NCBI RefSeq assembly: GCF_000403395.2
Contig: NZ_KE159676.1
Coordinates: 100,328 to 148,266 of the forward strand
DNA: 47,939 nucleotides
Direction of reading: 5' to 3'
DNA from: Anaerotruncus sp. G3(2012)
Lineage (GTDB): Bacteria; Bacillota; Clostridia; Oscillospirales; Ruminococcaceae
Below are positions 1-47,939 of the stretch, piece by piece (position 1 is the first letter of the stretch; every line of letters starts with the position of its first letter). Below the pieces are notes generated by a model, which saw only the letters and a program-made list of their open reading frames with translations, did no database searches and was not told the origin of the DNA. The position numbers and the translations under genes were made by a program.

Positions 1-11
1 CCCCCGAAGAA

Positions 12-55
12 GGGCGCTTGCGCCCCGGAAGTTTGGTCTGGAACCCAAACTTCCG
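12..55. repeat. Inverted repeats at the window edge
   Basis: Two adjacent hairpins lie downstream of the first gene's stop. The first has GGGCG arms around CTTG (12-25). The second is an 11-bp perfect inverted repeat, positions 26-36 with 45-55, around an 8-nt loop. Neither is followed by a clear T-run on either strand, so calling it a terminator would be weak. It could belong to a repeat extending beyond the window. Confidence 0.4.
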
Positions 56-114
56 TTGCCTCTCGCCCTCTGGCGGCGGAGAAAACCGGACAAAATTCCA
101 ATGCGAGATGGGGC

Positions 115-2619
115 TTACAGGAGGTCCTCTTTTTTAATCAGGTACCAGACCGCACCGCTTGCTGCCGCAACCAGCGCAATTATGACTGTCGCGATCACCC
201 CATATTTGATGGTGGAGGAGCCCACCAACGGCAGGGGTTCCGGCTCAGGTTCCTCCCGCGGCTCCATGAGGGTCACTGCCGCGGGCTGTGCATCCGGTGG
301 GGTGTTATCCCCTGCCGCCGCAGAAGCAGAGGCCTGGTTCGGGTCACCTTCTGCGCCGGATGCACCATCTGTTGGTTCCGGTTCCTCCGGGGCGGACGCA
401 ATCGGGTCCACCGGCTCGACCGCCGTCGGTGCAATAACCTCCCAGATATCCCCGCTTTCGGGGCTGAACGAGATCTTTTCTCCGTTCTCCTTCATCAGCC
501 GGGCAAGCATACTGAACGGCCAGCTCACCCGCCCGGGCTCATAATCGGGCGCCCGACCCGCCGGAATGCTGATTGGATCTCCACCATCCCAGTTGATGAC
601 CAGCGCCACATCCCCGCGGTCGCGCAGCTCTGCCATTACCGTCTCGGGCATGTCGGTGTACGCTTTTGCGTTGATCCGGACAATATCCCCTGCGTTCGCA
701 CGCTTGATCTGGTTTCTGACCTTCTCCCAGAATGCCGCGCGGACATCCCCCTCATCCTCGAAATCCTCATTGGAACGATTTTTGCTCGTATTACTCGAAG
801 AGGAACTGTTTTCTTTTTCCTTATCTTTGTCCTTTGCGTTGTCTTTTGCAGCGGTGCCTTTGGTATAGACCACCGCATAAGTCGAAAAACGGTCGGTTCC
901 AAACTCGATCCGGCCGGAAACCGCATCCGCATCCAGCCGCTCGGCTTTTCCGTCGTGCACCCGGATCACGTCGATCTCTTTGCCGTTGTCCGCCTCGGTC
1001 GGGATTTTGATGCTCAAAGTCAGTTCGGCAGGGGTCCGGGTGATCTCCTGTGTCTCGCCGTTGCTCATGCTCAGGTCATAATAAGCCGCGATCTTCTGAC
1101 CATCTGCCTCCTGCTCGATCAGCTGCTTGTCGTTTGCGGTGATTGCCCCGCCATCCCGAATCAGCATCATGCTGACCGTATTGGCCTTTTTGCCCTCCCG
1201 GATCGCTTTGGGGCTTGCAAGCAGCCCTTTATAGGTTTCGGACAGGACCCGAACAAATCCATCCGAGCTGGAGTTGGTCCAGAAGTTGACCTGGATTACC
1301 CCCTGCACCAGGCCATCCAAGCGTTTCAGGCGGCTTGTGCTCACCTTCCCCATCTCCTGCTCGGAGAGACTCTGATACCGCTTGAGCGCATCCGCAATCT
1401 GCTCGCGGGTCGCGTCATCGGTCAGGGCATCAATCATCGCGCCCACTGTCTGTGCCGTATCCGAATCCGCCGGGTCTTCCGGTTCTGTCGGGTTGTTGGG
1501 GTTATCCGGATTGTCTGGGTTATCCGGGTTATCCGGATTGTCTGGGTCATCTGGGTGATTCGGATCATCCGGATCGCTGCCCTGCTCCACAAGGACGATC
1601 GCATCCCCGGTTTCGTTCAGTCCCAGCGAGAACCGTATATCCCGGCAGGTGAATTTCCCCAGGTCGCTTTCCGAAAGGGGAGCACCCTCCACTGCACCTG
1701 CCACCTCTCTGCCGGGTTCTGCATTTTCAACCGAAAGCGGGATCGGTATGCCCGGCTCGAGCCCGCCGTCGAACAGGACGATGCATCCGTCGCCCAGCCA
1801 GATTCCGTCGATCAGAGGGGAGCCGGTCAGGAACAGCCTGCCATCCTCCATCCGGACCGCATAACCGTCGTCGCCCGCCTCAAACGAGCCACCGCTGAGG
1901 ACGGCTCGTGTATCCGGACCGGAAATTTCCAGTGCGGGCCGCTCTCCGCCGGCGAAGCGTCCCGCTTCGACCAGCAGGCTGCCGCCTTTGGCCTCGAGAG
2001 AACCACTGACCGGTCCGGAATGATCCCCACTGTCCTTGATGGCCAGGCTGCCGCCTTTTACCGTGACCGCAGGAAGCGCTTCGTCCGAAGCCGCAACCGA
2101 ACGGCCCCCCAGCTCGAACCGATAATCGCCCGAGGTGACCGTAAGCCGCCGCTCGAACGATACATTCTGTGCGAGGCCGACTGCGGTTTCGCTGCCCACA
2201 CGAATGACATCTGCATTCCGTGGTCCAAACGCCTCCCGCACCTCATCAAGGGTGGAATCTGCATTCAGCTCCCCGCCCTTGGCCGTGTAGCTGGCTTCCT
2301 CACCCGACTCGAAAAACAGAAGCAATGCCTGTAGCCGGCTCGCGTCCACCTCGTCCTTCTGGTCGCCCAGTGCGTCATAAAGCATCGCTGCGGCGGTGCA
2401 TCTGCTGAAAATCTCCTTGTAGTTGCCCGCGTTGACTTCGGAGGGCGCAGGCAGTTCCGCAATCAGCATCCTGACCGCCTCGATCCGGTTGAGCAGAGGT
2501 CCGGTATCCCGTGTCCCATCCGCATAAGCCAGCGGAGCAGCGCCGAAAACCAGCCCCGCCGACAGGATAAATGCCATCAGCCGGCGGTAAGCACTGTTTT
2601 TGATCCCTTGCATTCTCAT
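115..2619 (-). CDS. Secreted, membrane-anchored surface protein with Pro-Asp-Asn linker
   Basis: An 834-aa exported protein of unknown function. It has a signal peptide (basic start, hydrophobic core, AYA before DG at about residue 33), a region of short Gly/Ser-rich repeats resembling a beta-helix or carbohydrate-binding fold (about 150-300), a PDN-type linker (about 345-385), a Lys/Ser/Asn-rich segment (about 585-620), an acidic Pro-rich stretch, and a C-terminal transmembrane helix ending in a KKEDLL-type tail. No LPXTG motif is seen, so it is probably membrane-anchored. The open frame extends to 2706, but that ATG overlaps the -10 box of a strong promoter. The ATG at 2619 has a GGGAGG ribosome site 6 nt upstream and begins the signal peptide. 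It is probably monocistronic. An adhesin or polysaccharide-binding role is inference only. Confidence 0.8.
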   Translation of the reverse strand: MRMQGIKNSAYRRLMAFILSAGLVFGAAPLAYADGTRDTGPLLNRIEAVRMLIAELPAPSEVNAGNYKEIFSRCTAAAMLYDALGDQKDEVDASRLQALLLFFESGEEASYTAKGGELNADSTLDEVREAFGPRNADVIRVGSETAVGLAQNVSFERRLTVTSGDYRFELGGRSVAASDEALPAVTVKGGSLAIKDSGDHSGPVSGSLEAKGGSLLVEAGRFAGGERPALEISGPDTRAVLSGGSFEAGDDGYAVRMEDGRLFLTGSPLIDGIWLGDGCIVLFDGGLEPGIPIPLSVENAEPGREVAGAVEGAPLSESDLGKFTCRDIRFSLGLNETGDAIVLVEQGSDPDDPNHPDDPDNPDNPDNPDNPDNPNNPTEPEDPADSDTAQTVGAMIDALTDDATREQIADALKRYQSLSEQEMGKVSTSRLKRLDGLVQGVIQVNFWTNSSSDGFVRVLSETYKGLLASPKAIREGKKANTVSMMLIRDGGAITANDKQLIEQEADGQKIAAYYDLSMSNGETQEITRTPAELTLSIKIPTEADNGKEIDVIRVHDGKAERLDADAVSGRIEFGTDRFSTYAVVYTKGTAAKDNAKDKDKEKENSSSSSNTSKNRSNEDFEDEGDVRAAFWEKVRNQIKRANAGDIVRINAKAYTDMPETVMAELRDRGDVALVINWDGGDPISIPAGRAPDYEPGRVSWPFSMLARLMKENGEKISFSPESGDIWEVIAPTAVEPVDPIASAPEEPEPTDGASGAEGDPNQASASAAAGDNTPPDAQPAAVTLMEPREEPEPEPLPLVGSSTIKYGVIATVIIALVAAASGAVWYLIKKEDLL
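1490..1575 (-). repeat. Tandem repeat encoding the Pro-Asp-Asn linker
   Basis: Variants of a 9-bp unit (PDN/PDD codons) are tandemly repeated within the surface-protein gene, partly as 18-bp higher-order units. Being in frame, copy-number change would lengthen or shorten the linker without breaking the reading frame. Confidence 0.7.
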
Positions 2620-2704
2620 CGCAATCCTCCCGGAAATCCCTGTATATTCCAAATAAAACCGTTCGGCAGTTACAGCCGACACCAACCCATTCTTATTCTC
2701 TTCC

Positions 2705-2733
2705 ATTATACGATCTTCCGCCGGATTTCACAA
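2705..2733 (-). promoter_or_regulatory. Sigma-A promoter of the surface-protein gene
   Basis: Read on the - strand: TTGTGA (2728-2733), 17-bp spacer, TATAAT (2705-2710). Transcription should begin near 2698, about 80 nt before the chosen start at 2619. The gap 2620-3046 otherwise holds only the terminator at 2983-3011; nothing else was recognised in 2734-2980. Confidence 0.75.
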
Positions 2734-2982
2734 GCCCCTTTCCGCACCCCCGGCTGCATTTTTGGTCAGTTTTCATAGAATCCAGCCTGAAAGCGTGCTG
2801 TGCGTCTAACAGTTTATCCGGTTTTTCTTCAGCCGAAAAAGTTCCGCTTTACAGTGGCGTGTATGGCAGGGCGTATATCTGTCGGTTCTGTATTGGGGAA
2901 GCAGGGCTGCCTTTGGCGGCTCCATGAGGCCCAAAAGGCCACAGGTTTTAAAAGGATGCGCGAAGGGTTCCGATGATACCAA

Positions 2983-3011
2983 AAAGCCCGCCTTTGGAGC
3001 AGGCGGGCTTT
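2983..3011 (-). terminator. Rho-independent terminator of the sigma-factor operon
   Basis: A 10-bp perfect stem (AAAGCCCGCC with GGCGGGCTTT) around a 9-nt loop. On the - strand it is followed by a run of T, about 36 nt beyond the stop of the last operon gene at 3047. Confidence 0.8.
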
Positions 3012-3046
3012 CTGTGAAGATCGTTCGAGAGGGGCGGCAGGCTTTG

Positions 3047-4084
3047 TCACCCAAGGGAAGGATCCTCTGAAGCTTCCTCCGGCACTTGGGGAATCACCTC
3101 GGACTCCTCCGGAATTGCCTCGATTTCCAGATGCATCCCCTCGGTACTCTCTTCAAAGACGGCTTCACCGGTATCTGCCGACACAAAGTACTGTTCGGAC
3201 ATGACCTGTTTCGAGATTGCATCAAGCGAGAGGTTCCGGATGGACGGGCGGTTTATGTGCAGCTCGTAGGACTGGACGCGGACTGTACCGTTCTGGGCCG
3301 GCTGTTCGTCACGCCAGTTGATACTGAGATTACTGATCCGGTAGGGATAGCCTTCGAGCGCCTCGAGTACCCGCAGGCAGTCCTGCGCGAACGACTCCTT
3401 GCTGTCGTACGGGCCGATCAGGTCCACATTGCCCCAGTAAACCTGAATCAGGCTGGCGGTATCCGGATCGTTGATGCTGCCTGTCAGAACCGCATAGGGA
3501 GGGAGGTTGACCGAAAAGCCCGCGTCGGAAACTGCATCCACCGCACAGACAGCGGAAACCAGCTCGTCCGACGTATTGTACTCGATCCGGTCGCGTGCAA
3601 TCCAGATCTGCGGGTTGAGGTAGGGCATAAACGCACCGGCAAGGGCGAGGACACCGGCGCCGCAGACCAGGCAGAAGCAGATGAACCCGCTGAGGAAATC
3701 GAACCGGATGCGTTCTCCCTTGTGGCGGATGGAGCCGATCAGAATTTCTGTGCCGAGCAGAATAAAGATGACAGGGGAGAGCTTAAAGGCGAGGGAGAGG
3801 TTGAAATCCGGGTTGAAGATGGTAATCAGGGCGACCACGCCCGCCGCGATCAGAGAGAAGCCCATGGTCAGGGTCCCGACCCGCCGCACCGGAGGGGTTG
3901 GCTTCCACTCGACTTTACAGTCGGAGCTGGGAGCGGCTTTCGATTTTTTATAGGAGAAGCGCGGCGCCTTCTCCGCGGAAGATGCGCCCTCCTGCCCGGA
4001 GGACGCATCTTCCGGAATGGCTGCTGTTTGCGATAGGACAAAGTCATTTTGATTTTCCATGTTGAAATTCTGTTCGTTATTCAT
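3047..4084 (-). CDS. Membrane protein of an ECF sigma operon, unknown function
   Basis: A 345-aa protein and the last gene of a four-gene operon. The N-terminal ~65 residues are polar and probably cytoplasmic. Three hydrophobic helices follow (about 70-95, 100-115 and 130-155), then a soluble, probably extracytoplasmic domain of ~180 residues and an acidic Glu/Pro-rich tail. The ATG overlaps the end of the preceding gene's transcript region, with AAGGAGAG about 10 nt upstream inside that gene. I recognise no family. The position in a sigma/anti-sigma operon suggests an envelope-stress or signal-sensing component (inference). Confidence 0.8.
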   Translation of the reverse strand: MNNEQNFNMENQNDFVLSQTAAIPEDASSGQEGASSAEKAPRFSYKKSKAAPSSDCKVEWKPTPPVRRVGTLTMGFSLIAAGVVALITIFNPDFNLSLAFKLSPVIFILLGTEILIGSIRHKGERIRFDFLSGFICFCLVCGAGVLALAGAFMPYLNPQIWIARDRIEYNTSDELVSAVCAVDAVSDAGFSVNLPPYAVLTGSINDPDTASLIQVYWGNVDLIGPYDSKESFAQDCLRVLEALEGYPYRISNLSINWRDEQPAQNGTVRVQSYELHINRPSIRNLSLDAISKQVMSEQYFVSADTGEAVFEESTEGMHLEIEAIPEESEVIPQVPEEASEDPSLG

Positions 4085-4090
4085 GTTGTT

Positions 4091-4648
4091 TTACTCTCCT
4101 TTATATTCGACAAAATCCTGCTGTTCCGGTTTCCTTCCGCCCTTTACCAGATGGATGCCGAGTGCGATAATCGCAATCGAGATCACCAGCGACGGGAGGG
4201 CGCGGACAATCTGGGTGAGCACCCAGTAGTCGATCCCCAGCCGTTCGAACAGGAACCGGAGCATGGGATGGAAGATATTGCGGAAGATCAGATAGAGTCC
4301 GAACAGGATCAGGCCGATCCCGAAATACCGGTGAAATTTGGCGCCAAATTTATCCCACTGGATCGAAAAGTTCGGCGCGAGGTCGTTGAAAAACTGGGTG
4401 GTGTGGTCGTCAATCTCTCTGATCTGCTCCGGGGAAAGACAACGGGAATTGAGGGTATCGAAAAACGAATAAAACCAGATGACAGGCAGCAGGCAGCCGA
4501 GGAAATCCAGATATAAGGTCATCATTGCAAAGCTGATTGCAGAGAAGAGGCCCATCAGCAGGAGTCCCTTTTTCATCATGCCCAGATACATCTGCCCTCC
4601 GCCGGGAATGAAGGCAAAACAAAAAGCAAGAAAACCGTTTTTTCTCAT
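4091..4648 (-). CDS. Small multi-pass membrane protein (TM2-like N-terminus)
   Basis: A 185-aa protein. It begins MRKNGFLAFCFAF with a Pro-Gly-Gly-Gly-Gln-Met-Tyr-Leu-Gly segment, the pattern of TM2-type or acid-resistance-like short membrane proteins. Two hydrophobic helices come first, then a polar middle (about 70-110) and two further helices near the C-terminus. The frame is open to 4732, but the ATG at 4648 is preferred: the preceding anti-sigma gene stops at 4650-4652 and a GAGAGGAG ribosome site lies just upstream. Third gene of the sigma operon; function unknown. Confidence 0.75.
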   Translation of the reverse strand: MRKNGFLAFCFAFIPGGGQMYLGMMKKGLLLMGLFSAISFAMMTLYLDFLGCLLPVIWFYSFFDTLNSRCLSPEQIREIDDHTTQFFNDLAPNFSIQWDKFGAKFHRYFGIGLILFGLYLIFRNIFHPMLRFLFERLGIDYWVLTQIVRALPSLVISIAIIALGIHLVKGGRKPEQQDFVEYKGE

Positions 4649-4649
4649 T

Positions 4650-5114
4650 TTAATTGTTGCTCCTCTCAAATGTGATATGTTCAAAGAAAGCGTCCACCGA
4701 TTCGGAGATCTGGTTGGCCAGCTCGTTGGCACGCTCCCTGAGATTGACCTGTTCCAGTGTCTGATTCATCGTATTGAGCACCTTGCTTTCGCCGGACATA
4801 TCAATGTTAAAAACCCCGATATGCCAGAACACGATTGCGAAGGAGGCCGCTGCCACGACGGTCGTATACTTATTGAAAAAGACCTTGATCGCACGCTGCC
4901 TGAGCCTTTGCATGACACTTGGCGCCACCGGCTGTTCCGGAGTAAGCAGCAGGCAGTTTTCCAAAGCCTGAGAATACCTGTCTACGCACGCATCGCAGAA
5001 TGAAAGATGTTCGGCGATTTCCAGCCGGGAGAGTTCATCCAGCGGAAGGTCCTGCACCAACGCATCAAGAGCATACTGGGTCAAATGTCCATCCTCCTGA
5101 AACAGTTCCATCAT
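4650..5114 (-). CDS. Anti-sigma factor with zinc-finger (ZAS-like) domain
   Basis: A 154-aa protein overlapping the sigma gene by 4 nt (ATGA), a layout typical of translational coupling between a sigma factor and its inhibitor. The N-terminal domain has an H-x3-C-x2-C motif (HLSFCDAC, about residues 30-37), the zinc-binding signature of anti-sigma domains. One transmembrane helix (about 75-95) is followed by an extracytoplasmic tail of about 55 residues. It likely holds the ECF sigma factor inactive at the membrane. The signal sensed cannot be read from sequence. Confidence 0.85.
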   Translation of the reverse strand: MMELFQEDGHLTQYALDALVQDLPLDELSRLEIAEHLSFCDACVDRYSQALENCLLLTPEQPVAPSVMQRLRQRAIKVFFNKYTTVVAAASFAIVFWHIGVFNIDMSGESKVLNTMNQTLEQVNLRERANELANQISESVDAFFEHITFERSNN

Positions 5115-5623
5115 ACCTGCACCCCCTCCTCCTTTAAGATTTTTTGCAGCATCTGCCGCGCGCGGTAGAGCTGGGTCTGAACCGTCTTTTTCGGGCGGTT
5201 CAGAAGTTCTGAAATTTCATCCAGGCTGCGCTCCTCCAGAAAAAACAGGACCGAAACCTTGTGGTAAGGCTCTTTTAGATTCAAAATCATCTGCCGGATA
5301 TGCCCTTCCCCTTCCTCGGAGATATAGAGGCGTTCAGGGCTGCTCTCGCTTCGGAGCAGGTCCAGCTCGCTCATATCCTCCGAGAGGGTGACGCGCTTGT
5401 TATACGCGCTCTTGAGAAAGTCCTTTGCTTTGTTGGTCGCGATACGCGCCAGCCACGCCCGCAGATTTTGTTCGCTCACGCTGTCGATGTGGGTGAATGC
5501 AGAAACAAAAGTCTCCTGCGCGAGGTTCTGGGCTTCATGGTAGTCCTGCACCAGCTGATAGCAGATGGTGAACACCAGGCGTTCATGCTGCTCGACCAGG
5601 GCCTTGAATTTTTCGTTTGTCAT
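5111..5623 (-). CDS. ECF-family RNA polymerase sigma factor
   Basis: A 170-aa sigma-70-family protein of ECF length. Region 2 is near residues 10-75 (DYHEAQNLAQETF segment and the AWLARIATNKAKDFL core-binding/-10 region). Region 4 is near 115-165, with a helix-turn-helix (SLDEISELLNRPKKTVQTQLYRAR). It heads a four-gene operon with its anti-sigma factor and two membrane proteins. No promoter resembling its own target could be fixed upstream. The regulon is unknown. Confidence 0.92.
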   Translation of the reverse strand: MTNEKFKALVEQHERLVFTICYQLVQDYHEAQNLAQETFVSAFTHIDSVSEQNLRAWLARIATNKAKDFLKSAYNKRVTLSEDMSELDLLRSESSPERLYISEEGEGHIRQMILNLKEPYHKVSVLFFLEERSLDEISELLNRPKKTVQTQLYRARQMLQKILKEEGVQV

Positions 5624-5744
5624 TTTTGTCCTGCACTCACCACCCTCAAAAGCCTTACACCCATAAAACGATCGGCTTTTCGATTTGACTTCAAAAAGGA
5701 TACAATATTTTTGAAAAAATGTCGAATGTCAAAAAATACAGGGT

Positions 5745-5773
5745 TTGACTGCCGGTCCCCACTGCGGTATACT
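5745..5773 (+). promoter_or_regulatory. Sigma-A promoter for the DUF1638 transcript
   Basis: TTGACT (5745-5750), 17-bp spacer, TATACT (5768-5773). Predicted transcription start is near 5780, giving a leader of about 155 nt before the start codon at 5935. Divergent from the sigma-factor operon. Confidence 0.8.
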
Positions 5774-5791
5774 GGAACCAAAGCGCTGAAA

Positions 5792-5908
5792 ACAACCGGA
5801 AGCACGCGGTTCAAGACCGCTGCGGGAGCTTTGCTTCCTACGATTCAGTATGCGGAGTGTGCTTGTGGACGGTTGTCCGCCTCTTCCAAACCACTGCTGG
5901 TCTGGAAG
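5792..5908 (+). ncRNA. Structured 5' leader, candidate riboswitch
   Basis: The leader can fold into a multi-branched structure. A closing helix ACAACCG (5792-5798) pairs with CGGTTGT (5870-5876), continued by AAGCAC (5800-5805) with GTGCTT (5859-5864). Inside are hairpins GCGGT/ACCGC (5806-5820) and GGGAGC/GCTTCC (5824-5838). A further hairpin, CTTCCA/TGGAAG (5883-5908), lies between it and the ribosome site. I do not recognise a known class; the call rests on nested complementarity behind a strong promoter. Confidence 0.4.
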
Positions 5909-5934
5909 GGATCGAAAAAACGGGGGGTGGCAGG

Positions 5935-6699
5935 ATGCGGATGGGGCTGATCGCGTGTGAGGTGCTCCGCCAGGAGCTTTCTGCGGCAATGGAGCCCTGC
6001 GGGCATACCTTTTTTCCGGTCTGGATGCGGCAGGGGCTGCACGACACGCCTGATCTTCTGCGGGCACAGGTGCAGACGGAGATTGCACGCCTGGAGCAGG
6101 CCGAACCTCCGCTCGACGCGATCCTGTTGGGATACGGCCTGTGCGGCGGCGGGACCGCCGGCCTGTGCGCAGGCAATGTTCCGCTGGTGCTCCCGCGCAC
6201 CGACGACTGCATCGGAATCCTGCTCGGGTCGCAGGAGCGTTACCTGTCATTTTTTCACAGCCGAAGCGGGATTTACTGGTTTTCAACCGGTTGGCTCACC
6301 TTTGCGGACACCCCATCGGAGTCCTACTACGCGGAGAAGCTGCGGGATTATGCCGCCCGGTTTGGAGAGGAGGACGCCCGCTGGCTTCTTGCGGAGGAAA
6401 ACCGATGGATTTCCCAGTATCAGAGCGGAATCTATATCCGGTCGCCGGTGGGGGAAGATACGGATTTCGAACAGCAGGCACAGGAAGCGTGCGCCTTCTG
6501 CGGATGGGCGTTCGAAACGACACAGGGGGACAACCGTCTGGCCGGGCGGCTCCTGTCCGGCAGATGGGATGGACGTTTTTTGGTCTGCCCGCCGGGATGC
6601 CGGGTCGAGCGGGACTGGGACGGCGGGATTTTCCGCGCCGGGGGAAGACAGGAAAACGAGGGGGACAGCAAACCGGAAGTTGTGGAGGTAGGTCAATGA
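5935..6699 (+). CDS. DUF1638 family protein
   Basis: A 254-aa cytoplasmic protein recognised by the DUF1638 pattern: ILLGYGLCGGGTAGL in the first half, then LVLPRTDDCIGILLGS, and a Cys-containing C-terminal half (CAFCGW, CPPGC). Family members often lie near corrinoid or methyltransferase genes, but none is present here, so the role is open. The ORF is open from 5857; the ATG at 5935 (or 5941) is chosen because a GGGGGGTGG ribosome site precedes it and the family homology begins there. It overlaps the next gene by 4 nt (ATGA). Confidence 0.8.
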   Translation: MRMGLIACEVLRQELSAAMEPCGHTFFPVWMRQGLHDTPDLLRAQVQTEIARLEQAEPPLDAILLGYGLCGGGTAGLCAGNVPLVLPRTDDCIGILLGSQERYLSFFHSRSGIYWFSTGWLTFADTPSESYYAEKLRDYAARFGEEDARWLLAEENRWISQYQSGIYIRSPVGEDTDFEQQAQEACAFCGWAFETTQGDNRLAGRLLSGRWDGRFLVCPPGCRVERDWDGGIFRAGGRQENEGDSKPEVVEVGQ

Positions 6700-7208
6700 G
6701 AACGGTTTATGAAAAGTATATGGCATCACCCATAGATAAAGGACTTTTCTGCTTGGAGCATGGGGATATTACAGTCCCGTACTTTTGCTACCCTGTCAAT
6801 GCAGAGCCGATAGGATTTGAAGGGTGTATTCTGTATTGTTTTTTGCCGGAGTATGGGGAGATGGTATTTGCTTGCAACCCCGAAAGTTGCGCAGGCCAAA
6901 ACGTATATCCGTTGGCGGCAAATTTTGGGGATTTTATCCGCTTGATCCTGGCTTGTGGTACCGCTAATCCGGTGGAGCAAATCGTTTGGATGGATAAGAG
7001 AAAATTTGAAGAACACATGGCAAGCGAAGAAAAAATTTTGACAGATAAGCAAAAAGCGGCAGTACAACAGCTTCAGCGTGAATTAGGGCTGTTGCCAATG
7101 GAAAATCCGTTTGAATATGTTAAGGCGATTCAAAAAGGCTTTGACGGGAGTAAAATACGATATAGTGATGAATACTTTGAGGTGACTGGTAGAGAAAAAC
7201 CTTCCTGA
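6696..7208 (+). CDS. Hypothetical protein, AT-rich
   Basis: A 170-aa soluble protein, start set by ATGA overlap with the DUF1638 gene and GGAGG upstream. The middle contains YCFLPEYGEMVFACNPESC and NFGDFIRLILACG. The latter is faintly like SMI1/KNR4 (SUKH) proteins, which include immunity proteins, but I cannot assign a family. The C-terminal half is helical and charged. Codon use is visibly more AT-rich than in the neighbouring genes, suggesting separate acquisition. Confidence 0.75.
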   Translation: MRTVYEKYMASPIDKGLFCLEHGDITVPYFCYPVNAEPIGFEGCILYCFLPEYGEMVFACNPESCAGQNVYPLAANFGDFIRLILACGTANPVEQIVWMDKRKFEEHMASEEKILTDKQKAAVQQLQRELGLLPMENPFEYVKAIQKGFDGSKIRYSDEYFEVTGREKPS

Positions 7209-7336
7209 AGTTTACAAAAAATACAGATTTCTGTAACTTCCGGTTTTCTGCCTGTCATCGCCTCGAGGATGAAAAGAAGATGCTTTTCCCGTCCCCTTCC
7301 ATAGCCGGGACCATGTCGTGAATGATACAGGATAAA

Positions 7337-7373
7337 AAGAACCCCGCAGGCCATTTTGACCGGTGGGGTTCTT
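7337..7373 (-). terminator. Terminator of the pyk-sortase transcript
   Basis: Perfect 9-bp arms (AAGAACCCC at 7337-7345, GGGGTTCTT at 7365-7373). On the - strand they are followed directly by TTTTTATC, about 60 nt past the sortase stop. Confidence 0.75.
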
Positions 7374-7434
7374 CCGTTTCTGCCGGAAATTCTATACAAT
7401 AGGGATTCCGCCTTTGAAAAGGCGGGCGAAACTT

Positions 7435-8295
7435 TTAGAACTGGGGCGGTTTGGGGTCCGGATTTGGCTCGACATGGATCGGCGTATCCATCTCCTCACC
7501 GGGGCGCACCAGCCGACCGGTAACAACAAACCGCTGGTCCTCGCGGGAACCGTAGATATAGGTACAGGTGGAGAGCGAGAGGATTTTGTCGGTGATGTTG
7601 ACATCTACGTCAATATCGAACTGCGAACGTTCCCGCATCTCCTTCACCAGCGCAAGGAACTGTGCATTTTTCATCTCTGGGTGCAGGTAGGCGAGGTTGT
7701 CGTCGGTATACATGACCGAAAATACCTTGAACGCCATGGTATCCTCTGGTGTTGAAAAATACAGGTAGGGGTGGGCCTTCAAAAATTCGGGGTCCAGATA
7801 TTTTTTCAGCTGGGAGAACCGGTCGCCATCCGGATTGTCGTCCATGCTATGCCCGTAGATAATGGTATTCTGCGAAATGCCGTTGCGGTCCCCGAATGAA
7901 CATTCGTAATCCGCGTAGTAACAGCCGTTGAAATCATACGCCTTGGTGATATTTTTGCGCAGATAGTAGTCGTTGTCCGTCCCTTGGAGCACTGCCTCGT
8001 CGATCGTTGTACCCGGCAGATACAGCCATCCGACCACATCATTGTTCTGGCCGTAGGCGGCATTCATCTTGTTGAGGGTGTCCTCACTCGGCTTTTCAGC
8101 GGTCGAGAGGCGGCTGAGGTCGACGTCACCCAGCGGGTTGATAAAGGCGGGGATGCCCGCCGGCTGGGAGACACTCGAAGAGGATTCCCCGGGGGCCGGT
8201 TCAACGGTATTCTGGCTGCACGCCGCAGCAGTCAGGGCGATGGCCCCCGAGAACAGCAGGGCGAGCAGACGGATGGAAAAGCGTGACTGCTTCAT
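7435..8295 (-). CDS. Class B sortase
   Basis: A 286-aa transpeptidase acting outside the membrane. An N-terminal hydrophobic segment ends in TAAAC, a possible but imperfect lipobox (Cys about 26). A Ser/Pro-rich linker leads to the sortase domain (about 70-265). The catalytic triad is visible: His149 in IIYGHSM, Cys244 in LSTCTY and Arg255 in RFVVTGR. The domain is class B-like (VVGWLYLPGT, then VLQGTDNDYYL). The start at 8295 has AAAGGAG 7 nt upstream; the frame runs to 8313. It follows pyruvate kinase by 45 nt and probably shares its transcript. No substrate with a clear sorting signal is nearby. Confidence 0.88.
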   Translation of the reverse strand: MKQSRFSIRLLALLFSGAIALTAAACSQNTVEPAPGESSSSVSQPAGIPAFINPLGDVDLSRLSTAEKPSEDTLNKMNAAYGQNNDVVGWLYLPGTTIDEAVLQGTDNDYYLRKNITKAYDFNGCYYADYECSFGDRNGISQNTIIYGHSMDDNPDGDRFSQLKKYLDPEFLKAHPYLYFSTPEDTMAFKVFSVMYTDDNLAYLHPEMKNAQFLALVKEMRERSQFDIDVDVNITDKILSLSTCTYIYGSREDQRFVVTGRLVRPGEEMDTPIHVEPNPDPKPPQF

Positions 8296-8340
8296 AAACA
8301 GGCTCCTTTGCATAAAGACTGTGGGTGGAAGGGAAGCTGG

Positions 8341-10098
8341 TCAGCTTCCTCTGCTTTTGTTGCTGACAGTGCCCGCTGCCGCGTCGATTTCCACCACGGT
8401 TGAGGATTTGAGGATTGAGGTTGCGTTCTCGGCAAAGACAATCACAGGGATGTCAAGCGCCATACCGACGATCGCGGCATGGGAGTTCTGCCCGCCCGCT
8501 TCGGTGACGATGCCCGAAGCCTTTTTCAGGAGCGGGAGCAGCTCGTTGGTGGTGTAGGGGATGACGAGAATATCTCCGTCCTCAAAGCCGGCGAACGCTT
8601 CCGCTTCGTTGCGGGCAACGCAAACTTTACCAAAGGCCGAACGGTTGTTGATCCCCTGCCCACTGACCAGAATATCGCCCACCACATGCACCTTGAGCAG
8701 GTTGGTGGTGCCGTTGACCCCAAGCGGGACCCCGGCGGTAATCACAGCAAGATTGCCGTTCTCGAGGAAACCGGCCTGCTGTGCCGCGTCGACCGCATGG
8801 GAGAACAGTTCGTCGGTATTTTCCTTGACATCGACCAGCAGCGGATAGGTCCCCCACGCGAGGGCGAGCTGGTAATAGGTGGATTTCAGGTGGGTGCAGG
8901 CCACGACCGGAATGGTCGGACGGTATTTAGAGAGCATCCGTGCGGTGGTGCCCGACCAGGTGACCGTCACGATCGCCGAAGCGCCGAGGTCGTTGGCGGT
9001 GGTAACAGTTGCATGGGAGATCGCATTGGTGATGTCGGGGATGTCCCCGCCGTCCATCCCGCGCATCTGGAACCGCTTGTCATAGTCGATATCCCGCTCC
9101 GCCCGCTCGGCGATCGAAGCCATCGTCCGGACCGCCTCAACCGGAAACTCCCCTGCGGCGGTCTCACCCGAGAGCATGACCGCGCTGGTGCCGTCGTAGA
9201 TCGCGTTAGCGACGTCCGCCGCTTCCGCGCGGGTCGGGCGCGGGTTGTGCATCATGCTTTCGAGCATCTGGGTTGCGGTAATGACCATCCTGCCGATGTT
9301 ATAGCATTTTTTAATCAGCAGCTTCTGAAAGACCGGGACATCCTCGAAAGGCACCTCGACACCCATGTCCCCGCGCGCGATCATGATACCGTCGGCAACC
9401 CGCAGGATCTCGTCGATGTTCGCGACCCCTTCGGCGTTTTCAATCTTTGCGATGATCCGGATGGTGTGGTTGCCCTCCCGTTCAAGCAGCCGGCGGATCT
9501 CGAGGATGTCGGCGGCGCAGCGGGTGAATGAAGCGGCGATAAAGTCGAAGCCGGTATGGACACCGAAGATGATGTCCGCGCGGTCTTTTTCGCTTATGTA
9601 GGGAAGCGACAGCCGGACCCCAGGCACATTGACCCCCTTGCGGTCGGAGATCACGCCGTTGTTGTCCACCTCGCAGACGATCTCGGGCGGCCGGACCTCG
9701 AGGACGGTCAGCTTGATGGCGCCGTCATTGAGCAGGATGGTGGAGCCGGGCTTTACATCGTTGACCAGGCCGGGGAAGTTGATATAGGAGCGCGTCTCGT
9801 CCCCCTCACATTCCTCGCCGGTCAGCACAAACCGGGAACCTGCGGCCAGCTCGGCCTTGCCGCCCTGGAAGGTGCCAAGACGGATTTCCGGACCTCTGGT
9901 ATCGAGCAGGGTGGCAACCGGAAGCCCCATTTGGGTGCGCAGGCGGTCTACCGTTTCAAATGTCTTGAGATGGCTCTCATGGGTTCCATGGGAAAAATTG
10001 AAGCGGGCGACATCCATGCCCCCTTCGATCAGGCTGCGGATGCGTTCTTCGCTGTTGGAAGCGGGCCCAAGCGTGCATACGATTTTTGTCCTTCTCAT
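8341..10098 (-). CDS. pyk: Pyruvate kinase with C-terminal PEP-utiliser domain
   Basis: A 585-aa glycolytic enzyme converting phosphoenolpyruvate and ADP to pyruvate and ATP. The catalytic core begins RRTKIVCTLGPAS and carries the MIARGDMGVEVP and SGETAAGEFPVEAV signatures. The usual ~470-residue enzyme is followed by a swivelling PEP-utiliser domain (GGQNSHAAIVG, residues about 510-585), the arrangement of the longer Bacillus/Clostridium enzymes. It likely heads a two-gene transcript with the sortase, driven by the promoter at 10142-10171. Confidence 0.96.
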   Translation of the reverse strand: MRRTKIVCTLGPASNSEERIRSLIEGGMDVARFNFSHGTHESHLKTFETVDRLRTQMGLPVATLLDTRGPEIRLGTFQGGKAELAAGSRFVLTGEECEGDETRSYINFPGLVNDVKPGSTILLNDGAIKLTVLEVRPPEIVCEVDNNGVISDRKGVNVPGVRLSLPYISEKDRADIIFGVHTGFDFIAASFTRCAADILEIRRLLEREGNHTIRIIAKIENAEGVANIDEILRVADGIMIARGDMGVEVPFEDVPVFQKLLIKKCYNIGRMVITATQMLESMMHNPRPTRAEAADVANAIYDGTSAVMLSGETAAGEFPVEAVRTMASIAERAERDIDYDKRFQMRGMDGGDIPDITNAISHATVTTANDLGASAIVTVTWSGTTARMLSKYRPTIPVVACTHLKSTYYQLALAWGTYPLLVDVKENTDELFSHAVDAAQQAGFLENGNLAVITAGVPLGVNGTTNLLKVHVVGDILVSGQGINNRSAFGKVCVARNEAEAFAGFEDGDILVIPYTTNELLPLLKKASGIVTEAGGQNSHAAIVGMALDIPVIVFAENATSILKSSTVVEIDAAAGTVSNKSRGS

Positions 10099-10141
10099 AA
10101 ATCAGGTCAACCCCCTGCAAATCAATCAAAATTCTCTCCTA

Positions 10142-10171
10142 ACTATAATCCAAACTGCCAATCGAAGTCAA
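10142..10171 (-). promoter_or_regulatory. Sigma-A promoter of pyk
   Basis: Read on the - strand: TTGACT (10166-10171), 18-bp spacer, TATAGT (10142-10147). It gives a short leader of about 35 nt before the pyk ATG. Confidence 0.65.
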
Positions 10172-10262
10172 TGGTTGTCACCAATTTGTAACTTTTCATG
10201 TATGATGTGCCTGTTTTACTCGGATTTATTGCATGTGCGAAAAAAGAAAGGAAAATTTCTGC

Positions 10263-10320
10263 TTGCATTTTGGAAGATCGTGTGGTATAGTTGATCTGTA
10301 CTAATCAAACTAGTACAGAT
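10263..10320 (+). promoter_or_regulatory. Promoter and palindromic operator of the YtrA-type operon
   Basis: TTGCAT (10263-10268), 17-bp spacer, TATAGT (10286-10291). Immediately downstream is a perfect 10-bp inverted repeat, ATCTGTACTA (10294-10303) and TAGTACAGAT (10311-10320), separated by 7 bp. It covers the expected transcription start. This is the position expected for an autorepressor operator of the GntR-family protein encoded by the first gene. Confidence 0.8.
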
Positions 10321-10374
10321 AACACGATTGATACAGCAGGTATTGACTACATTTTAAGAAAAGGGGTGGGGTTT

Positions 10375-10749
10375 GTGCTGCAACTGGACCTGCAAAGCCG
10401 GCAGCCAATCTACGAACAACTAATCCTGCGACTGACAGAACTGATTTCCCTGGGGGTGTTGGAAGCGGACACGCAGCTTCCTTCGGTGCGGACGCTGGCG
10501 CGGGACCTCGGAGTCAACCCGAACACGGTGCAGAAAGCCTACCAGGAGCTGGAACGCCGGGGAATCACCTATTCGGTATCGGGCAGAGGGAGTTTTGTTG
10601 CACCGGGAGAAGGAGCACGCGAGATCCTCAGCAGACAGAGTGTTGAAAAGATTCGGGATGCCGTTTCGGAGGGGAAGCGGACTGGTCTGACCCGTCCGCA
10701 GGTGGATGAAGTGGTCTCATCGGTATACAGCGAGGAGGTATCAGTATGA
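10375..10749 (+). CDS. GntR-family transcriptional regulator, YtrA subfamily
   Basis: A 124-aa repressor consisting of a GntR winged helix (about 10-75: YEQLILRLTELISLGVL, then LPSVRTLARDLGVNPNTVQKAYQELERRG) and a short C-terminal helical dimerisation region, typical of the YtrA subfamily. The GTG at 10375 is chosen because AAGGGGTGG lies just upstream; the in-frame TTG at 10291 lies inside the promoter. Its 4-nt overlap (ATGA) with an ABC ATPase gene and the operator upstream indicate autoregulation of an ABC-transporter operon. Confidence 0.9.
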   Translation: MLQLDLQSRQPIYEQLILRLTELISLGVLEADTQLPSVRTLARDLGVNPNTVQKAYQELERRGITYSVSGRGSFVAPGEGAREILSRQSVEKIRDAVSEGKRTGLTRPQVDEVVSSVYSEEVSV

Positions 10750-11645
10750 TTCAGGCAACCGGTCTGGTGAAATGCTTCGGGGATTTTACAGCACTCTCCG
10801 AGCTGACCACCCAGATACAGAAGGGTTCGATCTATGGTCTGGTCGGTTCCAACGGCTCAGGGAAGAGCACCTTCCTGCGGCTGATCGCGGGGGTCTATAT
10901 CCCGGATGGGGGGACGCTCCAGATCGATGGGCAGGCCGTTTATGAGAATATCGCGGTCAAACAGCGGATTTTTTTCGTAGCGGACGACCTATACTTCCTG
11001 CCGCAGAGCAGTATGAACGACATGGCGGGGTTTTACCGCGGCATCTACCACAACTTTTCAGACGAGCGGTACCAGAAGCTGTGTGATATCTTCCCGCTCG
11101 ACCCCAAAAAGAAGATCACGACCTTCTCAAAAGGGATGAAGCGTCAGGCGGCGCTGCTGCTGGGACTGGCCTGCCAGCCCGATCTGCTGCTGCTCGACGA
11201 GGCGTTCGACGGGCTGGACCCGGTGATGCGGGGCGCGGTGCGCAAGCTGCTTTCGGATGAGATCGCTTCCCGGGAAATGACGGTGCTCATCACCAGCCAT
11301 AACCTGCGCGAACTGGAAGACCTCTGCGACCATGTGGGCCTGCTGCACAAAGGGCGCATCCTGTTTGAACGGGAGATTGACGAACTCAAGCTTGGATTCT
11401 GCAAGGTGCACGCGGCCTTCCCGGAAGGGATCGGGGACGAGATGCTCTCCGGCCTGGACCTGATGCAGGTTTCCCGGAACGGCAGCCTGCTCAACCTGAT
11501 CGTGCGGGGCAGGTCGGCAGATGCCTCGGAATATCTGCTTTCCAAGGGGGCAGTATTCGCGGAGGGCGTGCCGTTGACGCTCGAAGAAGTATTTGTACAT
11601 GAAATGGAGGCGGTCGGCTATGACTACAACAACATCATTTTCTAA
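10746..11645 (+). CDS. ABC transporter ATP-binding protein (YtrB/EcsA-like)
   Basis: A 299-aa nucleotide-binding subunit. Walker A is GSNGSGKST (about 35-43), the signature is FSKGMKRQAALLL, Walker B is LLLLDEAFDGLDP, and the switch His is in ITSHNL. The last ~85 residues form the C-terminal extension common in this exporter group. It overlaps the regulator upstream by 4 nt and the permease downstream by 26 nt, so the three are co-translated. Substrate unknown; relatives are linked to cell-wall antibiotic response. Confidence 0.93.
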   Translation: MIQATGLVKCFGDFTALSELTTQIQKGSIYGLVGSNGSGKSTFLRLIAGVYIPDGGTLQIDGQAVYENIAVKQRIFFVADDLYFLPQSSMNDMAGFYRGIYHNFSDERYQKLCDIFPLDPKKKITTFSKGMKRQAALLLGLACQPDLLLLDEAFDGLDPVMRGAVRKLLSDEIASREMTVLITSHNLRELEDLCDHVGLLHKGRILFEREIDELKLGFCKVHAAFPEGIGDEMLSGLDLMQVSRNGSLLNLIVRGRSADASEYLLSKGAVFAEGVPLTLEEVFVHEMEAVGYDYNNIIF

Positions 11646-13992
11646 TCAGGGACAATTCGTCGGCCTCTATAAAAGCACGCTCCGCAGGAACTTCGGCTAT
11701 TTCGGCCTGATCTCGGCCCTGCTTCTGGTCTTTTATCCATTGCAGTACGCGATGGAGGTGTTTGGGTACCACCGCGACTGGCTAGGGGGAGCTCCAATTC
11801 TGATAGAGGACTATTCCCTGCTCGGGCTGGGGCGGAACTTTACCCCGACCTCCGCGTTCTTTTATACTGCAATCCTTCTGATCGTGCCGCTGGTGCTCGC
11901 GCTGCATCTGAACAGCTATATGCACAGCAAGAAGGCGTCCGATGTCTACCACGCGGTCCCGGTCAGCCGCGGGACGCTGCTTACCGTCAATATGGCGGCG
12001 GCCATGACCATCCTTGCGGTCCCGGTGGTCGTTTCCAACCTGCTGGTTGCCGTTTTTCAGGTCTGCAAATTTGGGTTCTTCCCGGCGCTGCTCGGTTACC
12101 AGCTTCTCGATATGGTGGGCTGGCTGATCTGCGCATTCGCGATCTATGCGGTTGCCACCTTTGCCTGTGTGTTGGTGGGCACCGTGTTCGACAGTTTTGT
12201 TTACACCATGATCATGCTCGGCATTGTGCCGCTGCTGGGCCTGCTCTGTTTCATGATGGAGATGCTGTTCCTCTGTGGCTTTGTCCCCAACGAGCGGGCG
12301 ATGCTCAACCTTCTGAACCTCTCGCCGATGCTGCTCATGCCCACCCGGTTCGCGCTGCACAGCATCCACGACGGATACGGAAACCTTCTCCCGAAGGATT
12401 CGGACCCGATCTTTTTCCAGTTCCAGATGTTTTCGGACAGCAACCTCGCAATGGTCTGCTGGCTGTTCCTTTCGGCAGCCCTCTTTGTTCTGACGGTCCG
12501 GCTCTACCGGCGGCGCAGCAGTGAAAAAGCCGAGATCACAACCACGCAGGGCGCGCTGCCGACCTTTGTCAAGCTGGCTGTGACCCTATGCGCGGGGTTG
12601 GTCATCGGTACGATCTTTTCACAGGCGACGGTATTCATCCAGAGCGAGAATGCCTCGTTCCTGATCTGGGCGGCGATCGGGGGCATCCTCACCTATGTGA
12701 TCCTGGAAGCGGTGTTCAACCGCGGGTTCAAGACCGTCCTGCGCAGCCTGCCGCTCGGCGTGGGAATGACGGTATTTACCCTCGCATTTTCGGCAATCTT
12801 CATGACCGGCGGGCTGGGCTATGAAAAGCGCGTCCCAAACATCTCGGACATCGAGTCGGTCGAGATCAATTACACCGGCACATACGGCGGCGATATGCCG
12901 CAAAAGTTTGGTGAGGAGCAGATTTTGCCGGACGGAACCTCCAACTGGAAAACCCTCGCGTACTATCGAACGGTTGAGCTGCGTGAACCGCAGAACATCC
13001 AGGCGGTGCAGGCACTCCATCAGGCGGTCGCCGGACAGAAATACGACGATTACTGGCATTCGTTGTCGCTGACCTACCGCCTGAAAAACGGGAAAACCCT
13101 TTCACGCTCGTATAGCGGGATACCGTCTGAGGAAATCGAGCGGCTGCTCCCGATCGAAATAAGCGGGGAATTCCTTGCCCAGACCAACCCGGCCTATTTT
13201 GTAAAAGGGCAGCAGGTCACCTCGTGGGAGCTTCAGGACCCGTTCGGCTTCCGGCATGAGGAGATCGGCGAGGATTGGACAGCGGAAGAATCGCAGGAGC
13301 TGCTGGATGCAATCGCGGCTGATGCGGCGTCTATGACGCTGGAAGACCTGAAGAACCCGCAGTCCGAACCGGTCGCAATCCTGAACTGCTTCGCGAACCC
13401 TCCCAAGGAGGGGAGCGAACGGTTCTGCCGCTGGGGCATCTTCCCGGTCACCGACCGCACAACCCATACCTATGCGTTCCTTGCCAAAAAGAATCTGCTG
13501 GAAGGGCTTGAGGTCGATTGGGATGACTGCTACGCAGTAACCGCCGAAGTGTTTGACCGCGGCAGGAGCAACCATATCTTCGTCAATGACAGCATCGTTC
13601 TGTCCTCACTGTCCGGGCATATGTTCAGAGTGGAGGATCTGGAATATGTCACCGAACGGATCAACGAACTCCGCTTTGCGGATAACCTGGGCGAGAGGGA
13701 GGACGGAGTGTACGGAGAGTATCTGTTCCTGAGCGAGGATGCTTCCGACATCCGGACCCTTTCGGAGCACGCCTCGTTCTATTGCAGGGAAGAGGAGCCT
13801 GTCGCGATTGTAAGCTTCTATTTTAAAGGAAGGGAGAACGGCAAAAAGGTTCTCGTGCCGCTGGCTAACCTGCCCGCATCCCTGCAGGAGCGGATGACTG
13901 CCTATTGTGCGAACAGCTACGGCTATAGCTACTCGGACTATGAAACGGTTACCTCTACGGGTATGGAAGGTGCGGTGGTGATTGCCGGATAA
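11620..13992 (+). CDS. ABC transporter permease with large extracytoplasmic C-terminal domain
   Basis: A 790-aa membrane protein. The first ~410 residues contain about eight hydrophobic helices. The remaining ~380 residues are soluble and probably extracellular, resembling the DUF6449 region found in clostridial YtrC-like permeases. The start at 11620 has GGAGG about 10 nt upstream; the frame is open from 11593. It overlaps the ATPase gene by 26 nt and is the partner permease. A sensing or binding role for the C-terminal domain is inferred. Confidence 0.85.
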   Translation: MTTTTSFSNQGQFVGLYKSTLRRNFGYFGLISALLLVFYPLQYAMEVFGYHRDWLGGAPILIEDYSLLGLGRNFTPTSAFFYTAILLIVPLVLALHLNSYMHSKKASDVYHAVPVSRGTLLTVNMAAAMTILAVPVVVSNLLVAVFQVCKFGFFPALLGYQLLDMVGWLICAFAIYAVATFACVLVGTVFDSFVYTMIMLGIVPLLGLLCFMMEMLFLCGFVPNERAMLNLLNLSPMLLMPTRFALHSIHDGYGNLLPKDSDPIFFQFQMFSDSNLAMVCWLFLSAALFVLTVRLYRRRSSEKAEITTTQGALPTFVKLAVTLCAGLVIGTIFSQATVFIQSENASFLIWAAIGGILTYVILEAVFNRGFKTVLRSLPLGVGMTVFTLAFSAIFMTGGLGYEKRVPNISDIESVEINYTGTYGGDMPQKFGEEQILPDGTSNWKTLAYYRTVELREPQNIQAVQALHQAVAGQKYDDYWHSLSLTYRLKNGKTLSRSYSGIPSEEIERLLPIEISGEFLAQTNPAYFVKGQQVTSWELQDPFGFRHEEIGEDWTAEESQELLDAIAADAASMTLEDLKNPQSEPVAILNCFANPPKEGSERFCRWGIFPVTDRTTHTYAFLAKKNLLEGLEVDWDDCYAVTAEVFDRGRSNHIFVNDSIVLSSLSGHMFRVEDLEYVTERINELRFADNLGEREDGVYGEYLFLSEDASDIRTLSEHASFYCREEEPVAIVSFYFKGRENGKKVLVPLANLPASLQERMTAYCANSYGYSYSDYETVTSTGMEGAVVIAG

Positions 13993-14008
13993 CACAGGAT
14001 AAAAGCGA

Positions 14009-14038
14009 AAGAGGACGCTGCATTTGCAGCGTCCTCTT
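14009..14038 (+). terminator. Terminator of the YtrA-type ABC operon
   Basis: Perfect 13-bp stem (14009-14021 with 14026-14038) with an ATTT loop, followed by CTCTTTTTCTG. It starts 17 nt past the permease stop. Confidence 0.92.
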
Positions 14039-14056
14039 CTCTTTTTCTGTTTTCAA

Positions 14057-14073
14057 CAAAGCCCGAGGCTTTG
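14057..14073. terminator. Second short terminator-like hairpin
   Basis: CAAAGCC and GGCTTTG around a CGA loop, then GTTGATTTTTTG on the + strand. It may back up the terminator at 14009-14038. Nothing else was recognised between here and the cardiolipin synthase stop at 14223. Confidence 0.5.
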
Positions 14074-14222
14074 GTTGATTTTTTGCTGCCGCAGCAGCAC
14101 ACGCAGCCCAAAAACCCCATACAGTGAGACAGCATAAGTTTGGTTCCAGACAAACACAGGCGATCGCACTTTGGAAAGCTGGTCTTTTCCTTAAAAGTTT
14201 ACTCAATTTTTGGGGAAAAGCC

Positions 14223-15767
14223 TTACATCATGGGGGAGAACAGCCGTAGCAGCGACCGCACCACCCGCCGCAGGAAAAAGACCGAACGGTTATAATCCAG
14301 CGGAATCTGCTGGGAAAGCGTGAGTGTCTGGAGGAAATCCTGTTTCACATCCTGGATCAGGCTGCTCTGGTAGAAGCAGACGCCGCATTCGAAATGCAGG
14401 TAAAAGCTGCGGTAATCCATGTTAGCGGTGCCGACGACCGCGACCTCGTCATCACTGACGTACATTTTGGCATGGATGAACCCAGGCGTATATTCGTAAA
14501 TTTTGACCCCGGCGTCAAGCAGCGGCTGGTAGAACGAGCGGGTGACCTCATGGACATACCACTTGTCCGGAACATGCGGGGTGAGGATGCGCACATCGAC
14601 CCCGCTGCGCGCAGCGATCGAAAGGGCGGTTGTCATCTCGTTGTCGAGGATCAGATAAGGGGTCGTGATGTAGACATATCTGGTCGCCCGGCTGATGATC
14701 TGCATATAGGTTTCTTCCGAAACATTGAGCCGGTCGAGCGGGCTGTCCCCGAACGGCTGGACGAAGCCGTCGCTCTCGCAGGAGATGGTCGGCTTGAACT
14801 GGTCAAATTCCTCGTCGGTCGGCTTGCTGAAGTTCCAGAGAGAAAGGAACAGGGCGGTCAGATTCCAGACCCCATCCCCGCGCAGAAGGACGGCGGTATC
14901 CTTCCAATGGCCGTGTTTCTCATACCGGTTGATATACTCGTCCGCGATGTTGATCCCGCCGCAAAACCCCACATTTCCGTCCACGACGGTAATCTTGCGG
15001 TGGTCGCGGTAGTTCATCATCGAGTTCAGATGGGGCTGGAACGGGTTGAACACCACGCATTTGATCCCCGCAGCCCGCAGGCGGCTGGCGTAGTTGTGGG
15101 GCAGGGTCTGGATCGAACCGATGTCGTCGAACATGAACCGTACGTCCAGCCCCGCCGCCGCTTTCTTTTTGAGGATCGCAAAGATTGGGTCCCACATCTC
15201 GCCCTCTTCCAGGATGAAATATTCCATGAAGATATACCGTTCCGCCTTTTCCAGCTCTTCCAGCATCCGTTCCCAGGCGGCCTCCCCCAGCGGGAAATAT
15301 TCAGCCTGGGTGTGTTCCCAGACCGGGGTTCCGGTGGTGAGCGTGATATAGTCGGACAGCACGCTGTATTGCGGGCACTGCGCGCTGAGCTGCGGATGGG
15401 ATGGCAGGTCATATTGCAGGTGGTGGCGGGCATAGTCCTCCGCACCCTGAATTTTCAGCAGCAGGCTTTTGGGCAGTCCCTTGTTGCCAAATGTCAGGTA
15501 GAACAGCCCGCCGAAGATCGGGAACGCCATAATGATAACCACCCAGGCCAGCTTGTAGGACGGGTTTTCGTCCTTACTGACGAGAAAGATCACCAAACAG
15601 AGGCTCAAAATCTCAAACAGCATATAGAGGACGGTAAAATGCTCGACCAGACGCAGAATAAAGACCACCAGCACTGCAATCTGGACAAGGATCAGGAGGG
15701 AGACGATTCCCACCTTGCCGAGCAGGAGATTGAGAACCGATTTGATGTGCAGCTTTCTCTTATGCAT
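14223..15767 (-). CDS. cls: Cardiolipin synthase (phospholipase D family)
   Basis: A 514-aa membrane enzyme joining two phosphatidylglycerols to cardiolipin. Two N-terminal transmembrane helices (about 15-35 and 40-60) are followed by a third hydrophobic segment, then two HKD motifs: HRKITVVDGNVGFCGGIN (about residue 225) and HAKMYVSDDEVAVVGTANMD (about 405). Both catalytic sites are intact. The start at 15767 (MHKRKLH) has a CGAGGT ribosome site; the frame is open to 15902. Its transcription relative to upstream galE is uncertain because a hairpin lies between them. Confidence 0.93.
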   Translation of the reverse strand: MHKRKLHIKSVLNLLLGKVGIVSLLILVQIAVLVVFILRLVEHFTVLYMLFEILSLCLVIFLVSKDENPSYKLAWVVIIMAFPIFGGLFYLTFGNKGLPKSLLLKIQGAEDYARHHLQYDLPSHPQLSAQCPQYSVLSDYITLTTGTPVWEHTQAEYFPLGEAAWERMLEELEKAERYIFMEYFILEEGEMWDPIFAILKKKAAAGLDVRFMFDDIGSIQTLPHNYASRLRAAGIKCVVFNPFQPHLNSMMNYRDHRKITVVDGNVGFCGGINIADEYINRYEKHGHWKDTAVLLRGDGVWNLTALFLSLWNFSKPTDEEFDQFKPTISCESDGFVQPFGDSPLDRLNVSEETYMQIISRATRYVYITTPYLILDNEMTTALSIAARSGVDVRILTPHVPDKWYVHEVTRSFYQPLLDAGVKIYEYTPGFIHAKMYVSDDEVAVVGTANMDYRSFYLHFECGVCFYQSSLIQDVKQDFLQTLTLSQQIPLDYNRSVFFLRRVVRSLLRLFSPMM

Positions 15768-15816
15768 AAAAATACCTCGAAAAATGGAAGGATGGATTTG
15801 CGTACCCGAATACAGA

Positions 15817-15849
15817 TTCCACCGCAGCGCTTGTCGTGCTGCGGTGGAA
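15817..15849 (-). other. Hairpin between galE and cls
   Basis: A 12-bp perfect inverted repeat (15817-15828 with 15838-15849) around a 9-nt loop, between the galE stop and the cls start on the - strand. There is no real T-run after it, so it may be a weak terminator or an mRNA stability element. Confidence 0.45.
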
Positions 15850-15905
15850 AGGCAGGTATCCTTCAGGACATTATAACATGGCTGCGGACAATCTGCAACC
15901 AAAGA

Positions 15906-16904
15906 TCAGGCATTATGGCTGCTGAAATTCCAGTTATCGGCGCACATATCGTCGATCGTGCGGGTCGCTTCCCAACCAAACAGACGCTTGGCTTTCGAGC
16001 TGTCCGCATAGGAGGTTGCGATGTCGCCGGGGCGGCGGGGCGCGATGCGATAGGGCACCTTCCGCCCGCTCGCCTTTTCAAACGCCCGGACGATCTCCAA
16101 TACCGAATAGCCATGCCCGGTGCCGAGGTTGACCGCTTCGACGCCGGTTTTGTCCATGATATAGTCGAGCGCGTTCAGATGGCCGACCGCGAGGTCCACC
16201 ACATGGATATAGTCCCGTACGCCGGTCCCATCCGGCGTGTCGTAGTCGTCCCCAAACACCGAAAGTTCCGCCAGTTTGCCGGTTGCGACCTGTGCAATAT
16301 ACGGAAGCAGGTTGTTTGGGATCCCGTTGGGGTCCTCACCGAGCAGGCCGCTTTTGTGTGCGCCGATCGGGTTGAAATACCGCAGCAGGGCAACGCTCCA
16401 TTCGGGGTCGGCCGCGTGCAGGTCGGTCAGAATCTGCTCAATGAATAGTTTGGTTGCGCCATAAGGATTGGTGGTCGAGAGGGGCATATCCTCCCGGAAC
16501 GGGACCTGGTTGTGCATCCCATAGACGGTAGCTGAGGAGGAAAAGACGATCTTTTTGCAGCCATGCGCCGCCATCACTTCGCAGAGCAGGAAGGTGCCGG
16601 TCAGGTTGTTGTGGTAGTACCGCAGGGGGATTTTGCAGGATTCGCCGACCGCTTTCAATCCGGCAAAATGGATCACCGCGTCGATCTGGTTTTCGGAGAA
16701 GACCCGGTCGATCCCCTCCCGGTCGAGCAGGTCGACCTCGTAGAACCGGAAATCCTTCCCGGTGATTTTGCGGATACGGTCGAGCACTTCCGGCTTGGAG
16801 TTGACAAAATTGTCGAGGATGACAACCTCTTTCCCCGCGTTCAGCAGTTCAACGCAGGTGTGGGAACCGATATAACCGGCGCCGCCAGTGACCAGAATAG
16901 ACAT
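15906..16904 (-). CDS. galE: UDP-glucose 4-epimerase
   Basis: A 332-aa short-chain dehydrogenase/reductase of the usual GalE length interconverting UDP-glucose and UDP-galactose. The NAD-binding motif GGAGYIGSH is at residues 7-15. The catalytic Tyr/Lys pair is in NPYGATK, preceded by FSSSATVYG. The C-terminal substrate region ends RRPGDIATSYADSSKAKRLFGW. It has its own consensus promoter at 16957-16985 and may supply precursors for cell-surface glycans, in line with the flippase nearby. Confidence 0.96.
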   Translation of the reverse strand: MSILVTGGAGYIGSHTCVELLNAGKEVVILDNFVNSKPEVLDRIRKITGKDFRFYEVDLLDREGIDRVFSENQIDAVIHFAGLKAVGESCKIPLRYYHNNLTGTFLLCEVMAAHGCKKIVFSSSATVYGMHNQVPFREDMPLSTTNPYGATKLFIEQILTDLHAADPEWSVALLRYFNPIGAHKSGLLGEDPNGIPNNLLPYIAQVATGKLAELSVFGDDYDTPDGTGVRDYIHVVDLAVGHLNALDYIMDKTGVEAVNLGTGHGYSVLEIVRAFEKASGRKVPYRIAPRRPGDIATSYADSSKAKRLFGWEATRTIDDMCADNWNFSSHNA

Positions 16905-16956
16905 AAAAAATCATCCTTTCTCTAAGGTTGGGGCAGGCCGCCCCTCTGTTGATTTT

Positions 16957-16985
16957 AGTATAAAAGATCGCTGTGGGGATGTCAA
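16957..16985 (-). promoter_or_regulatory. Sigma-A promoter of galE
   Basis: Read on the - strand: TTGACA (16980-16985), 17-bp spacer, TATACT (16957-16962). A near-perfect consensus about 50 nt before the start codon. Confidence 0.85.
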
Positions 16986-17043
16986 TGCGGAGCGCCGGAC
17001 AGGAACGATCTGTCCATAAATACGCATCAATTTTCTGCGCCCC

Positions 17044-17147
17044 GTTCGCAGATGATTTGTAACGTTTCACGATCGCTACCAAACACGCTGGTTCCGTTCG
17101 CAGGTGACCTGGAGCGTTTCACCATTGCTCCCGAACACGATGGTTCC
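17044..17147. repeat. 52-bp tandem duplication at the end of the metallohydrolase gene
   Basis: Positions 17044-17095 and 17096-17147 are two direct copies, 52 bp each, with about ten mismatches. The upstream copy (in gene direction) encodes the final ~17 residues. Because 52 is not a multiple of 3, the second copy is entered in another frame and translation stops at 17076 after NQRVW. Read in its own frame the second copy would give TSVFGSDRETLQIICERG, closely matching the first. Confidence 0.85.
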
Positions 17148-18086
17148 GTTCAGGTCGGTGCGGTAGAGGAGGATGTCCCGCTCCTCCAGAAGGCGGACAA
17201 CCTCAGTATGCGGATGACCGTAGGTATTGTCCTTGCCAAGCTCCGCGACCGCTACCTGCGGATCGACCGCATCCACCCATTTTTCCTGATTGGAGGTGCT
17301 GCTTCCGTGGTGCCCCAGCTTGAGGACATTGGCGCGCAGCAGGCTGGAATCGTAGGCTTTGAGCAGGGCGTTTTCATTTGGCTTCTCCGCGTCCCCGGTG
17401 AAAAGGAACGAGGTGGACCCGAAGTCCAGCCGGCAGATAACCGAGGTATCGTTCAGGCCCTCGGGTTCCTCAACCAGAGGGCCGAGGATGGTCATGACCG
17501 CGCCGCCGCCCAGGTCATACCGGGAGCGCGGTTCAGCGAGGGTGATTTTGAGATTCTTGCGCTCGATCGCATCCAGCAGGCGCTCATAGGTGCGTGTGGT
17601 GGGGATCAGGTTGTCCGGCACGTCTGAAAAGAGCACTGTGCCGATTTCGAATGCGTCGATGACCTCCGCCATGCTGCCGATGTGGTCGGCGTGCGGATGG
17701 GTGGCGATCACCATGTCGAGCCGGGAGACCCCCTGCGCCTTGAGATAGTCGATGATGGCAGGGCCTTCCCCGATTTCTCCTGCGTCGATCAGCACATTCT
17801 GTTCAGGGGTCTGGATCAGCTCACAGTCCGCCTGCCCCACGTCGATGAAATGGACCAGCAGGTCGCCCTCCGCCTCGGTTGGAACGGAGGAAAGGCCAGC
17901 CTGATCGTATAGCTCATCGAGCGCGGAATTGATGCTGGTTTCGAGCGTCTCGGCAGACGGGAGCGGGAGCCGGCCGCCCATCGCCTGGTTGAGCAGGACG
18001 AGGACGAAAAGCACCGCTGCGCTGATCAGGGAGACAAGCCCGGCGCGTTTGGGGTTGGATGCGGATTTCTTTTTGCGTTGTGCCAA
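17076..18086 (-). CDS. ComEC-like metallo-beta-lactamase-fold hydrolase
   Basis: A 336-aa protein. One N-terminal transmembrane helix (about 17-35) is followed by a secreted metallohydrolase domain. The metal motif THPHADHIGS (HxHxDH) and the opening VHFIDVGQADCELIQT match the C-terminal domain of the DNA-uptake protein ComEC and its stand-alone relatives, which are proposed nucleases or phosphodiesterases. The start is TTG at 18086 with GGAGG 7 nt upstream; no ATG fits. The C-terminus is altered by a 52-bp duplication that shifts the frame (17044-17147). Confidence 0.88.
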   Translation of the reverse strand: MAQRKKKSASNPKRAGLVSLISAAVLFVLVLLNQAMGGRLPLPSAETLETSINSALDELYDQAGLSSVPTEAEGDLLVHFIDVGQADCELIQTPEQNVLIDAGEIGEGPAIIDYLKAQGVSRLDMVIATHPHADHIGSMAEVIDAFEIGTVLFSDVPDNLIPTTRTYERLLDAIERKNLKITLAEPRSRYDLGGGAVMTILGPLVEEPEGLNDTSVICRLDFGSTSFLFTGDAEKPNENALLKAYDSSLLRANVLKLGHHGSSTSNQEKWVDAVDPQVAVAELGKDNTYGHPHTEVVRLLEERDILLYRTDLNGTIVFGSNGETLQVTCERNQRVW

Positions 18087-18139
18087 TGGAATTCCTCCGT
18101 TCTTTGAATCTGTTTTCTGACTGGCTGTAAACTGTTTCT

Positions 18140-18172
18140 GAGGGAGCTTTTTTCATCTGCCAAAGCCCCCTC
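18140..18172. other. Imperfect hairpin between flippase and metallohydrolase genes
   Basis: Eleven-base arms (18140-18150 and 18162-18172) with one mismatch. There is no convincing T-run on the - strand. It may reduce read-through or be incidental. Confidence 0.3.
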
Positions 18173-18290
18173 TTGGTTCTGATAGGAAGTCAGAGATCAT
18201 TTATCCCCAAAAGGTGGTTCTCAGGATAAAGCGTTCTCCTTCCGGCAGAGCGCAGCCAAGGGCAGCGTCTTTGGAACAGGCGGGCGAATC

Positions 18291-19721
18291 TTATGTCGCA
18301 CCGGGCAGGCGGGGCGCCCTGCGCCGGCGGAGAAACCGGTCGATATTGATGACGATCTGCTTGAGGTTGAGCAGGATCACAAGCAGGCAGAGCAGAATCT
18401 CGGGCAGAATCCAGTCCTCTTGGAAGGAAAGCAGGATCCATGTTTGGAAAAGCAGCAGAAAGAGGTTCACCAACAGTTTGAACGGCCTCCATCGCAGGCG
18501 GACGATCCGACGGGTGTCAGCGATCCGCACCAGAAAGACCACTAGATAGCTCATAAACGTTGCAAAAGCCGCCCCGTTTACCCCGAATTTCGGATCGGGG
18601 ATGAGCAGCAGGTTCAGCCCGACATTCACCGCAGCCCCAAGGATGGTGGTCAGCAGGGTGGCGATACTCTTTCTCCCGACCATATAGATGCTGCCCAGAA
18701 AGGTGACAAAACAGGAAAAGACCGTTGCGATCACCAGAAGCGGGATGTACTGCCAGGCGGGATAAAACGCGTTTTTGGGGCCAAGGACCAGCATAGCGGT
18801 GATCGGTTTGCAGAAGAGGATCAATCCGGAGGCAGCGGTAAAGATCAGCGCCTGATAGGCATTGAAGATATTGCTGAAAAACCGGTCGCGCCCCGGCCCC
18901 TTTTCGGTGAATGCGGACATCTGCCATGCGTCGGAGAAGATGCCCGAAACAACGGTGATCATCGTCGGCACCTTATAGGCCAGATCATACAGCCCGTTGG
19001 CATCCGCGCTGATGAAATAGCTGACCATATACCGGTCGGACACGTTGGTAATCCACCAGAAAAGGGTGGTTGGGATCAGCGGGAGTGAAAACCGGAGCAT
19101 TGAGCCGGCCACCGACCAGTCCATCCTCCGGAACCGGATGTACCGGTGCAGGCTGGCGATGGTAAACAGGAAGAGCGCGGAGAGCGCATCCGAAATAATG
19201 GTCGCAAGCACATAACCGGTAATCCCCAGCTTGAGGACCGAAAGGAAAAGGATGTTGCAGGTGATCACGGTGATGATGCTGAGCACCCCGTCGAACGCAT
19301 AGAGCCGCACCAGCTCCCGCGCGCGGATGAACTGGGAACAGAGGGAGCGTAAGCAGGAGGTCAGCACATAGAGGTAAATCAGGCTGGTGTAGTCGTGGAT
19401 CAGCGGGATCTTGGCGATCAATGGACGGAACAGAAAAAACAACAGATAGCCAGCCGCCACCATCGTGACCCCTCCGGTAAAGACATCCCGCTTGCGGAAG
19501 GTCCTGTCCAGCCCATACCGGATGATCGAGTTTGCGACCCCACAGGAGACCACCGGAATCAGCAGGTTGGCCGCCTGCACGACCAGCCCGGCGGTGCCCA
19601 GCTCGTTCTCGGTGAGAACGTTGGTGTAAAACGGCACCATGAAAAAGGTCAGCAGTTTTGAACTGAACATGCCGATTGCAAAGATCAGTGTATTAGAAAG
19701 CAGTTTTTTGTATTTGTCCAA
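18291..19721 (-). CDS. Polysaccharide (lipid-linked oligosaccharide) flippase, Wzx/MurJ-like
   Basis: A 476-aa integral membrane protein of the MOP superfamily with about 12-14 hydrophobic helices, beginning KLLSNTLIFAIGMFSSKLLTF with PFYTNVLTENELGTAGLV following, the classic Wzx-type N-terminus. It moves lipid-linked sugar units across the membrane. The start is TTG at 19721 with AAAGGA upstream. With galE nearby it fits surface polysaccharide export, but no glycosyltransferases are in the window. Confidence 0.88.
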   Translation of the reverse strand: MDKYKKLLSNTLIFAIGMFSSKLLTFFMVPFYTNVLTENELGTAGLVVQAANLLIPVVSCGVANSIIRYGLDRTFRKRDVFTGGVTMVAAGYLLFFLFRPLIAKIPLIHDYTSLIYLYVLTSCLRSLCSQFIRARELVRLYAFDGVLSIITVITCNILFLSVLKLGITGYVLATIISDALSALFLFTIASLHRYIRFRRMDWSVAGSMLRFSLPLIPTTLFWWITNVSDRYMVSYFISADANGLYDLAYKVPTMITVVSGIFSDAWQMSAFTEKGPGRDRFFSNIFNAYQALIFTAASGLILFCKPITAMLVLGPKNAFYPAWQYIPLLVIATVFSCFVTFLGSIYMVGRKSIATLLTTILGAAVNVGLNLLLIPDPKFGVNGAAFATFMSYLVVFLVRIADTRRIVRLRWRPFKLLVNLFLLLFQTWILLSFQEDWILPEILLCLLVILLNLKQIVINIDRFLRRRRAPRLPGAT

Positions 19722-19777
19722 GAGGCCATATCCTTTCGGTCAGTTGATCCGGCATCGTTTCCGATGGACTGGGGGAA

Positions 19778-20278
19778 TCAGAGCATCCCGAGGAATCCTA
19801 CCACACCGTACGCGCCGAGCGTCATCAATACACCGGCAGCCAGTACCCCGCAGGCAATGGCAGGCAGGGCATGTTTCATCCGCATATTGAGCAGGACAGC
19901 CAGCAGAGCGCCCGACCATGCGCCGGTCCCGGGCACTGGGATGCCGACAAACATGCACAGCCCGATGGTTTCGTATCGGGTGACCTTGTCCGCCTTGGAC
20001 ATCAGCCGTTTTTCATAGCGGGCGGCAAATCCCGAAAGCAGCCGGGTCGTTTTAAGCCACTGGAAGATTGGGCGTCCCAGCAGCAGGATGAACGGGACCG
20101 GCAGCAGGTTTCCGACAATCGAAATGAGAAAGACCGTGTACCAAGGCATACCGAGCGCTGCACCAAGTGGGATCGAACCGCGCAGCTCGATCAGCGGCAC
20201 CATCGAGACGATGAAGAGGGCGACCTCCCGCCCAGCGGCCGATAGAAAGTCAAAGAGCTGCTGCATCAGATGTTCCAT
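19778..20278 (-). CDS. Small multidrug-export-like membrane protein (COG2426 type)
   Basis: A 166-aa protein with about four to five hydrophobic helices. The LRGSIPLGAALGMPW segment after the first helix and the VGIPVPGTGAWSGAL segment are typical of the small multi-drug export family (COG2426). Substrate is unproven. The ATG at 20278 has GGAGG 8 nt upstream; the frame is open to 20311. Confidence 0.8.
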   Translation of the reverse strand: MEHLMQQLFDFLSAAGREVALFIVSMVPLIELRGSIPLGAALGMPWYTVFLISIVGNLLPVPFILLLGRPIFQWLKTTRLLSGFAARYEKRLMSKADKVTRYETIGLCMFVGIPVPGTGAWSGALLAVLLNMRMKHALPAIACGVLAAGVLMTLGAYGVVGFLGML

Positions 20279-20446
20279 TATTATGTCCTCCGGGTCTGGG
20301 AAACTTCCCATTATTTTTACATATCCATTCGCATATACCTAACCATTATAATAGAATTATGTGCATATTACAATCAAAACATGTAAACTTTTCCTCGCTT
20401 GCCGCCTGTTCTGTATAAAGGCCATTGCCAGTATAGGCAATTATAT

Positions 20447-20779
20447 GGTATAATAGCTGCAAAACAGCTATTATACCCGAGTTATGGCCAGGACGATGCG
20501 CAGGCAGAGCCTGCTCCCGTCCCGATGGCCAATGATACCATATCGCTCCGCGATTATGGTATAATAATTGTAAAACAGCTATGATACCCGAGTTATGGCC
20601 AGGACGATGCGCAGGCAGAGCCTGCTCCCGTCCCGATGGCCAATTATACCATATCGCTCCGCGATTATGGTATAATAATTGTAAAACAGCTATGATACCA
20701 GAGCTATGGCCAGGGCGGTGCGCGGGCGGAGCCTGCCTCCCTCCCGATGGCCAATGATACCGCATCGTTTCGCGATGGC
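20447..20779 (+). repeat. Three 111-bp tandem repeats with nested palindromes
   Basis: Three units of exactly 111 bp (starting 20447, 20558 and 20669), the third most diverged. Each holds an AT-rich hairpin; in unit 1 this is a perfect 13-bp stem, 20447-20459 with 20465-20477, loop CAAAA. Each also holds a GC-rich hairpin (GCAGGC/GCCTGC in units 1-2) nested between GGACG and CGTCC and flanked by TGGCCA. A related copy lies in opposite orientation at 47846-47939, so this is a dispersed family. The array occupies the gap 20279-20818. Long open frames through it are a by-product of a period divisible by 3. Confidence 0.9.
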
Positions 20780-20818
20780 GGCATCATATTTCGGAATCGA
20801 CTGGAAGGATGGTTACTG

Positions 20819-22060
20819 ATGAAGAAAATAGGTTTCCTCTTGCTGTGTTTTTTTCTGCTTCTGATTTCATTGACAGCCTGTGGCAGCAGCCAGGAAGCGG
20901 CTCCTTCCCTGGAACACGAAGCAGAATCAAAGACGGTTGAATTAACAGTGTGGGGCGCGGAGGAAGACGAGGCGCTGCTCCAGGAAATTTTTACTTCATT
21001 CCAATCCCATTATGCCGGTCAGGCAAACTTCCAAATTACCTTTCAACCTCAGAGCGAATCCAGCTGCAAAGATGTGCTGTTGGGTGATCTGGAGGGAGGG
21101 GCAGATGTATTTGCCTTTGCCGACGATCAGGTAGCCGCTCTGGCCGCCGCCGGAGGGCTGGACCCTATTGCGGACAGTACAGAAATTCGGAACGCCAGTC
21201 TCCCCGCCGCGGTAGAGGCGGCCAGCGTGGAAGGAACGCTCTACGCCTACCCGTTGACTGCGGACAACGGGTATTTTCTATACTATAATAAAGCATATTT
21301 TTCGGATGAAGACATCCAAAGCCTGGAGCGGATGCTGGAGCAGGCCGAGCAGGCCGAACGGCTGGTAGCGATGGACTGGTCCTCCGCATGGTATGTCTAC
21401 GCTTTTTTCGGCAACACCGGTTTGACGGTCGGCCTGAACGAAGACGGCCTGACCAACTATTGCACTTGGAACAGTACCGAAGGGGATATACATGGTGTGG
21501 ACGTGGCTAAGGCTATGCTGGCCATTGCCAGCAGCCCCGGTTTTGCCAATATGACGGATCAGGAATTTTTGGCTGGTGTACAGGATGGAACCGTAATTGC
21601 TGGGGTAAGCGGCGTCTGGAATGCGGTAGCGGTTCAGGAGGCCTGGGGAAAAAATACCGGAGCGGCCAAACTGCCCTCTTACACCTGCGCAGGGAGACAG
21701 GTGCAGATGGCTTCCTTCTCCGGGTGTAAGCTGATCGGCGTGAACGCCTATTCCGGATATCCGGAGTGGGCGGTGCGGCTGGCCGAGTGGATCACGAACG
21801 AGGAAAACCAGCGCCTGCGTTTTGAGCGGCGGGGGCAGGGACCAGCCAATATCAACGTGGCAAATTCCTCGCAGGTCCAGGCCTCGCAGGCGATCGCGGC
21901 CCTGCTTGCCCAGTCGGAGTTTTCCCAGATTCAGCGGATAGGAGGAAAGTTCTGGGACCCGGTGTCCGAATTTGCCTTAAATATGGCGGCGGGGAATCCC
22001 TCCGGTGCCTCCCTTCAGGCCCAGTTAGACAGACTGGCAGAAGGAGTCACCGCACGATAG
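20819..22060 (+). CDS. Extracellular solute-binding lipoprotein (family 1)
   Basis: A 413-aa lipoprotein with signal MKKIGFLLLCFFLLLISLTAC (lipobox LTAC, Cys at 21). It is followed by an ABC-type solute-binding fold (VELTVWGAEEDEALLQEIFTSF at the start of the mature domain, LYAYPLTADNGYFLYYNKAYF in the middle), as in sugar- or peptide-binding family 1 proteins. The ATG at 20819 has an AAGGATGG site upstream. No permease or ATPase follows. Instead a chemoreceptor gene begins 30 nt later, so this protein probably presents a ligand to the receptor rather than to a transporter. Confidence 0.88.
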   Translation: MKKIGFLLLCFFLLLISLTACGSSQEAAPSLEHEAESKTVELTVWGAEEDEALLQEIFTSFQSHYAGQANFQITFQPQSESSCKDVLLGDLEGGADVFAFADDQVAALAAAGGLDPIADSTEIRNASLPAAVEAASVEGTLYAYPLTADNGYFLYYNKAYFSDEDIQSLERMLEQAEQAERLVAMDWSSAWYVYAFFGNTGLTVGLNEDGLTNYCTWNSTEGDIHGVDVAKAMLAIASSPGFANMTDQEFLAGVQDGTVIAGVSGVWNAVAVQEAWGKNTGAAKLPSYTCAGRQVQMASFSGCKLIGVNAYSGYPEWAVRLAEWITNEENQRLRFERRGQGPANINVANSSQVQASQAIAALLAQSEFSQIQRIGGKFWDPVSEFALNMAAGNPSGASLQAQLDRLAEGVTAR

Positions 22061-22090
22061 GCACAGATACGATACTTGGGAGGAGATCGC

Positions 22091-23677
22091 ATGAGAGGCA
22101 AACTGACATTGCAGCAGCGCTTAATTTTACCCATTGCACTGCTTGGGTTGGTGACATTACTGTCCAATGTCCTGGCAGTATTCAGTATCAATAACGTCCA
22201 TTCCAATGCGAGCACCATTGTGGACGAGTATATGGTCAGCGAAGGAAAGCTGGAGGAAATCAGGCGCTCTATCACAGACATCCACCTGCTGGCTCTGTCC
22301 CATATCGTGGCCGCAGACCACGCTACCATGATTCAGCTTGTTCAGGAAATCAAGGCGGAAGAGGCCGCTCTGGATGAGATGCTGGTCAGCTATGAGGGCT
22401 TTGTTGCGGAGGGGGATGGAGAGATATACCAGTCCCTTTTGGAGGATTATGATGCTTTTAAACATGCCTTGGTGCATCTGGTGTGTGCCAGCGCCGACAG
22501 TAAAACTCAGGAGGCCTATGCAACGGCCAACGGAGATGTAGCCCACTGGAGCGAGGCCGCAGATCAAGATGTTGCTGCTCTTTACACCGCGGTCAGCGGG
22601 CGGGCGGAAGCCGCAAGGAACCATTTGTCCTTCGTCTACATAAGCGCACTGATAATCAGTGCGGCTACGCTGATTGCCGGCGTTCTTCTGGTGGCGGCGG
22701 CCTTCCGGATCATCCGGAAATACGTCATTTCCCCAATCCACGACGCGATGGGCACCCTTCAGGACAGCTCTGAGCGCATCAGCGGTGTGGTAAACAATGT
22801 GCGGCAGCGGACACAAACCTCCAGCGGCAGCGTCCGGGACCTGTCCAGCCTAGCGGAGCAGCTCTCCGCTGCCTTGGAGGAAATCGCCGCCAGCACCTCA
22901 GCCATCAGCAGCAGCGCGTCCAACACCCAGGGAGACGCCCGGAATATGGCGGAGGAATGTTCTGCCATTACAGCTTACTCCGCGGAAATGAGGGAGCGGG
23001 CCGAAGAGATGGAACGCTCCGCCCTGATGGAGATGGAGGAGGTACGAAAGAAAACGGCGGAAACGATGTCCCTTTTGGATCAGGCCATTGAAAAAAGCCA
23101 GAATGTCAACCAGATTGGCGTTTTGACCCAGGCAATCCTCAAGATATCCGCCTCTACCAATCTGATTGCCATCAATGCCTCTATCGAGGCTGCACAGGCC
23201 GGCGCAGCGGGGACTGGCTTTTCCATTGTGGCGCAGGAGGTTCGCCAGTTGGCCGATTCCTGCGCTGAAACGGCTAACAATATTCAACAGGTCAGTGGAG
23301 AGGTTACAGGTGCGGTGGATTATCTCTCGGAAAGTGCCCGGGAGCTGTCTGGTTATCTGAGTCAGGCGATTATAGCGCAGTTGGAGCGGTCTGTGCAGGC
23401 TGGACAGCAGTACCGGGTGGATTCCGACTATGTAGGTCATGTCATGGAAGCGTTTAACGACAGGACGTCTCGCCTGAAGGCAGCGATGGATGATATTGCT
23501 GGTTCTATCTCCAACATTTCCGACGCGATCGACGGTGCGGTATCTGATGTGACCGGTGTTGCCAACAGTACCCGTGTCTTGGTGGATGATATGTCGGGCA
23601 TTACTGCTGGTATGGGGACCAATCAGGAAATTGTGAGGGAGCTGCAAAAACAAATGGATGTGTTTTCTAATTTGTAA
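22091..23677 (+). CDS. Methyl-accepting chemotaxis protein
   Basis: A 528-aa receptor. It has a transmembrane helix at about 13-32, a four-helix-bundle-like sensor domain (about 35-180), a second helix at about 185-205, a short HAMP-like stretch, then a long coiled-coil cytoplasmic domain. The signalling tip is recognisable but diverged (STNLIAINASIEAAQAGAAGTGFSIVAQEVRQLAD). GGGAGGAG lies 6 nt before the ATG at 22091. It forms an operon with the upstream solute-binding lipoprotein. No che genes are in the window. Confidence 0.92.
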   Translation: MRGKLTLQQRLILPIALLGLVTLLSNVLAVFSINNVHSNASTIVDEYMVSEGKLEEIRRSITDIHLLALSHIVAADHATMIQLVQEIKAEEAALDEMLVSYEGFVAEGDGEIYQSLLEDYDAFKHALVHLVCASADSKTQEAYATANGDVAHWSEAADQDVAALYTAVSGRAEAARNHLSFVYISALIISAATLIAGVLLVAAAFRIIRKYVISPIHDAMGTLQDSSERISGVVNNVRQRTQTSSGSVRDLSSLAEQLSAALEEIAASTSAISSSASNTQGDARNMAEECSAITAYSAEMRERAEEMERSALMEMEEVRKKTAETMSLLDQAIEKSQNVNQIGVLTQAILKISASTNLIAINASIEAAQAGAAGTGFSIVAQEVRQLADSCAETANNIQQVSGEVTGAVDYLSESARELSGYLSQAIIAQLERSVQAGQQYRVDSDYVGHVMEAFNDRTSRLKAAMDDIAGSISNISDAIDGAVSDVTGVANSTRVLVDDMSGITAGMGTNQEIVRELQKQMDVFSNL

Positions 23678-23728
23678 ATGGATATGAAGCTTCGGATAGA
23701 AGTTTTGCGAGATGCTCTATATTGATAA

Positions 23729-23781
23729 CGGCCCCTCCTCCATCCGGAGAAGGGGCCGCACAATATCCCCCAGGGGGATAT
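23729..23781 (+). terminator. Pair of hairpins after the chemoreceptor gene
   Basis: CGGCCCCT (23729-23736) pairs with AGGGGCCG (23751-23758), and ATATCCCCC (23763-23771) with GGGGGATAT (23773-23781). They start about 50 nt past the stop. The T-run is missing, so termination is plausible but unproven. Confidence 0.45.
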
Positions 23782-23819
23782 CAGAACCTCTTTCAAGTCA
23801 GTCAGGAATTTATCTGCTG

Positions 23820-24005
23820 TTATGCCGCCCGGAAGGGTCGTAAAAGCCATTTCCCGATCCAGACGGATGGAAGATAAGCCAGTACAGGTTTACGTCTTTT
23901 TTGGCGACAAGCGGGTCTGAACCCCACGTTATGGTCTTTCGTATCTGCTTTCCCATATGCTTCCACAATCAAATGTCGGGCTTCGTTGTGCAGTATCTTT
24001 CCCAC
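23820..24005 (-). pseudogene. Probable IS630-type transposase remnant
   Basis: A 61-codon frame. Its N-terminus, MGKILHNEARHLIVEAY, resembles the start of IS630-family transposases. After a jump, RQKRRKPVL resembles the GRKPxL stretch that follows the helix-turn-helix in the same family. The helix-turn-helix between and the entire DDE domain are missing. This looks like an internally deleted fragment and is the only recognisable content of the gap 23782-24045. Confidence 0.4.
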
Positions 24006-24045
24006 CCCGCTGCTGTTCTACGGCTCACCAGTTGCTTTCCTGCGG

Positions 24046-25533
24046 TTAATGGTCTGCCCAATCCAGGGACCGGCCGACCGCTTTTTTCCAGCCGCGCACC
24101 AATGTTTCGCGTGTTTCGGAATGCATGTTGGGCAGGAAACGCACCGTATTGCCACGCATCCGTCTGATTTCCTCCTGATCTTTCCAGACTCCCGTTGCCA
24201 GACCGGCCAGATAGGCGGCCCCCAGCGCTGTTGTTTCCTGAATCTGCGGGCGGCACACCGGCTTATTCAGGATATCCGACTGGAACTGCATCAAAAAGGT
24301 GTCCCGGCTCGCGCCGCCATCCACGTTCAGCTCAGACATCGGTGTGCCGGTATCCTTTTCCATTGCCTCGACCAGTTCCATGCTCTGATAGGCGATGGAC
24401 TCCTGTGCGGCGCGGATCAGATGTTCCCGTTTGGTGCCGCGAGTCAGCCCGACGATGCAGCCCCGCGCATACATGTCCCAATAGGGCGCACCCAACCCGG
24501 TAAAGGCGGGCACGATATAGACTCCGCCGGTGCTGTCGACTTTACGCGCATAATACTCCGCATCCCTGCTTTCGGTGATGAATCGCAGCTCATCCCGCAG
24601 CCACTGGATCACCGCACCACCCACAAAAACACTGCCCTCAAGCGCATATTGCACCTTTCCGTCCAGCCCGATTGCGATTGTAGTAAGCAGTCCGTTTTTG
24701 CTGTCACAGGGGGTTGTACCGGTGTTCATCAGCAGGAAGCAGCCGGTGCCATAGGTGTTTTTTGCTTCTCCCTTTCCAAAACAGGTTTGTCCAAACAATG
24801 CAGCCTGCTGGTCGCCTGCGATTCCTGCGAGCGGAATTTGCTCGTCTTGAATTGCTGTATATCCATAAATTTCACTTGAATTGTGTACTTCTGGTAATAT
24901 CTCGAACGGAATATCCAAAATGTCGAGCAATTTTTGGTCCCATTCGAGCGTTTTGATGTTATAGAGCATCGTGCGGGAAGCATTGGTATAATCTGTCACA
25001 TGGACCGCCCCGCCGGTCAGCTTCCAGATCAGCCAGCTATCCACCGTCCCGAACAGAATCTCCCCCCGGCGTGCGCGCTCCCGCGCCCCCTCGACATGGT
25101 CAAGAATCCATTTGACCTTAGTAGCGGAAAAATAGGCATCGGGGATCAGGCCTGTGGCCTGCCGGATAGATTCGGTATGCCCATCTGCCTTGAGCTGGTC
25201 GACGATCCCGGCGGTGCGCCGGCACTGCCACACGATTGCATGATGGATCGGCCGGCCGGTTTTGCGATCCCAGAGGATGGTGGTTTCCCGCTGGTTGGTG
25301 ATCCCAATCCCCGCAATCTCGGAAACATTCACCCCGCTTTTGGCGATCACCTCCATCATTACCGCATACTGAGAAGAGTAGATTTCCATTGGGTCATGTT
25401 CCACCCATCCCTCCCGGGGATATAACTGGGTGAACTCCTTTTGCGCCATCTCAACGATCTTCTGTTCCTGATCGAACAGGATCGCTCGGGAACTGGTTGT
25501 CCCCTGGTCGAGCGCAAGGACATAGCGCTTCAT
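24046..25533 (-). CDS. glpK: Glycerol kinase
   Basis: A 495-aa FGGY-family kinase phosphorylating glycerol to glycerol 3-phosphate, of the standard family length. Visible motifs are [16 protein letters not shown] at the ATP-binding start, [17 protein letters not shown], and [18 protein letters not shown] in the C-terminal domain. A GGAAGTGGAGAG ribosome site precedes the ATG. No glpF or glpD is adjacent, so it appears monocistronic. Confidence 0.96.
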
Positions 25534-25615
25534 CTCTCCACTTCCTTTCGGATTCTCTTATTCTCAGCGGCTTTCAACCGCTTTTTCATCAAAAAACAGG
25601 CGCCTCGTCAAACGC

Positions 25616-25644
25616 TTGACAGCCGTAGTTTTGTGCGATATAGT
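25616..25644 (+). promoter_or_regulatory. Consensus sigma-A promoter
   Basis: TTGACA (25616-25621), 17-bp spacer, TATAGT (25639-25644). It drives the unknown gene starting at 25782 through a leader of about 130 nt. Confidence 0.85.
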
Positions 25645-25661
25645 CAGGGTGTCCAGGGTCT

Positions 25662-25723
25662 GTTTGAAAAATAGGAATCACCATTTTTTCAAACAGCAGC
25701 GCGTACGGCAGCAGTCCTGCTGC
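25662..25723 (+). promoter_or_regulatory. Two leader hairpins before the gene at 25782
   Basis: GTTTGAAAAAT (25662-25672) pairs with ATTTTTTCAAAC (25683-25694) with one bulge. GCAGCA (25708-25713) pairs with TGCTGC (25718-25723) around GTCC. They lie within the 5' leader transcribed from 25616-25644. Role unknown. Confidence 0.4.
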
Positions 25724-25781
25724 GGGCTTAAAAGGAGTTTTTCAAATACGTTATTTATCAAATTTGATCGGGGGATATCCT

Positions 25782-26246
25782 GTGGAGGAACAGATTTTAT
25801 ATTTGAGCCGTTTCTGTGGGATAGAAACCTATCCTGTAAAGCAGGCGGTATGGGAGCTGATCGAAGGGGACGGGAGCGAGGAAGACCCGGATATGCTCTG
25901 TCTTGGAATGCGATTTGCCCAAGGGAACCATCTGCACGAAGACACACGATCTTTGCAGGCAGAACCTTTTTGGGAGATCAATTTTTACAAAACTAAAATT
26001 CCAATGAATATATTACAAATTGGATTTGATCTGGAGCAGCCAAACGAAGCAAACGAAGTCGACGGAAGCTTTTACTATCTTGAACATCAGCCGGCCAGAA
26101 ACAATCGGATGGAGATTCTTGCAAGGGACGGGAATCGTCTCAAAATCCGGGTGAGCGGAAGCACTGAGGATGTCAACTATTACGATGGCTCAAAACCTGA
26201 AAACAGGTTGCAGCTGACCGCATGGTTCGAAAAAGAACATCCATAG
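25782..26246 (+). CDS. Hypothetical protein
   Basis: A 154-aa soluble acidic protein I do not recognise. It starts VEEQILYLSRFCGIETYPVKQAVWELIEGDGS, contains an FWEINFYKTKIPMNILQIGFDLEQ segment, and ends in a likely beta-rich stretch. The GTG at 25782 is chosen because GGGGGA lies 6-7 nt upstream; a TTG at 25764 is an in-frame alternative. It has its own strong promoter and is more AT-rich than its neighbours. Confidence 0.65.
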   Translation: MEEQILYLSRFCGIETYPVKQAVWELIEGDGSEEDPDMLCLGMRFAQGNHLHEDTRSLQAEPFWEINFYKTKIPMNILQIGFDLEQPNEANEVDGSFYYLEHQPARNNRMEILARDGNRLKIRVSGSTEDVNYYDGSKPENRLQLTAWFEKEHP

Positions 26247-26300
26247 CCCGACCTCGCATCCCGCTGCCGGACCATCTTTTTTCCAACTGTAACCGCTCTC

Positions 26301-26329
26301 TTGCGGACAACTGCGGTTTATGTTAAACT
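26301..26329 (+). promoter_or_regulatory. Promoter and likely operator of the MntR-like gene
   Basis: TTGCGG (26301-26306), 17-bp spacer, TAAACT (26324-26329). An inverted repeat, GTTTA (26316-26320) and TAAAC (26324-26328), overlaps the -10, as expected of an autoregulated DtxR/MntR gene. Confidence 0.55.
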
Positions 26330-26363
26330 ATGGATGATACTTTTGGAAACAGGAGGGTGCCCC

Positions 26364-26759
26364 ATGCACGAATCAGGAGAAAACTATCTGGAAACCATCC
26401 TTGTCCTGGAAAACCGCAATGGGTCAGTCCGGTCGATTGATATTGCAAACGAGCTGGACTACACAAAACCCAGTGTGAGCCGGGCGATGTCGATCCTGCG
26501 GCGGGACGGGCTGATTGTCATGGAGGGCACAGGGCATATCCTGCTCACCGAAGCCGGACGCGCCAAGGCCGAGGCGATCTATGAGCGGCATCTGCTGCTC
26601 TCCCGTTTTCTGGAATCCGTTCTGGGCATCAGTCCGGAAACCGCCAGCCAGGATGCCTGCCGGATCGAGCATATCATAAGCGATGAGACGTTCGATGGGG
26701 TAAAGGCATATCTGAAAGCGCATGGGAAGGAGTGTGAGAACGATGGGACTGAACAGTGA
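26364..26759 (+). CDS. DtxR/MntR-family metal-dependent regulator
   Basis: A 131-aa regulator with an N-terminal winged helix (about 5-62; SIDIANELDYTKPSVSRAMSILRRDGLI), then a helical dimerisation/metal domain (about 65-125) with HLLLSRFLESVLGIS and CRIEHIIS. It lacks the SH3 domain of DtxR, so MntR is the better comparison. The start at 26364 has AGGAGG 7 nt upstream. It is convergent with a CDF transporter of manganese type, which supports manganese sensing. Confidence 0.88.
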   Translation: MHESGENYLETILVLENRNGSVRSIDIANELDYTKPSVSRAMSILRRDGLIVMEGTGHILLTEAGRAKAEAIYERHLLLSRFLESVLGISPETASQDACRIEHIISDETFDGVKAYLKAHGKECENDGTEQ

Positions 26760-26889
26760 ACCGCTGCCTGAAAATGAAGCGCTGCTTCGGCTGATTGACG
26801 CCGGAATCCATGCGCTGGAACAGGGGGAGGATACCCCGTTCGAGCTGGACGCTGACCAGTTGATGGAACGGAAAGAATCTGAAAGATAA
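26743..26889 (+). CDS. Small acidic protein (48 aa) overlapping the regulator gene
   Basis: An ORF of 48 codons starting MGLNSEPLPENEALLRLIDAG and ending MERKESER. It begins 17 nt before the end of the regulator gene, in another frame, with AAGGAGTG about 9 nt upstream. The sequence is acidic and helical. It ends just before the terminator at 26895, so it belongs to the regulator's transcript. No family recognised. Its start, ribosome site and fit before the terminator argue that it is real. Confidence 0.65.
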   Translation: MGLNSEPLPENEALLRLIDAGIHALEQGEDTPFELDADQLMERKESER

Positions 26890-26894
26890 TCTTG

Positions 26895-26921
26895 GGGCCG
26901 GGGCTGGGATAGCTTCGGCTC
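26895..26921 (+). terminator. Terminator of the MntR-like operon
   Basis: An 11-bp stem (26895-26905 with 26911-26921) including G-T pairs, loop GGGAT, followed by TGTTGTTTTT. Confidence 0.75.
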
Positions 26922-26970
26922 TGTTGTTTTTACCGCTGTATGTATCGGCGGGCTGATCGGGTTCGGGTGT

Positions 26971-28140
26971 TCAGACGAACGCCTGCTCGACCTTGACCAC
27001 TGCAAAATATTGCCCGTCCTCCATCTGACGTACCCGTTCCTGTACCAGCTTGGAGACCTCCGCGTTGGTCATCGGGAACTGATAGGGAACCAGCAGATCA
27101 AAGATCAGGTTGGTATGGCTTTTTCCCCAGACCATCCGAAAATCATGGATCGAGAGGACGGGGTCTATCCCCTGAACCAGTTCAATCAGACGTTTGCGCA
27201 TCTCGGTTATCGCCTGGTTGTTCACCTCGATCGGGTCCATATGGATGGTCACTTCACAGTTAAATTTATGGCGCAGCTCCAGCTCGAGCAGATCGGTCGC
27301 ATCGTGCATCACCAGCACATCCATTGTACAGGGCATCTCCGCATGCAGCGAGATCATCCGCCGCCCCGGCCCATAATCGTGCACGATCAGGTCGTGCATC
27401 CCGATCACCTCGTCATGCTTCATCACGGTCTGGGCGATCTGCTCCACAAATTCCGGGTCGGGCGTCTGGCCGAGCAGCGGGGAGAGGCTGTCCTTTGCGG
27501 TGTGATACCCGGTATACAGGATAAATGCCGCCACCAGCAGTCCGATCCAACCATCGAGCAGCAGCCCTGACAGATGCCCGATCACCGTACCGGCTGCGAC
27601 CGCCGCCGTTGCCACCGCATCGGTCAGGCTGTCCATTGCGGTGGCACGCATTGCGGTCGATCCGATCCGGTTGCCAAGCGACCGGTTGAACCAGCACATC
27701 CAGAGCTTGACCGCCACCGAAACGGCCAGAATTCCCATGGAAAGTGTGCTGAACTGAATCGCTTCGGGGTGCAGGATTTTTTCCACCGAGCTTTTTCCCA
27801 GCTCAACGCCGACCAGCAGAATCGCCACCGAGACAGCCAGCCCTGAGACATACTCGATCCGCCCATGGCCGAAAGGGTGCTCACTGTCGGCAGGGGCGCA
27901 CGCCATCCGGAACCCGACCAGCGTGACAACCGAGCTGCCCGCATCCGAGAGGTTGTTGAATGCATCGGCCGTAATTGCAATCGAGGAAGCGAGCAGGCCC
28001 GCAAGGAATTTTGCGGCAAATAGGCAGAGGTTGAGGGCGATCCCCACCCCGCCGCTCAACACCCCATACCGGCTGCGCACCTCGGGCAGATGCGTCTGTT
28101 CACTGTTTTTGACAAACAGGCGCACCAGAAAATTCACCAT
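26971..28140 (-). CDS. Cation diffusion facilitator, probable manganese exporter
   Basis: A 389-aa CDF transporter with six transmembrane helices and a cytoplasmic C-terminal domain. The metal site can be read: Asn62/Asp66 in TM2 (NNLSD) and Asp170/Asp174 in TM5 (DSLTD). The HPFGHGR loop lies between TM2 and TM3. Zinc CDFs usually have His/Asp-Asp/Asp; an Asn/Asp-Asp/Asp set is associated with manganese. An MntR-like regulator is convergent with it. A GGAGGG ribosome site sits 13 nt upstream, rather far. Probable Mn(II)/H+ antiport. Confidence 0.9.
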   Translation of the reverse strand: MVNFLVRLFVKNSEQTHLPEVRSRYGVLSGGVGIALNLCLFAAKFLAGLLASSIAITADAFNNLSDAGSSVVTLVGFRMACAPADSEHPFGHGRIEYVSGLAVSVAILLVGVELGKSSVEKILHPEAIQFSTLSMGILAVSVAVKLWMCWFNRSLGNRIGSTAMRATAMDSLTDAVATAAVAAGTVIGHLSGLLLDGWIGLLVAAFILYTGYHTAKDSLSPLLGQTPDPEFVEQIAQTVMKHDEVIGMHDLIVHDYGPGRRMISLHAEMPCTMDVLVMHDATDLLELELRHKFNCEVTIHMDPIEVNNQAITEMRKRLIELVQGIDPVLSIHDFRMVWGKSHTNLIFDLLVPYQFPMTNAEVSKLVQERVRQMEDGQYFAVVKVEQAFV

Positions 28141-28230
28141 AAGATTCCACGATCCCTCCTGAAAAGATTCCGCCCCCCGGCGGACAGAAAACGGGACGGC
28201 GCGCTTTGCGCTGCCGTCCCGGTGTGCGGT

Positions 28231-28458
28231 TCACTCCTCTGTGCCTTTGGTCAGGCGGCGCAGCCTTTCACGCATCCGCGCACGCCTCGCCTCGGTCTCT
28301 TCGACGTCCACGCTCCACTCCCCTATATGATGGACTACTACGCTTCCTTCGGAAATCCCCTGCGGCAGCCGGGCCAGTTCCACCCCGCTTATTTCGCCGT
28401 TTTCGCCTTCAATCACAGCGAATCTTCCTTCAATCCTGTCGACGATATATCTATACAT
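28231..28458 (-). CDS. DUF3006 domain protein
   Basis: A 75-aa protein matching the DUF3006 pattern: YIVDRIEGRFAVIEGENG at the start, ELARLPQGISEGSVV in the middle, and a basic, helical tail. An AAAGGAAG ribosome site precedes the ATG. Members of this family are often encoded next to ComEC-like metallohydrolases, but the one in this window is 10 kb away. Function unknown. Confidence 0.85.
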   Translation of the reverse strand: MYRYIVDRIEGRFAVIEGENGEISGVELARLPQGISEGSVVVHHIGEWSVDVEETEARRARMRERLRRLTKGTEE

Positions 28459-28482
28459 TGCATTTCGTTCTTCCTTTCCATT

Positions 28483-28628
28483 CTGGTGGGGCAGGTCTCA
28501 AAACCTGTAGGGTATCTTTGATACAGGGCGAAAATCCCAGCCCGCTTCCCCGCAGCTTTTGAAACCGGCAGGCCGGTCAAAAAATCGCCGGGACGGTGTG
28601 ATAAGCGGGTCCTCAGATACCGAACAGG
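28483..28628 (+). ncRNA. Cobalamin-riboswitch-like RNA with no downstream gene
   Basis: Read on the + strand the order of conserved blocks fits the cobalamin aptamer: CTGGT at the 5' end, AGGT/ACCT hairpin, GGGTA, GGGCGAAAATCCC (28526-28538; consensus GGUGAAAAUCC), CCCCGCAGC (28548-28556), a CCGG hairpin, CGCCGGGACGGTG (28586-28598; consensus GGGAAGG), and TCAGATACCGAACAGG at the 3' end pairing with CTGGT. The GCCACT block is not evident. No + strand gene follows before 29596; the RNA runs into the 3' end of the convergent kinase-like gene. A possible promoter is TTCAAT-17-TATACA at 28429-28457. Confidence 0.55.
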
Positions 28629-28649
28629 CGCTTAACTGTCAAACAGATT

Positions 28650-29267
28650 TTATAACCGCGACTGCACAAACTGCCGAATCAATGCGACCGAACTTTCTAC
28701 CCCGAGCAGGCTGCTGTCAAACGAGAGATGGTAGCTTTGCAGGCTCCCCCACTTACGGTCAGAGTAGGAGTTATAGTAGGAAGCCCGCTTTTTGTCGGTC
28801 TTGAGGATGCGCTCCTTTGCCTCGGACGTATCCAGTCCATTGCGTTTGCAGACCCGCTCGATCCGGTAGGGGAGCGGCGCGTGAATGAACACGTTCAGGC
28901 AGTCGGGATAACTGCGCAGCGCATAATCGGCGCACCGCCCGACAATAACGCAGTCCTCCTGCCGGGCAATCTTCTGGATCACTTCAAAGAGCGCCAGGAA
29001 CATCTTCTGGGTGAGCGGCATATTCTGCATCCCGGCCAGGCTTCCCGCTGAATACGGATGGACCGACAGGGAATAGAGCAGGCTGTTGACCGGCATCTCG
29101 TCGTTGTGCTCGAAAAGCTCCTGCGCAATCCCGCTTTCTTTGGCTGCAAGCACCAGCAGTTCCTTGTCGTAATAGGCCAGCCCCATCTCCTGCGCCAGCC
29201 TGCTGCCGATCTCTCTGCCACCACTGCCATACTCTCTGCCGATCGTGATAATCGTACGTTTTGCCAT
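28650..29267 (-). CDS. Cytidylate kinase-like P-loop protein
   Basis: A 205-aa protein of the cytidylate kinase-like family: MAKRTIITIGREYGSGGREIGSRLA gives the modified P-loop (about 9-20), then YYDKELL, VIVGRCADYAL and a Lys/Arg-rich lid (KRNGLDTSEAKERILKTDKKRASYYNSYSDRKWG). The substrate of these stand-alone proteins is generally not established. The ATG at 29267 is preferred over 29369 because it starts the homologous region, has AGGGG upstream, and lies downstream of the promoter at 29328-29356. Its 3' end faces the cobalamin-riboswitch-like RNA. Confidence 0.85.
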   Translation of the reverse strand: MAKRTIITIGREYGSGGREIGSRLAQEMGLAYYDKELLVLAAKESGIAQELFEHNDEMPVNSLLYSLSVHPYSAGSLAGMQNMPLTQKMFLALFEVIQKIARQEDCVIVGRCADYALRSYPDCLNVFIHAPLPYRIERVCKRNGLDTSEAKERILKTDKKRASYYNSYSDRKWGSLQSYHLSFDSSLLGVESSVALIRQFVQSRL

Positions 29268-29327
29268 CAGTCCCGCCCCTTTCTTCTGTAAGGTTTCTCC
29301 TAAGCATAATCTGTAGGTTTTGTATCT

Positions 29328-29356
29328 AGTATACTCCTTTTTTGGGGGTTTGTACA
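29328..29356 (-). promoter_or_regulatory. Promoter of the cytidylate-kinase-like gene
   Basis: Read on the - strand: TGTACA (29351-29356), 17-bp spacer, TATACT (29328-29333). It lies about 60 nt upstream of the start codon. Confidence 0.6.
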
Positions 29357-29534
29357 GTGGTTCGTCCAAAAATTATAGCAGACCGGGAAAGCGAATCATG
29401 TCGTTATAAGGCGAAAAAATATGCGGCAGACGCTTCTGCTATCCAGAAACCGTTGGAAAAACTGGAGCCTCTGTGATTTTCTCTGCTTCCAAACAAGCGC
29501 TAAAAATCTCTTCTTTCACATACATATAAGATAA

Positions 29535-29563
29535 GGCTCTTCTGCCGCGGGGGCAGAGAAGCC
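29535..29563 (+). other. Hairpin in the recombinase leader
   Basis: Twelve-base arms (29535-29546 and 29552-29563) with one mismatch, ending about 20 nt before the recombinase ribosome site GGGGGTG. It could affect expression or form part of a recombination site. Confidence 0.4.
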
Positions 29564-29595
29564 TGGTTCCAATCCATAACAACGGGGGTGATCCT

Positions 29596-31083
29596 ATGGC
29601 ATCCGCTGCCTATCTGCGCAAAAGCCGTTCGGATGATCCGAACGAACCGCTCGAAGAGACCCTTTCCCGCCACAAACTACAGCTACAGGCGGCTGCGCAT
29701 CGGTATCGGCTTTCGATTGTCAGATATTATGAGGAGGTCGTGACCGGAGACAGCCTGTATCTGCGTCCCCAGATGATGCAGCTCCTCGAGGATGTGGAAC
29801 GCGGAATCTATGACTCGGTGCTCTGCGTAGACATCGACCGCCTTGGCCGCGGCGGGATGCGGGACCAGGGGGTGATCCTGGAAACGTTCAAATACTCCGG
29901 AACCAGGATTGTAACCCTAGAAAAGATTTATGATCTCAATGACGATCTGGACGAAGAGCTGACCGAATTCAAAACCTTTCTTTCCCGCCGGGAGTACAAG
30001 ATGATTACCAAACGCCTGCATCGCGGCATCCTTCAGACGGTGAAGGAGGGCGGGCACGTCTCCAGCATCCCCTATGGCTACGCGCGCGACCACATCGGGA
30101 AACGGCCAACCCTCCGGATTGTTGAGGAGGAAGCCTTTTTTGTACGGATGATTTATGATCTATATGTCAATCAGGGGATCGGCTGTCACGCGATCGCCGA
30201 CCAGATCAACGCGTTGGGAGCACATCCGAGACGGTCCGACCGTTTTGCGGCTGTCTCGGTCCGGCATATCCTGAAAAACCCGGTCTATGCAGGGAAGATC
30301 CTCTACAACCGCACCACAGAGCTCCACGACAGGACGTGCGGGAACGGAAGGCATATCATCGTCAATCGACCGGAGGACGACTGGATTGCTGTGGATGGGA
30401 TGCATCCCCCCATCATCGACGAGGCAGTCTGGCAGCAGGCCGGCAGGATCCTCCATGAACGTTGGCACCCACCCTGTTATACCGGCGTGGTCAGAAACCC
30501 GCTTGCGGGCATCTGTGTCTGCAAGAAATGTGGTTCCAAAATGGTCGTACAGACGTCCAAAGGCCGCTGGAGCTACCTCAAATGCCCGAACAGGCAATGC
30601 GACTGTAAGTCCGCCAATCTTACCTATGTGGAAGCTGAACTGCTCGGCCTGCTTGAAGACATGCTGTCGGGCATTCAGGTGCAGGCGCCAGACGGCCCTG
30701 CCGGCAGCACTGAAATTGTTCAGGCCCTGGAGCAGGTTCGCCGCAGCATTTCCAACACCGAACGTCAGCGCGACAGGCTCTGCGACCTCCTGGAACAGGG
30801 GATCTACACACCGGAGCTATTCCGGCAGAGGTCTGATGCGGTCGACCGGAAGCTGACATCCCTGCATGATGTGGCAGACAGCCTGGAAGGGCAACTGGCA
30901 GAGGCCCGGCAGAATGACCCTGCGCAGAGGATTCAAATCGTCCAGACTGCTTTGTCCCTCTATTTCCATGCGGATGCTGCCGAAAAAAACCGTCTGCTGA
31001 AAAGCAGCCTTAGAAGGGTTCTTTACTGTAAGGATCGGCAGCAAGGCCCACGGGAGTTCACTTTGGAAGCACAGCTAAAGTAG
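29596..31083 (+). CDS. Large serine recombinase
   Basis: A 495-aa site-specific recombinase. The resolvase domain (about 1-140) has the catalytic Ser10 in YLRKSRS and the DRLGRGG motif. A recombinase domain follows (about 155-270; IPYGYARD, SVRHILKNPVYAGKILYN), then a zinc ribbon (CKKCGSKMVV with CPNRQCDC, about 312-345) and a C-terminal coiled coil. All key residues are present, so it should be active. No excisionase, phage or conjugation genes surround it, so its element is either very small, already lost, or lies elsewhere. Confidence 0.93.
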   Translation: MASAAYLRKSRSDDPNEPLEETLSRHKLQLQAAAHRYRLSIVRYYEEVVTGDSLYLRPQMMQLLEDVERGIYDSVLCVDIDRLGRGGMRDQGVILETFKYSGTRIVTLEKIYDLNDDLDEELTEFKTFLSRREYKMITKRLHRGILQTVKEGGHVSSIPYGYARDHIGKRPTLRIVEEEAFFVRMIYDLYVNQGIGCHAIADQINALGAHPRRSDRFAAVSVRHILKNPVYAGKILYNRTTELHDRTCGNGRHIIVNRPEDDWIAVDGMHPPIIDEAVWQQAGRILHERWHPPCYTGVVRNPLAGICVCKKCGSKMVVQTSKGRWSYLKCPNRQCDCKSANLTYVEAELLGLLEDMLSGIQVQAPDGPAGSTEIVQALEQVRRSISNTERQRDRLCDLLEQGIYTPELFRQRSDAVDRKLTSLHDVADSLEGQLAEARQNDPAQRIQIVQTALSLYFHADAAEKNRLLKSSLRRVLYCKDRQQGPREFTLEAQLK

Positions 31084-31167
31084 GCAACCATCTTTCTGGC
31101 TCAACAAGTCCCTGTCTTTTGCTGCTTTTTGTATCTCTACTGATTCTGTATTTTACAGGCAAACCGC

Positions 31168-31196
31168 TTGTCCGCGTTTCATAAATATGCTATAAT
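31168..31196 (+). promoter_or_regulatory. Strong promoter of a candidate noncoding RNA
   Basis: TTGTCC (31168-31173), 17-bp spacer, TATAAT (31191-31196). Predicted start near 31203. No ORF with a ribosome site follows for over 350 nt. Confidence 0.8.
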
Positions 31197-31202
31197 TCCT
31201 AA

Positions 31203-31370
31203 AAAGTGAGAAAAATAGAGCCGATAGAGAACGGCGCTGCATCTCAATGGGTAGGAAGCGCCTGGAAAGCCGAATGGCCGTCGGTTTCCGCAAATGTGTG
31301 CTTCATCACCAACAGGGGCGCTTCTGGCGTACATACACTGCATTTGAGCCAAGTGGGAGTTTTTGTTTTT
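31203..31370 (+). ncRNA. Candidate structured noncoding RNA or leader
   Basis: About 165 nt from a consensus promoter to a U-rich end (TTTTTGTTTTT at 31360-31370). Helices seen: GCCG/CGGC (31220-31235); GAAGCGCC (31255-31262) with GGCGCTTC (31317-31324); inside it GGAAA-CCGA with TCGG-TTTCC (31264-31289). CATTTGAG (31341-31348) could pair with either CTCAATG near 31244 or CAAATGTGTG (31291-31300) through CAC-TG-CATTTG, which would be mutually exclusive. 6S-type RNA was considered but could not be confirmed. It could also be a riboswitch ahead of the kinase operon. With the promoters it accounts for the gap 31084-31561. Confidence 0.45.
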
Positions 31371-31378
31371 CAGGATGA

Positions 31379-31407
31379 TTGAAAAGTCCTGGGTTATCCA
31401 TTATAAT
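31379..31407 (+). promoter_or_regulatory. Promoter P1 of the GlnK/GlnL-like operon
   Basis: TTGAAA (31379-31384), 17-bp spacer, TATAAT (31402-31407). Directly downstream is the inverted repeat GAACA-ATATC-TGTTC (31409-31423) at the expected transcription start. Confidence 0.75.
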
Positions 31408-31451
31408 AGAACAATATCTGTTCCCCTAACATCCGGGGGATAGCGGACGTC

Positions 31452-31487
31452 GAAAAGCTTGCAGCTTTTCCCCATATACATTACAAT
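31452..31487 (+). promoter_or_regulatory. Hairpin and possible promoter P2 of the GlnK/GlnL-like operon
   Basis: TTGCAG (31459-31464), 17-bp spacer, TACAAT (31482-31487). The -35 sits in the loop and arm of a perfect hairpin, GAAAAGCT-TGC-AGCTTTTC (31452-31470). The start region AATAGGAACAA resembles that of the gdhA promoter. Confidence 0.5.
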
Positions 31488-31561
31488 AGGAACAAAGATT
31501 GAAAAGCGGCCTGACCTTTTGCGTAATGCCGGGGCGGATGGTTGCCGAATGGAGGATAGCT

Positions 31562-32857
31562 ATGCAGAGGCGGCAGGGGAGGTTCTCCCGGACCCGGTTG
31601 ATTTTGCTGACCAGTTCGGTCATCACACTGATCTCGCAGGTTTATTTCAATGCGTTCTCCGACCAGTTCCGGCTTTCGCTCTCGGTGGTGCTCTTCCCGC
31701 TCCTGCTGCTTGCCGCAGGACGGGGGAAACTATTTATCGCGCCGAGCCTCACAACAGCGGGGATGGTCTTCGGATTCCGGATGGCACTCTGGGTGCTCGG
31801 CGGGAACGGAGAACTCAGCGAAGGCATCCGGCAGGTGGCCCCTGGCGCGCTTTTCTACCTCGCATATGGGCTGCTTTTCTCGGTCCTGATCCGGAACAAG
31901 CATACGGTGCGCATCCCGCGGTTGGCCGTGAGCATCTTTTTCTGCGATTTCATATCCAATCTGTTTGAAGTCTGGATGCGCGGCGAGCTGCATCTGAGCA
32001 GCTTTGACCGCACCTGCGCCTATCTGATGCTGGTCGCGCTGGCACGTACCCTGCTGGCAGGCGCGTTGCTCGCGATGGGGGAACAATATCGTTCCCTGCT
32101 CACCCGGGAGGAGCATGAGAACCGCTACCAGCGCCTGTTCCTGATGACCACTGGGCTGAAAAACGAGGTCTACTTTATGCGCAAGAACTCGGAAGAGATC
32201 GAAGCGATCATGAAAAATGCCTACCAGCTTTTTGAACGGTGCGCCGAACTGGGGCTGCCGGAGGAAACCCGGAGCCTGGCTTTGGCGATTGCGCGGGATG
32301 TGCACGAGATCAAAAAGGACTATATCCGGATCATACAGGGGATCGAAAAGGAGATCGACGAGCAGTATGACAATGAAACCATGCGGTTCTGTGACCTTTT
32401 GCAGATTCTCAAGGATGCGACCTACCGCCATCTCGATATGAAAGGGCTGGACATCTATCTTGACTTCCAGTGCGGGCAGGATTTCGTCCTGAAGGAGCAT
32501 TATTCCCTGATGGTTGTCTTGAAAAACCTTGTCAACAACGCATGTGAGGCGATCGAATCGGCCCACAGGAAGGGGAGCATCCATGTTTCGGAGTGGAAAG
32601 AGGGTCCGGATTTTCTTTTCCGGATCGAGGACAACGGGATCGGCATTGCGGAAAAAAATCTGCGGCGGATTTTCCAGATGGGGTTTTCCACAAAATTTGA
32701 TGAAAAGACCGGCAACATCTACCGCGGCGTCGGTCTTTCAGGGGTAAAAATTGTTGTCGAAGAGCAGTTTGGCGGAAGTTTGGAGGTAGAATCCACGCAG
32801 GGGGCCGGGACCGCATTCATCGTCCGGATTCCTGCGGATCGATTGGAGGGAGAATAA
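31562..32857 (+). CDS. Sensor histidine kinase, GlnK (YcbA)-like
   Basis: A 431-aa membrane kinase. Hydrophobic helices span about residues 10-170. A coiled/dimerisation region follows, with the likely phospho-acceptor His in the segment DVHEIKKDY. The ATPase domain has N-box VLKNLVNNACEAIE, G1 EDNGIGI and G2 GVGLSG. The ATG at 31562 has GGAGG 6 nt upstream. It is followed after 6 nt by its response regulator. The pairing with a YcbB-domain regulator and with glutamate genes downstream points to the Bacillus GlnK/GlnL type of glutamine/glutamate sensing (inference by family and context). Confidence 0.85.
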   Translation: MQRRQGRFSRTRLILLTSSVITLISQVYFNAFSDQFRLSLSVVLFPLLLLAAGRGKLFIAPSLTTAGMVFGFRMALWVLGGNGELSEGIRQVAPGALFYLAYGLLFSVLIRNKHTVRIPRLAVSIFFCDFISNLFEVWMRGELHLSSFDRTCAYLMLVALARTLLAGALLAMGEQYRSLLTREEHENRYQRLFLMTTGLKNEVYFMRKNSEEIEAIMKNAYQLFERCAELGLPEETRSLALAIARDVHEIKKDYIRIIQGIEKEIDEQYDNETMRFCDLLQILKDATYRHLDMKGLDIYLDFQCGQDFVLKEHYSLMVVLKNLVNNACEAIESAHRKGSIHVSEWKEGPDFLFRIEDNGIGIAEKNLRRIFQMGFSTKFDEKTGNIYRGVGLSGVKIVVEEQFGGSLEVESTQGAGTAFIVRIPADRLEGE

Positions 32858-32863
32858 AAGACG

Positions 32864-33703
32864 ATGGAAATCTATATCGTAGAGGATGACCTTTCGGTTA
32901 TCAACAACCTTGAGGAAATTATGGAACAGCATCAGCTCGGGAATATCTGCGGGGATTCGGGAGAGGAGGCACCGGATGTCTCCAGAATCATGGCGCAGAA
33001 CCCGGATATTATCCTGGTTGACCTCCTGATGCCCCAGAAGGACGGGATTCAGGTGGTCCGCGAGCTGCGGGAGCAGGGCTGCAAGGCAAAGTGCATCATG
33101 CTTTCCCAGGTCTCGGACAAGGAGCTGGTTGGGAAGGCCTACGATGCGGGGGTGGATTTCTTTATCAGCAAGCCGATCAACCTTATTGAGGTCAAATCGG
33201 TCATCAGCAATGTATCCCAGCAGATTCAGAACGAGAGGACCCTTTCCAACATCCGCAAGATGTTTCTTTCGGAGAAAACCGACGTAAAGGACCTGCGCCA
33301 GGAGATCGAAAGCCAGCATCTGCGTAAATTGCAGGGGATCCTGAACCAGCTCGGGATGTCGGGAGAAAAGGGGTGTGGGGATATCCTCCAGGTCTGTCAG
33401 TATCTTTACGAGAACCAGCTCCCGATTTCGCAGACTAGTGTCGGCCAGCTCTGCGAAACCCTCAGCGCCAGCCCCAAGAATATGGAGCAGCGGATCCGGC
33501 GCGCGATCGCGCAGGGGATGTCCAACCTCGCCCACCTCGGGATAGAGGATTTCATGAACGACACCTTTACCCGATATTCGGGGAGCCTGTTCCCGTTTGA
33601 GGAAATCAAGGCGGAAATGGACTTTGTACGGGGCAAACGCACCCGTGGAGGCAAGGTGAGTGTCAAAAAGTTCATTGATGGTTTGTTGATTTTTACCGAA
33701 TGA
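32864..33703 (+). CDS. Response regulator with YcbB/GlnL-type DNA-binding domain
   Basis: A 279-aa regulator. The receiver domain (1-~115) shows acidic EDD at the start, the phospho-acceptor Asp in IILVDLLMP and the conserved Lys in ISKPINL. The C-terminal ~150 residues match the YcbB domain (LRKLQGILNQLGMSGEKGCGDILQ and MEQRIRRAIAQGMSNLAHLGIEDFMNDTFTRY), the domain of B. subtilis GlnL. A GGAGGGAG ribosome site precedes the start. It probably activates gdhA and the TAXI transporter through the TGTAG repeats at 33754 and 35354. Confidence 0.9.
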   Translation: MEIYIVEDDLSVINNLEEIMEQHQLGNICGDSGEEAPDVSRIMAQNPDIILVDLLMPQKDGIQVVRELREQGCKAKCIMLSQVSDKELVGKAYDAGVDFFISKPINLIEVKSVISNVSQQIQNERTLSNIRKMFLSEKTDVKDLRQEIESQHLRKLQGILNQLGMSGEKGCGDILQVCQYLYENQLPISQTSVGQLCETLSASPKNMEQRIRRAIAQGMSNLAHLGIEDFMNDTFTRYSGSLFPFEEIKAEMDFVRGKRTRGGKVSVKKFIDGLLIFTE

Positions 33704-33753
33704 TAGGATTCCTGCATTTTGAAAAAATATTTTCCAAAAACATTGCAAACTGA

Positions 33754-33799
33754 TGTAGTATTTTGTAGGAATCTGTAGATGTTCCTGCATAATAGGAAC
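33754..33799 (+). promoter_or_regulatory. Phased TGTAG repeats and promoter of gdhA
   Basis: TGTAG occurs at 33754, 33764 and 33774, an exact 10-bp spacing. It is followed by TGCATAAT (-10 CATAAT at 33788-33793, with extended TG) and the inverted repeat GTTCCT (33781-33786)/AGGAAC (33794-33799). No good -35 is present; the repeats occupy its place, the layout of an activator-dependent promoter. The shared 10-bp periodicity resembles the TTTTGT-N4-TTTTTGT direct repeat I recall for B. subtilis GlnL. Confidence 0.65.
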
Positions 33800-33802
33800 A
33801 AC

Positions 33803-33852
33803 ACCTGAAGATTCAGAGGCTCCACCCTTTTCGGAGCCCGCTGAAATCAGGT
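33803..33852 (+). promoter_or_regulatory. Extended stem-loop in the gdhA leader
   Basis: Nested arms: ACCTGA (33803-33808)/TCAGGT (33847-33852), TTCAG (33812-33816)/CTGAA (33841-33845), GGCTCC (33818-33823)/GGAGCC (33833-33838). They form one long interrupted hairpin near the mRNA 5' end, without a T-run, so a stability or regulatory role is more likely than termination. Confidence 0.5.
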
Positions 33853-33918
33853 TGAATTATGTAATTTGTGCAATTCTCTATACAGAACGCACAAAGAATA
33901 TTTGGGAGGCTGATTATC

Positions 33919-35268
33919 GTGAGCAAGTATGTTGAAAGAGTTCTCGAAGAAGTCAAGAAGAACCATCCGTCTGAGCCCGAATTCCAGCAGACCGTAGAGG
34001 AAGTTCTCTCCTCTCTGGCCCCGGTTATCGACAAACATCCGGAGTATGAGAAGGCTGGCCTGCTCGAGCGCATGGTCGAGCCGGAGCGGATTATTTCGTT
34101 CCGTGTCACCTGGACCGACGACGCGGGCAAAGTCCAGGTCAACCGTGGATATCGCGTCCAGTTCAACGGCGCAATCGGTCCCTTCAAGGGCGGCCTGCGG
34201 TTCCATCCCTCTGTAAACCTCTCGGTTATGAAATTCCTTGCTTTCGAGCAGTCCTTCAAAGACAGCCTGACCACCCTGCCGATGGGCGGCGCAAAGGGCG
34301 GTTCCGACTTCGACCCCCGCGGCAAGAGCGATGCGGAAGTCATGCGCTTCTGCCAGGCGTTCATGACCGAGCTGTATCGCCACATCGGTCCGGACGTTGA
34401 CGTCCCGGCGGGCGACATGGGCGTTGGTGCTCGCGAGATCGGCTATCTGTATGGTCAGTACCGCAGAATCCGCGGCGCATTCGAGAATGGTGTACTTACC
34501 GGTAAGGGCCTGTCCTTCGGCGGCAGCTTGGTCCGTCCGGAAGCGACCGGTTACGGCGCTGTCTATTATACCGCTGAGGTCTTCAAGCACGAGGGCGATA
34601 CCTTCGAGGGCAAAACCTTTGCACTGGCCGGCTTCGGCAACGTTGCATGGGGCGCTGCGAAGAAGATCGCAGAGCTGGGCGGCAAAGCAGTCACCCTGTC
34701 CGGCCCGGATGGCTACATCTATGATCCCGACGGCATCACCACCGAGGAGAAGTTCAATTACATGCTCGAGATGCGTGCAAGCGGCCGCGACAAGGTCCAG
34801 GATTATGCGGACAAATTTGGCTGCCAGTTCTTCCCGGGCGAGAAGCCTTGGGGCCAGAAGGTTGACGTTATCATGCCCTGCGCAACCCAGAACGACGTCA
34901 ACATGGAGCAGGCAGAGAAGATCGTTGCCAACGGCATCAAATACTACATCGAAGTTGCCAACATGCCCACCACCAATGATGCTCTGGTCTATCTGATGAG
35001 CCAGAAGAACATGATTGTTGCTCCGTCCAAAGCGGTCAACGCAGGCGGTGTTGCGGTTTCCGGTCTCGAGATGTCCCAGAACAGCGGCAGACTTGCATGG
35101 GCAGCAGAAGAGGTTGATGAGAAGCTCAAGAGCATCATGAAGAACATCCACGATTCTTCGGTTGCTGCTGCTGAGGAGTTCGGCCTGGGCTATAACCTGG
35201 TTGCAGGTGCAAATATTGCCGGCTTCAAGAAGGTTGCTGATGCGATGCTCGCTCAGGGTATCTTCTAA
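33919..35268 (+). CDS. gdhA: Glutamate dehydrogenase, NADP-type, hexameric
   Basis: A 449-aa enzyme interconverting glutamate and 2-oxoglutarate plus ammonia. The substrate domain carries FKGGLRFHPSVN and the catalytic Lys in GGAKGGSDFDPRG. The dinucleotide fold has LAGFGNVAWGAA. Length and sequence fit the NADP-dependent hexameric class. The GTG at 33919 has GGGAGG 9 nt upstream and gives the normal N-terminus MSKYVERV. It is flanked by a GlnK/GlnL-like system and a TAXI-TRAP transporter; codon bias looks like that of a highly expressed gene. Confidence 0.96.
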   Translation: MSKYVERVLEEVKKNHPSEPEFQQTVEEVLSSLAPVIDKHPEYEKAGLLERMVEPERIISFRVTWTDDAGKVQVNRGYRVQFNGAIGPFKGGLRFHPSVNLSVMKFLAFEQSFKDSLTTLPMGGAKGGSDFDPRGKSDAEVMRFCQAFMTELYRHIGPDVDVPAGDMGVGAREIGYLYGQYRRIRGAFENGVLTGKGLSFGGSLVRPEATGYGAVYYTAEVFKHEGDTFEGKTFALAGFGNVAWGAAKKIAELGGKAVTLSGPDGYIYDPDGITTEEKFNYMLEMRASGRDKVQDYADKFGCQFFPGEKPWGQKVDVIMPCATQNDVNMEQAEKIVANGIKYYIEVANMPTTNDALVYLMSQKNMIVAPSKAVNAGGVAVSGLEMSQNSGRLAWAAEEVDEKLKSIMKNIHDSSVAAAEEFGLGYNLVAGANIAGFKKVADAMLAQGIF

Positions 35269-35305
35269 ACCAAAACAGATGTAGAATGCCCGATTCAGGG
35301 CGGTT

Positions 35306-35346
35306 GGGGGGATCTGCTCTGGCAGATCCCCCCGCTTGTTTTTTCA
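35306..35346 (+). terminator. Terminator of gdhA
   Basis: A perfect 12-bp GC-rich stem (35306-35317 with 35322-35333) with a TCTG loop, followed by GCTTGTTTTTT, about 35 nt past the stop. Confidence 0.93.
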
Positions 35347-35353
35347 GTTTTTT

Positions 35354-35398
35354 TGTAGAAATCTGTAGAAAATGCAGGATTTTTTTCAACTCCTGCAT
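35354..35398 (+). promoter_or_regulatory. Phased TGTAG repeats upstream of the TAXI receptor gene
   Basis: TGTAG at 35354 and 35364 (10-bp spacing), with a degenerate third copy (TGCAG, 35373). The block TTTTGTAG-A/G-AATCTGTAGA is nearly identical to that upstream of gdhA. It is followed by an inverted repeat, ATGCAGGA (35372-35379)/TCCTGCAT (35391-35398). It lies about 60-100 bp upstream of the promoter -35. Confidence 0.6.
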
Positions 35399-35458
35399 CT
35401 GCTTTTCTGAAAATATGAAAAAACTTTTAAAAAGTTATGGAATTAACACAAATTTTGA

Positions 35459-35516
35459 TTGCTATTTTTCCGGTTATCATGTATAATATGATCTGGTGAT
35501 TCTTACGACAAGAATC
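35459..35516 (+). promoter_or_regulatory. Promoter and 5' hairpin of the TAXI-TRAP operon
   Basis: TTGCTA (35459-35464), 17-bp spacer, TATAAT (35482-35487). The predicted mRNA begins almost directly with a perfect hairpin, GATTCTT (35498-35504)/AAGAATC (35510-35516), of the kind that stabilises abundant transcripts. Confidence 0.75.
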
Positions 35517-35550
35517 ATTGAAAAACGCAACTTGATAGGAGGAAATTGAA

Positions 35551-36597
35551 ATGAACAAGAAACTGCTTGGCATCATTGCGATGCTGATGGTGGTGGCGCT
35601 GGCGCTGACAGCGTGTGGCGGCTCGTCCGCTCCGGCTTCGTCTGCGGCCCCTGCTGCTTCCAGTGAGGCTCCGGCTTCGTCCGCAGCACCCGCACCCGCA
35701 CCCTCTGCACCGGCTGCTGGCTCGGTCTCGATGGTTATGGGTACCGGCGGTACAACGGGTACATACTACGCTTACGGCGGTGTGCTCGCAAACATCCTGA
35801 ACGGCAAGATGTCTTCCGCGCAGATCAACGTCCAGTCGACCGGCGCATCCAAGGCAAACATCTTCCTGATCGACGACAAAGAGGCTGACCTCGCGATCGT
35901 CCAGAACGACGTTATGGACTATGCGTTCAACGGTTCTGACCTCTTCGCAGAGGATGGCGCTGTCACCAGCTTCTCGAGCGTTGCAGGCCTGTATGCTGAG
36001 GTTTGCCAGATCGTTGCAAGCGGCGACATCAAGTCGATTGCAGACCTGAAGGGCAAGAGAGTTTCCGTTGGCGACGCTGGTTCGGGCGTTGAGTTCAACG
36101 CACGTCAGATCCTTGAGGCTTATGACATCTCCTTCGACGACATCGAGGTCAACAACCTTGGTTTCGGTGATTCGGCGGATGCGATCAAAGACGGCAAGAT
36201 CGACGCGTTCTTCTGCACCGCGGGTGCTCCGACCACTGCAATCGTTGAGCTGGCAACCACCAAGGCGATCAACCTGCTTGAGGTTGACGACGAGCATGCT
36301 GCCAAGCTGATCGAGTCCTATCCGTTCTACACCAAGTACAGCATTCCCGGCGGCTCCTACGGCGGCGTTGATGCTGATGTCCAGACTGTCGCGGTCAAAG
36401 CGACCCTGATCGTTTCCAACGATGCTTCCGAAGATGCGATCTACGAGCTGACCAAAGCGATCTTTGAGAACAAAGACGCGATCACCGAGAGCCACGCGAA
36501 GGGCGCAGAGCTTGACACCGCCTATGCGGTTGAGGGCATCTCCGTACCGTTCCACCCCGGCGCTGAGAAGTACTTCAAAGAGGTAGGCGCGCTGTAA
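35551..36597 (+). CDS. TAXI-family TRAP transporter solute receptor
   Basis: A 348-aa lipoprotein. The lipobox LTAC is at about residues 18-21, followed by an Ala/Ser/Pro linker to about 55 and then the TAXI domain, recognised by VMGTGGTTGTYYAYGGVLANIL at its start and GVEFNARQILEAYDI in the middle. AGGAGG lies 8 nt upstream of the ATG. A characterised TAXI receptor from Thermus binds glutamate/glutamine; together with gdhA next door, glutamate is the likely but unproven substrate. Confidence 0.93.
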   Translation: MNKKLLGIIAMLMVVALALTACGGSSAPASSAAPAASSEAPASSAAPAPAPSAPAAGSVSMVMGTGGTTGTYYAYGGVLANILNGKMSSAQINVQSTGASKANIFLIDDKEADLAIVQNDVMDYAFNGSDLFAEDGAVTSFSSVAGLYAEVCQIVASGDIKSIADLKGKRVSVGDAGSGVEFNARQILEAYDISFDDIEVNNLGFGDSADAIKDGKIDAFFCTAGAPTTAIVELATTKAINLLEVDDEHAAKLIESYPFYTKYSIPGGSYGGVDADVQTVAVKATLIVSNDASEDAIYELTKAIFENKDAITESHAKGAELDTAYAVEGISVPFHPGAEKYFKEVGAL

Positions 36598-36641
36598 TCT
36601 TTCGGCTCGTTCAAAAAAATAGGAAGGTGACAGCGGCAATA

Positions 36642-37091
36642 ATGCTCATCGTTATTGCCGCTGTCTTTCTTTCAATCTGCCGTAGCGGGTACTATCTGAC
36701 ACTGCGGGACGGGAAAACGGGTGGAATCTATTCCCGATACCGGGTATCGGATGGCGACAGATTTTCGGTGGGTTTCATCCATTCGGTCAATAAAAGCCCG
36801 CTGACCGACGTGTATGAAATCCGTGGTCACAAAATCTATGTGGTGGAAACGATTTATTATGGGTTTGGCGCTGGCGTCCAGACCGAAATTTTAGAAGGAC
36901 AGACCCTAACTTATGGCGAACATGGGGAGATGATCGTCTCGGGCTTCGACCTTGAGATGCCGCATCTTTCCTACATTGTGGGGACGGTATCCGATCACGT
37001 CCTCACGCTGAACGGGCAGGAAATCAGCCTGCGGGAGCTATGCGGCAAAAACAGCACCGTAGCGTTTTCCTGCGAATGGAATTTATTTTAG
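36642..37091 (+). CDS. DUF1850 protein of the TAXI-TRAP operon
   Basis: A 149-aa protein. An N-terminal membrane helix is followed by a compact beta-rich domain (FSVGFIHSVNKSPLTDVYEIRG, then YYGFGAGVQTE), the DUF1850 pattern. Such genes usually sit between TAXI receptors and their permeases, as here. The ATG at 36642 is preferred because an in-frame GTG at 36627 lies directly against the ribosome site AGGAAGGTGA. It probably assists transport, mechanism unknown. Confidence 0.85.
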   Translation: MLIVIAAVFLSICRSGYYLTLRDGKTGGIYSRYRVSDGDRFSVGFIHSVNKSPLTDVYEIRGHKIYVVETIYYGFGAGVQTEILEGQTLTYGEHGEMIVSGFDLEMPHLSYIVGTVSDHVLTLNGQEISLRELCGKNSTVAFSCEWNLF

Positions 37092-37113
37092 ATGCGCAAA
37101 GGAGGGACCGGCT

Positions 37114-39096
37114 TTGTTTGATTCTGATAAGAAAAAAAACGAGATGGAAACCAACGCTGCAGCGCCGGACACTTCGCCTCAGGCGGAGGATGCTTCCACC
37201 GGAACGGCGGAAGATGTAGACGCGATTATGAAAAAGTTTGACCGCGAGTCAAACGTGCGTTTTTATGAGGGCGTCCCCAAAAAGATTGTCCGTTATGCGC
37301 TTGCTGGCTTTTCACTTTTGATGGTTTATATGAACCTGTTTGCCAACTGGGATGAACGTGTACGCCGTTCTCTGTTTGTGGGAATTGTCATCCTGTTGGT
37401 ATTCACAGTTTTCCCGATGAAAAAGGGCAACCTCAGACGCAACTATATTCCTTGGTATGATATTCTTCTTGCGGTGCTCGGTGGTGGAAGCTTTTTCTAC
37501 TATGTCTTTAACTTTGACACCATCATCAAACACGCCACCCGTATCTCTCAAATGGAGATTCTAATTGGTGTGATTGGTATTCTGGTGCTGGTGGAAGCCT
37601 GTCGCCGTGTTGTCGGTATCCCGATTTTGATTGTTGCAAGCTGCTTTGTAATCTACGCGTTTGCGTCAGGTAAAACACTCAAAACCGTTATCTACAATCT
37701 CTATTATACCACCGGTGGTGTCATCGGTACTCCGATCGGCGTCTGCTCGACTTATATCGTTCTGTTCATCATCTTTGGTGCATTCCTCGAGGCCACCGGC
37801 ATTTCCGAGTTCTTCATTCAGGCGGCAAACTCGATCGCAGGCGCTTCGACTGGCGGCCCGGCAAAGGTTGCGGTTATCTCGAGCGCCCTCTGCGGCATGG
37901 TTTCCGGCAGCTCGGTTGCGAACACGGTTACGACCGGTAGCGTGACCATCCCGCTGATGAAAAAGACCGGTTACCGCGGGGAATTCGCGGGTGCTGTTGA
38001 AGCGGCTTCCTCAACGGGAGGACAGATCATGCCGCCAATCATGGGCGCGGCAGCGTTCCTGATGGCGGAAATGGTTGGTGTTCAGTACGGTACGATCGCG
38101 GTCAAGGCGATCCTCCCTGCGTTCCTTTACTTTGCGGGTATCTTTATGATGGTTCACCTCGAGGCGAAAAAGCTCGGCCTGAAGGGTCTGGATAAGGAAA
38201 CCCTGCCGAAGTTCGGCAAGCTGTTCCTCCAGAAGGGGTATCTGCTGCTTCCGCTGATTATCCTCATCGGGATGGTTATGAAAGGCTTCACCATGTCCCG
38301 CGCAGCGGTCATCGCGACGCTGGTTGCAATCGCGGTCAGCATGATTAACAAGGATACCCGTATGACCCCGTCCGGTTTTGTGGATGCGTTGGAGAGCGGC
38401 GGCAAGAGCACCCTTTCGGTTGCGGTTGCGTGCGGCATCGCGGGCATTATCGCGGGCGTCGTCACGATGACTGGTCTGGGCCAGATCCTGATTACAGCGA
38501 TCGTTTCGGTCGCAGGCGATGTGAAGATCATTGCGCTCTTCCTGACGATGCTCACCTGTATTGTTCTGGGCATGGGTGTTCCGACTACCGCAAACTATAT
38601 CATCATGGCGACCACCTGCGCACCGATCCTTGTCACCGGTATGGGCATCAACCCGATCTCGGCACATATGTTTGTGTTCTACTTCGGTATCGTTGCAGAT
38701 ATCACCCCGCCGGTTGCGCTGGCAGCTTATGCTGGTTCCGCAATCGCACGCTCCAATCCGATGAAAACCGGTATCAATGCTTCCCGCCTGGCGATTGCAG
38801 CGTTTATCGTCCCGTACATCTTCGCGCTCAATCCGGCGATGCTGTTCATTGATACCAACGCGATTGGTGTTATCCAGATCATTGTTACTTCGTTGATCGG
38901 TATCTTTGCAGTTGCTGCTGGCCTGGAAGGTTTCGTCTTTAAGGATATGCCGATGTGGCAGCGGTTGATTTCCGCGGCCGGCGGACTTTGCCTGATCTAT
39001 CCGGGTCTTGCTACCGACATCATCGGTCTTGCGGTCATCGCACTGATTTTGGTCCCTCAATATCTCGCTTCTAAAAAAATGACATCTGCGGCTTAA
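37114..39096 (+). CDS. TRAP transporter fused permease
   Basis: A 660-aa membrane protein combining the small (DctQ-like, about 60-190) and large (DctM-like, about 190-640) TRAP permease units with about 16 helices. The conserved large-unit stretch GPAKVAVISSALCGMVSGSSVANTVTTGSVTIPLMK is present. The start is TTG at 37114, supported by an excellent AAGGAGGG site 7 nt upstream. Acidic, polar N-terminal extension of about 50 residues. It works with the TAXI receptor as a sodium- or proton-coupled importer. Confidence 0.95.
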   Translation: MFDSDKKKNEMETNAAAPDTSPQAEDASTGTAEDVDAIMKKFDRESNVRFYEGVPKKIVRYALAGFSLLMVYMNLFANWDERVRRSLFVGIVILLVFTVFPMKKGNLRRNYIPWYDILLAVLGGGSFFYYVFNFDTIIKHATRISQMEILIGVIGILVLVEACRRVVGIPILIVASCFVIYAFASGKTLKTVIYNLYYTTGGVIGTPIGVCSTYIVLFIIFGAFLEATGISEFFIQAANSIAGASTGGPAKVAVISSALCGMVSGSSVANTVTTGSVTIPLMKKTGYRGEFAGAVEAASSTGGQIMPPIMGAAAFLMAEMVGVQYGTIAVKAILPAFLYFAGIFMMVHLEAKKLGLKGLDKETLPKFGKLFLQKGYLLLPLIILIGMVMKGFTMSRAAVIATLVAIAVSMINKDTRMTPSGFVDALESGGKSTLSVAVACGIAGIIAGVVTMTGLGQILITAIVSVAGDVKIIALFLTMLTCIVLGMGVPTTANYIIMATTCAPILVTGMGINPISAHMFVFYFGIVADITPPVALAAYAGSAIARSNPMKTGINASRLAIAAFIVPYIFALNPAMLFIDTNAIGVIQIIVTSLIGIFAVAAGLEGFVFKDMPMWQRLISAAGGLCLIYPGLATDIIGLAVIALILVPQYLASKKMTSAA

Positions 39097-39111
39097 TCGC
39101 AGCAGTCAAAA

Positions 39112-39145
39112 AGGCGCGTCCCTGCTCAAAGTCAGGGACGCGCCT
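39112..39145. terminator. Bidirectional terminator
   Basis: A perfect 13-bp stem (39112-39124 with 39133-39145) and 8-nt loop. On the + strand CTCTTTTGTTTTT follows, ending the TRAP operon. On the - strand TTTTTGAC follows, ending the convergent three-gene cluster. Confidence 0.93.
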
Positions 39146-39239
39146 CTTTTGTTTTTGCAATAAGGATGCCCAGAGGAAGCCAGATTCGGCGGGACATGTG
39201 GCAGAGCCTTTGCTGCGCATATAATGCGGAACGATTCGG

Positions 39240-40304
39240 TCATTGATCGCAAAATGCAGCAAGCTGCTGGGAAAAACATGCGATCCGCTGATCGATGCCG
39301 GGAAGTTTACAGGCATCCCCGGCACTGTTGGCGGTTTCCAGCATCGAAAAACGGGCGGGCAGATAGAAGGTCTTGTTCATGTTAAGCGCACAGATCAACT
39401 GCTTGGCAATGATATCGTTGCCCGAATACCCGGAAACTGCGATCGCAAAAAGCGCTTTGTCGTAGAACCGCACCTGACGGAACAAAGCTGTCAGCCGGTT
39501 GATAAATGCGGTGAGGTTGGCGGAAAGCGCGTCGTTATAGTTAGGACAGAGCATGACCAATGCATTGGCCTGCCGGATGGCGGGAAAGACCTCATCCACC
39601 ATCACGCCGCCGTAAAAACATCCACCCTGCTCGCCAAAATGCAGGCACATGGTATAGGGGCAACCGGAGCAGTCGGAAATTTCCCCGTTACGCAGGTTGA
39701 ACTCGCTGATTTCGCACCGGTCACCAATCTGTTCCCGAACCCGGCGCCAGAGCGCGAGGGTATTGGATGTCTTGTGACTGGAGGCGTGTACTGCAAGCAG
39801 CTTTGGACGTTCAAACCGCGGCTGGCTGAAGCCGCAGACCCGCTCGACCAGCTCCCGCGCCGACCGCAGATAGGCACCAAACCGGTCGGTTTCCATCGTG
39901 CGGGCAAGGATGGTGAAATTGCCAAGCGAGCCGGTCCCTTCGACCAGCGGCCGTCCCGGGAAGGTACAGCCCGCAAGGTTGGCAGTAAATACCAGCTCGC
40001 TCCCGATGGATTTGGTGTAAAGCTCGCTTGCGCCGTCCACCAGGACGCCGCCAACCGACCCCTCCAGACATCCGGGATGCTCCCGCATCCATTGCAGCAT
40101 GGCAAAGTATTCGAGATTGATGCCGGTTTCCCCCACCATAACCGCAAACAGAATCTTTTTCCCCTTCAGTGGATGAAGCGCAGCGGCTGTCTCGATCGTC
40201 GATACGGCAGACCCTTCGAGCGCATAAGCCAACACTTCGGAAAGGCGGCGGGCGGTTTCCGGATGTTCGCATCTCGGGCGGATCAGCACCAGAGGCTGGT
40301 TCAT
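39240..40304 (-). CDS. Flavodoxin-like NAD(P)H-dependent oxidoreductase
   Basis: A 354-aa cytoplasmic protein. The N-terminal ~165 residues (KKILFAVMVGETGINLEY) are unassigned but contain a possible degenerate flavodoxin-like fold. The C-terminal ~190 residues match NADPH-dependent FMN reductases: KLLAVHASSHKTSNTLAL, a Cys cluster in DCSGCPYTMC with a further Cys, and ALVMLCPNYNDALSANLTAFINRL. The last gene of the cluster, 17 nt after the dehydrogenase-like gene. It likely uses FMN and a pyridine nucleotide; substrate unknown. Confidence 0.82.
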   Translation of the reverse strand: MNQPLVLIRPRCEHPETARRLSEVLAYALEGSAVSTIETAAALHPLKGKKILFAVMVGETGINLEYFAMLQWMREHPGCLEGSVGGVLVDGASELYTKSIGSELVFTANLAGCTFPGRPLVEGTGSLGNFTILARTMETDRFGAYLRSARELVERVCGFSQPRFERPKLLAVHASSHKTSNTLALWRRVREQIGDRCEISEFNLRNGEISDCSGCPYTMCLHFGEQGGCFYGGVMVDEVFPAIRQANALVMLCPNYNDALSANLTAFINRLTALFRQVRFYDKALFAIAVSGYSGNDIIAKQLICALNMNKTFYLPARFSMLETANSAGDACKLPGIDQRIACFSQQLAAFCDQ

Positions 40305-40321
40305 TCCGAAACGCCTCCCCG

Positions 40322-41560
40322 TTAAATCACCGTTGCAAGATGGTCCGCCGCATACTGAATCCGCGCGAACAGTGGGTCAGGAATCGAAGGAAGCAGCTCG
40401 GTTTCCAGACCTGTGGCCGTATAGCGGTTTTTGACGCCCATAAAAATGCCGCCCAAAAAGACCGACCCGCAATGCCACTCGCCGCGCAGCATCAGCAGCA
40501 GGGAGAGCGCCCCGGAGGAGAGCGCGGGCGCCACATACGGTTTGAAGCCGATCTCCCGCATCTTGAGATTGGCGGTGACAACCAAGTGAGTCAGCTCCTG
40601 CGAGAGTGCATCGTCGTAATGCGCAAGCGAATTCGCCACCACAAGCTCCTGACCGTGTGGGCCGAACGACCGTCCTTCGGTAAGGAAACTGGCGAACCGC
40701 GGGTCGCGCTTGGCGAAATAGGCGGCGCGGGCGTTCATCACCCCGAGGCCAAACCCCTGGATCTGTTCAGGGCGCAGGCCCTGACCGTCAAACTCCCCGG
40801 CCTCGTTCTGGTTGCTGGCGAGGTAGGCGGTTTTGGCGAGCGGGTCTACCGGGTCACTCACTGCGGCCCACAGCCCTTTGAATTTCTGCTCCCGGGCCAG
40901 CTTGGCGTAATGGGCGACGATCTTCGAGTTGGTCTCGAACTGCGCCATCCGCACGTCCTTGACCCCAGACCCGACCGGAGGAATCCCCTTGGATGCGACA
41001 AATACAAACAGGTCACAGTCGAACAGCCGGTCCGGGGGGATCACTTCAACTTCGGGCATCGCGTCGTAAGCCCAAGGCAGAGAAATCTGGTTCATCTCAA
41101 ATTCCCAGCGGGCAGTGGTCTTTTCCGAAAGGTCGCAGATGCCGATCGAGGAGATCACATCCTGCCCGAGCAGCTTCAGTCCGGTTAAAAGGGTGCTTCC
41201 CACATCCCCAATCGCAAGGATATTGACCCGTTTTTTCCGTTTGTCCGGCGTGCAGGAGATGAGTGACTCCCACTGTGGGTGCCGGTAGTTGACCGCACGC
41301 AGCCTGCCTTCCTGAATCAGGCGTCCGAGCAGCGGGTCCGGGTCGCCGTCCGGCAGGCGGGAGGCATCCAGCCAGCGGATGCTCTCCGGCTGGGCGAGCT
41401 GTCCCGGATGCCCGACCGAGAACGAAGCGCGGCAGGACTGCGGGTCAGCCTCAAACAGGAAAACCGCTTTGGGTGCATCCGCAGGCGGCTCTACAGCGGG
41501 AAACGGCAGATCATGACGTGCACTGCAAAGCAGATGTCCGTCCATTTTGTAATAAAACAT
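40322..41560 (-). CDS. Lactate/malate-dehydrogenase-like Rossmann protein
   Basis: A 412-aa protein. An N-terminal ~110-residue domain of unknown role comes first, then an LDH/MDH-like fold: VNILAIGDVGSTLLTGLKLLG (NAD site), SDPVDPLAKTAY (substrate loop region) and SFGPHGQELV, which holds the catalytic-type His. The usual LDH Asp-x-x-Arg helix reads VMNARAAYF, so Arg is kept but the proton-relay Asp appears lost. It may therefore act on an unusual substrate or only bind NAD(H). The ATG at 41560 is 94 nt after the giant gene; AAAGGAG lies 12 nt upstream. Confidence 0.82.
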   Translation of the reverse strand: MFYYKMDGHLLCSARHDLPFPAVEPPADAPKAVFLFEADPQSCRASFSVGHPGQLAQPESIRWLDASRLPDGDPDPLLGRLIQEGRLRAVNYRHPQWESLISCTPDKRKKRVNILAIGDVGSTLLTGLKLLGQDVISSIGICDLSEKTTARWEFEMNQISLPWAYDAMPEVEVIPPDRLFDCDLFVFVASKGIPPVGSGVKDVRMAQFETNSKIVAHYAKLAREQKFKGLWAAVSDPVDPLAKTAYLASNQNEAGEFDGQGLRPEQIQGFGLGVMNARAAYFAKRDPRFASFLTEGRSFGPHGQELVVANSLAHYDDALSQELTHLVVTANLKMREIGFKPYVAPALSSGALSLLLMLRGEWHCGSVFLGGIFMGVKNRYTATGLETELLPSIPDPLFARIQYAADHLATVI

Positions 41561-41653
41561 AGTTAATATACGCTCCTTTATGAAAATGTTCCGCCTTTCG
41601 ATCCCGCAGCCTTTCAAAAAATCACCGAAGGGTTTGGGATACAAGGCAGCTCT

Positions 41654-44600
41654 TCAGATCATCAGCTTGCGGGTACGCATCAACATTTCGAGGTCGTTTT
41701 CGAGATAGACCGATGCCGAAAGGTTGGGGTCATAGGCCATACAGGCGCCTTTGTCCGGGCAGAGCGGCAGAATGACCGCCTCGGAAAGCCGGTTCAAGGT
41801 AAGGTTGCGCCCGAACTGTTCGCGGTATTCCGACTCGAGCACCATTAGGATGTCCCGCGAATTCTCAATGCAGCAGCGGGAAAACTCGAACGCCGCCAGG
41901 TGGGAGCAGTCGGAGACAAAGAACGGGGTCGAGTAGGGAAGAATCCGGTTAACCGACGGAAGCAGCCCTGCAACCGGCATATTTTCCCGCCGGACGGTGT
42001 CACCGCCAATAAACGGGTAGAGGGTGGATTCCACGAACCAGTATTTCAGATTCGGCACATAGTAGATGCAGTCAACCGGACGGTTGCGCATCGCCATCAA
42101 ATCACGCCCGCGGCCCGAGAGCACCCCCACCATCAGCATCCTGATGCGGATATCCTCCTTGATAAAGAGCGGGTCGAGCGCCTGCATCCGGTATCCTTCG
42201 TGCAGCAGGCTGTCGACCAGGATCACCGGACGGTTGAAGGATTTGATCGTCCGGACCTGGCTCTCGATCGGGGAATAGTAGGGGAATGCTTCGATGCAGT
42301 TGTCTATGATATCGGGGGTGTAGACCTTATCGGTATGGAGCGTTTTCGTGACCGTATTTGGCACTACCGTACCGCGCAGAATCTTGCCGAACGGCACACA
42401 CATATTCTTTCCGAGCCTGCGGGGGAAGGTCTGGGTATTTGAAACCCCGTTGAGTGCGGTAATCTTGTCTACCATCCGGTGGTGGATCATGTCCGCCGAG
42501 AGGGAGAGCACCAGACTGCCCGGTTGAATCTGGGTGGTGGCGAGCTGGAGCCGGTAGTGCGCGGCCTTGATGGCGTCCAGCACCCGCCGGTTGGAGCGGA
42601 ACGGCTCTTTGATGGTGGTTTCAAGGTTCTGGATCAGGACAAGCGGCGCACGCATATCGACCACATAAAGTGGGCTTGGCGCCTTGTCCGAACATGGTGC
42701 ACAGACAAATCCCTGCCGTTCGAGCATCTCATGGATGAACGAAGGCGAACCGCTTCCGTAGGAGGAAAAGACCGCATAAGTGCAGCCCTCCGCAAGCGAG
42801 GTTGCGAGCGCCTCGGTGAGCAGGAGCTGGGGCAGGTCGTAGGCAGTTTCGGTGATCTGGGTATAGATGCCGGTGAGCAGCAGAATCTTCCCAGAGGCGC
42901 GGCGGCGGACATAATCCGCGTAATCATCGCGGTGCAAGGCGAAAAACAGATCGGAGCTGGTGATCTGCCGCAGGCTGGCATACCCGATGATCTGCCTGCG
43001 CTTGCCGAGATGCCGGAGCAGGATCAAGGTATCCCCATTCTCTGAGATGCTCTGGCAGATATGCTCAACCCCTGCCCGGTCGGCCAGAACCGAGCGCTCC
43101 AGTTCGGCCAGCAGTTCGGGCTGTGGCTCATCCTCTCGCTGGAACAGAATCTCATCGGTATGGATCACCGGCTTATACTGCGGTTCACGCAGATAGAGGC
43201 TGTTCTGGTAGATGAACTCCTGCACTGCCGGGTCAATCAGGTTGGAGATGTCGCGGTTGAGGTCGATGTTTTCACGGATACGGGTCGAACTGATGTCCTC
43301 CAGATGGGGCGGCAGGGTCAGCTCGACCACCTTGCCGGTGATGAGCGAGAGCGCCGCGCGGTCATGCTCTCCCTCGTCGCCCTCCTCGCCGCTGATCCGC
43401 CGGAACACGATATGGTTCATCGAATGGATCGAATCCGCAGACGGAGCCGCACGATAGGAGGAGGCGTTGCGCACCACGTCGCTGCCGACCACAATATAAA
43501 GCTCCTTGCTGGGGAACATCCCGCGCAGGCGGCGCAGGTCAGCGGGGTTGGCGATGTTGACCGGCACATCATCCGGGAACAGCTGGACATGCAGCTCGTC
43601 GGCAACCGACATGCTGACAATCTGCCGCCGGATCAGGTGGGGCTGGGTCTTTTTGGACCAGGAAAACTCGTCTATCGCGAGGTAGACCTCGAACCCGAGG
43701 TCGCGGATCGCCCGCACGATCCCCTTATGTGAGAGGGTGAACGGGTCGAAGGTCCCGGGGAAGAAGGCGACTTTCTGCCGCTGCTCGAAGTGAAAGCTGC
43801 CGTAGTCGATCCGGTGGAGTGCAATAAACCGGTAGATGTGAGAAAGGGCGGCTGCACGATAGAAGAATGCCAGACCGCCGCCCGGGTTCTCGGTAATCAG
43901 AAAGACCAGCTTTTTATAGCAGTGGGAGAACAGGTTGGTTTTTTCCTCGGGGGAAAGGTTGGATGTGCCGAAGATCGACTTGCCGATGACCAGCAGCGCT
44001 TCCTGACGCACCGACTCACGATAGTTGGCAAGCCCGTCGAGCAGCAGCCCAAGCAGGTGCTGGCGGCGTGCTTCGAAGGTATGCTCGCTCTGTACAAACC
44101 GCTCCTGATAAACCGGGTAGTGCTCGAGCAGGACGCCCAGCGTATTGAGCGAGACCGCAACAATCCAGTCGTTCGAGCTGCCGAGCAGTTCCTCCAGCCG
44201 GACGACCAGTTCATCCAGCTCCTTAGGATGCAGATAAAGTGCCAGCTCGCCCAGATAGTTGGGGATGTACTTCGAGAACTCGTATTCGCCGACCTCCAGC
44301 CCCTTGGCAAGCTCGACCGCGATCTCGTTGCGCTGGTCGAGCGAGAGCAGCGGCATGACCCGGAGCAGCGCGGAGCCGGCGTCATGCCGGACAACCACCC
44401 ATTCACTGACTTTGATCAGGTTGGAAAGGTGGGTCGCAATGTGCAGGATATGTTCCCGCTGTCCATGGGTGAGCTGGTCGAGCAGCACCTCGATGTTGAT
44501 CGACTTGATAATCCAGGGGGTGGCCGCCTTGAGGTTGTCCAGATAGATGTCACTGAACACATCCTGGCTGTAAAGGATCTCCTCCTGCATACTGGTGCCG

Positions 44601-46510
44601 AGGCCGAGGCTTTGCAGGGCCTTATACTGCAAAAACAGCATCGGTATATTCTGCTGGCAGTCCAGCCCGCTGATCATCTCCCCGAGCATTCCTATGCAGG
44701 GATGTTCCCGGTCGAGCGCCGACGCAAGCTGGGTGAGGAACCGCATTGCCGCAGAGGCCAGGCGGATTTCCCCATCCAGCTTGAGGAAATAGCCTGCAAA
44801 TGCGATCAGCCGTTCGATCAGTTCCGGGCTGCAAAGGGTATGCGGAAGATAAAGCATGGTATCGAGCAGCGCAAAGGCGGACCCGTCATCGTACCGCTCC
44901 GGATTGTTGTAATACCGGGTAAACCGCCCCAGAAAGACCGGTGCGTCATCCTCCCGGCAGGTGTCCAGCGCGGACCCGACAATGATCTTGACCGTATAGC
45001 CGATCCGGCTTTTTTGCTGGGCAGTGATCTTGTGGTCGGGGAAGATCAGCATTTCAAGGTATTTTTCCCAGAGGCTGAACGGGGTCTGTTCCGTGGGGTC
45101 GATCACCGCATCCTTGGGAAGCTCCTTTCGGTAGCCCATCCGGAACTGTGCGATAATCATGCCCATCAGCCCTGCGGCCTGACGCCGGATATCCCCCTCG
45201 CGGTGCATGAGCAGTTCGTACAGGAAGGAGAGCGCCTGCGTTTTCTGGTGAGGGCTGAGATAGGTGGAATACTCTTCGAAGATATCCAGATAGGCGCGCA
45301 GGCGTTCCCAGTTTTTCTCGCTGCGGGCCGCTTCGAGGATGTTGCCAAACTGACGGTTGCTGCTCAGGTTGTGCATCAGGCCCAGGTTGTGCTCAACCGA
45401 AAGCAGTACCAGCTTGTCGATCGTCTCGTCCGCATCCATCAGCGAGACGTTTTTCTGGGGAGGCGGCGAGAGCGGCCGGCCGGCTAGGTCAAAGTCCACC
45501 CCCAGCTGGCGCAGATAGTTTTCGAAGTCGTGCAGCTTGTCATAGACAAACCGATAACGGCGGCGCTTGGCCTCGTCCACATTGTCCAGTTTGTCCAGAA
45601 TTACCTGGAAGGAGGCATCCAGATCATAGATCGTCGTGATCTCCCGGCCTTCGCTGTCCCGGCTCTGCTTGACCCGGAAGTCCGCATAGATCAGCGCCAG
45701 AGATTCGGCCGACAGGTTTTCGATCTCGAGGTCCCAGGTCGAATGGTTGGCGGCGATATGGCCGATCGTGGGGATGTCATGCGCAAGGAACCAGCGGTCG
45801 GTGTAATAGTAGTGCAGATAGGGTACCCGCTCCCCCGGCTTGCAGCCAAATTTCCCGAGATCGTGCCCCGCAGCAGCGCCCGAGACCAGTGCAAGGTCTA
45901 CCGGTATGCCCGCTTCATGCAGCCCATAGGCAACTGTCATGGCGACATGGTGCACCCCGACCACATGTTCCATCAGGCAGAACGGGGTCACCTCCCGGGC
46001 GATCCGCAGAAGCTCATAGACATACTCCTCCCGGAAGATTTTCAACAGGCGCCGGTAATCCTGTGCATGGTCGCATCCGGTGAGATCCTCCTCGGGGACA
46101 AACCGGAAATCGTACAGACAGTCAAACGGCAGGGCCTGTTTTTCGTAGGCAAAAAGCACCTGCAAAAGCTGAAGCAGGAACCGGGCGCCGTCGTTGTGTT
46201 TTTTGGCACGCGCAGCAAATTCCGCATCCGGAAACATCAGGTTGCGGGCAAACAGGAAGGTAAACTCGAGCCATCCTTCCTCCGGCTCCGGGGAGAGCCG
46301 GTTCAGCAGATCGACAACAAGGCTGGCAACCTTCCCGCAGTTCAAGCGTTCCTGGATCGGCAGAATCTGTCCCAGCAGGGTGGGCCAGTCGGCATCGTGC
46401 ATCAGGGCGGTCATCGCCTTTTTGGTTATCGAGAGCCGCTGCAGGAACTCGCGTCCACACATCGCCTGGGAAAGATCGAGCGCTGCCTGTCGGATCAATT
46501 TCTTGGACAT
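41654..46510 (-). CDS. Giant multidomain protein: HD hydrolase, helical repeats, NMNAT-like, possible GNAT and PRTase
   Basis: A 1,618-aa soluble protein. An HD domain at about 180-300 shows HH at 187-188, His216-Asp217 in AGHDLGKFG, and HIAANHS. A long helical HEAT-like region spans about 370-905. A nucleotidyltransferase domain at about 913-1105 has the NadD/PPAT start VAFFPGTFDPFTLSHKG (917-929) and the ISSTRIR motif (1073-1079). About 1140-1290 resembles an acetyltransferase (LLLTEALATSLAEG). About 1300-1618 contains VILVDSLLHEGYRM, reminiscent of a PRPP-binding loop. The nucleotidyltransferase has TLSH where TxGH or HxGH is usual. GGAGG lies 7 nt before the ATG. It heads a - strand cluster with the two oxidoreductase-like genes. 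Role unknown; a pyridine-nucleotide connection is inferred. Confidence 0.88.
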   Translation of the reverse strand: MSKKLIRQAALDLSQAMCGREFLQRLSITKKAMTALMHDADWPTLLGQILPIQERLNCGKVASLVVDLLNRLSPEPEEGWLEFTFLFARNLMFPDAEFAARAKKHNDGARFLLQLLQVLFAYEKQALPFDCLYDFRFVPEEDLTGCDHAQDYRRLLKIFREEYVYELLRIAREVTPFCLMEHVVGVHHVAMTVAYGLHEAGIPVDLALVSGAAAGHDLGKFGCKPGERVPYLHYYYTDRWFLAHDIPTIGHIAANHSTWDLEIENLSAESLALIYADFRVKQSRDSEGREITTIYDLDASFQVILDKLDNVDEAKRRRYRFVYDKLHDFENYLRQLGVDFDLAGRPLSPPPQKNVSLMDADETIDKLVLLSVEHNLGLMHNLSSNRQFGNILEAARSEKNWERLRAYLDIFEEYSTYLSPHQKTQALSFLYELLMHREGDIRRQAAGLMGMIIAQFRMGYRKELPKDAVIDPTEQTPFSLWEKYLEMLIFPDHKITAQQKSRIGYTVKIIVGSALDTCREDDAPVFLGRFTRYYNNPERYDDGSAFALLDTMLYLPHTLCSPELIERLIAFAGYFLKLDGEIRLASAAMRFLTQLASALDREHPCIGMLGEMISGLDCQQNIPMLFLQYKALQSLGLGTSMQEEILYSQDVFSDIYLDNLKAATPWIIKSINIEVLLDQLTHGQREHILHIATHLSNLIKVSEWVVVRHDAGSALLRVMPLLSLDQRNEIAVELAKGLEVGEYEFSKYIPNYLGELALYLHPKELDELVVRLEELLGSSNDWIVAVSLNTLGVLLEHYPVYQERFVQSEHTFEARRQHLLGLLLDGLANYRESVRQEALLVIGKSIFGTSNLSPEEKTNLFSHCYKKLVFLITENPGGGLAFFYRAAALSHIYRFIALHRIDYGSFHFEQRQKVAFFPGTFDPFTLSHKGIVRAIRDLGFEVYLAIDEFSWSKKTQPHLIRRQIVSMSVADELHVQLFPDDVPVNIANPADLRRLRGMFPSKELYIVVGSDVVRNASSYRAAPSADSIHSMNHIVFRRISGEEGDEGEHDRAALSLITGKVVELTLPPHLEDISSTRIRENIDLNRDISNLIDPAVQEFIYQNSLYLREPQYKPVIHTDEILFQREDEPQPELLAELERSVLADRAGVEHICQSISENGDTLILLRHLGKRRQIIGYASLRQITSSDLFFALHRDDYADYVRRRASGKILLLTGIYTQITETAYDLPQLLLTEALATSLAEGCTYAVFSSYGSGSPSFIHEMLERQGFVCAPCSDKAPSPLYVVDMRAPLVLIQNLETTIKEPFRSNRRVLDAIKAAHYRLQLATTQIQPGSLVLSLSADMIHHRMVDKITALNGVSNTQTFPRRLGKNMCVPFGKILRGTVVPNTVTKTLHTDKVYTPDIIDNCIEAFPYYSPIESQVRTIKSFNRPVILVDSLLHEGYRMQALDPLFIKEDIRIRMLMVGVLSGRGRDLMAMRNRPVDCIYYVPNLKYWFVESTLYPFIGGDTVRRENMPVAGLLPSVNRILPYSTPFFVSDCSHLAAFEFSRCCIENSRDILMVLESEYREQFGRNLTLNRLSEAVILPLCPDKGACMAYDPNLSASVYLENDLEMLMRTRKLMI

Positions 46511-46579
46511 AGGGTTTCCTCCATCTCCTTACCGGGCCTGGGGGATGCCCGGCAAAATTTCAGTTGATCTTACAGTCAT

Positions 46580-46608
46580 ATTATGCACCCATTTACAAGG
46601 TTTGGCAA
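46580..46608 (-). promoter_or_regulatory. Promoter of the giant-protein gene cluster
   Basis: Read on the - strand: TTGCCA (46603-46608), 17-bp spacer, CATAAT (46580-46585). The leader of about 60 nt includes a CCGGGC/GCCCGG hairpin just before the ribosome site. The rest of the gap 46609-46775 holds only short hairpins without T-runs. Confidence 0.65.
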
Positions 46609-46775
46609 GGGATTTGCAGGGCAGAATTGCCGCTTTGAAGGATTTTTTCCCATCCTCGAATCCTGCCAGCCGTTTTGCTGCCTGGAAAGCAGCAGCCCCT
46701 GCGTTGGGGGTGGCCCGCGGCAGAGGCTGTGCCGGAAATTTCATCCGGCGCTGCTTTCTATCCTGATTTTGATGT

Positions 46776-47711
46776 TCAGTGGAACATGTCCTTTTTCATC
46801 AGCACGAGCGTCACGATCGCGCTGGCGATGAGCGCAATTACAATCGGGAACCACCAGACCGCCAATGGGAGTCCGGTTACATTCATGCCGTAAAAGCTGA
46901 ACACGATATTCGGGATCGCCATAACAATCGTGATACAGGTCAGCACCTTCATCACAATGTTCAGGTTGTTTGAGATAACCGACGCGAACGCATCCATTGT
47001 CCCGGAGAGGATGTTGGAATAGATGTTCCCCATTTCGATTGCCTGTTTGATCTCGATCAGGACATCCTCGAGCAGGTCCTCATCCTCCTCATAGAGCTTA
47101 ATGATCCGCCCGCGCAGAATCTTTTCAAGGGTGATCTCATCTGCTTTCAGCGAGGTGGAGAAATAAACCAGCGATTTTTCCAGCCCCAGAAGCTGGATCA
47201 GCTCCTTGTTTTTCATCGACTGGTGCAGCCGCTGCTCGGTAGTCGATGAAATTTTGTCAATCTGCTTGAGGTAGATCAGGAACCGCTGGGAAATCCGCAG
47301 CAGGGTCAGCAGCAGAAACCGCGTTTTCAGCGAGGTTTGCAGCCCTTTCACCCGTCCGGCCGCAAGATCAAGGATGGTCATATTCTCATGCAGGCAGACG
47401 GTGATTACATATTCCTGTGTGATGATAATACCCATTGGAAGTGTCGTATAAAGGATCGTCTTGTTCTCATCCGCCTGCTCCTCCGCAGACGGATAGTCAA
47501 CGATCACGAGGGTCTGTCCCTCCTCGCTCTCGATACGGGAGCTTTCTTCCTCATCGAGCGCGGCACGCACGAAATCCGGCTCGACTCCGAGGTCTCCGGT
47601 CAGAAACGCGATTTCCCCTTCGGTCGGGCTGACCGCAGAGATCCAGCACCCCGTTTCCGGAGCGTCAATCCGCAGAACGCGGTTGTCTATTGTCTTGTAA
47701 AAATTCAGCAT
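46776..47711 (-). CDS. corA: CorA-family magnesium transporter
   Basis: A 311-aa CorA protein with an N-terminal cytoplasmic domain (1-~245) and two C-terminal transmembrane helices. The first helix ends in the diagnostic YGMN motif, followed by the short loop VTGLP and the last helix, and a basic tail. It forms a pentameric Mg(II) (or Co/Ni) channel. The AAAGGGG ribosome site precedes the ATG but can be masked by leader structure. Confidence 0.95.
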   Translation of the reverse strand: MLNFYKTIDNRVLRIDAPETGCWISAVSPTEGEIAFLTGDLGVEPDFVRAALDEEESSRIESEEGQTLVIVDYPSAEEQADENKTILYTTLPMGIIITQEYVITVCLHENMTILDLAAGRVKGLQTSLKTRFLLLTLLRISQRFLIYLKQIDKISSTTEQRLHQSMKNKELIQLLGLEKSLVYFSTSLKADEITLEKILRGRIIKLYEEDEDLLEDVLIEIKQAIEMGNIYSNILSGTMDAFASVISNNLNIVMKVLTCITIVMAIPNIVFSFYGMNVTGLPLAVWWFPIVIALIASAIVTLVLMKKDMFH

Positions 47712-47717
47712 CGCAAA

Positions 47718-47761
47718 CCCCTTTCTTCAAGGGGCAGCTCCCTCGGCGGCAGTTCCCCTTG
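47718..47761 (-). promoter_or_regulatory. Switch-like leader of corA that can hide the ribosome site
   Basis: On the - strand, CAAGGGG (47755-47761) and the AAAGGGG ribosome site (47718-47724) both can pair with the same CCCCTT(G) segment (47728-47734). Pairing with the ribosome site (47718-47723 with 47729-47734, 5-nt loop) would block translation. Pairing with the upstream arm (20-nt loop) would free it. The two are mutually exclusive, the arrangement of a translational switch. Confidence 0.55.
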
Positions 47762-47845
47762 ACACTCGGTCCTGTTCTTTTTGCAGCCTGCTACTGTGGC
47801 CGTTTCCTGGGTCAGGGTTCAAAACTGTACACCTCCTGCTGTTTT

Positions 47846-47939
47846 GACCGGGACGGGAACAGGTTATGCCCGCGCACCGCCCTGGCCATCGTTTTGGTAT
47901 CATAGCTGTTTTGCAGCTATGATGCCACAATTGCGAAGC
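47846..47939 (-). repeat. Second locus of the 111-bp repeat family, cut by the window end
   Basis: On the - strand this matches the tandem array at 20447-20779, most closely the unit 2/3 junction and unit 3. The AT-rich hairpin is at 47896-47908 with 47914-47926 (loop TTTTG on + , CAAAA on -), followed by ATGGCCAGGGCGGTGCGCGGGC, as in unit 3. Similarity fades near 47846. Confidence 0.8.

What the first reader, a model, noticed from the sequence alone, without database searches (positions are those of the whole stretch)
39240..46608. Three-gene cluster built around a 1,618-residue HD / helical-repeat / NMNAT-like / GNAT-like / PRTase-like protein
Seen: one chain combines an HD metal motif (AGHDLGKFG), about 530 residues of helical repeats, an NMNAT/PPAT-type start (PGTFDPFTLSH) with ISSTRIR, and two further possible enzymatic regions. 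It is followed by an LDH/MDH-like protein lacking the usual relay Asp and a flavodoxin/FMN-reductase-like protein, with one promoter at one end and a terminator at the other. Known: NadD-type domains make NAD, LDH folds bind NAD, FMN reductases use NAD(P)H, HD domains hydrolyse nucleotides. Inference: a coordinated system that makes, repairs, modifies or senses pyridine nucleotides (or a related cofactor). I know of no described pathway with this composition.
Basis: partly seen in the sequence, partly recalled or inferred. Interest (0 to 1): 0.85.

Follow-up and report, generated by a model that had tools for sequence, protein, structure and literature searches.

The report
Conserved three-gene cluster tied to glutamate metabolism
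Hundreds of gut and other anaerobic bacteria carry the same unstudied three-gene unit, built around a giant five-part protein with an NAD-type assembly domain and sometimes placed beside glutamate-breakdown genes, which points to an undescribed nucleotide-based system in glutamate metabolism.

Summary
A 1,618-residue protein (HD metal domain, HEAT-type repeats, NadD-type nucleotidyltransferase, GNAT fold, PRTase-like domain) is followed by an LDH-superfamily protein and an FMN-reductase-family protein with four invariant cysteines. The trio is a real, widespread unit. 32 of 391 class genomes carry it. The LDH-like gene is in 31 of the same 391, all among the 32. Of 102 loci with room downstream, 87 have both partners on the same strand.

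The NadD-type domain is certain by profile (99.5%), but lacks NadD's SYTxxTL and Trp positions, and the host has its own NadD and YqeK. The HD domain has YqeK's six dimetal ligands but not the phosphatase arginine.

New here: a glutamate link. Glutamate dehydrogenase lies nearby in 11 of 73 dereplicated loci (about 0.4 expected; control genes 0-1). GlnK/GlnL-like regulators, a TAXI-TRAP transporter, or split glutamate synthase with AmtB occur at some. Most loci (62 of 73) show no such neighbour GDH. No matching family or paper was found in the libraries searched. The chemistry is inferred.

The parts
41654..46510 (-). Giant protein, 1,618 aa, five regions (called BIG in the report)
45476..45979 (-). 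HD metal domain (about residues 178-345); ligands H182, H216, D217, H233, H256, D277 identical in 122 of 122; the Arg expected three residues before H182 in phosphatases is absent (Thr in 113 of 122)
43796..45448 (-). HEAT/ARM-type helical repeats (about residues 355-905)
43181..43789 (-). NadD-type nucleotidyltransferase domain (about residues 908-1110), PGTFDPF[TS]LSH and ISSTRIR
42641..43177 (-). GNAT fold (about residues 1112-1290), no recognisable acyl-CoA loop in the consensus
41657..42640 (-). PRTase-like domain and C-terminal helices (about residues 1291-1618); consensus VILVDDLLHxGxR (window VILVDSLLHEGYR), PNTVTKTxHT[DE]K
40322..41644 (-). LDH/MDH-superfamily protein with an extra N-terminal region of about 110-130 residues (likely start 41560); GDVG of the Rossmann glycine motif, R232, D264, M303, R306, H330 invariant in 30 sequences
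39240..40304 (-). FMN-reductase-family protein with an extra N-terminal region of about 160 residues; C212, C215, C220, C229 invariant in 28 sequences
39112..39145 (.). Hairpin terminator (13 pairs) between the converging FMN_red and TRAP genes
31499..32857 (+). Context: GHKL-type histidine kinase, called GlnK-like only by its place beside a YcbB-type regulator
32864..33703 (+). Context: response regulator with YcbB (GlnL) domain
33868..35268 (+). Context: glutamate dehydrogenase, the only PF00208 match in this genome at E <= 1e-20, GFGNVAW type
35551..39096 (+). Context: TAXI-type binding protein (NMT1_3), DUF1850 protein and DctM membrane protein of a TRAP transporter

Best explanation
The three genes make one metabolic module that anaerobic bacteria use in glutamate/ammonia metabolism. 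The giant protein is a nucleotide-assembly station. Its NadD-type domain transfers an adenylyl (or other nucleotidyl) group onto a phosphorylated partner other than NaMN, producing an NAD-like dinucleotide or nucleotide-tagged metabolite. The PRTase-like domain makes or binds the ribosyl-phosphate half. The dimetal HD domain breaks or alters the product. The HEAT repeats hold the domains and partner proteins. The LDH-like protein (Rossmann-type site, catalytic His and two Arg kept, proton relay altered) and the Cys4 flavoprotein form the redox pair that uses or finishes the product. Shown: conserved three-gene unit, domain folds or lineages (HD by ligands only), conserved motifs, co-occurrence of the LDH-like gene with the giant, and excess of glutamate dehydrogenase among the neighbours. 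Inferred: every chemical step and the identity of the product.
For: Co-occurrence: LDH-like in 31 of 391 class genomes, all within the 32 with the giant; the one exception, G499, is 84% complete in 320 contigs. Downstream linkage 87 of 102. NMNAT motif kept in 118 of 122 by a strict test; of the four failing, three are second copies without LDH/FMN, which keep HD and PRTase motifs (one clade, so one event), and the fourth, L133, fails at one residue (FDA for FDP). NadD profile 99.5%; first His of HxGH is T or S (63 and 59 of 122), T as in CoaD (recalled). NadD and an HD domain are fused in mycoplasmas with a proposed proofreading role (PMC9426524, abstract and passages). Glutamate link: GDH within 10 kb upstream or 12.5 kb downstream in 11 of 73 dereplicated loci, 0.42 expected; eight control queries for six genes gave 0 in seven and 1 in one. 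GlnK/GlnL-like pair in 5 of 73. Split glutamate synthase genes, and an ammonium transporter on the other strand, between giant and LDH in L071/L072. In the own genus the two genomes with the giant have a GFGNV-type GDH and the nine without it a GSGNV-type. A TAXI protein binds glutamate in Vibrio cholerae (PMC11574862, abstract and section list).
Against: No assay or solved structure. The PRTase assignment is weak and the PRPP motif altered. The GNAT lacks a CoA loop, so it may be inert. 62 of 73 dereplicated loci have no GDH nearby. Of 38 genomes with the giant, 19 have a G[FY]GNV-type GDH, 5 only GSGNV at that level, 5 only a ~35% relative and 9 none at E <= 1e-60, although 6 of those 9 have a PF00208 match; so no one GDH type is required. 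The 11 adjacent GDHs are themselves mixed: 8 G[FY]GNV, 2 GSGNV, 1 GLGNV. NCBIfam names the window's GDH NADP-specific (684.9 bits, cut-off 536), against my recalled reading of GFGNV as NAD-specific. Six of 80 named loci keep an intact NMNAT motif with neither LDH nor FMN on the stretch fetched (L132, L139, L151, L152, L161, L171), and five more have LDH without FMN in place.
Confidence: 0.36

Rival explanations
1. A regulatory switch, GlnD-like in logic: the nucleotidyltransferase tags a protein (GDH, or the LDH/FMN partners) and the HD domain removes the tag, with the PRTase-like and GNAT domains as metabolite sensors and the HEAT repeats as the protein-binding surface.
For: HEAT scaffold; PRTase-like and GNAT domains with altered active sites suit sensors; neighbours at some loci are nitrogen and glutamate genes with a GlnK/GlnL-like pair; second copies keep HD and PRTase motifs but lose NMNAT.
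Against: NMNAT/NadD-type folds are known for small-molecule work, not protein tagging (recalled). GDH adjacency is found in only 11 of 73 loci. The constant partners are LDH-like and FMN_red, not GDH.
Confidence: 0.24
2. A specialised NAD synthesis, salvage or proofreading unit that keeps NAD(H) supplied or clean when glutamate dehydrogenase carries high flux.
For: NadD lineage; six HD ligands as in YqeK; NadD-YqeK fusions with a proposed proofreading role exist (PMC9426524); LDH-like and FMN_red families use pyridine nucleotides (general knowledge).
Against: Host already has NadD and YqeK. NadD's SYTxxTL and Trp positions are not kept. The HD phosphatase Arg is absent. No obvious job for the LDH-like protein.
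Confidence: 0.16
3. Mainly a structural or sensing scaffold: most of the giant's domains are catalytically degenerate, and only the LDH-like and flavoprotein partners act as enzymes, for example on a 2-oxo acid such as 2-oxoglutarate.
For: GNAT without CoA loop; altered PRPP motif; altered LDH relay but R232, R306 and H330 kept.
Against: HD ligands identical in 122 of 122 and NMNAT motif strictly kept in 118 of 122, in a set whose identity to the window goes down to about 33%.
Confidence: 0.12
4. An anti-phage or conflict system.
For: Patchy distribution and likely transfer, including a Chloroflexota-labelled clade nested inside Bacillota rows; a serine recombinase lies nearby in the window.
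Against: No PADLOC hit for 3 of 3 proteins; no relative in IMG/VR by the six peptide patterns tried; colinear metabolic-type partners.
Confidence: 0.03

Closest known systems
NadD-YqeK fusions and gene pairs
   Same: A NadD-lineage nucleotidyltransferase and an HD domain with the six ligands H/HD/H/H/D in one chain
   Different: Domain order, about 530 residues of HEAT-type repeats between them, GNAT and PRTase-like domains, two linked partner genes, NadD SYTxxTL and Trp positions not kept, HD phosphatase Arg missing
GlnD (uridylyltransferase/uridylyl-removing enzyme)
   Same: Nucleotidyltransferase plus HD domain in one chain; nitrogen context
   Different: Unrelated nucleotidyltransferase fold, no ACT domains noticed, different partners (comparison recalled, not computed)
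HD dimetal oxygenases (PhnZ, TmpB, MIOX)
   Same: H...HD...H...H...D ligand set (from PMC8177086, passages) and no Arg at the phosphatase position
   Different: Spacing to the last Asp (21 residues; 18 in YqeK) looks YqeK-like; hosts are anaerobes (recalled)
LDH/MDH superfamily
   Same: GDVG of the glycine motif, catalytic His (H330), substrate Arg (R306) and loop Arg (R232)
   Different: Relay Asp replaced by Met, NPVD Asn replaced by Asp, extra N-terminal region; residue roles recalled from LDH
Iron-sulfur flavoproteins / FMN reductases
   Same: FMN_red domain with a four-cysteine stretch, CX2CX4CX8C
   Different: Extra N-terminal region of about 160 residues; spacing differs from the classic CX2CX2CX4-7C (recalled); cluster not tested

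Membership tests
NadD (NaMN adenylyltransferase) | Family profile above curated cut-off | tested here: not met
   NF000840 39.5 bits against 150; TIGR00482 39.4 against 112.45
NadD (NaMN adenylyltransferase) | Lineage and ISSTxxR/(H/T)xGH nucleotide-binding motifs | tested here: met
   hhalign 99.5% over 190 columns; H928 in 122 of 122, I1073, S1074, S1075 and R1079 each in 120 of 122
NadD (NaMN adenylyltransferase) | SYTxxTL (Y, T) and Trp positions conserved in the 10 NadDs aligned | tested here: not met
   that they bind NaMN is recalled
YqeK (HD diphosphatase) | Six metal ligands H, HD, H, H, D | tested here: met
   matched by order and motif by eye; ligand list from PMC8177086
YqeK (HD diphosphatase) | Arg three residues before the first His | tested here: not met
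   Arg in 22 of 23 YqeK; Thr in 113 of 122 in the giant, no Arg among the five commonest residues listed, which make up all 122
YqeK (HD diphosphatase) | Profile similarity | tested here: inconclusive
   hhalign 2.0%; other HD-region comparisons 0.1-1.4%, but the unrelated GNAT region scored 6.8% against YqeK, so this gives no support
Type I PRTase | PRPP motif with two acidic residues and TGxT | tested here: inconclusive
   D1433 122 of 122, D1434 114 of 122 (Ser in the window), TGxT replaced by xGxR; hhalign 0.8-39.5% against ten PRTase sets or sequences, 0.8 and 0.1% against YqeK and NadD
GNAT acetyltransferase | GNAT fold | tested here: met
GNAT acetyltransferase | RxxGxG/A acyl-CoA loop | tested here: not met
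   consensus of 69 sequences, read by eye
L-lactate/malate dehydrogenase | His-Asp proton relay | tested here: not met
   H330 kept, relay Asp position is M303, invariant in 30 sequences
Iron-sulfur flavoprotein | Bound [4Fe-4S] and FMN | not testable with these tools
   four cysteines invariant in 28 sequences
Known anti-phage system | PADLOC profile match | tested here: not met
   0 families for 3 of 3 proteins

The most novel reading that the evidence does not exclude
The cluster makes and uses an undescribed NAD-like dinucleotide, as redox cofactor or second messenger: ribosyl-phosphate half from the PRTase-like domain, adenylyl half from the NadD-like domain, redox finishing by the LDH-like and Cys4 flavoprotein pair, destruction by the HD domain, serving glutamate/ammonia metabolism in anaerobes.
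Probability: 0.18. Interest if true: 0.93.

Novelty: categorically new. Interest (0 to 1): 0.74.

Why it matters
An unnamed three-gene system occurs in about 8% of the class genomes sampled (32 of 391) and in many gut genera. Its central protein joins five domains in an order I found in no family library or paper searched. If it makes a dedicated nucleotide cofactor or signal, that would be a new branch of NAD-type chemistry in the gut microbiome, with a ready experimental handle in glutamate metabolism. Even if it proves regulatory, it would supply a missing control point for amino-acid metabolism in Clostridia.

Tried and rejected
Tried without result: IMG/VR scan with the giant, 4 stretches matched a pattern and none encodes a relative; plasmid records, one hit, in a 2.6-Mb Acetoanaerobium record without gene annotation there; PDB profile searches with the FMN_red alignment, residues 1-905 and residues 1100-1618 gave nothing useful; Foldseek in viral models gave mainly acetyltransferases among the named hits, with one phosphoribosyltransferase-domain protein at E 1.5e-3; paper searches for the architecture returned nothing relevant.

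Considered and rejected: chance ORF or artefact (full-length homologues with colinear partners); defence system; canonical NadD or YqeK (membership table); the three second copies as three independent losses of NMNAT, because they form one clade (SH-aLRT 100, quick tree); GDH presence in a genome as evidence, because 330 of 391 genomes have a family member, so only adjacency and GDH type are used.

Weaknesses: loci are not dereplicated, and some G-handle and named loci are the same contig (for example L062 and L141, L063 and L102). The Poisson figure treats 73 loci (<80% identity) as independent and assumes one GDH per 2.7 Mb. The short control queries may be less sensitive than the long GDH. 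In the family test (7 of 10 with the giant against 34 of 287 without have a >=65% identical GDH, counted by me from the rows; Fisher p 5e-5) four of the seven are one genus and two another. The tree is quick, midpoint-rooted, with long-branch warnings.
Full report
WHAT IS THERE. The window lies in an unnamed 3.62-Mb genome. On the minus strand at 39240-46510 are three genes in one direction: a 1,618-aa protein (here BIG), an LDH-like protein and an FMN-reductase-family protein. Above Pfam's cut-offs BIG has only the nucleotidyltransferase domain (CTP_transf_like, residues 916-1081, 32.4 bits), the second protein nothing (Ldh_1_N 19.5 bits, cut-off 27), the third FMN_red (66.5 bits). NCBIfam assigns none of the three above a cut-off. 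The LDH-like ORF is listed with a TTG start; relatives put the likely start at the ATG at 41560, preceded by AAAGGAG. The promoter at 46608 is no better than chance expectation for the region, and the strong hairpin at 39112-39145 lies between converging genes.

DOMAINS OF BIG. (1) HD domain: H182, H216, D217, H233, H256 and D277 are identical in 122 of 122 aligned sequences, the window included and near-copies not removed. They match in order residues that are identical in 23 of 23 YqeK proteins from relatives: H11, H40, D41, H74, H100, D118; D29 and K44 (22 of 23) match D205 and K220 (the match is by motif, by eye). A review gives these six ligands for dimetal YqeK and the same set for HD oxygenases, and says HD phosphatases have an Arg before the first His (PMC8177086, passages). 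That Arg is in 22 of 23 YqeK, but BIG has Thr in 113 of 122. Profile comparison gives no support: hhalign 2.0% against YqeK, while the unrelated GNAT region scored 6.8%. So it is a dimetal-type HD domain by its ligands, whose reaction is open. (2) Residues 1-905 were modelled at pLDDT 91.3; Foldseek's best PDB hits are helical-repeat proteins such as Kap121 and PP2A-A. (3) NMNAT domain: hhalign to ten NadDs of relatives 99.5%, E 9e-23, 190 columns. The HxGH motif reads [TS]LSH in most, with the second His invariant; ISST is kept in nearly all; SYTxxTL and the Trp of those NadDs are not. (4) GNAT: residues 1100-1618 modelled at pLDDT 91.9, pTM 0.91; the 50 listed PDB hits are acetyltransferases or their complexes by title, except one titled only 'bacterial toxin' (best E 2.7e-6). 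The consensus has no RxxGxG loop, so acyl-CoA use is doubtful. (5) PRTase-like: 15 of 69 homologues touch Pfam Pribosyltran, best E 0.0026, the window's own copy not; hhalign against ten PRTase sets or sequences gave 0.8-39.5%, against YqeK and NadD 0.8 and 0.1%; other unrelated pairs in that run reached 6.8%. The motif VILVDDLLHxGxR departs from the usual TGxT ending, and PNTVTKTxHT[DE]K is nearly invariant.

PARTNERS. The LDH-like family keeps GDVG of the glycine motif, R232, R306 and H330, while M303 stands at the relay Asp and D264 at the Asn of NPVD; all are invariant in 30 sequences (LDH roles recalled). Its N-terminal region is absent in L091 and L092. The FMN_red family has four invariant cysteines in CX2CX4CX8C in 28 sequences.

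IS THE TRIO KEPT TOGETHER. BIG was found in 10 of 297 genomes of the family and 32 of 391 of the class. The LDH-like protein, searched independently in the same 391 genomes, was found in 31, all among the 32; the exception G499 is 84% complete. Of 121 loci, 102 had at least 4.5 kb downstream of BIG: 93 have LDH-like and 87 both partners on the same strand. The 15 misses: three second copies of BIG (L079, L087, L094); six loci with neither partner on the stretch (L132, L139, L151, L152, L161, L171: Oscillibacter, Dysosmobacter and two unclassified Clostridia bins); six with LDH but no FMN_red in place (L071, whose stretch ends inside FMN_red; L109, where it is on the other strand; L114, L144, L170, L174). 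Named hosts include Oscillibacter, Pseudoflavonifractor, Lawsonibacter, Flintibacter, Fournierella, Enterocloster, Clostridium fessum, Anaerovorax odorimutans and three bins labelled Chloroflexi, Flexilinea or Anaerolineaceae, and Acetoanaerobium noterae. In a quick tree of 55 the three Chloroflexota rows form one clade whose next relatives are an unclassified Clostridia bin and a Lawsonibacter row (SH-aLRT 100 and 99), which suggests transfer between phyla unless the bins share contamination.

SECOND COPIES. L079, L087 and L094, in G477, G520 and G628, have decayed NMNAT motifs (ISST to ASPA, ILSC, deleted) but intact HD and PRTase motifs. Each genome has another BIG: in G477 and G628 with LDH and FMN_red beside it, in G520 on a contig that ends just after BIG. 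The three form one clade, so this is one event. It suggests that the nucleotidyltransferase matters where the partners are and that the HD/PRTase part can serve alone. Against this stand the six loci above, which keep the motif without partners nearby; those genomes could not be searched further.

THE GLUTAMATE LINK. In the window the genes converging on the cluster are a GHKL histidine kinase, a response regulator with a YcbB domain (GlnL type), a glutamate dehydrogenase, a TAXI-type binding protein, DUF1850 and a DctM TRAP protein. In B. subtilis YcbA-YcbB (GlnK-GlnL) responds to glutamine (PMC2743287, passages). A TAXI protein from V. cholerae is glutamate-specific (PMC11574862, abstract and outline). 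Kinase, regulator and GDH lie in that order downstream of FMN_red, co-directional, in L062/L141 (one contig), L068, L101, L111, L121 and L125. In 73 loci dereplicated at 80% BIG identity, GDH lies within 10 kb upstream or 12.5 kb downstream in 11, against 0.42 expected from 1.14 Mb of flank; eight control queries for six other genes gave 0 in seven and 1 in one. The 11 include different GDH subfamilies in a like place (L098 at 34% identity, L073 at 70%), upstream placement (L149) and convergent placement (L061). In L071 and L072 glutamate synthase genes split in three lie between BIG and LDH, with an ammonium transporter on the other strand (Pfam names for L072 and one L071 protein). A pooled Pfam scan of 202 neighbours (a part of those listed) had HATPase_c as its most frequent family, 6 of 101 downstream; YcbB 4 of 101; only 25 of 113 and 109 families are listed.

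GDH TYPE. All 11 searched genomes of the genus have one GDH by this query; the two with BIG share a GFGNV-type enzyme (99% identical) and the nine without have a GSGNV-type one, 55-59% identical to it. In the family, a GDH at least 65% identical to the window's is in 7 of 10 genomes with BIG and 34 of 287 without. Among 38 genomes with BIG searched directly, 19 have a G[FY]GNV type (15 F, 4 Y), 5 only GSGNV at that level, 5 only a ~35% relative, and 9 none at E <= 1e-60, of which 6 have a PF00208 match. The 11 adjacent GDHs are 8 G[FY]GNV, 2 GSGNV, 1 GLGNV. So the link is with GDH in general, not one type, and it is not a dependence. That GFGNV marks NAD-specific enzymes is recalled from C. 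symbiosum GDH; NCBIfam names the window's enzyme NADP-specific, so its coenzyme is open.

HOW IT MAY WORK. The host has NadD and YqeK of its own, above NCBIfam cut-offs, and BIG lacks NadD's conserved SYTxxTL and Trp positions, so a plain NAD-synthesis role is unlikely. My best reading is a nucleotide-assembly protein whose product is used or finished by the LDH-like and Cys4 flavoprotein pair, in glutamate/ammonia metabolism. A GlnD-like protein-tagging switch is the closest rival. No step of chemistry has been tested.

KNOWN OR NEW. NadD-YqeK fusions with a proposed proofreading role are described (PMC9426524, abstract and passages). For the five-domain architecture or the trio I found nothing in Pfam, NCBIfam or PADLOC and nothing relevant in four paper searches, which cover open-licence PMC papers only.

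Noticed in passing
window 31499-39096: GlnK/GlnL-like two-component pair, glutamate dehydrogenase, TAXI-type, DUF1850 and DctM genes in one row: a probable glutamate sensing, uptake and breakdown locus, converging on the cluster.
   Followed up: partly
window 29596-31083: Serine recombinase (Resolvase/Recombinase domains) next to the glutamate locus; could mark a mobile or formerly mobile island.
   Followed up: no
L071:7918-13236 and L072:12443-17646: Ammonium transporter and split glutamate synthase genes between the giant and the LDH-like gene in two genera of one family.
   Followed up: partly
L079, L087, L094: A paralogous clade of the giant with decayed nucleotidyltransferase motif but intact HD and PRTase motifs, without LDH/FMN partners on the stretch fetched.
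   Followed up: partly
L153, L157, L163: Three bins labelled Chloroflexota carry the full trio on a branch nested among Bacillota rows.
   Followed up: partly
own genus, L239-L249: Single-copy glutamate dehydrogenase differs in type between genomes with and without the cluster, as if displaced.
   Followed up: partly
window:41657-46510:-, residues 146-277: Weak NCBIfam match (19 bits, cut-off 315) of the HD region to the second half of the DVU_1551 family NTP transferase, perhaps another nucleotidyltransferase-HD fusion.
   Followed up: no
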